Below are positions 1-64,000 of a stretch of DNA of 64,000 bases, in pieces (position 1 is the first letter of the stretch; the number at the start of each line of letters is the position of its first letter). Below the pieces are notes generated by a model that searched no databases, was not told where the DNA came from, and was given only the letters and a program-made list of their open reading frames with translations. Source of the stretch: Microglena sp. YARC. Lineage: Eukaryota; Chlorophyta; Chlorophyceae; Chlamydomonadales; Chlamydomonadaceae. The stretch is taken from assembly GCA_022414725.1 (NCBI GenBank), contig CM039463.1, positions 86,629,711 through 86,693,710 of the forward strand, written 5' to 3'. A program made the translations under genes and the position numbers.

Positions 1-65
1 GATTAAGCTAGAAAAAAATCATTTTCAGTTTTGAAAACAAATCCCTGCTCTTCAGGGAGTCTAAC

Positions 66-280
66 TAGGGAACGGCAATACATTATCATACGATGCCGGC
101 AGTCTGACCAGGCTAAAGTTACCATGAAAGGACAATATCATATGATGCAATTTGTATGATATCATATGATATCACACTCGTCTTTGGTCAACATCATATG
201 ATATCACACTCGTCTTTAGTCAACATCATATGATATCACACTCGTCTTTGGCCAACATCATATGATATGCCCGGTCCACA
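66..280 (+). mobile_element. hAT-like MITE, TAGGG family, copy A
   Basis: A short non-coding element begins TAGGGAACGGCA and ends near CCGGTCC. It is full of the palindrome ATCATATGAT, and its interior holds about three units of a 31-bp repeat (catcatatgatatcacactcg...). It matches the elements at 17663-17831 and 19118-19305, which have clearer ends and 8-bp target duplications. Flanks agtctaac and agtattag agree at only 5 of 8 positions, so the right end is approximate. No transposase is present. Confidence 0.6.
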
Positions 281-450
281 AGTATTAGCAGGGGAGATCC
301 GTTCAGTGCTTGCTCTAGCAGGGCAAGTGGCGCCGATAAGGCAACGTGCATGATATACTGGGCCCAGGGAGGTTAAATTCATATATCGTTGCAGGAATGC
401 AACTATGACCCGATCTAACACTTGAAGCTGGTTGCACAGAGTGCAACCGA

Positions 451-482
451 TGTTGTTGTTGTTGCTGTTGTTGTTGTTGTTG

Positions 483-520
<38 letters not shown>

Positions 521-525
521 TTATT
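451..525 (+). repeat. (TTG)n(TTA)n microsatellite
   Basis: Compound trinucleotide repeat, TTG units passing into TTA units, lying between the two copies of the duplicated segment. Confidence 0.9.
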
Positions 526-680
526 GATGATTATTCTAGAAAGCAAGATCGAATTTAGAAATACGGCATGGTTGTTGGGATGCCAGCCATGAATTGCATG
601 GACTGTGCATCTTGGAAACGAGCCGTTAATGGCCTGTGTGTGGATGTGAGTCCTGAGAGTACTTGGGAACTTGCTGGTTG

Positions 681-900
681 TGATCATATGATATCACACT
701 TCTCTCTTTGGTCAACATCATATGATACGGCCGGTCCAACAAGTATGCATAGGGGTGAGTACCTCAGTGTTTGCTCTAGCAGTGCAAGGGGTGCCGATAG
801 GCAACGTGCATGATACTGGGTCAGGGAGATCAATCGTATATATCGCAGTACTGCAACTATGACCCGATCTAACACTTGGTTGCACAGAGTGGGTGTGGAT
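681..900 (+). repeat. Diverged duplicate of ~205-443
   Basis: This stretch repeats the right end of the MITE at 66-280 together with its right flank: the TATGATATCACACT core, CCGGTCCA, then ttgctctagcag, gcaacgtgcatgata and gcaactatgacccgatctaacactt in the same order. The two copies are separated by a trinucleotide microsatellite. It is a local segmental duplication with many small indels and no coding content. Confidence 0.75.
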
Positions 901-2240
901 TGAGCATGGAGCTGATACTGCCTCCGTTGCCATGGAGCACCGCATACCGCCTTTTTGCCAGCTTGACAACGTCGCAGATGAAGTTGCCTAAATTATGACT
1001 CTTGGAGCGCACTGTAAGGGAATCGACATCAAGTTCCACACTTGTGTGACCAATTCACCTCGGCCATCTTCGCCGCATTGTGCTCATATAGCTGTCGACA
1101 ATCTGCACAGACAAAAGATGCGGCATAATGTATATATATAATATAGTATAATATAATATATTTATTAGTATCTCCATTGGGTGCCTAAGGTTCCGAAACG
1201 CCCTAAAGTCGATACAAGAACGTCGATACAGAGCCGTACATGACCACAAAACTGCTCGGAATTCGAATTCTGTCTTTCTATATGTTTCGAAGGTGTCAGC
1301 TATGCGTGCAGCTACTTTTCCGTCCCGCGTTCGCATCTGGTCGCGCAGCCAGCCTTGTCGGCAAGGCCGGTTGCCAGTACATGAGATGTGCGATAATAGT
1401 GATTTACAAATTCCAGATAGTGTCAGATTCGAGCCGCGCGAGCTAGTTCGAAGAAAGGTACCTCGGACGGAAACTTATCGAACCCCTACACAAGTCGGAG
1501 GCTGCGCTTCCAGCCTTGGCCTCGGGAATTCTTTTTTAACTGAAATTAGCTGTACGATCTCAGATTTCACCTCCCAGTGGCCCACCACACATGGCTCAGG
1601 ATTAGGGTGTGTTTTCAATGATCTACCCCAAATCAAAAACTGAGTTCAGATGTGGATGTCTGAAGACATAATTAAAAGAAAAGTTGTTTTTGGATTTCTT
1701 TCGAAAAACATTTGGAATTTTGAAATTTGAGAAAGAAAAAAAAAGTTGTTCTCCACAGGCTATATCTCGAGACAGAGCAAAACCGAGGCCCAAAATGTTT
1801 CAATTAAGGCTGTGCAGCTCTGACCTTGATTAGGACACCCCACGAAATGTTGAATTAATAGATCAGTGTTTTTGGGTCCGTATCTCAACTGTATGCCTGT
1901 GTACTGCTTCAAGACCTCTGTAATAACTACCGGTAGGGAAAGACGTTACACAACATTTTGTACTTAGTGTTCTTTTAAAATGGCTTTGTTTTCGGGGTCG
2001 CGATAGGCTCCGTTATCACTTTCCTGTGTAAAACCCGTATTAGCTGTTTCAAAAATTAGACAGGTTTCACTCTGACCGTTTCCCACCATTTGAGAAAACC
2101 CAAATGCCGAGTATTTGTATGTTGAAAACTTGATGTGGTTGGGCAACTTTATTAGCAAAAAAAGAATTGTTTTTGGAATTGGAGGGGCATAGGCTCAATC
2201 CATCCGTTATCACCTCAGGGTCTGACTAGGCCACCTATGG
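901..2240. other. No recognisable gene
   Basis: Open frames are short and resemble nothing I know. A small AT-rich patch (about 1128-1165) is the only simple structure. Confidence 0.5.
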
Positions 2241-2428
2241 AGATTAATATAATATAATACAATACAATTACAATACAATATAATATAATATAAGTATAAT
2301 ATAATATGAAATGTAATATTTTATAACATAAATATAATATAATCTAATATAATTATAATATAATATAATATAATATAATATAATATAATATAATATATAT
2401 AAATTAATCTAATATATAATATATATAT

Positions 2429-2460
<32 letters not shown>

Positions 2461-2475
2461 CTTATATATATATAT

Positions 2476-2506
<31 letters not shown>

Positions 2507-2508
2507 AA
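2241..2508. repeat. AT-rich (TATAA)n/(TA)n microsatellite
   Basis: Almost pure A+T composed of TATAATA units passing into long (AT)n. It is prone to hairpins and to assembly error. Confidence 0.9.
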
Positions 2509-5500
2509 GAAATCAGTGTGTCCTGTGGTCGTAGTGGTCGTGGTGTCGTGGTGGTTTCATCATCGCGTTACCCACGCTAGCCGCATGGGTCGCGTGCGAA
2601 GTGTAACGAGCTTGCAACCGGACTTTCTGTCAAACCCAACTCGTAACACCCTGAAAAGATACGCAGCGAAATGATTCAATAAATAACTCACGAGATAACT
2701 GACCACGACCAAGTGTCTGTGCAATACAGTCTATAAGCGGCGCGCGCTTATTCCTTCCCCATATTTGCCTCCCATACTATGGACTGCAAGCAATTAGATC
2801 CCAGAATGATCCTCCTCCTCGGAGGTCATCTGCTGACCCTCGCTTTGTAATTGGCGCTCATTGAATATCTTTTCATTTCATTGCTTCTTCACGGAGCATG
2901 CCACCATGATGCCATGCAACGGTCCTAAATGACAGGAGGCCCGCAACACCGCCAAGCCCAGCGCTCAAGCTGGTTTGCCTGAGCAAGGAAGACAGGGACA
3001 TAGCCAACAAGCGTCGACGTGATGCCCACGCTGCCCGATCCGAGGAGCAACGTCATCTGATAATTCGCAAGGCGTCAGGGAACGTGCTGCCTTGCACTGC
3101 AGTAGGAACGCGAAGCTACTAAACCAAGCCAGGCGTGAAGACTATGCTGCCCAGCCAGAGGATCTACGTCTGCTTCATTAATCTCGCGACGGAGTAGGAA
3201 ACGAGCTGCCAAGCCAGAGAGCTACGTCATGCTCTTGCTGCGAGCTTTTAAGACACTCGCACGGCTCATGGCTATCTCTGCACAATCTAAGTCAATGCAA
3301 CCCTGCTGACGTTCTTCCGTAATCCCAAACTCCCCCACTCCCTTCTTGCTGCGTGCTTCCTTGCACCGCTGTGCAAAACCTCTGCAAGATCTCCCCCCCA
3401 CCCCACACTCACTCCCTGCAAACCCTGCAAACGATTAAGGTTATTTTCGCGCTGAGCTTCTGTAGCGGTGCGTGACAGGGAGTTTACTGAACGAAGGCCC
3501 TCTCTCGGGAAACTATCTTGCGGACTCGCGTCAGCAACGGCATAATCTTTCGAATAGGTGGCGAGTTCGCATGAGGACAAGCTAGCTGTACGCACGCGTA
3601 TACATCGGGCTCGAGATCGATGTTATGTGCTAACTCTTGTGGGTGTACTGAAATTATGGAGAATTAATCGTTAGTTATATACATCCACAAACGGAGATAT
3701 GCCTTCGTGCTTGATTGATGCGTCTCCGCTCTCCGCGCGTGGTGCTGCATGAAATGTACTCCACGAAACGTTTACCTTCTTATTCGGAGACTCAAACTGC
3801 GAAAATGAGTCACACGACATATCTGCTCACTGTGATCTTCACTCAGTGGCGAATAATGGTAAAGTGATCTCTAAGTTCTTTAAGGAAATTGTGTTGAAGT
3901 GTCATATATTTGAGTTTCGATGTGATCCTCTATAGTTTATGTCCTTGTTATGTTGTGCACTCAGATGTGTGGTATCATAGTGTTTGTGTGTTATATTTAT
4001 ATTTCCCGATTCTCCGTGGCGGGTGCGTTACCCCTTGTACTAGTTGAGCTAGTGAGTTGGTTTTCTCCGAGTATGAGCGAAGTTGTTACATGGCAAAATT
4101 AGCTTGTGCAAGGGGTCGTGCAAGACGTTTAACGTACAGCGTTTTGAACCCCAGCTCATGTACCACTCTTAATGGGAGGTGAAACAAGCCCAACCCTTGG
4201 AATTACGTTGACATAACCGCTGTCCAGGGGATGTGATTAAGGCGGACATCGAGGTGCCAAGACCTTCCACACCATCACTGTGTATACGTCTATATCGTGA
4301 AGGATCAGCCTGTTCGAGTTTGTGTTTATCTATGTGACATTCACATAAGGGGTTCTACCAGAATTTACTAAGAAACTAGTAGAAGTTATATACTTAATAT
4401 TTGGAAAATAGCTCTTTATCCTACCTTCTTTTAAAGTTTCTAAAACCGGGGAGCCTGTGTTAAAGCTCAGAGCTATGAGTTCGAGTCAGCATTTAAATAT
4501 CACAAAGATTATGTCGGGTGCTCGTCTCTGGAGGTCTTACTTAGTGTGTTTGCTCACTATGAACTCATACCTCCCAATTAAGTCGCGATCTGATAGACGT
4601 TCGGTAATGTTAGTAACAAAACTGATCGATTCGATCATATATGCACTCTCACTCTCGAAAAAAATCTTAAGGGTATTATAAAGCATCCCCCCTTATTTGA
4701 AGTTTGTAGGGAAGGTTTAGCGCGATAGAATTCTGTTTATACTCGCTGGCGCTGCAAAATTAGCATATAGTTTGTTTAGACTTAGCGTTAGCCGTCTGGC
4801 TCAGATTCTCACCTCTCAATTTACCTCTGACCCTACTTCTCAGCTACGGACAGGCGGACACAAGATGTTATCCTCTAGACTCAACTTTACATCACGGTTG
4901 TGAGCTGTACACACGTAGCACACCCTTACTCACACATAGATGACACTCCTGAGTCTCACACGGTGAATATCACATTATAAAAGTCTCCTGTAGAACTTAC
5001 TCATTACTCACTGTCATACGTGACTATAGTAATACGTGTCACTATATGCTAATAAAGTCAAGCTCTCTTCTGTGTACACTCAATGTCTGGATTTCCGTCC
5101 AGACTGAGAGAACCTTTGCACACCTCGTATACCATGCGTTAACACTCATACTATTTTATGAGAGATATACCGCCTCTCACATGAATAAGCATGTTCACTC
5201 ACACTCCACTTCTGAAACATGGTTCTCACAAAGTGAGTGTAGTATATCTTGAATAATATCCAAAGATCAACCATTTAGGATTCTAGCTCACTCTCTCCAG
5301 AGAGGGCGTCATCTCATTCACAATATGCATGAAGCTTCACTCAGAATTTATATATCACACCCTACTCAAGTATAGTAAAAAACCCTTATAAGCCTCCTCA
5401 CTCAATAGGTATAATCATATGTCACTCAGAAGATGATAAAGCCCGATAAACTTCCACAAATTTTCCAAGTAATACACTCAGTGTACACAAAGTCTTCTTA

Positions 5501-6150
5501 GTGAAGGTCTTTCTGTCCAAGTGCACTAGGTATGTATACACGCGTGCATTGCTCTATTCTACTTAATGAGACTCAAGTAGTTACTCTTACTTACACACCA
5601 CGGAGGGTCTGCGCACTCTTCCCGATCGAGCGCGACTATAGAAGTGCAGTGACAGTCACGCTATATCATCGCTCAAGGCCAACCATTAAGAACTTACAAT
5701 GTAAGACAAAAGGCAATTGCATGCAAAGGATAAAAATCTATCACTATCTCTTTTCACGAAAAAAGCTGGACTCTATCTTAAAAATCTCTATTTACTTGAA
5801 CCTAAACTTCTGGCACAAGGGCAGCAAATCTCTCTTTAATGAAGATAAACAAACCTGCATTTTCTGTTTTGATTGCAAAGCACTCGTTACACGCATTACA
5901 TTTTAAGGAGCACACTTACCTGCGCGTTTACACGAAGATATCACCGATAGCTGAATTCCGAATCGTATGTGTTGTGTTTTTGTACTCGAAAATCTATTAT
6001 GAGTTGTCTCACAATATCAGAGAGTAAAATTATAATTTTGTTCTGATATTAGAATCTAGGGTATAGAGATCCTCGGAACGTCGCGCATTAGGCATAGCGA
6101 TTCCTCGCCCACACGTGAGATGCCGACCCAAACCTTCGACCACATCACAA
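2509..6150. other. No recognisable gene
   Basis: 3.6 kb of moderately AT-rich unique sequence. The longest frames are about 100-124 codons and look random. I see no transposon ends, RNA gene or splice-bounded coding block. Confidence 0.45.
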
Positions 6151-6620
6151 AAGTTGAGGATGAGTCCACTAACATCTTCCCCCCACCGCACTTCGAACCC
6201 CTGCGCTCCTTATCAATGCACCACCCCACCTCCTTGAACACAACCCACCAACCACATCCTCCTCCTCCACCTACACGCGAGCTCTCTGAACAATCAATAT
6301 AAAATACAGCCACATATCTCACCCACTTTTAGGGTTCTGTTGGACAACCTTACCTACACACACACCTCAACCACCTCTCCCTCACACTTCCCACTTCACC
6401 ACCCCACAATGCTCATCCACCACTATCTCCGAGCAACCACCCTTTACCCACGGTTTAGTCATCTCTTATTACATTTAATCTTGGTGGACCCCCCCCTTCC
6501 CCCCTACCACCACCCCCACACCACTACCACCCCCCCCTCCCCCCCTCCCCACCACCCCTCACCACCCGGACCCCACCCCCCTCCCCTCCTACCACCACCA
6601 CCACCACCTACCCTCTCAAC
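6151..6620 (+). repeat. CCACC/CCCCT low-complexity tract
   Basis: Pyrimidine-rich sequence of CCACC and CCCCT words. The proline/histidine-rich frames here follow from composition and are not genes. Confidence 0.75.
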
Positions 6621-6621
6621 A

Positions 6622-6815
6622 ACAGGACATTGGGCAGTGATGCGTTCCAATTGTATTCGGGTCCAGCTGATTTAGAGTGGTCTGCCACCACACCACCACC
6701 CACTCCACACCACTCACCACCACACCCACTCTCAACACAGGACATTGGGGCAAGTGATGCTTCAATCGCGCTATGTCGGATTCCAGCTGGAATTTTTGGT
6801 CTGCCACCACAGGCT
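6622..6815 (+). repeat. Imperfect tandem duplication, ~115 bp unit
   Basis: Two blocks begin acaggacattgggc, each followed by a block ending ggtctgccaccac. Each starts just after an 'aacag' that could be a splice acceptor. The short peptides encoded match nothing I recognise, so I do not call exons. Confidence 0.5.
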
Positions 6816-6861
6816 GGGAGTGTGACCCCACCTGCGTCTAGCTCTCTGCATAATTGGACAG

Positions 6862-7190
6862 CGCAGAGGAGTTAGAACAAGGATGCGTCGTTTATTACTC
6901 TTACATGCATAATATTAATGCTATGCTATTAATGCACTGTCAAGAACATAATAGCAGTGGAGGAGTTAGAACAAGATGCGTCATTTATACTCTTACATCG
7001 GGCTTACATGCATGATATTAATGCACAGTATTCATGCATGGTACTGATGCATGTTTATTAATGCATGCTATTAAAATGCATTGATATTAACTGCATGTTA
7101 AGAACCATAAAGCAGCCGGAGGAGTTAAAACAAGATGCCGGCGTTTATTGTTCTTACAGATATTAAGCATGTAAGAACATAAAGCCAAAA
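6862..7190 (+). repeat. Degenerate tandem repeat with ATGCAT words
   Basis: Three units start gaggagtta(g/a)aacaa and continue with tttat..ctcttaca. The unit interiors are rich in ATGCAT and TTAATG. Unit length varies between about 75 and 160 bp. Confidence 0.65.
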
Positions 7191-7544
7191 GAAGAAGGAG
7201 ACCTCACACACACAAAGCTCACGCCATCACAATCCTCCCCACCACCCCTGACTTGACCATCCTGACCACCCAACATACAAATTATCCACCGACGTTTATT
7301 AACGCGCTCTCACCTGAACGGTATACCATATCGGATCATCACTACCCTCAGAGTGTGGAAATCGACCCACTCCACTACTACGAGTTTTGCCACACCCACC
7401 TCGGACTTTGAAACATCCCTCATGCTCACATTCCTGGATATCTGACTCGTTGACACTATTCCCAAACCGCACATATCTTCCGCACTCCCTGATCCTGCAG
7501 GTTTGTCTCGACCTCTGATCTGATCGGAGACATATTTTTCTCTC
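7191..7544. other. No recognisable gene
   Basis: Unique sequence of mixed composition. Nothing supportable was found on either strand. Confidence 0.4.
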
Positions 7545-7760
7545 CAGACCCACCTTATGCTGGAACCATCACCGTTCCCATCTCCGACCATGCCCTGTCC
7601 ATTCACGACCACCCCCGGACCATTCCCCGATCATCCCCGACTTGACCATCCCCGTCCATCCCCGACCATCCCCGCACCATTCCCCGACACCTCTGACTTA
7701 ACCATCCCCGACCATCCCCGACCATCCTTATCCACCCTGACTTGACCCATCCCTGACAAG
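7545..7760 (+). repeat. CCCCGACCAT low-complexity repeat
   Basis: Repeated CCCCGACCAT/CCCCGACTTGACCAT words, degenerate at the edges. Opposite-strand frames rich in Gly, Trp and Asp are by-products. Confidence 0.75.
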
Positions 7761-7992
7761 CATATACCTTGAAGTCTGTCCCCGACTGACCACCAACACA
7801 TTCCTCTACAAAGAAGTTCCATGTAGTCATGTCGTTGGCCCCCATGACAATGTCAAACTCTGGGACCTCAGTGGCCAGTTAGGATATCATTTGGGCAGGC
7901 GCATGTGAGTAATGGCACTAGCACCTCGTGCGCGCCATTCCTGCTCAATGAGTGGGAGTAGACATGGTTGGTGTGCTAGTGCGTGCTGCGTG

Positions 7993-8992
7993 NNNNNNNN
8001 NNNNNNNNNNNNNNNNNNNNNNNNNNNNNNNNNNNNNNNNNNNNNNNNNNNNNNNNNNNNNNNNNNNNNNNNNNNNNNNNNNNNNNNNNNNNNNNNNNNN
8101 NNNNNNNNNNNNNNNNNNNNNNNNNNNNNNNNNNNNNNNNNNNNNNNNNNNNNNNNNNNNNNNNNNNNNNNNNNNNNNNNNNNNNNNNNNNNNNNNNNNN
8201 NNNNNNNNNNNNNNNNNNNNNNNNNNNNNNNNNNNNNNNNNNNNNNNNNNNNNNNNNNNNNNNNNNNNNNNNNNNNNNNNNNNNNNNNNNNNNNNNNNNN
8301 NNNNNNNNNNNNNNNNNNNNNNNNNNNNNNNNNNNNNNNNNNNNNNNNNNNNNNNNNNNNNNNNNNNNNNNNNNNNNNNNNNNNNNNNNNNNNNNNNNNN
8401 NNNNNNNNNNNNNNNNNNNNNNNNNNNNNNNNNNNNNNNNNNNNNNNNNNNNNNNNNNNNNNNNNNNNNNNNNNNNNNNNNNNNNNNNNNNNNNNNNNNN
8501 NNNNNNNNNNNNNNNNNNNNNNNNNNNNNNNNNNNNNNNNNNNNNNNNNNNNNNNNNNNNNNNNNNNNNNNNNNNNNNNNNNNNNNNNNNNNNNNNNNNN
8601 NNNNNNNNNNNNNNNNNNNNNNNNNNNNNNNNNNNNNNNNNNNNNNNNNNNNNNNNNNNNNNNNNNNNNNNNNNNNNNNNNNNNNNNNNNNNNNNNNNNN
8701 NNNNNNNNNNNNNNNNNNNNNNNNNNNNNNNNNNNNNNNNNNNNNNNNNNNNNNNNNNNNNNNNNNNNNNNNNNNNNNNNNNNNNNNNNNNNNNNNNNNN
8801 NNNNNNNNNNNNNNNNNNNNNNNNNNNNNNNNNNNNNNNNNNNNNNNNNNNNNNNNNNNNNNNNNNNNNNNNNNNNNNNNNNNNNNNNNNNNNNNNNNNN
8901 NNNNNNNNNNNNNNNNNNNNNNNNNNNNNNNNNNNNNNNNNNNNNNNNNNNNNNNNNNNNNNNNNNNNNNNNNNNNNNNNNNNNNNNNNNNN
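7993..8992. other. Assembly gap of 1000 N
   Basis: An uninterrupted run of exactly 1000 N. A round number suggests a scaffold gap of nominal size, so true spacing is unknown. Frames running through it are meaningless. Confidence 0.99.
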
Positions 8993-9000
8993 TTCATGCT

Positions 9001-9625
9001 TCACCTCACCCTCCCCTTCACCTTCACCTTCACCCACCCTCACCTTCACCCTCACCCCACCCTCCACCCACGCGCACCCTCGCCTTCACCCTCACCTCAC
9101 CCTACCCACCCACACCCACACCCTCACCCTTCACCCTAACCTTCCACCCTCACCCTCACCTTCCACCCTCCCTTCACCTTCACACTCACGCTCACCTTCA
9201 CCCTCGCTTCACACTCACACTTCACACTCACACCACCACCACTTCCACCCACCAGTCAATCCACCACCACCACCAATCAACTACCTCCACCATTCACCAC
9301 CACCACCACACCACCATCACTACCACCCATCCATCAATTCAATCAATCAATTCATCAATTCAGATCAATCAATCAATCAATTCAATACAGATCAATCAAT
9401 GCAATTAATCAATCAATCCAAAATTCCATCCATCCATCCATCCATCCATCCATCCATCCATCCATCCATTCCCATCCATCCATTCCATCCATCTCATCCA
9501 TACCACCATTGCCCACTCATCACCACCACACCACCACCACCACCACCACGCACACCACACCTACCAATCAACAATCAACAATCAATCAATCAATCAACTC
9601 ACCACCACCACCTGCAGTGGCTGTT
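9001..9625 (+). repeat. CACCCT/TTCACC, CAC, AATC and CCAT microsatellites
   Basis: Successive simple repeats abut the gap: (TTCACC/CACCCT)n to about 9235, CAC-rich to about 9330, (AATC)n to about 9420, (CATC)n at about 9425-9490, then more CAC and AATC. The gap probably lies inside this low-complexity block. Confidence 0.9.
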
Positions 9626-10155
9626 GCGGCCGTTCATCCCGCGGCCTCCCTCCTGAGATGACAGACCGTACACTTACAGGGTTTCCCGAGGCTCGCAATT
9701 GTGGGCCTTCATTCTACACCACCGCAGCCTTGGTGGCCATGAAGAACACGCTGAAAGGTACCTCTACCCCTGACGAGCCCACGCCAACTGTTGATACATC
9801 TGTGCCACACATACGACCTCTTGCCCCCACCCCTGAGCCTATCGCTGCCCCGGCCACCAAAAGCGATTGTGACCAGCTAACAAGCCACCCGGCTCCCCCC
9901 CCCTGGGTGGCCATGAAGGGGGGGGGGGGGAACACGCTGGAAGGTTACCTCGACCTCCTGACGGCCCACGCACCATCTTGATACACCTAGTATTTTGTAA
10001 AGCAGCCCAAGCCACGCTCCCCCCCGTCCTAGGGGATGGCCCACTCCGCACTCCGCAGGTTACCTCTATCAGTTCCAGCAAGGCATAGGGACTCCAATCT
10101 TCAGTTACTAGTGAAAGCAGTATTATATGTGATAGGTACAATCACCAGGACCACC
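9626..10155. other. Unassigned, Pro/Thr-rich frame at 9658-9981
   Basis: A 107-codon plus-strand frame exists but has no domain I recognise, and it contains a long G run (about 9918-9929). It could be a fragment of a gene cut by the upstream gap. I do not assign it. Confidence 0.25.
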
Positions 10156-10159
10156 ACCA

Positions 10160-10450
10160 CTTGGCAACCGGGCACTAGCACCGGTCTCAGCAGCACCAGC
10201 ACCAGCACCAGCACCTCAGCAGCAGCACCTGCAGCAGACCAGCACTGTCCCAGTCAGCACCTGCAGCACCATTAGGCAGGTAGCACCCGGCACCGGTCAC
10301 CAGCACGGCACTCAGACCAAGCACCAGTGAGCAGCAGCGAGCAGCAGCACCATCAGCACTGCATGCAACTCCCTAGCAGCAGCAGCATGCAGCAGCAGCA
10401 CAGCAGCAGCACCGGTTCCAGGAGCAGCAGTGCGGCAGCACAGCAGCAAT
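10160..10450 (+). repeat. (CAG/CAGCAC)n tract
   Basis: Degenerate CAG and CAGCAC repeats. They may encode poly-Gln/Ser in one frame but are not tied to a recognisable gene. Confidence 0.8.
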
Positions 10451-10577
10451 GATGTGCCCTTTGAGGCGATGCAGGAGTTTAAGCAAGAAGCTGCCAGGCC
10501 TTCTGTAGCCGTGTGCAATCACTGGCGCGTGCACATCTTTGTCACGTGGCAAGACACAGGGGAGAAAGCATGGAGTT
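10448..10577 (+). other. Possible coding exon remnant
   Basis: After the CAG tract one frame reads as ordinary protein (NDVPFEAMQEFKQEAARP, then about 24 residues including VCNHWRVHIFVTWQD). It stops at TAA just before AAAGCAG/GTGAGC. The composition is protein-like, unlike the flanking repeats, but I know no homologue. It could equally be an intergenic accident. Confidence 0.2.
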
Positions 10578-10924
10578 CCAAGGCCTAAAAGCAGGTGAGC
10601 GCCTGTTTGGCTACATTTTGGCTACATTTTAACTATTTTTCTTTATTCCAGTCACTGCAGTCATACAACACAGTTAGGAAGGTGGCACTGTTTTTGGCGG
10701 AGCCCCCTCTTTCAAGGGGGGGGAGCGCCCCGTAGTGAACCCCGTTGTCCGTCCGACCGACGACCAAAAAAATTGAAGCCTGACCGCAGCCAACAGTCTC
10801 GTAACTATCTCACTTCCTTGCCACCTGTCGCTAACCTTAAAGCTAGGGCGTAATCAGGCTTTCTTAGCGCTGCCAAATGTTTGAGGCTAAACCCAGTTGG
10901 CTGGCCTCAAAGGAGATGCACAGA

Positions 10925-11690
10925 GAAGCTGCTGCTAGTACCCCACCCCACCCCACCCCACCTCACCTCACCAGAAGCTGCTGCTAGTACCCTATATGAA
11001 AGTGATGAGAGATTAACCCTCCCTTCCCTTCCCGTATGAAAGTGGTGTAGGAATACCCTCCCTTCCCTTCCCATGTGTGAAAGTGATGAGAAATTACCCT
11101 CCCCTTCCCTTTCCCGTATATGAAAGTGGCTGAGGAATACCCTCCCCTTCCCTTCCCATGTGTGAAAAGTGATGAGAGATACCCTTCCCCTTCCCTTCCT
11201 TAGGATGAAAGTGGCTGAGGAATACCCTCCCCTTCCCTTTTCCGTGTGTGAAAGTGATGAGAAATTACCCTCCCCTTCCCTTCCTCGTTATATGAAAGTG
11301 GTGAGGGGAAATACCCTCCCCTTCCCTTCCTTCTGTGTGTGGAAAGTTGATGAGAAATTACCCTCCCCTTCCCTCCCGCTATATGAAAGTGGTGAGGAAT
11401 ACCCTCCCCTTTCCTCTTCCCGTGTGTGAAAGTGATGCAAGAAATACCCCTCCCCTTCCCTCCCGATATGAAAGTGGTGAGGAATACCTCCCCTTCCCTT
11501 CCATACGTTGAAAGTGGTGATAGATTCCCTCCCTTTCCCTTCCTATACATGAAAGTGATTAGGAATACCCTCCCTTCCCTTCCCATGTTATGAAAATTGA
11601 TGAGAAATAACATCCCCCTCCCTTCCCGTATTATGAAAGCGATGAGGAATACCCTCCCCTGTCCCTTCCCTTCCCAGGTTCCAAGGCCCA
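10925..11690 (+). repeat. ~55-bp minisatellite
   Basis: About thirteen units alternate two types, 'tatgaaagtggtgaggaataccctccccttccc' and 'gtgtgaaagtgatgagaaattaccctccccttccc', so the array is a dimeric satellite of about 110 bp. The purine/pyrimidine strand asymmetry is strong. The 137-codon minus frame across it is a by-product. Confidence 0.85.
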
Positions 11691-12339
11691 GGCATCGCTT
11701 TCTCGACCAAAGTAAGTGCAGAAGCCCTTAAGCTTCCCGGAGCTATTCGAAAGTGGGTTATTCGGGTAGTTCATGGGTTTAGGCCTCCTTTAGGGACAGA
11801 GTTCCTGCGTAGGAGCTCCCTGAGCCAGCCATTGGTCAAAGCCACAAAAATCAGCAGTGATAGGAAAATGATCGTTCCGGTTCCAGGGCACACTAGCCTC
11901 TTTGGGTTAGGCCGAATATCCAGGAAGAGGCAGCTAACCAGGGTACTATATGACACGCGCTACTGCCGCCACTAGCACTTCAAGTTTTGGGCCCAACTGC
12001 GCGCATTGACTAAACCTTTTAAAACCCCCTCTGCGGCGCAGCGCGCAGATTTCGTTTTCAGTTAAAAAGCTGCAGCCCAAAAGGAGGCAGTTGCTTCAAA
12101 AGCGCAACCCAAAAGCGGACAAAATGCACGGTAGTTCCCTTGGAAGCTAACTAGAAAGCTGGTTCTCGTGGCGGAAAAAAACTCTGCTTGTTTTTATGGG
12201 AACCCTGCTGAGCGCATGATCAAGACAGTCCCCATTATTTTTGTTTATGTTACCTTAGTTTTAGCGTTACTGCTAGTTTAAAAACTATTTAAAAGAATCA
12301 AAACTGCATTCAGTACAAAACAAGCTAAGCTTAAGAGGC
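11691..12339. other. No recognisable gene
   Basis: Unique sequence. At 11939 there is CAGGGTACTATA, close to the CAGGGTACTAC terminal repeat of the hAT-like elements at 17279 and 28623. I could not find a matching opposite end. Confidence 0.35.
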
Positions 12340-13340
12340 AAACTGATGTCAGGTTTGATCAGGTTAAGTAAGGTTGGTTGGCGTTAATGTTAGTTAGGTT
12401 AGGTTAGGTATTGGCGGTTATGTTAGGTAAGGTAGGTTAGGATGGGTTAGGTTAGGTTGGGTTAGATTGGTTAGGTAGGTTAGTTTAGTTGCTGGTCAAC
12501 ATGGGCACAAGCAATGCCTTTGTACAATACACACTAAGCTAAACTAAGAGGCAAATATGCTTTTCAGGTTTGATCAGGTTAAGTTAGGTTGGTTAAGTTA
12601 GGTTGATCAGCCTGTCACGCAGCAGGTTGATCAGGTTAAGTTAGGTTGGTTAAATTAGGTTGATCAGCCTGTCACGCAGCAGGTTGATCAGGTTAAGTTA
12701 GGTTGGTTAAGTTAGGTTGATCAGCCTGTCACGCAGCAGGTTGATCAGGTTGCAGTAGCGTTGGTTAAGTTAGCGTTGATCAGCCTGTCCGCACACTGTT
12801 GATCAGCGTTAAGTTAGTTGGTTAAGTTTTTTTTTTCTCTCTCTTTTTTTTTGGGTTGCAATTCAGCCTGTTCACGCAGGCAGGTTGATCAGGTTAAGTT
12901 AGGTTGTTAAGTTTAGGTTGATCAGCCTTGTCACGCAGCAGGTTGATCAGGTTGAGTTAGGTTGGGTTAATTAGTTGATCAGCCGTCACGCAGCAGGTTG
13001 ATCAGGTTAAGTCTACGGTTGCTTAAGCTTATGTTTGATCAGGCCTGTCACGCAGCAGGTGATCAGGTTAAGTTAGAGTTGGTAAATTAGGTTGATCAGC
13101 CTGTCAGCGCAGCCAGGTGATTCAGGTTAAAGTTAGTTGGGTTAAGTTAGGTTGATCAGCCTGTCACGCAGCAGGTTGATCAGGTTGAGTTAGGTTGGTT
13201 AAGTTAGGTTGATCAGCCTGTCACGCAGCAGGTTGATCAGGTTAAGTTAGGTTGGTTAAGTTAGGTTGATCAGCCTGTCCACGCAGCAGCGTTTGATCAG
13301 GTTAAGTTAAGGTTGATCAGGCCTGTTCACGCAGCAGCAT
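12340..13340 (+). repeat. TTAGG-rich tract and 57-bp satellite
   Basis: A degenerate GTTAGGT stretch (about 12345-12500) leads into about thirteen 57-bp units from about 12560. Each unit contains CAGCCTGTCACGCAGCAGG, TTGATCAGG and two AAGTTAGG words. The palindrome TGATCA brackets the GC-rich block, so each unit can fold. A T/CT-rich run interrupts the array at about 12828-12852. Many 1-bp indels are seen. Confidence 0.9.
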
Positions 13341-13690
13341 GCCTACCCACATCATCATCCATTGTTATCGTTGCTGTTGTCCTTCTTGTCTGTTCATTGC
13401 TACTTTATCCCACAAATCCTACTACCGTAATATACAACGGGCTTGATAGTAAATGATTAAAAGCCAAAGGTTTATAAGGTTGCTTATATTAGCTTATGTT
13501 ATCTTAACTGTAAGAAGTCATAGAGCCTAAGAAAACCTTGAAAAAGGAAAATCAGACAATTATACAACTCTGAATTCGAGGATTCGAGGAAGAGAGGATA
13601 TCCTTATTTGGTGTACCCCTGGACTGTAACAACATACACACACACTGCCGGAATGAGGGTAGGATAATAGGAGGTGTAAGTTCCCTCCGA

Positions 13691-13933
13691 GAAATAATAG
13701 AGGAGAGATGCCATGGCAAGATAAGGCGGTGGAAGAGGCATTTGCCTGCCTGGCATTACTTTTCCTGGTAATCAGTGGTACAATTATTTTTTACTGCCGA
13801 AGACGGCGAGCAGCCAAATTGCTGGCTGAAGCTATGTAGCCAAGTTCAAATTCAACTCCTTAGACCCACCGACCCGCAACTGACTGATAGCCTGCTTACT
13901 GAGACCCAACCGACCAACATCCTGCAACGCAAC
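13691..13933 (+). repeat. 243-bp direct repeat, copy 1
   Basis: This block, from gaaataatag to catcctgcaacgcaac, recurs at 14312-14554 with the same length and about 95% identity by eye. I see no terminal inverted repeats or coding capacity. Copies lie 621 bp apart, just beyond the 3' end of the ATP synthase gene. Confidence 0.9.
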
Positions 13934-14311
13934 TTTCAGCATCAATTGCGGTTCACTCGATCGTTTTATGTCTTGGTGACTACTACTGTACTTCCTTAGA
14001 ACTATAGATGTAGATAGTAACTGCTTTTCTGTACGGTAACAGCTTCCTGTAGACTGTGTCATCCTTCATGACACGGTGACAGCTTCCTGTAGGCTGCGTC
14101 CCTGAGGCCCCTGACACGCGCTGTGTAGCCTGTACCCTGGTTAGGTTCCAGGCTTCTGCCCCTTCCACCGCTGGTGTCTTATGTATGTCCCCAGTACCTT
14201 AAATTATTCTCATTTCCGTGTATAGATTGACACGTCTGACCGCTGCAAGCATCTGTCCACTCTTTGAAGTGCTTAGCTGATAGGTTATGGGCCCATCACG
14301 CTAACCACTGC

Positions 14312-14554
14312 GAAATAATAGAGTAGAGATGCCAGGGTAAGATAAGGCGGTGGAAGAGGCATTTGCCTGCCTGGCATTACTTTTCCTGGTAATCAGTGGT
14401 ACAATTATTTTTTACTGCCGAAGACGGCGAGCAGCCAAATTGCTGGCTGAAGCTATGTAGCCAAGTTCAAATTCAACTCCTTAGACCCACCGACCCGTAA
14501 CCGACTGATAGCCTGCTTACTGGGACCAAACCGACAAACATCCTGCAACGCAAC
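14312..14554 (+). repeat. 243-bp direct repeat, copy 2
   Basis: Second copy of the block at 13691-13933. Flanking sequences differ immediately outside both copies, so the repeat ends are sharp, as expected for a mobile or duplicated unit. Confidence 0.9.
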
Positions 14555-14945
14555 CATCCCACTGAAGCTGCGACGAAACAGACCCTGCGGCGTTGCGCCT
14601 GGCGACGCAGTTGTACTGAAACAACCCTGGTAAGCACGGTTCATGGGACAATTGAGAAATGTTTGTTTACAGCCTGATGGAGCTCACATGAAGCTAGAGG
14701 GAGCTGTACGAATGTATATGTTCACATCACGTCACCAAAACTCCCAGTCAGAGGCTGGTCGAATTAGTGAAAACTTCGACCGAGCACTCAACCCCACAAT
14801 TTACCCTTCAGTCCGTGTCGGCATGTACAAGGGGCAAAACTGATGGCCAACCCCTCACTGGTCCGTTGCCCAGCATATCCGAGTATCCGACTGCCCTGAA
14901 GGATGGGGTGACCTCAGCGGTTAACACCTCACAGCAATAAGGTGC

Positions 14946-15005
14946 TTACAGCTTGACGCCGTCAGGGAGCACACGGGCAAGGACCTCGCTAGAGATCTTC
15001 TCCAC
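14946..15005 (-). CDS. ATPG: ATPG exon 7: C-terminus and stop
   Basis: Acceptor gattcttag/GTGGAG, then 19 codons (VEKISSEVLARVLPDGVKL) and TAA at 14946-14948. This matches the family C-terminus, where a short helix ends in LP.GVKL. Confidence 0.93.
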   Translation of the reverse strand: MEKISSEVLARVLPDGVKL

Positions 15006-18000
15006 CTAAGAATCAAGGGAAGGAGATCGATTGCGTGAGTAGGTAATCAATTTTGTGTGAAGGTGCTTTTGTATGTAGGTGATTGATTATGTGTGAAGAT
15101 GCTTTCGTGTGTAGGTAATCCATTTAGTGCAAAAGTGCTTCTGTGTGTAGGTGATTGATTATGTGTGAAGGTGCTTCTGTGTTTAGGTGGTTGATTACGT
15201 ATTTATGTGTGCATGTGATTTCGAATTTCTCAATCAATGATATGGAAATTCAAAATGTGGGAAGCAAAGAAGAACACCTCAAGCACATCTGGATCTGGAA
15301 GCTGCTTGGTGGTTGAGCCCAGTGCAAGCTTACGGGCTGGCCCTCAGCGAAGGAGGGCTCAATCCCATTGCTGACCTTAGCCCCCCTCACTCCCTATCCC
15401 CCTCCTCCTCCCTCCTTCCGCCCCTCTTACTCACTAGAGCATCCAAGTTTTTGAGCAATGTGGTGGACTCCTTCTCCAACTTGGCCATGGAGGCCTCAAC
15501 CCCATTGCCGGCCTTATACCTCCCCCCCCCCCCCCCCCCCCCCCTCCTTACCTGAGCATCAAGTTCTTGAGCACAACGGCGGACTCCTTCTCCAACTTAG
15601 CGATGGAGGACTCAACCTCAGCGTTGACCTTCGCCTTGGCAGCGTCATAGATGGCGTCCAACTCCTTTTGCTTCGCGTTCTTCTTCTCGTTCACCATGGC
15701 GGAAACCTGGTCACGTGGAGAGAGAAATGAGTTAGGGCTCAGGGATTGGGGACCATGGCAGAAACCTGGTCAATTGAGGAGAGGAATGAGTTTAGGGTTC
15801 AGGGTTTTAGGGACCATGGCGGGAAACCTGGTCAATTAAAGAAGAGGAATGAGTTTAGGGTTCAGGGTATAGGGACCATGGCGGAAATCTGGTCACATAA
15901 TGAAATAAATTAGCTTAGGGTTCAGGGTTTAGGGACCATGGCGGAAACCTGGTCACGTGAGGAGAGACATCTGTTACACATGCAGCCATACACACAAGCA
16001 ACAACCCTATACACACAAGCCCCCCCCCCCCCCCCCCCCCCACACACACACACCAATTACACATGCAGCCATACACACAAGCAACTAAGCAACCATGCAC
16101 ACATGCAACGATACACACTAAGCAACCATGCACACTAAGCAACCATGCACACACATGCAACCATGCACACTAAGCAACCATGCACACATGCAACCATGCA
16201 CACACATGCAACCATGCACACATGCAACAATACACACACATGCAACCATGCACACATGCAACGATACACACACATGCAACCATGCACACATGCAACGGTA
16301 CACACACATGCAACCATGCACACATGCAACAATACACACACATGCAACCATGCACACATGCAACAATACACACACATGCAACCATGCACACATGCAACGA
16401 TACACACACATGCAACCCTGCACACATGCAACCATGCACACATGCAACGATTCACACACATGCAACCATGCACACATGCAACGATACACACACATGCAAC
16501 CATGCACACATGCAACGATACACACTCATGCAACCATTCACACATGCAACGATACACACACATGCAACGATACACACACATGCAACCATGCACACATGCA
16601 ACCATGCACACATGCAACCATGCACACACATGCAACCATGCACACATGCAACGATACACACACATGCAACCATGCACACATGCAACGATACACACACATG
16701 CAACCATGCACACATGCAACAATACACACACATGCAACCATGCACACATGCGACGATACACACACATGCAACCTGCAACGATACACACACATGCAACGAT
16801 ACACACACATGCAACGATACACACACATGCAACCATGCAACGATACACACACATGCAACCATGCACACATGCAACGATACACACACATGCAACCATGCAC
16901 ACATGCAACGATACACACACATGCAACCCTGCACACATGCAGCTTCACACGTAATTAAACCCCATAACACTAAAACCCTAAACCCAAACACACATGCAGC
17001 TCAGGCATCTGGTGGACAGCCTTCTTCAGAACTCCCACAGAAGGTTTAGGGTTTAGACTGAATCCTAAACCCAAACACACAAAGGTAATGATAACGCCTG
17101 GTGGGGCGTGGTGTTCAAGGAACCCGTCGTACGCGGGTAGGGGGAATCAAACCCCCGACTCTTCATCCTCAAGTGATTTGGTCTACCACTAGACCAATGT
17201 ATATCACTGAAAGGGGCTCCAAACACACATGCATCTGATACATCTGATGGACAGCCTTCTTCAGAGCTCCCACAGAGGCAGGGTACTACATTTCGTCATT
17301 TTGGGTAGCACTTATGTCGCAACTGCCCCCTTTGGAGATGCGGTTTTGACTCAACTGCAAACGGAAATCTGGGTGCTGCGCCCGGTGGGGGTATAAAGAA
17401 TTGTGTCAATCGCGCAATCCAACTCCAAAACCTTGCGCGCTACCACGCAATAGCGTGCGTCATGTAGTACCCTGCACATAAGCGACTGCTAGAATGTCGA
17501 CACCTACTACGCCAGTTTTTGTTGTGCGACCGGTTGCCAATTGTGCGACCAGGTGCAACCCTCAGATGTGCGACTTTAGGGCGAAATGGGCCCTTGGTTG
17601 ACACGAAGTGCGACTGCGAGTGAGTGATTTGTGGGCTGGGACACCTACTTGGCCATTGTAAGTAGGGACCGGCATATCATATGATGTTGACCAAAGGCGA
17701 GTATGATATCATATGATAGCAGACCAATTGCATCATATGATATTGCACATAAATGATAACTTTAGCCAAGTCAGACTGCTGTATCATTTGATATGATATG
17801 ATATCATATGATATCATATTGCCGTTCCCTAATTATTAGCGAGCCCAATTAAACAGTTCATGAGTTGCGTTCAACTTACGTAGCATAGGCCGGTCAGTTC
17901 ACGTGGGAGCACCCAAGCACGGCAAAATTGAGGTGCATTTTGGGTGAGAGGGGTGACGCAGGGGTGCAGAAAAGGGTGACTGAGACCTCTGAAGCACTGC

Positions 18001-21000
18001 TAATTTAGGGGGGTCTTCAGTACTCGTTTATTTTGCTTCAAAGCAGTTCAAAGGGTGCATTATGGGTGAGAGGGGTGCCGCAGGGGCGCAGAAAAGGGTG
18101 CCAAAGACCCCCCACATTTGTTAGCTTGGCTTCAAAGGGTGCATTATGGGCGAGAGGGGTGACGCAGGGGCGCGGAAAAGGGTGCCTAAGACCCCATGCA
18201 TTTGCAGCGTGTGCTGATGGGGGTCGAGGAAGAGGAGTCGAGGCGTGGTTGGGGCTCAAGAGTTGTTTTCAATTTGAGATGCCTTTTGGGTGAGAGGAGC
18301 GCCGCAGGGGTGCAGAAAAGGGTGACGTAGACCCCATACGTTTGCAGTAGAGCACTGGCGAACAAAAATGGCAATTCCAAGCATGGATGGAACATACAGA
18401 ACAAGTCCAAGGCGCGTCGCAAGCGATGTGGAAAATTGGCGCCGCGTAATGAAGGAGTGAAACCGGAATCGAGTGTGGCGGAGCAAAGGCAGGGTTTACG
18501 ACATAGTGAGGGCTAGGGTTACATGCCAACACACGGAAAGGGGTGAGAGACCCCATAAATTTGCAGTGGAGCAGTGGCAAACAACATGGCAATTCCAAGC
18601 ATGCATGGAATATACAAAACAAGTCCAAGGCGGGTCGCAAGCGACGGGGAAAATTGGCGCTGCGTGAGAGAGTGAAACCGGAATGGAGTGCGGCGACTGA
18701 AGGCAGGGTTGACGACATAGCCAGGGCCAGGGTTAGATGCCGACACACAAACAATTGGACAATCGGACAACGGGATAACCCTGGGGGCTCCGCCAAACAT
18801 GGATATCACCTCTGTGCATGATAGAGTCTAGGGTTTATCCTGAGCGTCTTTGGCCAGGCCATCAGTTTGTTTTACCGCGACCAGTAGCGATCGCTACCTG
18901 AAACCCAGTTTTGGCCCAACCTTCCGCTTCCCTGACCCCCCCCCCCCCTCCCCACCCCCAACCCCTTCAGGCCAGGCCGGCAGGGTGGACATCCTGGCCA
19001 CCTACCCAAATCGCTACCAGGATCCCAACCTTGAAATACACCCAATCCTTGATTGCTGCCAGAAGGGGGCCGGTAATAATAATAAGAATAAGAATAATCA
19101 TACATTATGATAATAATTAGGGATCGGCAATATGATATCATATGATATCATGTCATCATACCAAATCATATGATATCATATGCTACCGGCAGTCTGACTA
19201 GGCCAAAGTTGCCATTTATATACAATCTCATATGATGCAATTTGTATGATATCGTATGATGTCATACTCGCCTTCGGTAAAAATCAAATGATATGCCGGT
19301 CCCTAAGAATAATACATATGCATCTCACCTCCGTGCGGGCAGCCCTCAGGATATCCTGAGCCTCCTTGGCTAGGCCATCAACGTCACCTAAAGTAGCGGA
19401 CATGGGGAGGGGGTGAGGTAGGGGGATGTGTGTGGGGGGTGATTTTGCGGGGGGGGGGGGGGGGGGGGGCAGGTGGGAGGTGGGGGGTGAGGTGCGGGAT
19501 GAGATGGGGTGGCGGGGTAGGGCGGTGTGTGTGGGGGTGGGGTGGGGTGAAGGTGAGGTAGGTGGGTGGCGGGTGAGGTGTGGGGTGGCGGGTGGAGTGG
19601 GTTGGGATGGGGTTGAGGTAGGCTGTGATGTGGGGTGGCGGGTGGAGCAGGGTGTAAGGTAGGCGGGTCACATGAATACAATCAATGTAACCGTTGTGTT
19701 AACAATCAGCAGCTACAGGAACCTAGAAGCTGGCAGTGACGAACATATATATCTTCAAAAACAAAGACTCACCAAATAAATGAGTATCAGACTTAGGTTT
19801 CATTACTAGGCCCCCAGTGACTCAGGGGGATGATTGGTTTTGGGGGGGGGAGGGGGGGAGGATTCACCTAAATGTAGGTGCTGATCAGGTCTGTGCGTCG
19901 GAAATTCGGGAGTCCGACCTGGGCTGGCGAACGGGCAAAAAGGATTCATGGACATGATAGCATTTCAATGGCCACTAACCAATGAGAGAGCAGGGCCACG
20001 AAGAGCGGTAGGGTGCAATGGGTTGGGAACGAGCGCGGGTGCAGAAGCAGCTCGGGATTCCAGTCGACGGAGGAACTAGATCGGAAGGGATGGAACAGTC
20101 AAGACTGGGAACTCATGAGCTCAAGAATCGAATATTTGAATGCGGAACACAACCGAGAGCCCACCTTCGCAGACCATCAAAATGGCAGGACGAAGACATA
20201 GAGAAAGACAGGACAAAAAATGAAAACTGAGGGGAAGACAGGACATCCTGTTTTCTTGAGTCGATTTTTTTCGAGATGCGCGTTACAGCAACTACGGCGA
20301 TGATGTAAGACAGCGCGAATTGCTTAGCTCAAGACTGGACAGCTGAAAGGTTAGTCGTAGAGGGGAGGATTGAGAATATTGGTTTCGCGCAGACCAGTGA
20401 GCCTCTGGTTGCAGGTAGGTGGTTTAGGAGTTGACGGAATGTCAAAAATGATGGGGGTATCCCCGTATGCGGAGATTGGCTTGGCCTCGCAGTGAGCCTT
20501 TGCCGCGTAGCGTATATGTGGTCGCTTTTTTAGTGCCGGGACCCGACCTTGTTGTCGTTTTGACCGCTTCCCTCTGTATTTTTGACAGCTACTCCGGGTG
20601 CGTCAAAAACCTTGCCCCATTACATATAAACTGGGGGCAACATGAAATACACTCACACAAAAAAATGAAACAAATACATACTCAGCAAATAAATGAATGA
20701 ATAATAATAGAAACACTCACAACATAATACAAACTCACAAAAAAAAAAAATGAAACAAACTCACCAAATAAATGAATAAAAGAAATGCAAACTCACCAAA
20801 CAAATGAATAAATAATAAAAGAAAGACACACTCACCAAATAAATAATAAATAAATACACAAACCACAAAGTGAATAAAATAAATACACACCCACACAAAA
20901 AATGCACACTCACCAGTGGAGTCCTTGACGGAGCCCAACTTGTCGCGGATGGCAGCGTCACGGTCGTCCAGCACCTTTCCAACGGGGGTGAACCAGGTCT

Positions 21001-24000
21001 TCTCAAGGAACACCATGAGCAGAAGGAACTGGCCGGCCATGATGGGACCCTGTATGGGGAGGGGGGCAGTGTGTGCGTTTGTGGGTGGTGGGGTGGTGGG
21101 GTGATGGTGGTGGTGGGGTGGGGTGGGGGGGGTACAGGCATTTGATACTTGATAGTGGTGAGGTGAGCTCATCTCCAGGAACACCATAAGCAGGAGGAAC
21201 TGGCCGGCCATGATGGGACCCTGTATGGGCGGAGGGGTGGGGGAGGGGTTGTGTGAGTGGTGGTTTTTGTGTTGGTGTTGGTGGTTTTATGCAGTGTTGG
21301 GCTGTTGTGGTAGTGGTCGGTGTAATTAGTTAGCATGCAATACTCCACCATAACAAAAGGAACACCATGGGGAGGAGGAACTGGCCTGCCTTGATGGGAA
21401 CCTGCATAGGAGGGGGGGTGGGATGTTGTGTTGGTGGTGGGTTTTATGTTGGTGCTGGTGGTTTTATGCAGTGTTGTAGGGCTGTTGTGGTAGGGGTCGG
21501 TGTAATTAGTTAGCATGCAATACTCCACCAGAACAAAAGGAACACCATAGGGAGGAGGAACTGGCCTGGCTTGATGGGGAACCTGCATGGGGGTGGGGGT
21601 GGGGGTGGGGGGGGAGTTGGGACAAGCCATTGAGGTTAGATAGTGGTGAGGGAGCTAATTTCCAGGAACACCATGAGGAGGGGGGGACTGGCCAGCCATG
21701 ATGAGCATCTGCAGGGGGGGGGGGAGAAGGGAAACAAACAACGTAATGGTTGTGTACTCAATCAGATACTACAGGAATCTAGAAGCTGGCAGTGATAAAC
21801 TACAACAATACCACCACCACCAATACCACCACCACCAATTTGAATCAAACAACCAATACCAGCACCACCAATACCAATACCAACACCAATATCAGCACCA
21901 CCGATACCAACATCAATACCACCAACACCAATACTTACCGCCAAGTAAAACCTCTCTGTCCCTATGCCCCTTCCTGCCCCCCCCCCCCCCCCCCCCCCCC
22001 CTCTCCCACACCCACACATATCACCACCACCGAACACACCCTCACCCTCACAACCCCACTCTCCATTCTGTCCAGACTTCAGCTGAAGTCGAAAATATTT
22101 CCTACCTCCATAAACCCATGTCCCCCCCCCCCCCCCCCACCACACACACCACACACAACCTCACTCTCCGTTCTATCATCCAGTCTAACGGTCAAGTTGA
22201 AGTCAAAAATGTTTCCAACCTCTGTAACCTCATGCCCCTTCCCCACCCACGCCCACACAACACGAATCTCCATTCTATCGTCCAGACTTCCAGTCAAGTC
22301 CAGTCGAAACTATTTCCAACCTCAGTAACCCCATGCCCCCCCAACCCACCCCCACCCACGCCCACACAACACAAATCCCTATTCTATCATCCAGACTTCC
22401 AGTCAAGTCAAGTCGAAAATATTTCCAACCTCAGTAACCCCATGCCCCCCCCCCCCCCCCCACAACCCCAGTCTCCATTATATCATCCAGACTTACAGTC
22501 AAGTTGAAGTCAAAAATCTTTCCAACCTCTGTAAGCATCATACAAATACAAGAGTGAAACTGGTTAGGCATCGTAAATGTGTGAACATGTGTGAATCTGG
22601 CCAGGCATCGTAAATGTGTGAATATGTGTAAGTGTGAGAACATGTGTGAAACTGGTTAGGGATCGTAGATGTGTGAACAAGAGTGAATGTGCAAACGTGT
22701 GGAAAACTGGTCAGGCATCAAAAATGTGCAAATATAAGTAAATGTGTGTAGATGTGGGAAACTGGCCAGGCATCTTAAATGTGTGAATATGTGTGAATGT
22801 GTGAACATGTGTGACATCATGAATATGTGTGGTCAGGCATCTTAAATGTGTAAACATGGTCAGGCGCATCATTTTCACATATTGATTTGAAAGCTAGGGA
22901 CATACAACAAGAAGTACTGGCGGAGAGAGTTGGTATTAAAAGAGACTGTAACACAACAAGTCCTATGCAGCGTCGCAAGCGACGCGGAAAATTGGCGGGG
23001 TGTCTAGGCAACGGAATGAAAGGTGGCAACAGAAATGGAGCTGAACGAAGCCAGTCGGTTTTGAGACAGTTGGCTGAGGTGTCAGGCTTCAATTTTTTTT
23101 TGGGGGGGGGGGGGGGGGGGGGGGGGGGTCAAACGGACAAAGTTTCTGGTAACCGAAAAGAAAAGCAATGCTCATACATAGTTTGGGCTTGAACTACGTA
23201 CAAGTATTGGAACAGTTAACATCTCAGGGAGCTGGTCATCTCACTGTCAGTACTCTCACATCCCCCCCCCCAAACACTCACCCCACCCCCACCCACACAT
23301 ATATATACCCTTATTTACTACAATCCCTTTTGCCCCCCCCCCCCCCCCCCATCGACCCACCCACACACACATAAACCCCTTCATATACTCCATATTGCTG
23401 TTCCTATACCCCCTTTTTGACCCCCACCCACACATCTGCACACCCATTCCCCTCCCCCCTTGCAAGTTAATCCCCCTCCCTCCTGACTCAGCTACATATT
23501 TAGCCCCTGAAGGAGATAGTGGGAAATGCACAACATCAGTACACCACCACACCATACAACATCAGTACACCACCACACCATACAACACCAGTACACCACC
23601 ACACCATACAACACCAGTACACCACCACACCATACAACACCAGTACACCACCACACCATACAACACCAGTACACCACCACACCATACAACACCAGTACAC
23701 CACCACACCATACAACACCACACCATACAACACCAGTACACCACCACACCATACAACATCAGTACACCACCACACCATACAACATCAGTACACCACCACA
23801 CCATACAACACCAGTACACCACCACACCATACAACACCAGTACACCACCACACCATACAACACCAGTACACCACCACACCATACAACACCAGTACACCAC
23901 CACACCATACAACACCAGTACACCACCACACCATACAACACCAGTACACCACCACACCATACAACACCAGTACACCACCACACCATACAACACCAGTACA

Positions 24001-27000
24001 CCACCACACCATACAACACCAGTACACCACCACACCATACAACACCAGTACACCACCACACCATACAACACCAGAACACCACCACACCGTACAACACCAG
24101 AACACCACCACACCGTACAACACCAGTACACCACCACACTATACAACACCAGTACACCACCACACCATACAACACCAGTACACCACCACACCATACAACA
24201 TCAGTACACCACCACACCATACAACACCAGTACACCACCACACCATACAACACCAGTACACCACCACACCATACAACATCAGTACACCACCACACCATAC
24301 AACACCAGTACAACACCACACCATACAACACCAGTACACCACCACACCATACAACACCAGTACACCACCACACCATACAACACCAGTACACCACCACACC
24401 ATACAACACCAGTACAACCACCACACCATACAACACCAGTACACCACCACACCATACAACACCAGTACACCACCACACCATACAACACCAGTACACCACC
24501 ACACCATACAACACCAGTACACCACCACACCATACAACATCAGTACACCACCACACCATACAACACCAGTACACCACCACACCATACAACACCAGTACAC
24601 ACCACACCATACAACACCAGTACAACACCATACAACACCAGTACACCACCACACCATACAACAACACCACACCACACCAGTACACTACCGCAACACAAGT
24701 GCACCACCACAACACACCACACCAGTGCACCACACTACGCCAGTATACCAGCACATACACCAGCAAAGGAGGGGACGGCCATGATCAAGTTAGCAGCGGT
24801 ACACCACACCACACCAGTACACCACACCACACAACACCAGCACACGCACCAGCAAAGGAGGGGGCGGCCATGATCAAGTTGGCAGCGGTACACCACGCCA
24901 CACCAGCGGTACAACACACCACACCAGTACACCACACAACACCAGCACACGCACCAGCAAAGGAGGGGGCGGCCATGATCAAGTTAGCAGCGGTCAGGAT
25001 GGTGGCAGGGCGGACCATGGCAGCAATGTCAACCTTTGCATCCTGAAGATACGAGATATAAGATATAAGATATAAGAAAGGGGCAGCCTTTCAATTATAG
25101 GTGGGCACTTAGCGCAGCGAGGGGTGGGGGGTGGGGGGAGAAGGGGGCGTGGGGCCGTGTGTGTAGGGTGGGGAGAAGGGGGGAGAAGAGGGGGGGAGAA
25201 GGGAAACAATCGATGTAATGGTTGTGTGAACAATCAGATACTACAGCGATGTCCACCTTGGCATCCTGAAGTCCAGTGCCTCGTATGTAATCAGTAGTCA
25301 GTGTGAGGGGTCAAGTTTGGTGCGGCGCGAGGTTTAGGGGTGGGAGGTGTAGGGGGTGGGAGGTGTAGGGGGTGGGAGGTGTAGGGGGAGTAGGGGTGGA
25401 AGGTGTAGGGGTGGGAGGTGTAGGGGTGGGAGGTGTAGGGGGAGTAGGGTGGAAGGTGTGGGGGGAGTAGGGGTGGGAGGTGTAGGGGGAGTAGGGGTGC
25501 GAGGTGTAGGGGGAGTAGGGGTGCGAGGTGTAGGGGGAGTAGGGGTGCAAGGTGTAGGGGGTGTAGGGGTGCGAGGAGTTGGGATACGAGGTGCAGGGGT
25601 GCAGGGTGTAGGGGTGTAAGGGTGAGAGGTGCAGAAGTGTGGGGTGCAGGAATGCGTGGTGTAGGGGTGGGAGGTGTAGGGGGTGCAAGGTGTAGGGGGT
25701 GCGAGGTGTAGGGGGAGTAGGGGTGCAAGGTGTAGGGGGAGTAGGGGTGCGAGGTGTAGGGGAAGTAGGGGTGCGAGGTGTAGGGGGAGTAGGGTGCGAG
25801 GTGTAGGGGGAGTAGGGAGTGCGAGGTGTAGGGGGAGTAGGGGTGCAAGGTGTAGGGGTGTAGGGGGTGCGAGGTGTAGGGGGAGTAGGGGTGCGAGGTG
25901 TAGGGGGAGTAGGGGTGCAAGGTGTAGGGGGAGTAGGGGTGCGAGGTGTAGGGGGAGTAGGGGTGCAAGGTGTTGGGGTGTAGGGGGTGCGAGGTGTAGG
26001 GGGAGTTGGGGTGCAAGGTGTAGGGGGAGTAGGGGTGCGAGGTGTAGGGGAGTAGGGGTGCAAGGTGTAGGGGGAGTAGGGGTGCGAGGTGTAGGGGGAG
26101 TAGGGGTGGGAGGTGTAGGGGAAGAAGGAATGCAAGGTGTAAGGGGTGTAAGGGTGCGAGGAGTTGGGATGCGAGGTGTAGGGGGTGCGAGGGTGTAGGG
26201 GGAGTAGGGGTGCAAGGTGAAGGGGGAGTAGGGGTGCGAGGTGTAGGGGGAGTAGGGGTGCGAGGTGTAGGGGGAGTAGAGGTGCAAGGTGTAGGGGTGT
26301 AGGGGTGCGGGGTGTAGGGGGTGCGAGGTGTAGGGGGAGTAGGGGTGCAAGGTGTAGGGGGAGTAGGGGTGCGAGGTGTAGGGGGAGTAGGGGTGGGAGG
26401 TGTAGGGGAAGAAGGAATGCAAGGTGTAGGGGGTGTCAGGGTGCGAGGAGTTGGGATGCGAGGTGTAGGGGGTGCGAGGTGTAGGGGGAGTAGGGGTGCG
26501 AGGTGTAGGGGGAGTAGGGGTGGGAGGTGTAGGGGGAGTAGGGGTGCAAGGTGTAGGGGGAGTAGGGGTGGGAGGTGTAGGGAAGAAGGAATGCAAGGTG
26601 TAGGGGGAGTAGGGGTGCGAGGTGTAGGGGGAGTAGGGGTGGGAGGTGTAGGGGAAGAAGGAATGCAAGGTGTAGGGGGTGTAAGGGTGCGAGGAGTTGG
26701 GATGCGAGGGTGTAGGGGGTGCGAGGTGTAGGGGGAGTAGGGGTGCAAGGTGAAGGGGGAGTAGGGGTGCGAGGTGTAGGGGGAGTAGGGGTGCGAGGTG
26801 TAGGGGGAGTAGGGGTGCAAGGTGTAGGGGGAGTAGGGGTGCGAGGTGTAAGGGGGAGTAGGGGTGCAAGGTGTAGGGGGAGTAGGGGTGCGAGGTGTAG
26901 GGGGAGTAGGGGTGGGAGGTGTAGGGGAAGAAGGGAATGCAAGGTGTAGGGGGTGTCAGGGTGCGAGAGTTGGGATGCGAGGTGTAGGGGGTGCGAGTGT

Positions 27001-28066
27001 AGGGGAGTAGGGGTGCGAGGTGTAGGGGGAGTAGGGGTGGGAGGTGTAGGGGGAGTAGGGGTGCGAGGTGTAGGGGGAGTAGGGGTGGGAGGTGTAGGGG
27101 AAGAAGGAATGCAAGGTGTAGGGGGTGTAAGGGTGCGAGGAGTTGGGATGCGAGGTGTAGGGGTGCAGGGTGTAGGGGTGTCAGGGTGAGAGGTGCAGAA
27201 GTGTGGGTGCAGGAATGCGTGGTGTAGGGGTGGGAGGTGTAGGCGTGCAGGGTCGAGGGGTGTGGGGATGCGAGGTGTGGGGGTATAGGGGGGTGAGATG
27301 TCGGGGGTGTAAGGGCGTGAGGTGTGGAGGGGGGGGGTACAAGGTGTAGGGGTGAGAGATGTAGGGGTGGGGGTGAGGTCCATTGCCCTTTGACCATGAA
27401 GGACAGGTGGAGGCCATGGAGGTGTCGGAGGCACTCAAGATGAGGCCGCATGCAAGGATTCGAGTGTCGGAAATCGGATGCATGCTCTCATAGGTGAACT
27501 CTAACTTGTGTCGTCGTCGTCGCCGGGAGATACAGGCGCCTTCCCAAGCCAAGTTTGACCATGTGACCCGCACCATGCGTAAGGGACGGGGGGAATTTAG
27601 GGGGTTCGTCATCGTCGCAGGTCTCTAACTCGCAGATGGCTGCCAGTCTCCGTAGCAATACACCACAGACACAACTTGTCTCCACGGATATTCTCGTTCA
27701 TTCGACGGTTGCCCTAACGACCCAACTTGCTACTTCCGGCAATTCCAATCCTCGATGTGCGAATTGCGGCCTTTTTTAAACCTTTGGGCAGCCCTCACGC
27801 ATGCCCAGCTCTGGGTAGTGGTCCGCACCAACTAGCGATGGACACAGAGGTGGGATGCGCACGGCTACTAAAAGCTGCGCGACGATCTCTAATCTACGCA
27901 AGTGCCATGGTGGGTCTCAGTCGATCAGAATGGGGTCCCTGTGTTGCGAGTATCTTGCCTTGGCAGCCTGGGGCCGAACAGCCCGGACGCGGACGGTCCT
28001 GGGAGCGACAGCCTTGGCAGCAGCGAAAGTAGGCCTGTTGGCACGGGCAAGAGTGGAGAAGGCCAT
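14946..28066 (-). CDS. ATPG: Chloroplast ATP synthase subunit b' (CF0 subunit II), nuclear gene, 7 exons
   Basis: Role: peripheral-stalk subunit b' of the thylakoid F-type ATP synthase; one N-terminal membrane helix anchors a long coiled coil that joins CF0 to CF1. Exons (minus strand): 27959-28066, 24955-25042, 22497-22528, 20914-21049, 19329-19387, 15552-15706, 14946-15005. All junctions are GT-AG except intron 1 (GC-AG), and phases agree throughout except for one missing base in exon 6. With that base the protein would be 212 residues, normal for the family. Visible parts are an Arg/Ala-rich chloroplast transit peptide (1-36), a thylakoid-transfer-like stretch LTAANLIMAAPSFA, the conserved start EVGKIFDFNLT, the membrane helix MAGQFLLLMVFLEKTWFTPVGKVLD, a charged coiled coil, and the C-terminus ISSEVLARVLPDGVKL. 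Coding sequence is 4.9% of the 13.1-kb span. The family call is secure; exon 1 is the least certain exon. Confidence 0.93.
15040..15215 (+). repeat. ~43-bp minisatellite in ATPG intron 6
   Basis: About four units of gtgtgaaggtgcttctgtgtgtaggtgattgatta lie just inside the 3' part of intron 6. Confidence 0.8.
15335..15520 (-). repeat. Partial copies of the ATPG exon 6 3' end
   Basis: On the minus strand 15431-15500 encodes VEASMAKLEKESTTLLKNLD and ends CTA/GTGAGT, a usable donor in the right phase. A shorter, more decayed copy (KVSNGIEPSFAEG) lies at about 15340-15395. Both lie in intron 6 downstream of the real exon. A C/G run separates the first copy from exon 6. Confidence 0.8.
15552..15706 (-). 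CDS. ATPG: ATPG exon 6, one base short
   Basis: Acceptor gaccag/GTTTCC and donor CTCAG/GTAAGG bound 155 bp of coiled-coil code (VSAMVNEKKNAKQKELDAIY...). The length should be 156 to keep phase with exon 7. Near the 3' end the sequence reads AACTTGATGCTCAG, whereas a partial duplicate at about 15431-15500 keeps AACTTGGATGCT (NLDA), so one G is missing here. It is either a consensus error in a GG pair or a real frameshift. Confidence 0.9.
15688..15972 (-). repeat. ~60-bp tandem repeat of the exon 6 acceptor
   Basis: Five units each contain, on the minus strand, tgaccaGGTTTCCGCCATGGTc, the last bases of intron 5 plus the first codons of exon 6. The rest is a TTTAGGG/TTCAGGG-containing spacer. 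Only the unit at 15688-15712 continues into the exon. Confidence 0.88.
15973..16950 (+). repeat. 34-bp minisatellite with poly-C tract
   Basis: A C run at 16019-16040 precedes about 25 units of acacatgcaaccatgcacacatgcaacgatac; 34 bp is a dimer of two 17-bp half-units. All six frames stay open for up to 289 codons because 34 is not a multiple of three and the words lack stops. These frames are not genes. Confidence 0.95.
16982..17080 (+). repeat. Short repeat flanking the SINE
   Basis: ccaaacacacatgcagctcaggcatctggtggacagccttcttcag...cccacag (16984-17041) recurs at 17219-17277 as ccaaacacacatgcatctgatacatctgatggacagccttcttcag. The unit may be an old exon fragment, but I cannot name it. Confidence 0.7.
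17081..17218 (-). mobile_element. tRNA-derived SINE in ATPG intron 5
   Basis: Reading the minus strand, an A box TGGTCTAGTGG (17186-17196) and a B box GGTTTGATTCC (17143-17153, one mismatch to consensus) sit in a tRNA-like head with a T-arm GGGGG/CCCCC. The anticodon arm and acceptor do not pair well, so this is not a working tRNA. The tail (17090-17135) ends CCACCAGGCGTTATC and matches the 3' end of the LINE at 53520-57618. Flanking ccaaacacac at 17071-17080 and 17219-17228 would be a 10-bp target duplication, although that word also belongs to the local repeat. Confidence 0.78.
17279..17474. mobile_element. hAT-like MITE, CAGGGTACTAC family (196 bp)
   Basis: Perfect terminal inverted repeats CAGGGTACTACAT/ATGTAGTACCCTG enclose 196 bp without coding capacity. 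Flanks cacagagg and cacataag agree at 6 of 8 positions, a decayed 8-bp duplication. CAGGG termini with 8-bp duplications are typical of hAT transposons. It lies in ATPG intron 5. Confidence 0.8.
17663..17831. mobile_element. hAT-like MITE, TAGGG family, copy B
   Basis: Ends TAGGGACCGGCAT and ATTGCCGTTCCCTA are inverted repeats, with ATCATATGATATCAT palindromes inside. Flanks attgtaag and attattag agree at 6 of 8 positions. Orientation is opposite to copy A. ATPG intron 5. Confidence 0.8.
17930..18345 (+). repeat. Tandem repeat, ~80-140 bp units
   Basis: Four units contain gggtgagaggggtgacgcaggggtgcagaaaagggtg (starting near 17942, 18065, 18147 and 18290), separated by variable spacers, in ATPG intron 5. 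Confidence 0.8.
18335..18755 (+). repeat. ~210-bp tandem duplication with CGTCGCAAGCGACG-like palindrome
   Basis: Two copies (about 18335-18540 and 18548-18755) run from catttgcagt through aacaagtccaaggcg, gtcgcaagcga, gaaaattggcg, gaaaccggaat and gcagggtt. A third, partial relative lies at about 22930-23060 in intron 2, so this is a dispersed repeat. Confidence 0.85.
18838..18868 (-). repeat. Decayed copy of ATPG exon 5
   Basis: Minus strand reads ctgatggcctggccaaagacgctcaggat, i.e. DGLAKDAQD, closely matching exon 5 (DGLAKEAQD) 490 bp away, without splice sites. Confidence 0.7.
19118..19305. mobile_element. hAT-like MITE, TAGGG family, copy C
   Basis: TAGGGATCGGCAATATGATATCATATGAT at the left is answered by ATGATATGCCGGTCCCTA at the right. 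Flanks ataataat (19110-19117) and agaataat (19306-19313) agree at 7 of 8 positions, though the region is AT-rich. It ends 23 bp from the 5' splice site of ATPG intron 5. Confidence 0.82.
19329..19387 (-). CDS. ATPG: ATPG exon 5
   Basis: 59 bp between ctttag/GTGACG and GAG/GTGAGA encode DVDGLAKEAQDILRAARTE, matching the stalk segment that follows the membrane helix. Phase 1 in and phase 0 out agree with exons 4 and 6. Confidence 0.92.
19395..19680 (+). repeat. GGTGGGG low-complexity tract with poly-G
   Basis: G-rich words (ggtggggt, gcgggtgaggt) and a G run at about 19449-19469, in ATPG intron 4 next to exon 5. The antisense Pro/His frames are by-products. Confidence 0.85.
20620..20913 (-). 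repeat. Minisatellite of the ATPG exon 4 donor
   Basis: On the minus strand GGTGAGTGTG, the 5' splice site of intron 4, is followed by about seven further (G)GTGAGT(T/G)TG or close words every 25-50 bp, each followed by T-rich (TATTTATT) filler. The array is built from the donor end of its own intron. Confidence 0.75.
20914..21049 (-). CDS. ATPG: ATPG exon 4: membrane helix
   Basis: Acceptor catacag/GGTCCC and donor ACTG/GTGAGT bound 136 bp. It encodes the transmembrane anchor (GQFLLLMVFLEKTWFTPVG) and the start of the stalk (KVLDDRDAAIRDKLGSVKD), the most conserved part of the family. Confidence 0.97.
21130..21715 (-). repeat. Tandem copies of the ATPG exon 4 acceptor end
   Basis: Four decayed blocks (about 21168-21230, 21355-21410, 21537-21590, 21658-21715) carry on the minus strand 'acag/GGTCCCATCATGGCCGGCCAGTTCC' or derivatives, ending after MVFLE where the real exon continues KTWF. 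Spacing is about 120-190 bp. Confidence 0.88.
22060..22496 (-). repeat. Four decayed copies of ATPG exon 3
   Basis: Blocks ending near 22431, 22322, 22222 and 22108 resemble the 32-bp exon 3 and its splice sites. The copy near 22190-22222 still reads EVGNIFDFNLT; the rest are frameshifted. Period is about 97-113 bp, each unit carrying a C run. Confidence 0.88.
22497..22528 (-). CDS. ATPG: ATPG exon 3 (32-bp micro-exon)
   Basis: Bounded by cttacag/AGG and ACT/GTAAGT, it encodes (E)VGKIFDFNLT, the invariant start of mature subunit b'. Of five copies of this block in the intron it is the only one with a consensus acceptor, a consensus donor and Lys at the family position; the other copies read VGN or are frameshifted. 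Confidence 0.88.
22540..22870 (+). repeat. Degenerate 'ctggtcaggcatcgtaaatgtgtgaa' repeat
   Basis: Six to seven units of about 45-60 bp with the core aaactgg(t/c)caggcatcgtaaatgtgtgaa, in intron 2 just inside the exon 3 acceptor. Confidence 0.8.
23525..24700 (+). repeat. 26-bp minisatellite, ~44 copies
   Basis: Nearly perfect units of caacaccagtacaccaccacaccata fill most of ATPG intron 2. Because 26 is not a multiple of three and the words lack stops, frames up to 506 codons stay open on both strands; they are artefacts. The unit resembles the sequence just downstream of the exon 2 donor (minus strand gtgctggtgttgtgtggtgtactgg). Confidence 0.96.
24757..24890 (-). repeat. Two copies of the ATPG exon 2 3' end
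   Basis: Minus strand 24850-24889 and 24761-24800 repeat the last 40 bp of exon 2 (encoding TAANLIMAAPSFA) with the donor; the first keeps G/GTGCGTGTG intact, the second has G/GTGTATG. They could act as decoy donors. Confidence 0.9.
24955..25042 (-). CDS. ATPG: ATPG exon 2
   Basis: Acceptor ...ttcag/GATGCAAAG and donor GCTG/GTGCGT bound 88 bp (phase 0 in, phase 1 out). It encodes DAKVDIAAMVRPA and then the hydrophobic LTAANLIMAAPSFA, which looks like the end of a lumen-type or membrane-insertion signal with an Ala-X-Ala-like finish. Confidence 0.85.
25200..25275 (-). repeat. Copy of the ATPG exon 2 acceptor plus shared intron module
   Basis: Minus strand reads cttcag/GATGCCAAGGTGGACATCGCTG, the acceptor and first seven codons of exon 2, then a ~45-bp module (agtatctgattgttcacacaacc...) also found in introns 3 (21725-21800) and 4 (19675-19740). 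Confidence 0.85.
25325..27375 (+). repeat. 24-bp minisatellite with higher-order repeat, ATPG intron 1
   Basis: About 85 units of gtagggggagtaggggtgcgaggt. A larger unit that includes gaagaaggaatgcaagg and gaggagttgggatgcgagg recurs about every 170-300 bp (near 26117, 26407, 26650, 26930 and 27097). 24 is a multiple of three, so Gly/Val and Pro/Thr/Leu frames up to 705 codons appear; none is a gene. Confidence 0.96.
27959..28066 (-). CDS. ATPG: ATPG exon 1: transit peptide
   Basis: ATG at 28066-28064 opens 36 codons rich in Ala, Arg, Val, Thr and Ser with almost no acidic residues (begins MAFSTLARANRPTF), a typical chloroplast transit peptide. It ends AAG/GCAAGA, the usual form of a GC donor. 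Phase 0 matches exon 2. An earlier in-frame ATG at 28123 would add 19 residues; I prefer the later one because the transit signature starts there. Confidence 0.75.
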
Positions 28067-28622
28067 ACTGGAGACGATTGTTGTAAAGTGCGTAACCGAG
28101 ACGGAAGGTGATGAAGTAATCATCCCTAGCCGTGAATTGTGAGGCTGTACACAGGCAGTAGCAGTACACGTGATCTAGAGGACGAGCTGATGTCCGATCA
28201 ACTGACGCCCTTCGGCACTTCAGCACTTGAGGTTTCCCAACCGTATTTTTAAGATGGGCGCCTGGAGGCGCGTCCCGAATGAAATTCTCTGGTAAATAAT
28301 TAATTAATTGAATTGAATGTGTAAATTGAATTGAATCGATGGATGGATGCTTCGATCGGATTTTGTACGTTAGTACAGGCGAGGACGAAGTAAGCAGAAA
28401 GGTTTTTTATTTTTAATAGTATTGAACGTGCCCGTGCGATCCTCCAATTCAATTACGTAGATCAGGCATATTTTAAGGATTTTGATGCACCAAGTGACCA
28501 AAACTGAGACCAATCAGAGGTATGGTTGACGTTAGTGGTTGTTTGCAAAGAATTGTTACCATCGACGGTACTTGTCGTTGATACGTGAAGAACTGTCTGT
28601 CTGTGTGTGAACCTATGCCATC
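28067..28622. other. Upstream region of ATPG
   Basis: Should hold the 5' UTR and promoter of ATPG. I see no TATA box or other element at a convincing distance. A TAATTAATTGAATTGAATGTG patch lies at about 28300-28340. Confidence 0.35.
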
Positions 28623-29734
28623 CAGGGTACTACTTTTGGCCAAATTGACCAGCGCTTAAGCGCACAGCTCCAAAATAAAACTGCGCGGTGAGCTCACAGC
28701 CCCCCAAAACTACAGCGCGGTGAAAAAAAAGCACTCGAGAAACTGCGTCGAATCGCATAGGCTGACGCTCGGTACACGGTATACAAGACAGTTAAGCCGA
28801 CTATGGAGACAGCATCCAGGCAGAGGCAAAGCGTGGTCGCATGCCCCCCCCCACCCCCTACCTGCCGGCCATCACATGCGCCCCGGCCTGTCCCACCCCT
28901 TCAACCAGCTTCCTTCTCGGTTCGATTCCACGCGGGCAACAACGAACGAGAGCAAATGAGCAAAAGGCGAGTGCAAACAAGGAACGTGGAACGGGAGGCC
29001 AGAGGACATTCATCATGAGGAGGAGGAGCGCGGAGGAGGAGCGAGGAGGAGCAGCAGGCGATAGAGGAGGATTGGGAGGAGGACTGCACAGGGGAAAAGG
29101 AGTAGTTTAGAAACTTGAAGTTTTCAGCAATTCGGCAGGTTTGACTACTCGACTGGTCGATTCAGAAGCAAACAAACTTTCGTTTGGTGCGGGGGGAGGA
29201 GACTTTCAGATTAGAGCAGTGACGAAATGGCGACAGCAGGGGCGGGGCGGGGCTGGGGCAGGGGCGGGGCTTAGGAGCGTTAGCGCTGAATGATCCCTCG
29301 AGAAGGGATGAGGGAATTGAAGACGTTAGAACTGCTTCCACAGAGCCTACAGGTTCAATTATCAGGATGTCTGTTCGGTTGTTTCTGTTAGTGTTCAAAT
29401 TCGACGGTCTGAGAGTCCCCCTACCTGGCAGCTTCCATGGCGATAACCGATGGTCATTGGCTGTCACACAATTTAAATCCCAGAGGGCAATCCAGCCCTT
29501 GAGTCACTCAATGACTCACACTCAAAAAATGAGAAAGCGCAAAATGAGAAAGCGCAAAAATGGGACAGCGGTTTCTGCGCTTTCTCTGAGTGAGTGAAAA
29601 TAGGAAAGCGCTGTAATATTCAAAAAAGCAGCGCGCTCCGCGCACAGGGGTTGATAAAAACTGCGCGAAACGCGCAGATGGGCTCAAAAAGGCAGCGCGG
29701 GTCGCGCTCGCCGCGCGCGCTTAGTAGTACCCTG
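28623..29734. mobile_element. Non-autonomous hAT-like element, CAGGGTACTAC family (1.1 kb)
   Basis: CAGGGTACTACT at 28623 is mirrored by AGTAGTACCCTG ending at 29734. Flanks atgccatc (28615-28622) and atgccatg (29735-29742) agree at 7 of 8 positions, a hAT-type duplication. Subterminal regions are rich in GCGC words. Internal frames up to 101 codons show no transposase. The termini match those of the 196-bp MITE at 17279. Confidence 0.82.
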
Positions 29735-30245
29735 ATGCCATGACGGTACTTGCCCTTCGTGCGTAAAGGTCTGAGCTGGGCGGCCACGCTTGCGGCAGTT
29801 GGCTCCACGTCTCCTGTCCGCCAGACCGCCTCCGATCTGGGTCTGTGCCCAAGAAACAAGGTCGGCTGACACGCCAAACAGTTGAGTGGACGCATAAAAG
29901 GTATTAAAGGTGCATGTGGATATCTTTTTGGAGCTGGCGGTTGGAATTCGATTGGGGTCCGTCAAAAACTTTGTACCGTATGTAACCAAGTTCAAGTTCA
30001 ATCTCAAGTCACAACTATAGAACAAAGTTGTTTGAAACTTGACTGTTCGAGAAAGAGAGAGATTTTTTTAATATTCGAGGTTGGGCAAGGCTTTTCAAGC
30101 TGGGTCGTTCAGGAAGTCCAACAACAACCCTGCGTCGGACACGCCTTCGGAGGGTCTGTTGCGTCACAGGCCTTAAAATGGGGAGGGTTCGTTTACCAGA
30201 AGGAAGAGTTCAAGAGTCCCTTGCGTTGTTGGACGTGAGCTATAC
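29735..30245. other. No recognisable gene
   Basis: A plus-strand frame of 118 codons (29882-30238) has no features I recognise. Confidence 0.35.
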
Positions 30246-30299
30246 AAGTGTTGCTTCTCATTGGTTCCGAATTGGTTGGTCTCTTTGGTTGCGTCTCAA

Positions 30300-30480
30300 T
30301 GGTTGACTGGTTGCATTTGGTTGACATGTTGCATTCGGTTGACAGGTTGCATTCGGTTGACAAGTTGCATCCGATTGATAGGTTGCATTCGGTTGACAGG
30401 TTGCATTCGGTTGACAGGTTGCATTCGGTTGACAGGTTGCATTCGGTTGACTGGTTGCATTCGGTTAACAGTTCGCATGT
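30300..30480 (+). repeat. 18-bp minisatellite
   Basis: About nine or ten units of ttgcattcggttgacagg with few substitutions. Open frames across it (LHSVDR repeats) are by-products. Confidence 0.92.
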
Positions 30481-30504
30481 GCAACCATTGAGGCGCAACC
30501 AATT

Positions 30505-31345
30505 ATAATAGCATCTAACTGCGACTTTAAAATCATTGCAAAGGCCTATGCTCTACGCACTTCCCGTGTCCTCGACTCCCTCATTCACCATGACCAAACA
30601 GGTTTTATTCCTGGCAGAAATATCTCTCTTAATATTTTTACCTTTAAGCTTCTCATAGAGCTCGCTCACATCACGAATAAACCTTTTTCCGCTTTCCTTT
30701 GTGACTTCACCAAAGCTTATGATTCTGCAGATCGCTCCTTCATAGCGGAAGTCATGAATAAAATGAACTTTCCACCTTTCATTATTAATGCCTTTGAAGC
30801 TCTTCATGCTCATACTACCGCCCAAGTCATGATCAACTGTAAACTTTCCAATGAATTCAATGTGTATTCAGGCGTCAGACAAGGTTGTCCTTGGGCTCCA
30901 CTCCTCTTTATTATCTTAATGGAACCGTTTGCAGAAGCCATCAGAAGTAACACGGATATTCATGGGATTTACATTCCCAAATACTCCATCCCCCCCAAAC
31001 CAGTACAGATTCCGTCTCTGTCAAATTCTCAGGTTATGCTGATGACTCTACTATCTTCACCTCTGATATTTTATTATTTATTTAAGCATGTTACGCCTTA
31101 ATAACATTTTCCATCTTTTCCATCAAGCATTAGGTGAAAAACTCAATCTCAACAAGTGCATCATTCTGCTCATAGGTGATTTCCCCAACAATCATATCCA
31201 ACACCTTTAGGATTATTATCCCAATACTCCTATTAAAACTCAGCATCACTGCACCATTTATCTAGGATCTCCTATTGGGAATGATTCAGACCCATCTTTC
31301 TGGAATTCCATTCTCACGAAATTCCAGAATAAAATCTCATCGTTG
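30505..31345 (+). pseudogene. LINE reverse transcriptase fragment
   Basis: Fingers/palm of a non-LTR reverse transcriptase: KIIAKAYALR, then QTGFIPGRNIS, FLCDFTKAYDSADRSF (first catalytic Asp), GVRQGCPWAPLLF, then after a frameshift near 30990 FSGYADDSTIFT (catalytic ADD), and after a stop the thumb start NLNKC...YLGSPIG. Endonuclease and 5' end are missing, and at least two frameshifts or stops are present. It is unrelated in sequence to the LINE copies at 53520 and 61242, whose surviving parts do not overlap this region. Confidence 0.9.
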
Positions 31346-32270
31346 TGTGTGTGTGGTCGGACATAAGATAACATGTCACTTTTTCCGAAGCACATTTCGT
31401 AGGCGCTACTTCTCCTTCGCATAAGCGGAGACTGGAATCGGGATGCGACGACGCTAGGCTTTGCAATGATCATCAATTCGCGCACTTTCCTGATTTGAGA
31501 TGTCCACTCAAACCAGATTTGCCGAATTCTCTAACCCCCCTCTCCTCCCCAATGATCAACAACAACTGCCGGCGACCAAGCATCCCGATTCCGGGCAAGA
31601 AGCACTTCAGAGAAGTCCAAGCGCAGGAGGGAGGTAGGGGAACGCGAAGCCCCCAACACCAGTGCTTGGAACCCTGTCCACAAACTCAATACCAAATCTG
31701 CGAAAGTGACAGATCACCCAAAAATTAAAATATCCTCACCTTTCAATGAACAACCTGGACAACAAGATCCTACAGGCAGCTTCCGGGCAGAGAGCAAAAG
31801 CGCCAAGGATCTACCTAGGACTCACGCTGAACCAAGTTCTGCCAAACCTAAAAATCATCCCAACCATACTCAATCAAAAAATATCTGGAACAAACAAGAC
31901 AGACGAAATCCTCCTACTACGAGCTCTGCCATTCACCTTATCATTGCCCTTCTTCTCGTCAATTGCCTGGATATCACCGCCGCTTCAACAGCCTCTTTCC
32001 GCACTCCTTTACCTTTCTTCGCACCTAACTCTCACTCAGCCACCAACATGTACTCAATGGGAGCTCAGCAAAAACAGGGTGCAACAAGGTAAGATCGATA
32101 GAACTTTGCACCGCCACGGGAAACAAGCTGCTAAATCCCGCCTCGCTTCCCCCACCTTTCCACCACACCGCCGCATACCTTTTTCCCTCAGCTACCACAC
32201 CGCACTATCTTACAAACTGCAAACATCCCAACACCACACCCATTGGCCATCCTCTAAACCTCAAATTCTC
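31346..32270 (+). other. Unassigned frames downstream of LINE fragment
   Basis: Two overlapping plus frames (31706-32092 and 31746-32291) of up to 181 codons are rich in Ser, Pro, Gln and Asn. They may be the remainder of the decayed LINE, but no motif supports it. Confidence 0.25.
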
Positions 32271-32442
32271 TATGCCTCTCATGGCGATTAATACCGCCTC
32301 TCACGGCGTGGGTGCAAGTCCCGATATGCCTCTCATGGCATTATCGTCTTTGACGATTAATACAGCCTCTCATGGCGTGGGTGCAAGTCCCGATATGCCT
32401 CTCATGGCATTATCGTCTCTGACGATCAATACAGCCTCTCAT
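32271..32442 (+). repeat. 69-bp tandem repeat abutting the LTR
   Basis: About two and a half units encoding MPLMALSSLTINTASHGVGASPD in one frame end exactly where the LTR starts. Confidence 0.85.
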
Positions 32443-32788
32443 TGTAACGGTACAGAACCCTTCACGGGTACTCTGGCCGTCCAGCAAGGCATACGGGTAC
32501 CCCGTACCCGTAAGCCACGTGACGAACGCACATGATATAGTACCATACCTATGTACTGCCTCATCTCTCACAACGCACACGTTGCGCACATAGACACGAG
32601 CTACTCGGAACGAACCCTTCTACTCCTACCACGAAGACGTTCGCTCCCTGACTCTCTACATCCCTTACTAAGGTAACCCTCTACTTGTTCTGCTAGTTCA
32701 CCCATATCAACATACACGTAAACACACATCACGCATCGCGTTCCCTAGTCTACCCCCAAGCTGCTAAGGAGCATCCTGAGTTGTTACA
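32443..32788 (+). repeat. 5' LTR of Gypsy element 1 (346 bp)
   Basis: Begins TGTAACGGTACAG and ends GAGTTGTTACA. The same 346-bp sequence occurs at 37975-38320 on the minus strand and, split by a LINE, at 53259-53519 plus 57628-57713. Confidence 0.93.
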
Positions 32789-32789
32789 C

Positions 32790-32801
32790 TGGTAGCGGAG
32801 C
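32790..32801 (+). promoter_or_regulatory. Primer binding site
   Basis: TGGTAGCGGAGC begins one base after the LTR. It resembles the complement of an initiator Met tRNA 3' end, the usual primer in this superfamily. The same motif follows the 5' LTR of element 2 (53246-53257). Confidence 0.7.
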
Positions 32802-33552
32802 TGGTTTCGTTCCTTAGGGACCTCACGCATACACATACGCACGCATACACATATTTCTTCGAATTAATCGCACCCGCCAGGACATCCTGTCAACTTTTCT
32901 GGCATTTGCTGCTCGTTTTTCCTGCTCTTCCCTGTGGCTACGAATACACGTAGCGCCTGTTCGGTTCTCGCAGTGAACGGTCCTGTTAGGCTCGACACGC
33001 ACTAGGCCGCCTGCGACCTGTCTTGCATGGGCATCTTTTCCTAGCCTGCCCTGCCCCTGTCTGGCCTACGTTCTCGATTCTTGCATTCACGTCCTGTCCC
33101 TTTGGTCATAGCTTCTAACGCTCTATTCCCGAGCATCTCCCTCGCGGATTGATCAATAGTGCAGCATCGGCTCCATTGGCCACCTCGACTGTACTTGCTT
33201 TAATTAGGGTACTTCGCGAGCCTGTCCTGCAGCTCTCCCTGGTTGCTGCATCAATTATTCGTGCTGTCCACCTGCTATCTTGCTCATCCTGTCGCGCAAT
33301 TCGATTCGTCGGTGTACTTCCTTGCTTGCCCTGTGGTACGTGCCTTCGCAGTGTTAATATCCCTCATCGTATTCTGGACGAACGCGTCATTCACAGTTAC
33401 GTTTGAGGCATTATCAGCTTGTTACGCTCGCAAATTTTAATAGTCCCTGTGGCAGGTGATATTTTGGCATCTTAGAGTTGCGAGTAATACCCCCTCTCTA
33501 GCCCACCACTCATCCCTGTCCAGCCTACTGACTTGTGCTGTTGCCAGTGCAG

Positions 33553-34312
33553 AATGGCCTCCCACAAAACAAACCTGGGTACCGACGCCGCTGCTGATGA
33601 GCAGCCTACGATTTCAGTGGTAGACACCAATCCGGAAGGGATTGCGTTGTCTGACACTGAGCCCGACACTGAGCTCGGTGCGACGCAAGACGAGTCCGCC
33701 TCTGCCGACGCGCGGCCCTCTGTGTCAGTGGGTACGCTAGCTGCAGCCTCTGGTTGCCGGCTTCAATGGTCTGGCGGCATCCTCGGGTGCGCCGCCCGCT
33801 GCCGCGCCTTTGAGCGCTGGCATTGCCCCGACGACGTCGCCGACGCCGATGGCCGGACCTTCCTTTGAGGAGGCCAGCGCTACATATCGCGCTAGCGCTG
33901 AGCGCAAGCGGCATGAACACATGGGTGATCACCTTATCGCTGTGGAGCAGATTGGACACCTCCGCGCGCAGCTTGATCAGGCCGCCATCGCTAACTCGGC
34001 CTTGACCGACCAGTTTACGTCGGCTGTCTCCGCTAAGGACGCCAGCCTCGCCGATCTGGTGCGCCGCCTCGCCGCCTCAAGCGCGGCTACCGAGGCCGCA
34101 TTGGCCAATGCGTGCGATCCTGCTGAGCGCCAAGAGCTGGTTAACAGCCACTACTGCCTCGGCAGGGATCTGGGCAAGAGTCGCCAGGAAGTGAGCGACC
34201 TCCAGGCCACTTACACTCTGGCTGCGGCAAACTCCAAATCCGCCATGGATGCGATGCGCACGGCGCTCGAGGCTAACGAGCGAGACCTGACACGATCTCA
34301 AACAGGTGAGTG
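33553..34312 (+). pseudogene. Ty3/Gypsy gag N-terminal fragment (element 1)
   Basis: Begins MASHKTNLGTDAAADEQP and joins LSDTEPDTELGAT...ESASADARPS, shared with element 2's Gag. After a frameshift near 33740 it continues MSAGIAPTTSPTP...HLRAQLDQAAIA...SAVSAKDASLADLV...TRSQTG, a long Ala-rich probable coiled coil. Homology with element 2 ends at about 34312, so gag is truncated and there is no pol. The leader (32802-33552) is several hundred bases longer than in element 2, which also lacks the first ~30 residues seen here. Confidence 0.85.
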
Positions 34313-35035
34313 CTCATCGGTAAGTTTTGCTGTACTTAACCATTCTTGTTTCAAGAGGAAAACCTCTTGATTCACCCCTCTTAAGTAGTCCGAGCGCCAA
34401 GAGGCAATTTGCTTGAAAAATGCCCTCTTGAATCCCTCTTATTTAAGAGGTTAATCAAGAGGTGTCTTGTACGTCTATTGATTCAAGGTCACTTGTTGAA
34501 TTCTTGTTTCAGTGTAGAATCAATAGGTTGCCTTGTATGTGTCTTGAATCAAGATTACTTGCTGCTCTTAAATAATCCGAGCGCCAAGAGGCATTTTGCT
34601 TGAAAGCAGCTTGCTTGAACCGTTCTTATTTAAGTGGGGAACCAAGAGGGTGACTTTTGTGTCCATTGATTCAGGATGACTTGCTCTAGGGGGGGACGTA
34701 TAGGGTTTGGAAGGCAGTTTTTTACATTTAACTAACCAGTAGCAAAGTGATGTCGCGGACTCAGCAGCCAAATAAACCCAAACCCATCCAAACCCAACTT
34801 CCTAATAACCAAACCCAACTTCAACCTAACCTCCTAAGAAGACAAACCCACCGACCCTCATCCAAACATAACCCAACTTCCTAATAACCTAACCCAACTT
34901 CATAAAACAACCTCCTAAGCCAAACCCAACCCAACTTCATAAAAACCCAACCCAACTTCAAGCCAACCTCATAGGGCAAACCCACCGACCCCAATGCAAA
35001 CCCAACCCAAGTTCAACCAATCTGCCTGAAAAATT
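34313..35035 (+). repeat. 187-bp tandem repeat and AACCCAACTTC tract
   Basis: Two units (about 34376-34495, 34563-34683) share ctcttaa(g/a)ta(g/a)tccgagcgccaagaggcatttgcttgaa. From about 34750 to 35020 the sequence is degenerate AAACCCAACTTC(C)TAA repeat. Confidence 0.8.
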
Positions 35036-35041
35036 AAACAA

Positions 35042-37346
35042 TTAGTTGTTCAGGCAGATGGCCTTAATGCTATCCCTTGAGCTCCTAATGTAGGTGCACT
35101 CCTCGTCGATAGCCATCTTGGTAGCCTGCTCATTGAACAGTTTGTTCTTGGAGAAAGGGTCCTTCAGCCTGCACTTCATCTGCAGATATTTTACAAGGGT
35201 GTGATAGTGTTATTTTAATGGTTTCAAAGATAGGCATTGATCAAGATGGATGGATGGATGGAGGTTTTGGTGATAGATGGAGCGAGGGAGGGAGTGTTTG
35301 ATGGATTGATTGATTGATGGATGGAGTGATGGAGTCATGTAGGGACAAAGGGAGGGAGGGAGGGAGGGATGTAGTGATGGAAGGATGTATGGAGTGATGC
35401 ATTGATGGATGGATGGATAAGTAGATTGATTGAGTGATGGATGTATGGCGGGAGTCAGGGATTGAGTGATACATTGAGTGATTGATGGATGGATGGAATG
35501 ATGGATGTTCTCACCCTGTAGCTGATGAAGGCGAGTTGCTCCACTGACAGTCGTAGTGGCACCGAAGCCTCCAGGGTCCTGTTGTCCGTTGTTCCGAACA
35601 CACTGGCAACAGCGGCTACAAACTCCACTTGCCCGTATGGGTCGTCCGCTGTAGCCCTCCAGTTGTCGTTCAACAACCTGTGCTCGCAAAAGTCCTTGGC
35701 TCTTTGAACACTGGCTGTGTCAAGCTTTCCTCTTGCGCTCATCTTGACAGGGGCCCTCGTGACGGCTTGGTAGTGAGTCCACTGCGTGTGTGCAAAAGGA
35801 AGTACATATACAGTTAGACCGTGCGGGGGTATAGTGAATGGAATCAAAACAATATCATTACAGTCACTCACATACATTATCACTTGATGTTAATATCCTT
35901 GTCACGCACGTTGCTTGTGTACCCTCTGCATCGAGCTATCAATTGCTATCATGTATACGTCTAGTATGTAAGGTTAATTCACGAATTCATGAAGATTGTT
36001 TAATTACCACGTCTGATGACCAACGACCTAGCTAGTCTGTCAGCTTCTTCTTGAAGATGTTGTACCCTCCCGTGAGCTTCATCCCTCCTGGGCGTCCATG
36101 TGTGGACTCAGTGAACACCCAATATGTTTCGAACATACTGCCATCAGAGTCATAGACCCTGCTGAAGTCCTTCATCTGGGGATGGTCCATGACAAGGGCC
36201 TTGCAATCATCTTTCTCCAGCAGGAAGGGCTTCTCCTTGTTGTTTATCATGTCGGATACGGACTCGCCTATCCATTTCTGCATGCATTCATTTCATCAAG
36301 CTTTATATACCAGAATTGGGGTCCTATTAAATTCATGTCAAGCAAACCACAAATTCCAAACATTAGGATGCATTAACACTACAATACTCAACATGAAATG
36401 GTTGCATGGTATGTACTTACGGTGATGTTGCTGTTGTGTAGGTTGGACATGTAAGGATTGACCTCGAAGGGCAGGGCTGTTTTGTTGGACGGCTCGGAGT
36501 TGCTTCCTTGATTGCCAGAATTGTTGCCTCCCCCATATTCGAGCGGTCTCACAACATCCCTTTCAGATCCTCCGTTGCCGGTCCCTTTTGTGAGGCACAT
36601 GTGAACGGCTTCCATCCTCTTCTCATACAAGCCCACACTCCTGTCTTGCATGTTGGGGTCATACTTGTTCAGTGTGTTGGGTGAAGGGACAGAAAGGTCC
36701 ATGATGTGCTTCATATCATAAACCTTGCCAACTCCCGTCAGGTTGAGGCTGCATAGTTGATTGGCAGCTTCTTCTTCTTGAGAGGGCATAGCCTCACCAT
36801 CATCATCATCTGCCCCCATACCTGCACTTTATTGAGGCCTGTTCTGAAGATGCAAGGGCGAGTCATCCCAATCAGCTCGATTTCCTATGGGCTGCAATGC
36901 CCGCGCTCCCGTCTTGGCCAAGCGTTGCCTTTTCTGTTCGGGACTTCTCAGCTCGCCATCCTCAGAGGAAAGTCCATCGCCCTCACCTTCGTTGCTGTCC
37001 TCAAGTCCACTCTCGATGTCCTCCTCGTCGTCCTCGTGCTCTTCCTCCTGGTTGTATGCTTCATCACTGCCGGCACTGTAGTGTTCTGCATGAAAAATCG
37101 CAGTTCGCCATTGATTTTTCGAATTACATGTAGATCTGGAAACAACATATCTGCTTCCTCACAACATCACTTGCCTTCGCTAAGGCTCGCGTTCTTCTGA
37201 CAAGCACTACCTTGCCGCCCTTCATGACGCTGATCAACAGACGCTCCAACCTTCTGCTTGGTCAAATCAGATCCTGACCTCCCATTGCCAGGGGATGCTT
37301 TTGAAAGCTTTAACGACCTAGTCTGACGACCAGCAGTTGTTCTCAT
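35042..37346 (-). pseudogene. Multi-exon gene of unknown function, with nonsense codon
   Basis: Exon 1 37175-37346 (ATG at 37346; MRTTAGRQTRSLKLSKASPG...; donor GAAG/GCAAGT, a GC donor), exon 2 36421-37085 (phase 1 in; very acidic EEEHEDDEED... then SPEQKRQRLAK; donor ACC/GTAAGT), exon 3 36032-36277 (KWIGESVSDMINNKEKPF...GYNIFKKKLTD, stop), then 35515-35781 (WTHYQAVTRAP...LAFISYR, donor AGG/GTGAGA) and 35042-35179 (MKCRLKDPFSKN...AICLNN, stop). Exon 2 has an in-frame TAA (CAATAAAG, near 36839), and exon 3 ends in a stop, so the last two exons may belong to a separate or broken model. I recognise no domain. It could be a host gene or part of a DNA transposon. Fragments of (GGAT)n lie in the last intron. 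Confidence 0.55.
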
Positions 37347-37684
37347 TGTGTACAGTGAGGTGTCAGTTAACTACTAAGCAAACAAGTTCGAATAAGGCAA
37401 GCGAAGGACAACACTTGGTGCTGGGAGTCGTGGCGTATGGTCACTCTTAATCTCATCGTATTGCTGTACTTCTCGCATGCGTGACCTTAGAACATCACAT
37501 ACACACACACAACCCGCAATCTTCGACGTCCATAATACTTCCCTCGTCCGCGTTCGTTACCTTGGCACTATCATTTTACTCCGCTTCATAACTGCATAAC
37601 CTGATTTGATAACACTCCGCCATCAACGTCACTTAGTTCATTAATCTTATCTTCTAGTGACCCCAGAGAGCACAGGCGGCAGCC

Positions 37685-37974
37685 ATGAACAGCTCTCTGG
37701 GGTTGAGTTGTGCGAATTGCATGATGGCCTTTACGAGTTCGATGGCCTATCAATCGTACATGCTCCATGCAAAAAAATGCTACCCTAGGGTTGTTGGGAG
37801 ATATCCCGAACCTGAAATAATACAGCAGAGTACTGACCATGTGAGCAACATACTCCATGCACCTACTAGCAGCGCATATCATGGCATTGCTGAAGGCGAC
37901 ATGGATGGTGGCATTGCTGATTCTGGCACAGAAAACGGGGGTGGTAGTGATGGGGAAGAGGTGGAGGATATCCA
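37685..37974 (+). pseudogene. C2HC zinc-finger ORF cut by an LTR
   Basis: MNSSLGLSCANCMMAF... contains C-x2-C-x15-H-x3-C (LSCANC...HAKKC), a C2HC finger near the N-terminus, then an acidic stretch (GGGSDGEEVEDI). The frame runs into the LTR at 37975, so the 3' part is lost or displaced. It is divergent from the gene at 35042-37346 with 338 bp between the two ATGs. Some DNA transposases begin with such a finger; that is only a possibility. Confidence 0.5.
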
Positions 37975-38320
37975 TGTAACAGCTCAGGATGCTAATAGCA
38001 GCTTGAGGGGTTATCTAGAGTAACGTGATGCGTGATGTGTGTTTACGTGTATGTTGATATGAGTGAACTAGCAGAACAGGGGGAGGGTTACCTAGGTAGG
38101 GATGTCGAGTAGCTTGGAAGGAACGTCTTCGTGGAAGGAGTAGAAGGGTTCATTCCGAGTAGCTCGTGTCTATGTACGCAACGTGTGCGTTGTGAGAGAT
38201 GAGGCAGTACATGGGTGTGGTACTGTATCATGTGCGTTCGTCACGTGGCTTACGGGTACGGTGTACCCGTATGCTTTGCTGGACGGCCAGAGTACCCGTG
38301 AAGGGTTCTGTACCGTTACA
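37975..38320 (-). repeat. 3' LTR of element 2 (346 bp)
   Basis: Minus strand TGTAACGG...GCTGTTACA, equal in length to the LTR at 32443-32788 and differing by scattered substitutions. Confidence 0.93.
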
Positions 38321-38334
38321 CTCCCCCCCCTCCA
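38321..38334 (-). promoter_or_regulatory. Polypurine tract
   Basis: Minus strand GGAGGGGGGGGAG immediately precedes the 3' LTR, the usual plus-strand primer position. Confidence 0.8.
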
Positions 38335-38487
38335 TAAGAGATGCGGACCCCGCATCTGATCGTAATAAAGGTGGGATGTGAATACCAGTCGTAGTCGTAT
38401 GTGCCGTGCTCAAATATATACTTGATGAATCAAGTTGGTTTCGGAGAGAACCATTTAACATCCCTTTTGAGTACTCCGGGAAAGAAA

Positions 38488-39018
38488 GCTTTATGAATAA
38501 AGCAATCTGACCGCCGTGTCATATGCGTCGAGTGCGATGGGTTGGTGATGGGCCCGTTTTTTCGACGTACGTCGGGACATAACGGGCGTAACACGTGATT
38601 TCCATGCATCGACGATGTGAGGGGCACTTTTCTTGACCGCCTTGGCGAGTTCCCAAGTGTCTTGCTCAATACCGAAGTCTTGCCATCGGACCAAGTATTC
38701 GAGACGTCGTTTGCTGGATGTGCCTATGACACGCAACTTCTCGCGCATGATGCATTGGATATTCCAAATTGGAGCGCCGTCGGAGTCGAACTCAAGCGGT
38801 TGTCCAACATGGACAACGCCATCGGAGCGCCAATGCTTGATCAAACCCACGTGAAACACGGGGTGGATGCGCATCATCTTGGGCAAAGCCAAGCGGCACG
38901 CCGTGACTTGCCGGACGACTCCGGTGACCTCGTCGCGTGGACCAATGCATTCCGTAATCGTATAGGGGCCAACAAAACGAGGCGTAAATTTTGGTTTACC
39001 GTTGCCTTGAACTTCATA
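38488..39018 (-). pseudogene. Integrase C-terminus with chromodomain (element 2)
   Basis: After a frameshift near 39020 the frame reads GNGKPKFTPRFVGPYTI, then LALPKMMRIHPVFHVGLIKHW, the usual post-integrase region. Then follows a chromodomain, EYLVRWQDFGIEQDTWELA...IVDAW, with aromatic positions Y, W and W. Chromodomains in this position tether integration to modified histone H3 in chromoviruses. Confidence 0.88.
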
Positions 39019-39932
39019 TTGCGGGTGGACAAGAGAACTTTATCACCAAGGTTGAAGAAAACCTCCGTTCGTCGTTTATCGTAATGGGCTTTCTGCCGAT
39101 CCTGAGCGGCTTGCATGCATGCCTTGCATTGATCTTGTCGTTCAATGTGATCGGCCCACCAATTGTTGGCAGCCGGACATTTCGATTCGACCTCCGCCTT
39201 GAGCGGCGTCGTAGGGTCGTAACCAAGGTACGCCCGAAAGGGGGTGTTTTGAATGGACTCTTGGTAGGAATTGTTGATTGCAAATTCCACAAGCGCCAAG
39301 GACTTATCCCAATCGTCGTGGTACGGCCCCACGTAGTGGCAAATCATGTCCTCGATGACTCGGTTCATGCGTTCCGTCTGACCGTCAGTTTGAGGATGAA
39401 ACGCAGTCGAAAACGCTTGTCGCGTACCCATCAATCGATGGAGAGCCACGCCGAAATGGCCTGTGAATCGCGCATCGCGATCACTGAGGAGTTTCTTTGG
39501 GATACCATGATATCGGATGACACGATTCAGGTATAGGGAAGCGAATTCCTCTGCGTTTATCGTAGTATGACAAGGTTCTACATGAACCATCTTCGACAGT
39601 TTGTCGACGAACACTGCGATGGCATCATGGCCAGAAGAAGTTGGCGGCAGCGCCGTAATAAGGTCCGTGGAGACGCACTCCCAGAATTTCTCAGGAATTT
39701 CCACGGGAACCATGGTACCGTTAGGCTTTGCGTTTCCGGGCTTGTTCGTTTGGCACTTATGGCATTGTTGGACGAAGGCAGTAACATCTGCCGTGACTTT
39801 GGCCCAAGTAAAAGTGCGGGTGACCAGCTCCAATGTTTTGGTGCGACCGCAATGGCCCATGTAAATAGGGTCGTGAGGTTCGCGGATAATATCCAGGCGA
39901 AGTGCCGCGTCGAGGGGGACACACAAAAATTC
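39019..39932 (-). pseudogene. Integrase core (element 2)
   Basis: Begins FLCVPLDAALRLDIIRE. HHCC zinc finger HDPIYMGH...CHKC, then the DDE core: STDLITALP (Asp), LLSDRDARFTG (Asp), FHPQTDGQTERMNRVIED (Glu). It continues seamlessly, in homology, from the RNase H segment that ends at 46488; the 6.55-kb element sits between NKYGRE and FLCVP. Confidence 0.93.
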
Positions 39933-40335
39933 AGAAGGTTGACTCAGATTCCTTACAGTTGCTTTTTCATATTTCCAATACATATAATTTACCCTTAAGG
40001 GTTGAGGAAATTAAGCACATGCAGGCTTCATCATTGTCAGTACTTATATTTGCAAAAGTATGGGGGCCTGCTTGCTGGACATTGAGACACTGCCCGAGAG
40101 GTCCAGCGATCTTTCAGATGGGGCCCCCATTGGTACAAGTGCTAGTAGACATATTTAAGGTGTATGCTGGGCCTTGTAAAGTTTTAGCTTTGAGTGTGAT
40201 ATTTCCCTTAATTAGGGGGTATATCACACCACTAGCTGGCTTTACTGGTCTTATCAGCTTTTACCATTAAATAAAGTCAACTGCACTATCTAGCTTGTAA
40301 GTCCAGACTGTTCAGGTCTGTCTTTGTGCTACTAC
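39933..40335 (-). repeat. Split direct repeat B2 (right terminus)
   Basis: 403 bp, matching 40684-41086 with few differences. Both copies can be read as a 122-137-codon plus-strand frame ending LAGFTGLISFYH, probably fortuitous. Confidence 0.93.
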
Positions 40336-40437
40336 CAATAGAGTCGCTACTGTCAAATAATAACAGTCACTTCCCCTGGGAGGCTCAGGTAGCTTCTGGA
40401 AGATATAACTCCTGTGGGACAGAGGGATGGTGGTGGG

Positions 40438-40683
40438 AACTCGAAATTTGGTTCAGATCAAGGCTCAGCAGCTTGGGGCACCAAGAATTTAGTGCCCCCA
40501 GTGACTGTGCACTTGATTTTATACCGGGCAGGACAGTACTGCTGGGAAAACACTGGCGTTGGTTACTCCTGGTTTTGCCCGGGGGTTTACGGGTATTTGA
40601 AATATGAATGCGTCCTGCGGAATCTTACGTCGCGCGGCTGAATACTCCATTTCACCCACTACTGTGTGGGAAATGCGGCATTC
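40438..40683 (-). repeat. Split direct repeat A2
   Basis: 246 bp, matching A1 at 46242-46487. It adjoins B1 directly, so the A2/B1 join (GCGGCATTCAGACGGTTGAC) reproduces a circle junction, the expected recombinase substrate. Confidence 0.93.
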
Positions 40684-41086
40684 AGACGGTTGACTCAGAT
40701 TCCTTACAGTTGCTTTTTCATATTTCCAATACATATAATTTACCCTTAAGGGTTGAGGAAATTAAGCACATGCAGGCTTCATCATTGTCAGTACTTATAT
40801 TTGCAAAAGTATGGGGGCCTGCTTGCTGGACATTGAGACACTGCCCGAGAGGTCCAGCGATCTTTCAGATGGGGCCCCCATTGGTACAAGTGCTAGTAGA
40901 CATATTTAAGGTGTATGCTGGGCCTTGTAAAGTTTTAGCTTTGAGTGTGATATTTCCCTTAATTAGGGGGTATATCACACCACTAGCTGGCTTTACTGGT
41001 CTTATCAGCTTTTACCATTAAATAAAGTCAACTGCTCTATCTAGCTTGTAAGTCCAGACTGTTCAGGTCTGTCTTTGTGCTACTAC
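40684..41086 (-). repeat. Split direct repeat B1
   Basis: 403 bp, matching B2 at 39933-40335, next to A2 and downstream of the recombinase gene. Confidence 0.93.
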
Positions 41087-41276
41087 TATATGCAAGAGTC
41101 ACTGAAATTTCACACACACGTGCCCTCAGGATAATAAAAATCAGTCCCACATGTAAAGAAAAGGAGTGTAAAGGGGGACTGGGGGAAAGGTGTAGGAGTA
41201 GGAGCATGTAACGGGACAGCAGGCTTGGCTAAGTGATGGGGTATCAAAAGAAGAAGAAGGAAAGGAAAAGCTAGGA

Positions 41277-42248
41277 TCAGAGGCTGGAGGCAAAGTTCAA
41301 CTTGACCGAGAGATCTGGGATCAGATATGCCTTAATGGCATCTGATTTCCATCTACCTTGAGTTCTAATAGTCTCTAGATCTGCCCCATTAGCCCAAGCT
41401 GCTACTACACCTCCCCGTCTGAGGCTGTGCATGGCAAACCTAGCTGGATCTATGTCCAGTTTGGGGTGGGAGTGTGAAATAGCAGTGAGATAAGACTTTA
41501 GTCGATAGGACAAAGCCTGACCTGAAAGAAGGGGGGAGGAAGACAAGCTAAGGGAGTCTAGGTCCCAGGCGGTGATGAGGTGGTCCTCTGGCGTGGCGCC
41601 CTGACGGGTTCTAAGCTGTAAGAGGGCATCTATAATCCTCCTAACTCTAAGTGAGTCCCTACATTGGGCTGGGAGCACTACAGTGGCTCCCTTCCCTTCC
41701 TGGTCTGTTTTAGAGCGCCTGATGTGGACAACTACATGATCCTTCTTAGTCACTACATCTGACAAACGCAAAGCAATAAGCTCACTCCTTCTAAGGAGGC
41801 CAAAGAAACCCATCACTAGCCAAGCTGCGTCTCTAGTAAACAAGTCCTCCATGTGGGGCTGCAGGGTCTTCAGCTTCCTCATGGTCTCCAGACACTTGAT
41901 AATGAGGGACTTACATATGCCCTGCTTGCCAGAGGAGACTCCCTCAGGCCCCTGGAACACCCTGATGGCCTGTGAGAGCTGTCCCACAACACTGGAGTTC
42001 AGAGTGTGAAGGTCCAGTCCCTTAGACCTGTGCCATTCTGCTAGTGCTGACAGGGTTGTTTGAATGGTGGCAGGTTTGTAGTGACCTGCCGCCCAACCCA
42101 TGAACAGCTTTACTAGCGTCAGTGGCACTTGTTCCTTGGGGCCAGGAGGGAGTGCCTCCTGCTCAGTAATTAAGTATACCTCAGCCATGCACCTGGTGTA
42201 ACGCTTAAGAGCACTTGCATAAGTGTCTTGCGAACTGACAGCCAGGGT
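41277..42248 (-). CDS. Tyrosine recombinase
   Basis: Integrates and resolves the circular cDNA by strand exchange at the ATTC junctions (inference from family). The N-terminal core-binding part begins SSQDTYASALKRYTRC upstream of the first ATG (42188); the catalytic domain has RxxxH-R-Y residues at FGLLRRSELIALRL (Arg), HSLRRGG (His, Arg) and GRWKSDAIKAYL (Tyr). The frame is open over about 323 codons to 41277. A TAA at 42249-42251 separates it from the in-frame PHD finger upstream, so it may be translated separately or the stop may be a recent mutation. Confidence 0.94.
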   Translation of the reverse strand, partial: TLAVSSQDTYASALKRYTRCMAEVYLITEQEALPPGPKEQVPLTLVKLFMGWAAGHYKPATIQTTLSALAEWHRSKGLDLHTLNSSVVGQLSQAIRVFQGPEGVSSGKQGICKSLIIKCLETMRKLKTLQPHMEDLFTRDAAWLVMGFFGLLRRSELIALRLSDVVTKKDHVVVHIRRSKTDQEGKGATVVLPAQCRDSLRVRRIIDALLQLRTRQGATPEDHLITAWDLDSLSLSSSPLLSGQALSYRLKSYLTAISHSHPKLDIDPARFAMHSLRRGGVVAAWANGADLETIRTQGRWKSDAIKAYLIPDLSVKLNFASSL

Positions 42249-42251
42249 TTA

Positions 42252-42500
42252 GCCCTCCAGCATCACTAACCTCCTGGCACCTTGCTGGCCTTGGGCGCTA
42301 GTGATGTGGAGGTTGCACTCAATTAAAATGCAGGCTGGGCACTTGAATGTACCACAGGACATGGCATTCCTGCCCAAGCTGAGGCACTGGGGGTGGCTGT
42401 GCTGGTCGCAATTGGTGCACCTAAGAATCCTTCCCTTGGTGCCTTGGCAGATGGTACATCCTATGGTGGTTGGGAGGAAGAAGAAAAGGGGGGGGGGGGG
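42252..42500 (-). CDS. PHD finger segment of Pol
   Basis: Cys-x2-Cys-x9-Cys-x2-Cys-x4-His-x2-Cys-x14-Cys-x2-Cys (CTIC...CTNC DQHSH PQC...CPAC; 42330-42458), the C4HC3 pattern of a PHD finger, between RNase H and recombinase. PHD fingers commonly bind the N-terminal H3 tail. Upstream, a C run and pyrimidine tract ending CCATAG could be a 3' splice site, but phases do not fit as read; homopolymer length errors there may confuse the frame. I have not seen a PHD finger described for this class of element. Confidence 0.82.
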
Positions 42501-42504
42501 TAAG

Positions 42505-43190
42505 TTACTGAGCAGACCTGATCACAATCATGGTGTGTGGAATTGGGCCTGTGGTTTTTCCTGAACTGGGGTCAAGGAAAATCCTGGCGCCCTTAGGGTA
42601 AGTTGCTAGTACCCTAAACTTGGGGTTCTTGCCCCTAAGGTACTTCCTAAACCAAATAGCATCTGGCCATTTTGGCAATAGTGCTGTGCAAATTGTGTCA
42701 GAGGGTGAGGCTACCCAAGCCGCATACAGGAGATCCAGAGTTGTTCCTAATGCAGAGAATGGGATGTTGGCCCAAGACACTTGGCCAGAAAGTGATTCCC
42801 AGTGTGATACAAGTGGGTGTTGGATGGAGAACCATTTTGTGCACCCGTCATGCTTGTTGTACCCATCTGCTGCAGCAAAGCAGTCAATGGTGGCTGGGGG
42901 GTTGTTATGCCTGTCAAAAAAATTGAACATGTAATGGTTGTTGGTGCTGCATGCTTTTCCCCTGCTGGGGGCGTCTGCAGGGTTTAACTCTCCCTTAACA
43001 TGCTTGGCTTTGACAGTGAAACCATACTTAAGGCCTGTGAGTGCCATCTGTGCCAGAGCATCCCTGATGCCTGGTATCCTAGAACCCCCCTTATTCACAG
43101 CTGAAACAGCTTGGACATTGTCCATGTAGCAAAGTACTGACGTTCCTGCCAGTTCATGTGCCCAGTGCTGCAAGCAAATCATGCATGCTT
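42505..43190 (-). CDS. RNase H domain
   Basis: MICLQHWAHELAG...VLCYMDNVQAV (catalytic Asp in MDN), HVKGELNPADAPSRG, then CFAAADGYN and SVWAN-like PF..L..., the usual order in DIRS-type RNase H and its C-terminal extension. The link from the RT frame (ending SYPWP at 43228) is broken by two stops over about 40 bp, so the RNase H start is damaged or lies across an unrecognised intron. Confidence 0.9.
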
Positions 43191-43227
43191 CGAGTTATAG
43201 GATGCCTATATGCACATGTTGCCTGTT

Positions 43228-44300
43228 TTATGGCCAGGGATAAGAGTATGTGTCATCGCCCAAAGTTCCACCTGCACCGAATACCTTGCTGGCATCTGTG
43301 TACATGTGGACCTTGAAGGCTTTACTGTCCACGTGTACATCCTTTCTGGCCAACATGCTTTCATGTACCCCTACCGACTCATGCCACTCCATCTCCAGAG
43401 CCCTGTCCCAAAACTCCAGGTCACTTAGTGTGCCCTGTGTCCAAGGGATTACAGCCTTTAGTTTGTGAGTGGTATGGTTGGTGGTGACAGGATATAAGGC
43501 ATCAAACAGGTGTTGGATGTGCAAGTATCCCCAAGGTGTCACCTTAGACGCCCAGACTAGCTTCCCCACTAGGCATTCAAGTTCTTTCCTTCTGAGGATG
43601 CCTCCCTCCTTCCTTGACTGTAGTGTCTTAAGGACTTCTGCTCTGTACAGTTGCTTCTTGTGGGCCGGGAGGTCCATTTTCAAGAGAGGTGCATCTAGCA
43701 GTAGCCCTAGCACTTCCAGTCTGGTTGTGGGTTGGGTGGCACCTTCATCTTTAGAGGGATTGAACTCTAGTCCTAGCAGTTCAGCTTCTCTGTCCATGAT
43801 CTCGAAGGCCCTCTGCATGTCTACGTGTGTATCAGCCCTGATGGGGTAATCATCCACATAGACATCACAGGTGGCCTTGACACCATGCTCATTGAAACTG
43901 TGGTTGAAAATCAACCTGGAGAAGTTGGTAAACTCACAGAAAAAATGGGGGCTCTGGGCTGTGCCTTGAGGGAGAGCTATCCATCTACCGATTTTACCTG
44001 TCACGGGGTGTCTGAATCCCATGTACCTCCTAGCTGGAGGATGCAGGGAAACATGATAAAATCCATTCGTCAGATCTCTTTTACCCAACATATCTGTTGT
44101 GGTGAGCGTCTTCATGAATGTTTCAGGGGTGGTGAGTGAGCAAGGTAGCTTGTTCATACAACCATTTACCCCAGTGATGGTGGGATCTACTAGAATCCTA
44201 GCCTTGCCATTAGGCTTGATCCTAACCCCGAACGGGTTGATGCAGCTAACAAAGTCTGCCTGGTCCTGATCTGCCTGCAAGAACTCAATCAGGCCAGCTT
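43228..44300 (-). CDS. Reverse transcriptase of the YR element
   Basis: LIEFLQADQDQADFVSCINP, GVRIKPNGKARILVDPT, RDLTNGFYHVSLHP (first Asp), LPQGTAQSPHFF, CDVYVDDYPIRAD (YVDD catalytic pair, near 43850-43860), LGLEFNPSKDE, and the thumb/connection ELECLVGKLVWASKVTPWG. A frame change at about 44300 separates it from the upstream frame 44289-44570 (MGECGNLVDEMYQP...), which may be the Pol N-terminus. Confidence 0.93.
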
Positions 44301-44570
44301 CTCAGCCTTATCTAACTCAGAGACAAGGGGGGGGAGGTTGAGCAAGGCACTGGTGTGGTTGTTCACCTCTATGGGGGCTGGAGGGGTGGTCTTCCATTCC
44401 CAAGAAACAGGGCCTAAGGCTGCTACAGGACAGGGGACTCCTAATTTATTCGCCCAGAATATCCATCTCTCAGCATTCAGCTTGATCCCAGACGAGTTGA
44501 ACCACTTTTCCCTGTCTTCCAAGTCATGGGGTTGGTACATCTCATCCACCAGATTCCCACACTCCCCCAT
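44289..44570 (-). CDS. Probable N-terminal part of Pol
   Basis: 93 codons (GIKLNAERWIFWANKLGVPC...NLPPLVSELDKAEKLA) run to the start of the RT with a one-base shift at about 44300. It starts 40 bp after the Gag stop. No separate domain is recognised; a linker before the RT is the simplest reading. Confidence 0.6.
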   Translation of the reverse strand: MGECGNLVDEMYQPHDLEDREKWFNSSGIKLNAERWIFWANKLGVPCPVAALGPVSWEWKTTPPAPIEVNNHTSALLNLPPLVSELDKAEKLA

Positions 44571-44609
44571 CTCACCTACAATGAAGCAGGGAGGGCCTTG
44601 TTAGAAGGC

Positions 44610-45598
44610 TCACTTCTTGTCATCCCCCTTTGGCGATTTCCTCTGCCTCTTGTTCTTGCCTTTGTAGCATTGCTCAGCCGAGTGGCCTTCAATGCCACAG
44701 TGGCTGCAGCGCACCGGCCTTCCGTCCTTCGCTTCAGCCCGTTCCTTCTGGTAATCCAGGGAACGTCTGATTTGCGGGGCGAGGGCGATGCATGCATCCT
44801 CGAACCTACCCCCCTTAGCCAAGCTTACTAGCTTGTCCCACTGATCGTTAGAAATTTCACCGAAAGGTTTCATTCTTTCGATCAACAGCTCGTGCGCCTT
44901 CTCAATCCCGAGGGCTTTGGTCAGGGCACTCCACTGGACCTCATAGAGGTTGCGGGCAGCCTTGTACTCCCAGAAAGCATAGAAGCAGGTTTTGAAATTG
45001 CCTGCTGCCTGTGCCGCGGTGTACAAGGTGCTCAGGGTCCAAATCGTGTCCTGCATGGACTTGATAAGGTTCCTGGGGGTATCGAACGCGCACAAACCCA
45101 GGGTATTCCACACGATCTCGTCCGGTTTGCCCTCCCCATCGGCGCACTCTTGGACAAGGGCCGAGACTTTCGTCTTGACCTTGCACTGAGCTGTCGATGG
45201 TGAGTTCAGGGCCATGAGTTTATCCAGGAAATCGGCTGGCATCTGGTAGGTCTGGGGATTTGCATGGAACTCCGATAACGCCTGACCACATTTCATGTAG
45301 GTCTGGTGAGATCACATCCCCAGATCCTTGATACCCAGAGCCACTTCGATAGTTTGGTAAAGTTCAGGCCGTTCAGCTCGGAGTTTCTTGAGAGCCCTGG
45401 GGCTAGCAAGTCGATCGTGCAGGTCAACGAGGGCCTGATCCGGAACTTTCGGTAGGTCGACTACTAAGCCTGGCGCTGCCCACTCATCTTTCGATGGGTT
45501 GGGATTGCGGTGCTTTTGAGTGCGATCTTTTTTCGAAGGTCCGTGTGCGTTCGTCGTTCGGTTCGCGGGAACATCGGGTAGGATTTCGACGTGGGGAT
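44610..45598 (-). CDS. Gag exon 2 with CCHC zinc knuckle
   Basis: From acceptor ttcag/ATCCCC the frame reads PHVEILPDVPANRTT...VPDQALVDLHDRLASP..., has one in-frame TGA (45312-45314), then MKCGQALSEFHANPQ... to a C-terminal CSHCGIEGHSAEQC (C-x2-C-x4-H-x4-C nucleocapsid knuckle) and a basic tail. The TGA may be a mutated Trp or Arg codon. The helical middle part is consistent with a capsid domain. Confidence 0.85.
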
Positions 45599-45855
45599 CT
45601 GAACGGACAGGTAGGGGGGGGGGGGGAACGCATGGTTAAAGATCTGGGAAAAAAGGCAATGAACACGGGTGGGTTCTGTAGGGGGATAATGCTAGCACGG
45701 GCAGGGCGACGCAACCTACAGGGCTAACAGGGCTGCTGTGCAAAGGCACTGAGCAGAAAAGGAAGGCAAAAGGAGAACGCGAGGGTCGACTAAGGTCCGC
45801 GGTGCAAAGGGGGGGGGGGGAGAGAGGAAAGAAGACGGGCAAACAATACTCTCAC
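45599..45855 (-). other. Spliceosomal intron in Gag (257 bp)
   Basis: Donor AATG/GTGAGA and acceptor gttcag/ATCCCC give a clean phase-1 join (ERN-D-PHVE). Both flanks are coding and the intron interior is C-run rich with stops. Inferred from frame and splice signals only. Confidence 0.7.
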
Positions 45856-46211
45856 CATTCCTCTCCTTCTTCTTGATGGACGCTTGCAAGTCCTTGATGA
45901 TCCCGTTGGCCTCCACCAACTGGCGCAACAGTTCGGAGTTGACCGAGGAGGCGCGAGCGCTTGGATCCGAGGAGGCGCGAGCGCTTGGATCCAGATGTCA
46001 CAGATCTGGAGGGGAGGGAGTCTCCCGGCTGTGACCCTTGAGGCTTGGAGGAGCCCTTGGTCTTGGCTGGGGCGGTCTTGGCTGGGACGGCCTTTGCTGG
46101 AGCGATCTTGGCCTTCTTGGAGGTCTTGGTAGGAGGCGCGTTGGTCTTCTTGGGTGGGGCGGGCTTTCTGCCGCCGGTCTCCATGCGCGCGGTCTTCTTG
46201 GTGCGGGCCAT
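45856..46211 (-). CDS. Gag exon 1: histone H3-tail-like N-terminus
   Basis: ATG at 46211, 31 bp inside the end of A1. The protein opens MARTKKTARMETGGRKPA; histone H3 opens M-ARTKQTARKSTGGKAPRK, so 10 of the first 13 residues after Met agree, including Lys4, Arg2, Arg8 and the TGG, while Lys9-Ser10 are Met-Glu. A Lys/Ala/Pro/Thr-rich stretch like a linker-histone tail follows (KKAKIAPAKAVPAKTAPAK), then SELLRQLVEANGIIKDLQASIKKKERN, a short coiled coil, just before the donor. One extra base near 45990 (in a GG) puts head and coil in different frames; a 24-bp duplication GGATCCAAGCGC... is adjacent. I call it the start of Gag because of position and splice phase. Confidence 0.75.
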
Positions 46212-46241
46212 GGTAATCGAACCTCGAAATTTGGTAATCGA

Positions 46242-46487
46242 AACTCGAAATTTGGTTCAGATCAAGGCTCAGCAGCTTGGGGCACCAAGAATTTAGTGCC
46301 CCCAGTGACTGTGCACTTGATTTTATACCGGGCAGGACAGTACTGCTTGGAAAACACTGGCGTTGGTTACTCCTGGTTTTGCCCGGGGGTTTACGGGTAT
46401 TTGAAATATGAATGCGTCCTGCGGAATCTTACGTCGCGCGGCTGAATACTCCATTTCACCCACTACTGTGTGGGAAATGCGGCATTC
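46242..46487 (-). repeat. Split direct repeat A1 (left terminus)
   Basis: 246 bp matching A2 (40438-40683), ending ...GGCATTC at the host junction with pol of element 2. A shorter tandem echo (cgaaatttggtaatcgaa) follows it at 46212-46241. Confidence 0.93.
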
Positions 46488-47450
46488 GCGCCCGTACTTG
46501 TTCTTCTTGAACCAGTAACCGTTTCTGGAAAACTTATCGCGGAGGCGCTTGCAGCCCGGCGTGAAGTTTGAGTCCTTTTTGTATCCAGCCAAAATTCGAT
46601 CCATGATGGACGAAGAGGAGGGAGTCGACGCAGCGGGCATATGCCGACTGCGACGTCGCGTTTCCTTGACCGGAACCGAAGGTACGGGGAGAACCGTCGG
46701 TCTGCGGGGTAGAATATCAACGACTGCGGGAACGACTGCAATAGGACATTGCTTTTTCGATCGAGGCCGGCATTCGCTGACCAAGAGAGAGAAGACCAAC
46801 AGCTGGTGCGCAACCGCGACGTTGGCGGGGGCAGAGAGGTTGGGATTGCGACTGACCGGGTCTGCCATATTATTGCGACCCGCGCGATACTCCCAAGTAT
46901 AGCTAAAGGGCGCAAGGTCCTCCTGCCATCGGCCCATGCGTCGTGAAAGGACCGCCTTGGTGTCAAAATACGTGAGCGGATTGTGGTTAGTGACCAATGT
47001 CATGTGGGAACCTTCGAGGTAGCATCGCCACTCGGTCAACGCGTGGACGATCGCTAGCATTTCTTGTTCCGTCGTTGTATGATTCAGCTCCGCTGGGATA
47101 TACTTCTTGCTGGCAAAGGCGATGGGGTGTTTATCTTGTAAGAGCACCGCGCCCGTACCAAGCAAAGATGCGTCGGTAATGACTTCGAAAGGTTTGCTGA
47201 AATCCGGCAGTGCGAGGACTGGAGCGGATAGCAAAGCTTCTTTGAGGTCTTCGAATGAGACGAGATGTTCCTGTTTGAACAAGGTGCCTAGTTCACCCTT
47301 GATGTTAGACAAGGTTTGAAGAGGGGCAGCGAGAGACGAATAGCCTTGGATAAATTTGCAAAAATAATTGCACAAACCGAGGAATGAGCCGATCTCTTTC
47401 GCCGTTTTTGGAGTAGGCCAGTCACGGACTGTGCTACTTAACCTTTTTCG
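46488..47450 (-). pseudogene. RNase H and connection of element 2 Pol
   Basis: TVRDWPTPKTAKEIGSFLGLCNYF...LAAPLQTL (connection), then RNase H: FEVITDASLLGTGAVLLQ (Asp), TTEQEMLAIVHAL (Glu), VTNHNPLTYF (the catalytic Asp of TDH is Asn here; element 3 keeps TDHNPL), ending KFSRNGYWFKKNKYGRE at the tyrosine-recombinase element. Confidence 0.93.
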
Positions 47451-48787
47451 GATCAACCTTAATTCCGTCGCGTCCAATGTAATGAACCAGGAATTTAACT
47501 TCTGTTTTGTTGAAGAAACATTTGGAGAGTTTCGCGTAGAATTCTTTGTCCTGGAGGACCTGGAGAACCGTGGCCAAGTTGGCCAAGTGCTCCGCCGGAG
47601 TGCGTCCGTAAACCAAGATATCGTCTAAGTAGACCACGACGAACTTGTGCAAGTAGGGCGCGAATATTTGGTTCATGACCGCTTGGAATGTGGCCGGCTC
47701 GTTCGCCAAACCCATCCCAAGGACTTTAAATTCATATTGACCCATCGGGGTAGTGAACGCAGTCTTCGGCGCGTCCTCGTCCAAAATTCGTATTTGGTAA
47801 TAACCAGACGTGAGGTCTAGGGAACTGAACAAAGTAGCTCCACCTAGATAGACGATCAATGGTCTCGTCAATACGGGGAAGGGGATACCTATTTTTAATC
47901 GTGATGTTGTTGAGTGCTCGCCAATCGCAAACAACACGGTATCCCGTTCCACCCGGTTTCGCTATGATCATAATCGGCGCACCGTACGGGGACGAGCTCG
48001 GGGCGATGAATCCTTGCTGCAAAAGGTCGGAGACGTATTCCTCACATAGCAGGGTCTCGGCTGGACTCATGCGACGATTTCTGCGATATGGCGCGTAAGC
48101 ATTGTCTTGCGTTTTGATGACGTGAGGTATAACTCGATGGTTAGGAGTCCCCATAGGCAAATTGTTGAAGACTTTGCGATACTTCCAAAGGAGAGCGCGC
48201 AGGTCGCTGTCCAAGATGAGCGTTTTATCGTTGTGGTCAAGGATGTTGTCGCGGATCCAATTTTCGAAATCCATGCTTGCCACCGGCGGACCAGGTAACG
48301 GCCCGTCGGACGGCAATAATTTTGTCAGCAATTTCGCCCGTTCATCGGCAGTGACGTTAGACGCCGGCAAATCCGCTCGTGATTCGCGGAGATTGACCAT
48401 GACATGGTTAGCGCCAGCCTTTAAAAGCTTTGCTGCCTTGCGACCCGTAATGACTGGGTCATCGGTTGACTTGCCAGAAAGTGCCATAGTGAAGAAGGAA
48501 TGAGCCGTTTCGTCCCGCTGTCTGTTTATAGGGGTTATACAGCAGCCGTACCATTTGAGCGACAATGTCATGCGATCGTAGTCGAGGACGGCCCTTTCGT
48601 CGCGCATCCAGTCGGATCCGAGGATTAGGTCTAATCCTCCAGGAAGTTTGTCGACGACATGGACAAACACTTTGCCAACATATCTTTGTATGTGGATAGG
48701 GAGCGTGACCGTCCCGCGGATTTTGACAATCCCGTCGTTAGCGCAAGTGAATCCGTCGCATTCGTTTTCCCAAGGGCGGATGTGCAA
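47434..48787 (-). pseudogene. Reverse transcriptase of element 2
   Basis: Starts in the region after the protease (KLPGGLDLILGSDWM, i.e. the second half of the aspartic protease fold), then RT motifs AYAPYRRNRRMSP, GFIAPSSSPYGAPIMIIAKPGG, RVVCDWRALNNITIKNRYPLPRID, a frameshift near 47830, LFSSLDLTSGYYQI (Asp), [23 protein letters not shown] and [11 protein letters not shown] (catalytic YLDD). Another frameshift lies near 47440. Confidence 0.93.
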
Positions 48788-49649
48788 ACCAAGAACCTCA
48801 GCCGTTTGTTTTTTCCATAAGACAACCCGTCGCGCCCGAATCCGCCAATGTGAGCAATTGCTTCGCTCCTGATCGGGCGTTGAATAGCATATCGGGGGCA
48901 GCAGCGGAGTTGACTTCGTATACCCGATTGGCTCGCGTCATGAGCACGGGGGAAGTATTCGTATTTCGTTGTGCGTGATTGCGACGGATGCACTTCGTTG
49001 ACCGTCTGGCAGCGATTTGTTTTTCGCGAACTTTGGGATCCAATGCCTCCGACCACCAGTGTTTGTTTCGACGGGTTTCAACCGGACTGGGGATGCCCTA
49101 CTCAGGTGCGGGGCCAAAGTATACTGCCTTGGTCACGTCGTTGATCGCGTGCCAATCCTTTTTGATTTGGACGGCCCGTTCGGAGTCGGGAGGGTCATAC
49201 CATACTTGGATGGCGACCTTATTCGAAGGTGACCCCTTGGGGCGGGGTTTCATATGGTGATCGAACGATTGATACTCCTTAAATAACTCCATACCTTGGA
49301 GGAGACTGGAGGCATGTTTATCGTTACTTGCATTTTTCGGGAGGATGAACATACCGGATGTGTCGAAGGGTGCATCGTTTTTGCATTCCCAATAGTGTTC
49401 TAACACCGACACGACGTCTTCCGGAATGGGGTGCGCGTATATGAACTCGTTTGCGATGGAGACTCGCATGCCAAACTCCGTAGAGAACTTCAGTGGACAA
49501 GGGGACGACAAGGCATTAGTAGAAGTTGCATCAATAGTTGGGGTTAAGCCCAAGTTAGAAAACAGTTCCTCTTGAACTTGTAACAAGAGCTCAAGTGGCT
49601 CGACTACTACTACTTTATCGTCGCCAATTGCACGATCCAGGCTTGTCAA
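48788..49649 (-). pseudogene. Pre-protease region and aspartic protease of element 2
   Basis: 49098-49649 encodes FSTEFGMRVSIANEFIYAHP... (no recognised domain, conserved in element 3). 48798-49043 after a frameshift encodes KQLLTLADSGATGCLME, with the protease active-site DSG. A further shift precedes LHIRPWENE at 48787. Confidence 0.88.
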
Positions 49650-49743
49650 TACCTGACCGGCCGGTTCCTATTCCCAAATTGGGATGGGACCGTTGCCGCC
49701 AAGGGCCCAGTCGGGACACGTAGTCTCATTGAGGGCCGGCCAG

Positions 49744-51156
49744 TTAGGCAAGTCCCGCAAGCGGCGGGCAGTGTCCGTCAGCATTCAGCGACCGCACACA
49801 TGTCCTCATGTAGCGTAAACAGAAGAAGCAGCGAGCTCCGTTCTGAAGCCAGATGGTCTGCCCGACGCTGACCGATTTGTTCATATGCATCGCATTCTGA
49901 GGGTCTTGACCCGAACAATCGGGGGTCCGCGGCCCGCTGGGCTGTGAACGGCCCCGACCAGCACCCTGTCCGTATCCTCCTCGACCACCACGGCCCGCGC
50001 CGCGGCTAATAGAGCCTCTCCCGAACGTGCGATCAGCACCTTGCAAACTGAGGACCTGCGACCTTGGCGATCCACCCAGCTTGCCGATGTGCGCCGGTTG
50101 CGTCACACTACGTCCTCCACCACCTCGGCCACCGGCCGGGTTGCGACTACTGTTGGCCGCCAGTTTGGGGCTCTTGGCTGGGCGAGAGTTCATCTCCCCG
50201 CCGTTGTCGGTGGTCCTTACGCCCTGCGAAGAGAAAGAATCAGTGTCAGAATCGGAGGGGGGGGGAGTTGGTAAATTGGACGCGATTGAATGCAAGGTCC
50301 TTACCCGGGTATTTAGTATCCGCGGGGCGCTTGAATGGATACCTCGACTTTTGATTAGCGTAACCTCCCTCTGATGGCGATCGTGCTTGTCCGTCAAGGA
50401 TTTGCCACGAGCGGCGACAACTTTCCTCGCCTCGTCCAATTGCAGATAGCGGAACAAATCCTCCATCGTTTCGAACATAGTACCAGACTCGCGCCGAGAG
50501 TGTGTACCGGCGCGGAGTTCGTCGTACAGTCCCGTACGAAACAAGTTTAACTTTTCGCGATCGGTGAGATCGGGGACTTTGCGAAATTCCGACTTGATGG
50601 CGTGGTAATAATTCTGCAATGATCGAGTATCTTGGCGGAAGCCACCTTCGTGTAGTTTGGTGAGAGCGACGTGTGATTCCGTTAATAGCTCGGGCAGGAG
50701 GAGCGATTCCGCCCATGTAACGATTCCCATGAAATCCAACCCGTCCAACTCATTGCTAGACCATGCCTCGTTGTAAGTGATGCGGAGTTGGCCAGTGAAT
50801 GCGCCCGATAGATGTGGAACAATGCGCTCGAACGGACCAAGGTAACCGTCGGCGAACTGGAGCTCCATGATCGTGGCCACATTGAATACCCATCGGCGCA
50901 ACTTAGCCCTAGAGCATTTGTCCGACAGTTTGTGTTCAATGAGACGTAATTCCTTTCGCATTTCAGTAACACGCTTGGCGAACCCATTGTCGTGATCAGA
51001 GTGACGAGTGGCGCGGTTGGTTGGCGGGAGGTAGGGTGATCGGCGGGAGCGAACCAAGCTCACCTGGCGGGCCTTCCGGGGCCAGGTGTGTGACCGCGCG
51101 AGCCTGTCGCGTCGGCGAAGGGGTGTCTGCCGGCAGCGTAGCTGCGCGCTTCGCAC
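49744..51156 (-). pseudogene. Gag capsid and C-terminus of element 2
   Basis: RRWVFNVATIMELQFADGYLGPFERIVPHL...AWSSNELDGLDFMGIVTWAESLLL...REKLNLFRTGLYDELRAG matches the retrotransposon gag (capsid) pattern. Then come a Ser/Pro linker, an Arg-Gly-rich segment (RGGGGRS, RGAGRGGRGG) suited to RNA binding, and a Cys cluster CFFCLRYMRTC..HC rather than a classic CCHC knuckle. Confidence 0.85.
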
Positions 51157-53156
51157 GAGGTCGAACAGGGGCCGGGGGATCCGCCGAAGGTACTTCGGGC
51201 GACGTTGGGGGCTCGGGCTGACTAGCCCGAGGAGCGCGATCCGAGGTCGGTGTGACAGGTGGAACCTGGCGGGGCGAACTTGGGGAATCGGCTAAGTCGT
51301 GGTCCGATGACGAGTAGTCGGAGACCGAAAAGGGGCCGTCGGGTGGTATGGGAGCGACGGTCGGTGCTGTCGGCAGGGAAGGGGTAGCGCCCCCCCGCGG
51401 GATCGAACCACGTTGCATTTTGCCAGTGAGACCATCCGAAGGGGCATAGACGTCGGGGATTCGAAATGGTTCTGGATCAAACGCCGGGGCTACCTGAGCG
51501 ACAGCTAGTTTATCAAACAACCCTGAATTCCCCGCAACCCGCAACCCGCCTGTCAGGTGCACGAGGCAACGTCTCGTCCATTTTGTCGTCATTGGCCTCC
51601 GCCGCTGGGTAGTGGGCTAGCAGCTTAGAGCCTTTGAGGGCGGCGTCCTTGTCGGCGATGTCCTTGATGTTCAAAGGCATGAAATGCATCCAGTTTTGCT
51701 TTCGCATCTTGGATGCTTTGAACAGACGGGTCATACTGTCGCGGAGATCATCGATCGCCTGCAGCGATTCCACGATGTTCTCGGACTCGCATTCCAGGAG
51801 GAGCCCGTCAGCGTACTCGTTCATATGCGCCGCCAACTTTGCGTCGGCAGAGGGCGCGACGGGGTGGTCCGCGGAGTGGTAGTGGAGAAGACCATCCGAC
51901 TTCGCAGCCTTGGCATAGGTTGGTGCCGCCTTAATCTGGCGGCCGCGCAGAAACGCCTGCTTGCGCGCAGAGACGGGGTCCAGAGGGGCGGCGTCGTCCT
52001 GACGAGCGGACTGAGGAAGCGCATGCTTGCGCCCGACAGTCCTGCCGTTCCCAACCCCGTGGAAGAGGGCGGCGTCGCTGGTAGAACCGCCAGGGTCCTC
52101 AGTGTCCATCGGCACCGTCTCGTTGCGCGCCGCAGTAGCGTGGTGCGCCGCGATCATGGCCATGACTTCCGCTTGGGTAAGAGCGGTGGTAGAGGCAGCA
52201 GCGGGAGCAGCGACTGGGCGCTTACCGAAGGCGACGTACTCGTACTCGCGAGTCAGCTGCGCGACGACCTCAGTCAAGCGAGCGTTCTCAGCGAGAATGG
52301 GGGCGAATTCTGCATGGGGGGAAGGACGTGGCGAGTTAGGCAATGGCGTCGGTTTAGGGGGATACAGTGTGCGATTCACGGGCAAAACATTGCGAGGGGT
52401 ACCCAAGCGGGAAGGTGTGTCCTCAATATGAGCAAATGGATTGAAAACCGAGAAAGGCAGGTTGGTTCTATACCCATTAGGCGTAAGACTGCGCTCACCT
52501 GCTTGAGATCGAGTAAGGTCGGTCTCTTTAGCCTCGAGTGCCGTGCGCAACGCATCCATAGCGGACTTGGCGTCCGCCGCGGCCAGAGTGAAAGCGGCCT
52601 GGAGGTCGCACACTTCCTGGCGACTGTTAGCCAGATCCCTGCCGAGGAAGCAGTGGCTGTTTAACAGCTCTTGCCGCTCTGCAGGATCGCCATTGGCCGA
52701 CGCGGCCTCGGTAGCCGCGCTTGAGACAGCGAGGCGGTGCACCAGGTCAGCGATGTTGGCGTCCTTAGCGGATACCGCCGTCGTAAACTGGTCGGTAAGG
52801 GCCGAGGTGGCGATGGCGGCCTGATCGAGCTGCGCGCGGAGGTGCCCAATTTGCTCCGCCGCGATCAGGTGCCTAGGCATATGCTCATGCCGCCTGCGCT
52901 CCGCGCCAGCGTGATAGCGAGCGCTGACCTCCTCGAGACAAGGCCCGGTCAGCGGCGTCGTCGTCGTCGTTGGGGCAATGCCCGCGCTCATAAGCGGGGC
53001 AGCGGTCGGCGCACCCGAGGGTGCCGCCAGACCACCGAAGCCGGCAACCAGAGGCTGCAGCGTACCCACTAAGACAGAGGGCCGCGCGTCGGCAGATGCG
53101 GACTCATCCAGCGTCGCACCGAGCTCAGTGTCGGGCTCAGTGTCAGACAACGCCAT
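50996..53156 (-). pseudogene. Gag N-terminal half of element 2
   Basis: MALSDTEPDTELGAT... to about 51540 is open for 547 codons: an Ala-rich coiled-coil region (HLRAQLDQAAIATSALTDQF...), then a Pro-rich part, then HFMPLNIKDIADKDAALKGSK. A frameshift near 51540 leads into the frame 50996-51592 (LFDKLAVAQVAPAF..., then Ser/Pro/Thr-rich). Compared with element 1, roughly the first 30 residues and most of the leader are missing, an internal deletion. Confidence 0.82.
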
Positions 53157-53245
53157 CCCTTCAGGATTTATTTTTGCGATTAATTCGAAGAAAAATTCGT
53201 ATGCGTGCGTATGTGTATGCGTGAGGTCCCTAAGGAACGAAACCA

Positions 53246-53257
53246 GCTCCGCTACCA
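53246..53257 (-). promoter_or_regulatory. Primer binding site of element 2
   Basis: Minus strand TGGTAGCGGAGC one base after the 5' LTR, identical to the site at 32790. Confidence 0.7.
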
Positions 53258-53258
53258 G

Positions 53259-53519
53259 TGTAACAGCTCAAGGATGCCTACAGCAGCTTGGGGGTTAGTC
53301 TAGGGAACAGGCTACGTGATGTAAGTTTACGTGTATGTCGATATGGGTGAACTAGCAGGACAGGTGGGGTGTTACCTAAGTAGGGGATGTAGAGTGGCTC
53401 TGAATGAACGTCTTCGTGGTAGGAGTAGAAGGGTTCGTTCCAAGTAGCTCGTGTCAATGTACGCAACGTGTGCGTTGTGAGCGATGAGGCAGTACATGGG
53501 TATGGTACTGTATCATGTG
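53259..53519 (-). repeat. 5' LTR of element 2, inner part
   Basis: 261 bp of the LTR ending TATCATGTG, where the LINE entered. The outer 86 bp are at 57628-57713. Confidence 0.92.
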
Positions 53520-56235
53520 ACTGTAGCACCCTACAGCTATTCAGATATAGGCATCTTAGACAAGGCCATATGGACCCTGGCTAAAAAATGCTGTGACCTA
53601 CACCCCTCATTCCCAACTGCTAGTGTCTGCCTCCCCTTGGGACAGGCAGGATTGGGCATCCCCTCCCTAATGGTGGACTATGCTCAAATTACAGCAGCCC
53701 ACCTCACTAGGTCCCTCAACGACACCGGGGAACTAGGCAGGCTAACTAAAGCCCTCCTCCACAAAGAAGCTGCTATGCTCCAGGGTATGGATCCTCTTAC
53801 CTTGCCCAGCCACACACTTCAATACTTTACCCTGGCCAAGCAAATGCACATCCTCAAAAGAGCCTCCATCCAAATCCATATGGAGGACGAAACCCTACTC
53901 AACCCCCTTCAAGACTCCCTCCCGGACATACCCGAACACACCATTCCCCCCAATCTTCTCAAAACTCTCATCCCCTTGGGCATTACTTCCCTAGCTGACA
54001 TTGTGAGCCCTGATGGGACCACAATCATCCCATCCAATACCCTCTCCCACACCTACGGCACAAGAGTCTCCACTAGGCATAAAGTTGCCCTCAACAGACT
54101 CAGCCTACACCTGTGCTCTCCACCCCCACCTAGAAGCCCACCTCAACCCTACTCCTGCCACAGCCCCCTGCCCTTGGCATCGAGGACCCTCCCCATCCAC
54201 CTACGCATCCCCCAACGGCACATTACCAAGTTCTCCACATATACTATCAGCCACCACCTTAACAACTGGGACACAGCCCCCGTACCGCCCCGACCCTTGA
54301 CCCCCAATGCCGGCATCCGTACCCCAACCACAACACAGCCCCCCACGCATAATATCGAGGAGATCCCTGCCTCCAATGCACACATGTGGTGGGCCAGAGA
54401 GTCCTATCTTCACCCCACCAAGTATGCTCAAGCCTGGAGCACTGACCCCAAGATTGCTTGGACTGCCAGAATGCAATTCATCAGAAATGACACCCACAAA
54501 TGTACTGACGCCTCCTACTACAAACACCACACCATCCGTAAGAACAGCCCCCCGACGACCTGGTGTATGCTGTCTCTACCCCAGACCTTCTTGCTCCTCC
54601 AACCCCAGCCAAGCTCCTCCACCTCCTATATGGCAACCAACACAGCCTGACCCACCTCCTGGGCTTCAGAGCCCAAAAGAGGAAGGCTAACGAACCCCGA
54701 GAAACCCCCCATCACAGATATTGGAGGGTCCAGAAAGCCCCATGTACCATTCTCTGCCACCATCTCCTTTGTTACATATCTGCTGGCCTCCCCGTGCATT
54801 CCCACACCTACTCCTCTGCCACCTCCATTGTGGTCACTCGGTCCCCCGTCCATCTCACAGAGGAACAAATCACCCTGCTGGTTGGTCCCACCAGATTCCA
54901 GGAACTCCTCCATGCCTACAACACTGAATCTACCCCCAAAGCCGCCACCCCCTCCATTCCACCCAGACAAGACCTCCACCTCACTAACCTCCAACAACAA
55001 GGACAGTGGGCGGAGGGAGGAGAGTTTGATGCCAAATGGTACAGCGAACTCAGGCAAAACCTCATCATTAGCACGTCAGACCACCACCCAGACTGGGATA
55101 TCCACCCCCCGGCAAATACCACATACAGGCTGGTACACTGAATGACAGATACCACCACCTCCCCCCCCAACTCAACAACGGAGATACCACCTACGTCTAC
55201 TCACCAACAGGCCAATGTGTCGGTCATATACCCCTCTCCCAACTCCACCTCCTCCACCACAGATACCATACCACCAAGGCACACTCTCCCCACCTCTGGA
55301 CCCTCCACATCACAGGAACCTTCGCTGGACACGTAGCCACCCTCCTATCACAGCACAAAGACACTACCATCTCCAATGTCTCCCCTGCCATACACAAATC
55401 TATGCCCACCCTGGGGATGACAACGGACCTTGACACATCACCCCTCCTAATGAGTCCCCACCTCCCCATGGGCAACACCCCCACCCCCATTGGCCAACTG
55501 TTTGGCTTAGGACCCCACTGCTACTCCCAACCTTGGTACGGGGGAGACACACATCTCACCAGCCAGAACCCTGAAGAGGCCCACAAGGCTGTTCGATGGG
55601 CACTAGGCAGTGCCATACATGCTCACACCCCAGATATTCCCGCGTGCACCATCCTCTTGGTCCCACACAAACCCACATATGCCCATAACGCCCTCCTAAA
55701 TCACCCATGGGCTATGGAACTAGCCACTCTGCCTACCAAGGCCAAACCCCTCACCCCCTCCCTAATATGGACGGGGGGCAAACTCACCCCTGCCAAGAGA
55801 CACAGAGGAACCTACAAACTCATTGCCATCTCAAACCCAGCTGGCCATGCCAAGTACCTCCACAACCCACCCACCACATGGGCCCAAACCATGAGGGACA
55901 TGGGGGCCACTTCCATCCCACGACCAGGTCCCCCCCCCTCCCAATTGGGCCTCCCTACCACCCACCTACCCAAGGCACTTAGCTCCCTCCTTAAGACCTG
56001 GGCACAACAACCCACCCCCATGCAGATAGACCCCACACCCATAACACCCCCCGTGCTCCCGTGCACACATGCTATCCTACATACAAGCACCAGGCCTCGC
56101 TCTATACACAGATGGAAGTGCCATCATAGACAAAGAAGGCGTCCTACGCCTAGGGGCAGGCGTATACTCCCCCAGGGCCGCTGCACGTTGCCTCCGCATA
56201 GACCCTGGCGGACAGGGCATCACTGCCGACATTAA
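53520..56235 (+). pseudogene. LINE 1 post-RT region
   Basis: QAGLGIPSL is the motif that commonly follows the RT in LINE Pol proteins. The rest (e.g. YYKHHTIRKN, LLVGPTRFQELLHAYN, DRYHHLPPQLNNGDT, NPEEAHKAVRWALGSA) is conserved between both copies. It is interrupted by at least two frameshifts near 54600 and 55135. Confidence 0.75.
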
Positions 56236-57523
56236 TCGCGCGGAACTCGTGGCAATCCAACAAGCACTCATACACTCCGAAATAGATGAAGAACTCACCA
56301 TCTACTGCGACAGCTTATGCTCCTTGCAGCTCATTAACCTGCACATTTACCGTCCCAGCAGGACCCGGGAAAACAAACACCGCGACCTCCTGCAAGACAT
56401 CGCCATCCACATTATCAACAGACACAACGCTGCTGCTACCACACGCCTGCTTAAGGTCCGATCTCACTCAGGAATCGTAGGGAATGACGAGGCAGACACG
56501 CTCGCGAAAGAAGCAACGACAGGATACAATGTAATTGGGCCAGTTAAAACAGGGGAACATGCGCACCTCAATATGCATTGGCCGTCTGTCCAGCCCCCCA
56601 AATCTATTCATGGGGACCAGCCCCCCCGGCGTCCGGCCAACAATCTCACCAAGGGTATTAAGGCTAACCTCCCCACCCCCCTGCACACCGGGCATGCCAA
56701 CACCACGGGCATATACTCCTCCATGTGGGAGCAAGCCAACCCCTTCCTCCTCCCCCAGGCTAGTAATCGTTTCTGGCAATCCACCGACATCAAATGGTGG
56801 CAAAAAATACAAATCCACAAGGCTAGGTGGGGACGCTTATGGACTAGGAAACTGGCATACAGATACAAACGCCCCTATGGTACCAGCACTAGCCCCCCCT
56901 CTGATGATAACTGCCCTCTTTGTCGCAAAGCACAGGACGGAGCTGGCCATATTCTTGCTGGGTGCAGCCACCCTGTCTTCAAAGGAATGTATATCAACAG
57001 ACATAATAAGGCGGTCCAACTCATCCAAAAGGCAGTAGCCAAAGGAGCTCTGGGGGCTCTCCCCATGTACATGGATGCAGGCACCTGTGAAGCGACATCC
57101 GACATTCCCACGAGGCCCCCAACCACTCTCAAACCCCCTGATCTTCCCCAAGCCACATGGGATAAATACAGGCCTGATCTCCTCCTCATTGACGACGAAT
57201 CCAAACCAAGAAAAGCCTACCTAGTTGAACTGGGCTACTGCTCAGACACTAACCACCACATCAAATTCCAGGAAAAGAGCGTTTAGCATAAGGAGCTCCA
57301 ACGTATCCTTCAACAACAAGGACTCCTTGTCCACTACCTAGTCTTCACAATAGGTACCACTGGTACCATACCAATCACAACTCTTACCAATCTCTCCACC
57401 TTAGGGATCAGTCGCGAACACGTAGACAAACTCATCTCTAAGCTGCACAGAGAATCTATCGCCTCCTGTACCAGCATTCTTGCCATACGTCGCATGAAGG
57501 AGTCCCTCCCGCCTGGAGGGTGA
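56069..57523 (+). pseudogene. LINE 1 RNase H, zinc knuckle and C-terminal domain
   Basis: RNase H with all four acidic residues: LALYTDGSA (Asp), NRAELVAI (Glu), IYCDSLCS (Asp), SHSGIVGNDEADTLA (Asp). Next CPLCRKAQDGAGHILAGC, a CCHC knuckle. Then YRPDLLLIDDES...AYLVELGYCSD...EKSV with a TAG at 57284-57286 (LINE 2 has CAG), continuing to ...KESLPPGG and TGA at 57521. The last block has PD...E-x-G spacing that recalls a PD-(D/E)xK nuclease; this is only a suggestion. Confidence 0.88.
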
Positions 57524-57627
57524 CACTTACTATGTCTGCCATGATGACTTTCCCCAGCTGCGGCGTACGGGAGGGTCCCCTTAACACCACGCCCCTCCAG
57601 GCGTTATCTTTTTTTTTTTATCATGTG

Positions 57628-57713
57628 CGTTCGTCACGTGGCTTACGGGTACGGGGTACCCGTATGCCTTGCTGGACGGCCAGAGTACCCGTGAAGGGTT
57701 CTGTACCGTTACA
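57628..57713 (-). repeat. 5' LTR of element 2, outer part
   Basis: 86 bp from CGTTCGTCACG to CCGTTACA on the plus strand; 261 + 86 = 347 bp matches the 346-bp LTR. Confidence 0.92.
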
Positions 57714-58600
57714 CTAACCCCATCTATTGATGTAACTTCTACTAATGCCTTGTCGTCCCCTTGTCTCTTGAAGTTCTCTACGGAGTTTGGCATGCGAGTC
57801 TCCATTGCAAACGAGTTCATATACGCGCACCCCATTCCGGAAGACGTCGTGTCGGTGTTGGAACACTATTGGGAATGCAAAAACGATGCACCCTTCGACA
57901 CATCGGGTATGTTCATCCTCCCGAAAAATGCAAGTAACGATAAACATGTCTCCAGTCTCCTCCAAGGTATTGAGTTATTTAAGGAGTATCAATCGTGCGA
58001 CCACCATATGAAACCCCGCCCCAAGGGGTCACCTTCGAATAAGGTCGCCATCCAAGTATGGTATGATCCTCCCGATTCCGAGCGAGCCGTCCAAATCAAA
58101 AAGGATTGGCACACGATCAACGACGCGACCAAGGCAGTATACTTTGGCCCCGCACCTGAGGAGGGCATCCCCAGTCCGGTTGAAACCCGTCGGAAAAAAC
58201 ACTGGTGGTCGGAGGCATTGGATCCCAAAGTTCGCGAAAAACAAATCGCTGCCAGACGGTCAACGAAGTGCATCCGTCGCAATCACGCACAACGAAATAC
58301 GAACACTTCCCCCGTGCTCACTACGCGAGCCAATCGGGTATACGAAGTCAACACTGCGACAGCCCCCGATATGCTTTTCAACGCCCGATCTGGCGCGAAG
58401 CAATTGCTCACATTGGCAGACTCGGGCGCAACGGGTTGCCTTATGGAAAAGCAAACGGCTGAGGATCTCGGTTTGCACATCCGCCCTTGGGAAAACGAAC
58501 GCGACGGATTCACTTGCGCTAACGACGGGATTATCAAAATCCGCGGGACGGCCACGCTCCCTGTCCACATACAACGGTATGTTGGCAACGTGTTTGTCCA
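57714..58600 (+). pseudogene. Pre-protease and protease of element 3
   Basis: LTPSIDVTSTNALSSP..., FSTEFGMRVSIANEFIYAHP..., then in one open frame KQLLTLADSGATGCLMEKQT (DSG active site) and LHIRPWENERDG...VGNVFVH, where it is cut by the inserted element. Unlike element 2, this part has no frameshift. Confidence 0.9.
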
Positions 58601-59021
58601 TTACATTACATTACATTACATTACATGTTAAAGTCTACTTGACACCGCGAGGGTGTATGAGACTCTGTGCTTTAAACAAAAAGAAAAAGCACCCACAAAG
58701 CAAAAAACCCCATTACATCAGGGGTGTGTCGAGGACAAACAAACCAAACTCCCAACCACCGTTTTGGTGGCGTAGGTATTAAACCCCTTAGAGCAGGACC
58801 CAGATCTCAACCACTTACAGTGGCGGAGGTAAGAAGCTAACAAATGAGAAGTCTCAAGAAGAAAAAAAAAGGGATAATAAATTACGGTGCCACTAAGCAG
58901 TCCAGGGCTTCCTGTCTTGCTCTTCTACAAGTAGAAAGATAGTCGGCTAGGTTGCTCCAAAAAGACTTAGTGCCATTTCCATTCATAAAGGTTCTGAATG
59001 TGGAATCGCAGAATTCCACAT
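58601..59021 (-). mobile_element. (TTACA)n-tailed insertion in element 3
   Basis: Protease code stops at GTTTGTCCA and resumes at TGTCGTTGAC (59026). The 421-bp insert is flanked by TCCA on both sides. On the minus strand it ends ...GACTTTAACATG(TAATG)n, a simple-repeat tail like those of some LINEs and SINEs. It also carries an inverted repeat GAATGTGGAAT/ATTCCACATTC (58996-59023). No coding capacity is evident; it could be a 3' fragment of a LINE or a SINE. Confidence 0.75.
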
Positions 59022-59025
59022 TCCA

Positions 59026-59472
59026 TGTCGTTGACAAACTTCCTGGAGGATTAGACCTAATCCTCGGATCCGACTGGATGCGCGATGAAAGGGCCGTCCT
59101 CGACTACGATCGCATGACCATTTCACTCAAACGGTACGACTGCTGTACAACCCCTTATTAACAGGCAGCGGGACGAAACGGCTCATTCCTTCTTCACCAT
59201 GGCGCTATCGGGCAAGTCAACTGATGACCCGGTCATTACGGGTCGCAAAGCGGCAAACCTTTTAAAGGCAGGCGCTATCCACGTCATGGTCAACGTCCAC
59301 GAATCGCGGGCGGAGTTACCGGCGTCTAATGTCACTGCCGATGAAAGGGCGAAATTGCTCACGAAATTATTGCCGTCCGACGGACCGTTACCTGGTCCGC
59401 CAGTGGCTAGCATGGATTTCGAAAATTGGATCCACGATAACATCCTTGACCACGACGATAAAACGCTCATCT
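59026..59472 (+). pseudogene. Post-protease region of element 3
   Basis: VVDKLPGGLDLILGSDWMRDE..., a stop (TTPY-TAA near 59160), then MALSGKSTDDPVITGRKAANLL...FENWIHDNILDHDDKTLIS, where unrelated sequence begins. Confidence 0.88.
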
Positions 59473-59659
59473 CGGCCAGAAATTGAAAATTAGAACATCC
59501 AAGTAAGTCACACTGCCGGGGACAGTTGACCCTACTAAGGACGTGGTTTTATCGACACCGGTTCGTAAGCTCACCTTGCTCGAGGTTGGCAACGAGGCTA
59601 GAACCAGTCACGTTTCATACGGTTGACGGCCACCGTGAGAACCGAAATGCTCCCGACGG
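59473..59659. other. 187 bp of unrelated sequence replacing RT
   Basis: Sequence between TLIS and YYQIR matches nothing in element 2, where the corresponding gap holds 411 bp (47805-48215) encoding RT fingers. It could be filler from break repair. Confidence 0.7.
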
Positions 59660-61241
59660 GGTTATTACCAAATACGTATATCGGACGAGGACGCGCCGAA
59701 GACTGCGTTCACTACCCCGATGGGTCAGTTCGAATTTAAAGTCCTTGGGATGGGGTTGGCAAACGCGCCAGCCACGTTCCAAGCAGTCATGAACCAGATA
59801 TTCGCGCCCTACTTGCACAAGTTCGTTGTGGTCTACTTGGACGATATCTTGGTTTAAGGACGCACTCCGGCGGAACACTTGGCCAACTTGGCCACGGTCC
59901 TCCAAGTCCTCCAGGACAACGAATTCTACGCGAAGCTCTCCAAATGTTCATTCAACAAGACAGAGGTTAAATTCCTTGGTCATTACATTGGACGCGACGG
60001 AATTAAAGTTGATCCGAAAAAGGTTAGCACAGTCCGCGACTGGCCTACTCAGAAGACGGCGAAACAAATCGGCTCATTCCTCGGTTTGTGCAATTACTTT
60101 CGCAAGTTTATCCAAGGATATTCATCCCTCGCCGCCCCTCTTCAGACCTTGTCTAACATCAAGGGTGAGCTTGGCCCCTTGTTCAAAAATGAACATCTCG
60201 TCGCATTCGAAGGCCTCAAAGAAGCCTTGCTTTCCGCCCCAGTCCTCGCACTTCTGGATTTTAGCAAACCATTCGAAGTCATTACTGACGCATCCTTACT
60301 TGGTACAGGCGCGGTGCTCTTACAAGATAAACACCCCGTCGCCTTCGCCAGCAAAAAGTATATCCCAGCGGAGCTGAACTATACAACGACTGAACAAGAA
60401 ATGCTAGCGATCGTCCACGCGTTGACCGAATGGCGGGGCTATCTCAAAGGCTCCCACATGACGTTGGTCACCGACCATAATCCGCTCACATACTTCGATA
60501 CCAAAGCTGTCCTTTCCCGACGCATGGGTCGATGGCAGGAGGACCTCGCGCCCTTTAGCTATACTTGGGAGTATCGCGCTGGTCGCAATAATATGGCTGA
60601 CCCGATTAGTCGTAACCCCAACCTCTCCGCCCCCGCCGACGTCGCGGTAGCGCACCAGCTGTTGGTGTTCTCGCTCTTGGTCAGCGAATGTCGTCCTCGA
60701 TCAAGGAAACCTCGCCCTGTTGCGTTCGGTCCCACGGTCATTGGGGTCCCACCCCGCCCTCCAACGGTCATGCCCGCACCCTCGGTGCCGGTCAAAGAAA
60801 CGCGACGACGCAGACGCCCGATGCCTTTGGCGTCGACTCCCTCCTCTCTCTCCATCATGGATCGAATTTTGGCTGGATACAAAACGGACTCTAACTTCAC
60901 GCCAGGCTGTAAGCGCCTCCGTGATAAATTTTCCAGAAACGGGGATTGGTTCAAGAAGAACAAATACGGCCGCGAATTTTGGTGCGTCCCTCTTGACGCA
61001 GCTCTTCGCCTGGATATTATCCGCGAAGCTCACGATCCGGTTTACATGGGCCATTGCGGTCGCACCAAAACGTTGGAACTAGTCACGCGCACGTTTACTT
61101 GGGCCAAAGTTACGGCTGATGTGACTGCCTTCGTCCAACAGTGCCATAGGTGCCAAACAAACAAACCCGGCAACGCTAAGCCGAACGGTACCATGGTGCC
61201 CGTGGAAATTCCAGACAAATTCTGGGAGTGCCTCTCCACAG
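59660..61241 (+). pseudogene. RT palm, RNase H and integrase start of element 3
   Basis: [32 protein letters not shown] then a TAA in place of Tyr (near 59856), then open from 59879: connection, RNase H (FEVITDASLLGTG, TTEQEMLAIVHAL, VTDHNPLTYF), uninterrupted NKYGREFWCVPLDAALR (the empty site of the tyrosine-recombinase element) and the HHCC finger, ending at WECLSTE. Confidence 0.92.
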
Positions 61242-64000
61242 AAAAAAAAAAAAAGATAACGCCTGGAGGGGCGTGGTGTTAAGGGGACCCTCCCGTACGC
61301 CGCAGCTGGGGAAAGTCACCATGGCAGACATAGTAAGTGTCACCCTCCAGGCGGGAGGGACTCCTTCATGCGACGTGTGGCAAGAATGCTGGTACAGGAG
61401 GCGATAGATTCTCTGTGCAGCTTAGAGATGAGTTTGTCTACGTGTTCGCGACTGATCCCTAAGGTGGAGAGATTGGTAAGAGTTGTGATTGGTATGGTAC
61501 CAGTGGTACCTATTGTGAAGACTAGGTAGTGGACAAGGAGTCCTTGTTGTTGAAGGATACGTTGGAGCTCCTTATGCTGAACGCTCTTTTCCTGGAATTT
61601 GATTTGGTGGTTAGTGTCTGAGCAGTAGCCCAGTTCAACTAGGTAGGCTTTTCTTGGTTTGGATTCGTCGTCAATGAGGAGGAGATCAGGCCTGTATTTA
61701 TCCCATGTGGCTTGGGGAAGATCAGGGGGTTTTGAGAGTGGTTGGGGGCCTCGTGGGAATGTCGGATGTCGCTTCACAGGTGCCTGCATCCATGTACATG
61801 GGGAGAGCCCCCAGAGCTCCTTTGGCTACTGCCTTTTGGATGAGTTGGACCGCCTTATTATGTCTGTTGATATACATTCCTTTGAAGACAGGGTGGCTGC
61901 ACCCAGCAAGAATATGGCCAGCTCCGTCCTGTGCTTTGCGACAAAGAGGGCAGTTATCATCAGAGGGGGGGCTAGTGCTGGTACCATAGGGGCGTTTGTA
62001 TCTGTATGCCAGTTTCCTAGTCCATAAGCGTCCCCACCTAGCCTTGTGGATTTGTATTTTTTGCCACCATTTGATGTCGGTGGATTGCCAGAAACGATTA
62101 CTAGCCTGGGGGAGGAGGAAGGGGTTGGCTTGCTCCCACATGGAGGAGTATATGCCCGTGGTGTTGGCATGCCCGGTGTGCAGGGGGGTGGGGAGGTTAG
62201 CCTTAATACCCTTGGTGAGATTGTTGGCCGGACGCCGGGGGGGCTGGTCCCCATGAATAGATTTGGGGGGCTGGACAGACGGCCAATGCATATTGAGGTG
62301 CGCATGTTCCCCTGTTTTAACTGGCCCAATTACATTGTATCTGTCGTTGCTTCTTTCGCGAGCGTGTCTGCCTCGTCATTCCCTACGATTCCTGAGTGAG
62401 ATCGGACCTTAAGCAGGCGTGTGGTAGCAGCAGCGTTGTGTCTGTTGATAATGTGGATGGCGATGTCTTGCAGGAGGTCGCGGTGTTTGTTTTCCCGGGT
62501 CCTGCTGGGACGGTAAATGTGCAGGTTAATGAGCTGCAAGGAGCATAAGCTGTCGGAGTAGATGGTGAGTTCTTCATCTATTTCGGAGTGTATGAGTGCT
62601 TGTTGGATTGCCACGAGTTCCGCGCGATTGATGTCGGCAGTGATGCCCTGTCCGCCAGGGTCTATGCGGAGGCAACGTGCAGCGGCCCTGGGGGAGTATA
62701 CGCCTGCCCCTAGGCGTAGGACGCCTTCTTTGTCTATGATGGCACTTCCATCTGTGTATAGAGCGAGGCCTGGTGCTTGTATGTAGGATAGCATGTGTGC
62801 ACGGGAGCACGGGGGGTGTTATGGGTGTGGGGTCTATCTGCATGGGGGTGGGTTGTTGTGCCCAGGTCTTAAGGAGGGAGCTAAGTGCCTTGGGTAGGTG
62901 GGTGGTAGGGAGGCCCAATTGGGAGGGGGGGGACCTGGTCGTGGGATGGAAGTGGCCCCCATGTCCCTCATGGTTTGGGCCCATGTGGTGGGTGGGTTGT
63001 GGAGGTACTTGGCATGGCCAGCTGGGTTTGAGATGGCAATGAGCTTGTAGGTTCCTCTGTGTCTCTTGGCAGGGGTGAGTTTGCCCCCCGTCCAGATTAG
63101 GGAGGGGGTGAGGGGTTTGGCCTTGGTAGGCAGAGTGGCTAGTTCCATAGCCCATGGGTGATTTAGGAGGGCGTTATGGGCATATGTGGGTTTGTGTGGG
63201 ACCAAGAGGATGGTGCACGCGGGAATATCTAGGGTGTGAGCATGTATGGCACTGCCTAGTGCCCATCGAACAGCCTTGTGGGCCTCTTCAGGGTTCTGGC
63301 TGGTGAGATGTGTGTCTCCCCCGTACCAAGGTTGGGAGTAGCAGTGGGGTCCTAAGCCAAACAGTTGGCCAATGGGGGTGGGGGTGTTGCCCATGGGGAG
63401 GTGGGGACTCATTAGGAGGGGTGATGTGTCAAGGTCCGTTGTCATCCCCAGGGTGGGCATAGCTTTGTGTATGGCAGGGGAGACATTGGAGATGGTAGTG
63501 TCTTTGTGCTGTGATAGGAGGGTGGCTACGTGTCCAGCGAAGGTTCCTGTGATGTGGAGGGTCCAGAGGTGGGGAGAGTGTGCCTTGGTGGTATGGTATC
63601 TGTGGTGGAGGAGGTGGAGTTGGGAGAGGGGTATATGACCGACACATTGGCCTGTTGGTGAGTAGACGTAGGTGGTGTCTCCGTTGTTGAGTTGGGGGGG
63701 GAGGTGGTGGTACCTGTCATTCAGTGTACCAGCCTGTATGTGGTATTTGCCGGGGGGGTGGATATCCCAGTCTGGGTGGTGGTCTGACGTGCTAATGATG
63801 AGGTTTTGCCTTAGTTCGCTGTACCATTTGGCATCAAACTCTCCTCCCTCCGCCCACTGTCCTTGTTGTTGGAGGTTAGTGAGGTGGAGGTCTTGTCTGG
63901 GTGGAATGGAGGGGGTGGCGGCTTTGGGGGTAGATTCAGTGTTGTAGGCATGGAGGAGTTCCTGGAATCTGGTGGGACCAACCAGCAGGGTGATTTGTTC
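61242..64000 (-). mobile_element. LINE 2, inverted copy, runs off the window
   Basis: Begins at its 3' tail (A run on the plus strand, 61242-61254, then GATAACGCCTGG) and continues leftward in the coding sense to the window edge. It is nearly identical to LINE 1 (for example identical RNase H and knuckle), but has CAG where LINE 1 has a premature TAG and a frameshift near 61735. Its 5' end and target duplication lie outside. Confidence 0.92.
61340..62794 (-). pseudogene. LINE 2 RNase H, knuckle and C-terminal domain
   Basis: LALYTDGSAIIDKEG, NRAELVAI, IYSDSLCS, GNDEADTLA, then after a frameshift near 62335 CPLCRKAQDGAGHILAGC and, after another near 61735, YRPDLLLIDDES...VELGYCSDTNHQIKFQEKSVQHKEL...KESLPPGG and stop. 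The C-terminus is longer by about 79 residues than the stop in LINE 1 allows. Confidence 0.88.

Follow-up and report, generated by a model that had tools for sequence, protein, structure and literature searches.

An H3-like Gag start and a PHD finger beside the recombinase point to a possible docking tail in an algal tyrosine-recombinase retrotransposon

Why would the capsid gene of a retrotransposon open like a histone? The question is raised by a locus of the green alga Microglena sp. YARC, in a stretch of 64,000 nucleotides (hereafter the window; assembly GCA_022414725.1, contig CM039463.1, positions 86,629,711 to 86,693,710 of the forward strand). A previous sequence-only reading had proposed that the Gag of a tyrosine-recombinase element starts there with a mimic of the histone H3 tail. 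The minus strand at 46211-45856 encodes MARTKKTARMETGG..., with the H3-like residues directly after the Met. Coordinate 45856 is the inferred boundary of the first exon; the open reading frame itself runs to 45852, and its opening translation in the program-made list of open reading frames (46211-45852, minus strand) is MARTKKTARMETGGRKPAPP. Gag residues 2-14, ARTKKTARMETGG, are identical to those of H3, ARTKQTARKSTGG, at 10 of 13 positions, the three changes being Q5K, K9M, and S10E in H3 numbering. The probability of at least 10 identities in this fixed register is 1.4e-8 under the composition of Gag residues 15-77 and 5e-10 under rough average residue frequencies, values that apply to one comparison and follow a first reading that had scanned the whole window. 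The window has a single match to the degenerate pattern for MARTKxTAR, and 100 shuffles gave none. The claimed likeness is real in the sense that defines an H3 tail mimic, i.e., a same-register match beyond chance. It is also short, since clear similarity to H3 ends at H3 residue 13. A sequence search of the PDB with a related open reading frame (P0002) returned seven sequences at E ≤10, four of which match its N-terminus; all four are H3 chains, with weak E-values (0.36-1.7). A Pfam search yielded no match to histones.

The H3-like frame belongs to a retrotransposon of about 6.56 kb that encodes a tyrosine recombinase and has split direct repeats in the order A1 ... B1 A2 B2 (Table 1), the layout given for PAT- and Ngaro-type elements in passages of PMC6681497 and PMC3266345. 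Its genes follow each other on the minus strand as gag, reverse transcriptase, RNase H/methyltransferase-like frame, and tyrosine recombinase. We call the element PAT-like on the basis of layout and domains (split repeats, reverse transcriptase, recombinase); gag, reverse transcriptase, recombinase, and repeat order are likewise found in PAT, TOC, and Kangaroo of the order DIRS, as described in these passages. The PHD finger before the recombinase and the H3-like Gag start, which differ from those descriptions, appear to set the element apart from its PAT-like relatives. A Pfam search of 42505-43182 gave no match, including none for a methyltransferase-like domain after the RNase H. The recombinase shows the R, HxxR, Y pattern by eye; its PF00589 score of 23.1 bits lies under the curated cut-off of 27.1, and its matches to Cre structures are weak (E of 0.19 and above). 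It has 33 near-full-length matches at 93-100% identity in its own genome, counting the window copy. Many other loci of this genome match only the last 87 recombinase residues, at 90-95% (e.g., C2:55476249, C2:55481841, and C2:55484635); the rest of the recombinase is there about 51-62% identical or absent from the listing, which looks as though the 3' part were common to, or captured by, a separate family.

Table 1. Features of the retrotransposon and their positions in the window.
Feature	Position	Strand	Basis or remark
Whole tyrosine-recombinase retrotransposon, ~6.56 kb	39929..46487	-	Split repeats; empty site in a Ty3 paralogue
Repeat A1 (5' end)	46242..46487	-	1 mismatch in 246 nt against A2
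H3-tail-like block, Gag residues 2-14 (ARTKKTARMETGG)	46170..46208	-	Translation, copies, comparison with H3
gag exon 1, with the H3-like start, the Lys/Ala/Pro tail and, judged by eye, a coiled-coil-like segment	45856..46211	-	Frameshifted in window copy
Inferred gag intron, GT...AG	45599..45855	-	Comparison of copies
gag exon 2, with CCHC zinc knuckle CSHCGIEGHSAEQC and, judged by position, a capsid-like part	44610..45598	-	In-frame stop in window copy
Reverse transcriptase frame	43228..44280	-	PF00078, E 8e-11, 42.5 bits
RNase H/putative methyltransferase-like frame	42505..43182	-	By eye and position
PHD finger (C4HC3), recombinase frame, just upstream	42330..42458	-	PF00628, 24.3 bits; a stop separates it from the recombinase in window copy
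Tyrosine recombinase, from first ATG	41277..42188	-	PF00589, E 7e-5
Repeat B1	40680..41086	-	2 mismatches in 407 nt against B2
Repeat A2	40438..40683	-	Pairs with A1; 4-nt overlap with B1
Repeat B2 (3' end)	39929..40335	-	Pairs with B1

The insertion lies in the pol region of a chromodomain-bearing Ty3/gypsy element. A second Ty3 copy in the window provides the empty site (60974-60977), and only a 4-nt junction is common to both; this paralogous comparison gives no long target-site duplication. The chromodomain (PF00385, 38491-38892) lies at the end of the host Ty3 element and is the second histone-reader-type module of this nest of transposons. A partial Ty3 copy is flanked by an inverted repeat of 2.77 kb (54863-57627 and 61237-64000, 99.3% identical), which holds an RNase H-like frame recognised by eye.

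The H3-like block had been taken for the start of Gag, and the comparison of copies supports this: it appears to open the first exon of a spliced gag gene. Across the 11 other copies examined, a GT donor closes exon 1, and the AG acceptor is 231-273 nt further on. The spliced frame is open over 443 aa in four of these copies, with introns of 254, 231, 237, and 250 nt, i.e., of lengths that differ modulo 3. The same junction is found in 3 of the 13 EukProt models that reach exon 1 (P0005, P0008, and P0014); the other models differ. Once joined, Gag runs from the H3-like start through a Lys/Ala/Pro tail, a coiled-coil-like segment, and a capsid-like part (both by eye) to a CCHC knuckle of pattern C-x2-C-x4-H-x4-C, which in P0011 matches zf-CCHC below threshold (E 0.82). 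The window copy is broken: a local duplication or indel shifts the frame after about residue 77, and further stops lie in gag exon 2 and between the PHD finger and the recombinase. A PADLOC scan of one Gag model gave no match.

We used the copies in the host genome (568 Mb in 2390 contigs, with about 50 element copies) to analyse the conservation of the Gag start. The search with the exon-1 protein returned 100 matches, often two per copy. We aligned 53 rows, made of the window and 52 fetched loci; at least three further weak genomic places lie beyond these loci. Forty-two rows were readable in frame, some of them cut ahead of their first frameshift. The 11 dropped rows (L048, L051, L057, L058, L065-L068, and L070-L072) are mostly frameshifted at the start; L065 begins with MARTKKTARMETGGRKPAHP and L066 with MACTKNLARMATWGRKPVPP. 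Because only in-frame rows were retained, the absence of indels in the H3-like block carries no weight. The position of Lys9 is Met in 42/42 rows, that of Lys4 is Lys in 40/42, and that of Arg8 (Arg9 of Gag) is Arg in 39/42; the retention of Lys4 and Met9 is thus supported among the copies of this genome. Residues 2-14 are identical in 32 of the 42 rows and residues 1-20 in 29.

The diversity at first, second, and third codon positions is 0.022, 0.017, and 0.100 in codons 2-20, where the third is about five times either of the others. It is 0.073, 0.056, and 0.076 in codons 21-52; 0.051, 0.036, and 0.047 in codons 53-82; and 0.072, 0.023, and 0.059 in codons 83-114. In a tree of 37 of the 42 rows, the internal branches have no nonsynonymous and one synonymous change in codons 2-14 (10 and 8 at the tips), and 12 and 7 in codons 21-52. 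The zero compares with 3.4 nonsynonymous changes expected (P 0.034). None of the 19 widely shared nonsynonymous variants falls in codons 2-14 (P 0.098). The rough dN/dS is 0.38 for codons 2-14, 0.13 for codons 15-20, 0.66 for codons 21-52, 0.71 for codons 53-82, and 0.24 for the coiled-coil part (codons 83-114). On these rough values the constraint on the block exceeds that on the following tail but not that on the coiled coil. The contrast between regions reaches a Fisher p of 0.048 for codons 2-20 against 21-82, of 0.14 for 2-20 against 21-114, and of 0.30 for 2-14 against 21-82. We conclude, with moderate strength, that the H3-like block seems to be under constraint, though not uniquely so. 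The sequence-only reading had proposed a dN/dS below 1 across related algal genomes as a check for function; within this genome the value for codons 2-14 is 0.38, the tests are moderate, and the coiled coil is equally constrained.

Met1 has the context ACCATGG in 38 of 41 rows of the genome. Thirteen EukProt models reach the region: nine start at Met1 and four (P0005, P0006, P0013, and P0015) at Met10. The latter would fit a scenario in which Met10 is retained because translation can also begin there, with the H3-like residues 2-9 added upstream as a short extension. Set against it are the majority of the models, the context of Met1, and the diversity of codons 2-9, which vary mainly at third positions (0.012/0.041/0.105); we regard it as very improbable, and the reading of Gag from Met1 is supported. 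Three protein searches for relatives beyond this species gave, respectively, three short metagenome open reading frames, 17 EukProt proteins, and again three of those 17, the two EukProt results coming from only about 8000 scored candidates. By eye, P0008, P0011, and P0018 match the genomic copies L039, L042, and L062, and the EukProt models look like products of the same species; the metagenome frames also resemble copies of this genome. Owing to this resemblance we did not take either set as independent. A search of viral contigs gave no relatives.

How old is the H3-like start? A sister element, whose recombinase is 84% identical, encodes a homologous Gag that has its donor site in the corresponding position; this Gag opens MTRNTQKTRVSRSKAPKPAPKPAKK, without the H3-like start. 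A second sister copy opens likewise and a third has no readable start, i.e., the H3-like start is absent in 2/2 readable copies. It is thus specific to one lineage. The occurrence of other full-length copies without the H3-like start had been named as an observation that would speak against the mimic, and it was found in part: the start is retained within the lineage and missing from the sister Gag. At the place predicted for gag in four other elements (L077 and L079-L081) there was no gag; in two of them a gag lies nearer to the recombinase.

The sister also bears on the possibility that there is no H3-specific function at all. A basic Gag tail, useful for nucleic-acid binding or nuclear import, could have drifted into an H3-like sequence, the constraint acting on charge, initiation, or RNA. 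The start of the sister Gag, MTRNTQKTRVSRSK, is equally basic and matches H3 at 4/13 positions (probability of four or more matches about 0.04) and the window Gag at 2/13. The Lys/Ala/Pro-rich tail that comes next also fits this scenario, as do the moderate selection tests and the constraint on the coiled coil. However, drift accounts poorly for 10 of 13 identities in the exact register (P about 1e-8 per comparison), and the uncharged Thr, Ala, Met, and Gly are retained along with the basic residues. We consider such a drifted tail a tentative possibility, on the unlikely side.

A captured histone exon had been suggested as a possible origin. The codons do not favour recent capture from a host H3 gene: in a comparison with 12 of about 100 host H3 genes, the codon is the same at 3-6 of the 10 shared residues, where codon usage by itself predicts 4.2. 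This lack of excess, together with the end of the similarity at H3 residue 13, speaks against the suggestion. We also discarded as donors the host H3 variants, because the seven variant genes (L082-L088) keep Lys9 and lack GG at residues 12-13. These unusual variants, read at seven loci dispersed over several contigs, open MAR[IV]KQ[TI]ARKST[CW]SK... and are changed at H3 residues 3 and 12-13 with Lys9 intact. Of the 150 H3 matches scored (from 531 first-look candidates), about 100 are canonical-like, at 96-98% identity, and about 25 among the matches listed are 80-88% identical to canonical H3. At L009 and L018 an H4 gene adjoins H3 on the opposite strand.

The second unusual feature of the element, on which the sequence-only reading was silent, is on its recombinase. 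The frame extends upstream into CTICQGTKGRILRCTNCDQHSHPQCLSLGRNAMSCGTFKCPAC (42458-42330), a PHD finger of the C4HC3 type. The 85-aa fragment scores 24.3 bits with PF00628 (cut-off 24), and the finger within the 406-aa frame of another copy scores 21.8 bits, under the cut-off. In sequence and profile searches, its best PDB matches are PHD fingers of KDM5D, KMT2D, KMT2C, and KDM5A/B, followed by weaker ones to AIRE, BHC80 (PHF21A), BAZ2B, and CHD4. Fingers of the KDM5, AIRE, and BHC80 type read A1-R2-T3-K4 of H3, several of them on the unmodified N-terminus. Well-studied readers of H3K4 have acidic residues and an aromatic cage, which by eye the finger of the element lacks. Of three other copies read, two have an uninterrupted frame across finger and recombinase (406 and 429 codons), and a stop interrupts the third further along. 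All eight zinc ligands are intact in the six other loci that we compared (L074-L076 and L090-L092). Three of these belong to other lineages, with recombinases 78-84% identical to that of the element: L090 (26.1 bits) and L091 (24.0 bits) come from the sister lineage, L092 (22.5 bits, under the cut-off) from a third one. Since L090 is the sister element whose Gag is without the H3-like start, the finger either did not arise for the Gag tail or works without it. Its presence in three lineages, sister included, suggests that the reader-like module is common to the clade and that the mimic is newer or more easily lost.

Histone-reader-type domains on integration enzymes are also found in the chromoviruses of the Ty3/gypsy group, where the domain is a chromodomain instead of a PHD finger. 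Chromodomains read methylated Lys, and we know of no Gag mimic in chromoviruses. PHD fingers occur in mobile elements of other classes, namely in ORF1 of CR1/L2 LINEs, for which passages of PMC4120745 propose a targeting role, and in the Ginger1 transposase (PMC2836005); the passages concerned do not describe either element as carrying an H3-like peptide too. Neither PHD nor histone appears as a word in the main text of two DIRS surveys (PMC3266345 and PMC3783388), and we found no paper joining PHD finger, retrotransposon, and tyrosine recombinase in the open-licence literature.

What could the two features do together? The copies contain an H3-like tail, conserved among them, on a spliced Gag, and a PHD finger in one frame with the recombinase. 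Because a single element encodes an H3-like Gag end and, on its recombinase, a fold of the H3-reader type, we favour the reading that Gag displays an H3-tail-like docking peptide for a PHD-type module, with the element's own finger as the leading partner. We give it a probability of about one in three. Met before Ala is removed, and the initiator Met of Gag would be lost in this way, leaving a free Ala-Arg-Thr-Lys end that could be presented on the many Gag copies of a particle. A PHD-type reader of H3 tails would bind this end, the simplest candidate being the finger on the recombinase. The tail might then draw the recombinase, with the cDNA, into or onto the Gag particle. In the nucleus, the finger could release the Gag tail, bind nucleosomal H3 in its place, and in this way select the site of insertion. 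That one retrotransposon would hold both halves of a histone-code interaction, used as a lock-and-key for packaging and then traded for nucleosomal H3, is a more speculative extension, which we think unlikely though worth stating. The docking peptide is favoured by the start of the block at residue 2 behind ACCATGG, by the conservation of the block among the copies with variation mainly at third codon positions, and by the finger that is in frame with the recombinase of the same element. Against it stand the sister, with a finger and no tail, the missing acidic and cage residues, the lower score of the finger in the 406-aa context, and selection evidence of moderate strength, to which the coiled coil shows a parallel.

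The reader could instead be a host protein. The tail would then be a mimic aimed at host readers or writers of the H3 tail other than H3K9 methyltransferases, such as K4 methyltransferases, host PHD proteins, or remodellers, and might tether Gag or pre-integration complexes to chromatin or titrate silencing factors. The conservation data are the same as for a docking tail, and ARTK-x-TAR is the part of H3 that many host proteins read. Yet no host partner is known, and the element already has a PHD finger of its own. A host-directed role is in our view doubtful, if conceivable.

Another host-directed scenario had been put forward for the Met itself: as in H3K9M, Met at the position of Lys9 would trap an H3K9 methyltransferase and let the element escape silencing. 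The conservation of Met10 in all 42 rows, and of Arg9 in 39, goes in this direction. There are precedents in passages of the literature, as H3K9M traps Clr4 (PMC5030085) and EZHIP inhibits PRC2 by a mechanism like that of H3 K27M (PMC6513997). However, the former concerns H3 in chromatin, not a capsid protein (PMC5030085). Moreover, the position of Ser10 is Glu in Gag, and phosphorylation of Ser10 significantly lowers the binding of the Clr4 SET domain to the H3K9M peptide (PMC5030085); by analogy, Glu may act like phospho-Ser. We therefore disfavour the trap, which we deem improbable: the conserved Met stands, and its interpretation is weakened by the Glu that follows it.

Histone mimics, K-to-M mimics, and PHD fingers of transposons are already known. 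The NS1 protein of influenza is a histone mimic. Like the Gag start, H3K9M and EZHIP present an H3-like peptide in which Met replaces a methylated Lys, EZHIP being a non-histone protein; in the passages of PMC6513997 EZHIP acts on PRC2 as H3 K27M does, whereas the Gag resembles the free N-terminus of H3 and has Glu after the Met. Among the open-licence literature matches listed, we noticed no described case of a Gag that mimics the H3 tail. The docking peptide that we favour may mean that the element uses histone language to link its components to each other or to attach to chromatin. To our knowledge, it is an open question by which means tyrosine-recombinase retrotransposons collect their recombinase and select sites for insertion. 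An element whose Gag supplies an H3-like ligand and whose recombinase bears a reader fold of the H3 type would offer a simple answer to it. If the reader were a host protein, this would be a case of histone mimicry by the capsid protein of a retrotransposon.

Elsewhere in the window, we observed long arrays of tandem repeats at 23530-27378, one of them with steps of about 26 nt according to the offsets in a self-comparison. A run of 1000 N at 7993-8992, deduced from the count of N and a split self-match, corresponds to an assembly gap or to a masked stretch.
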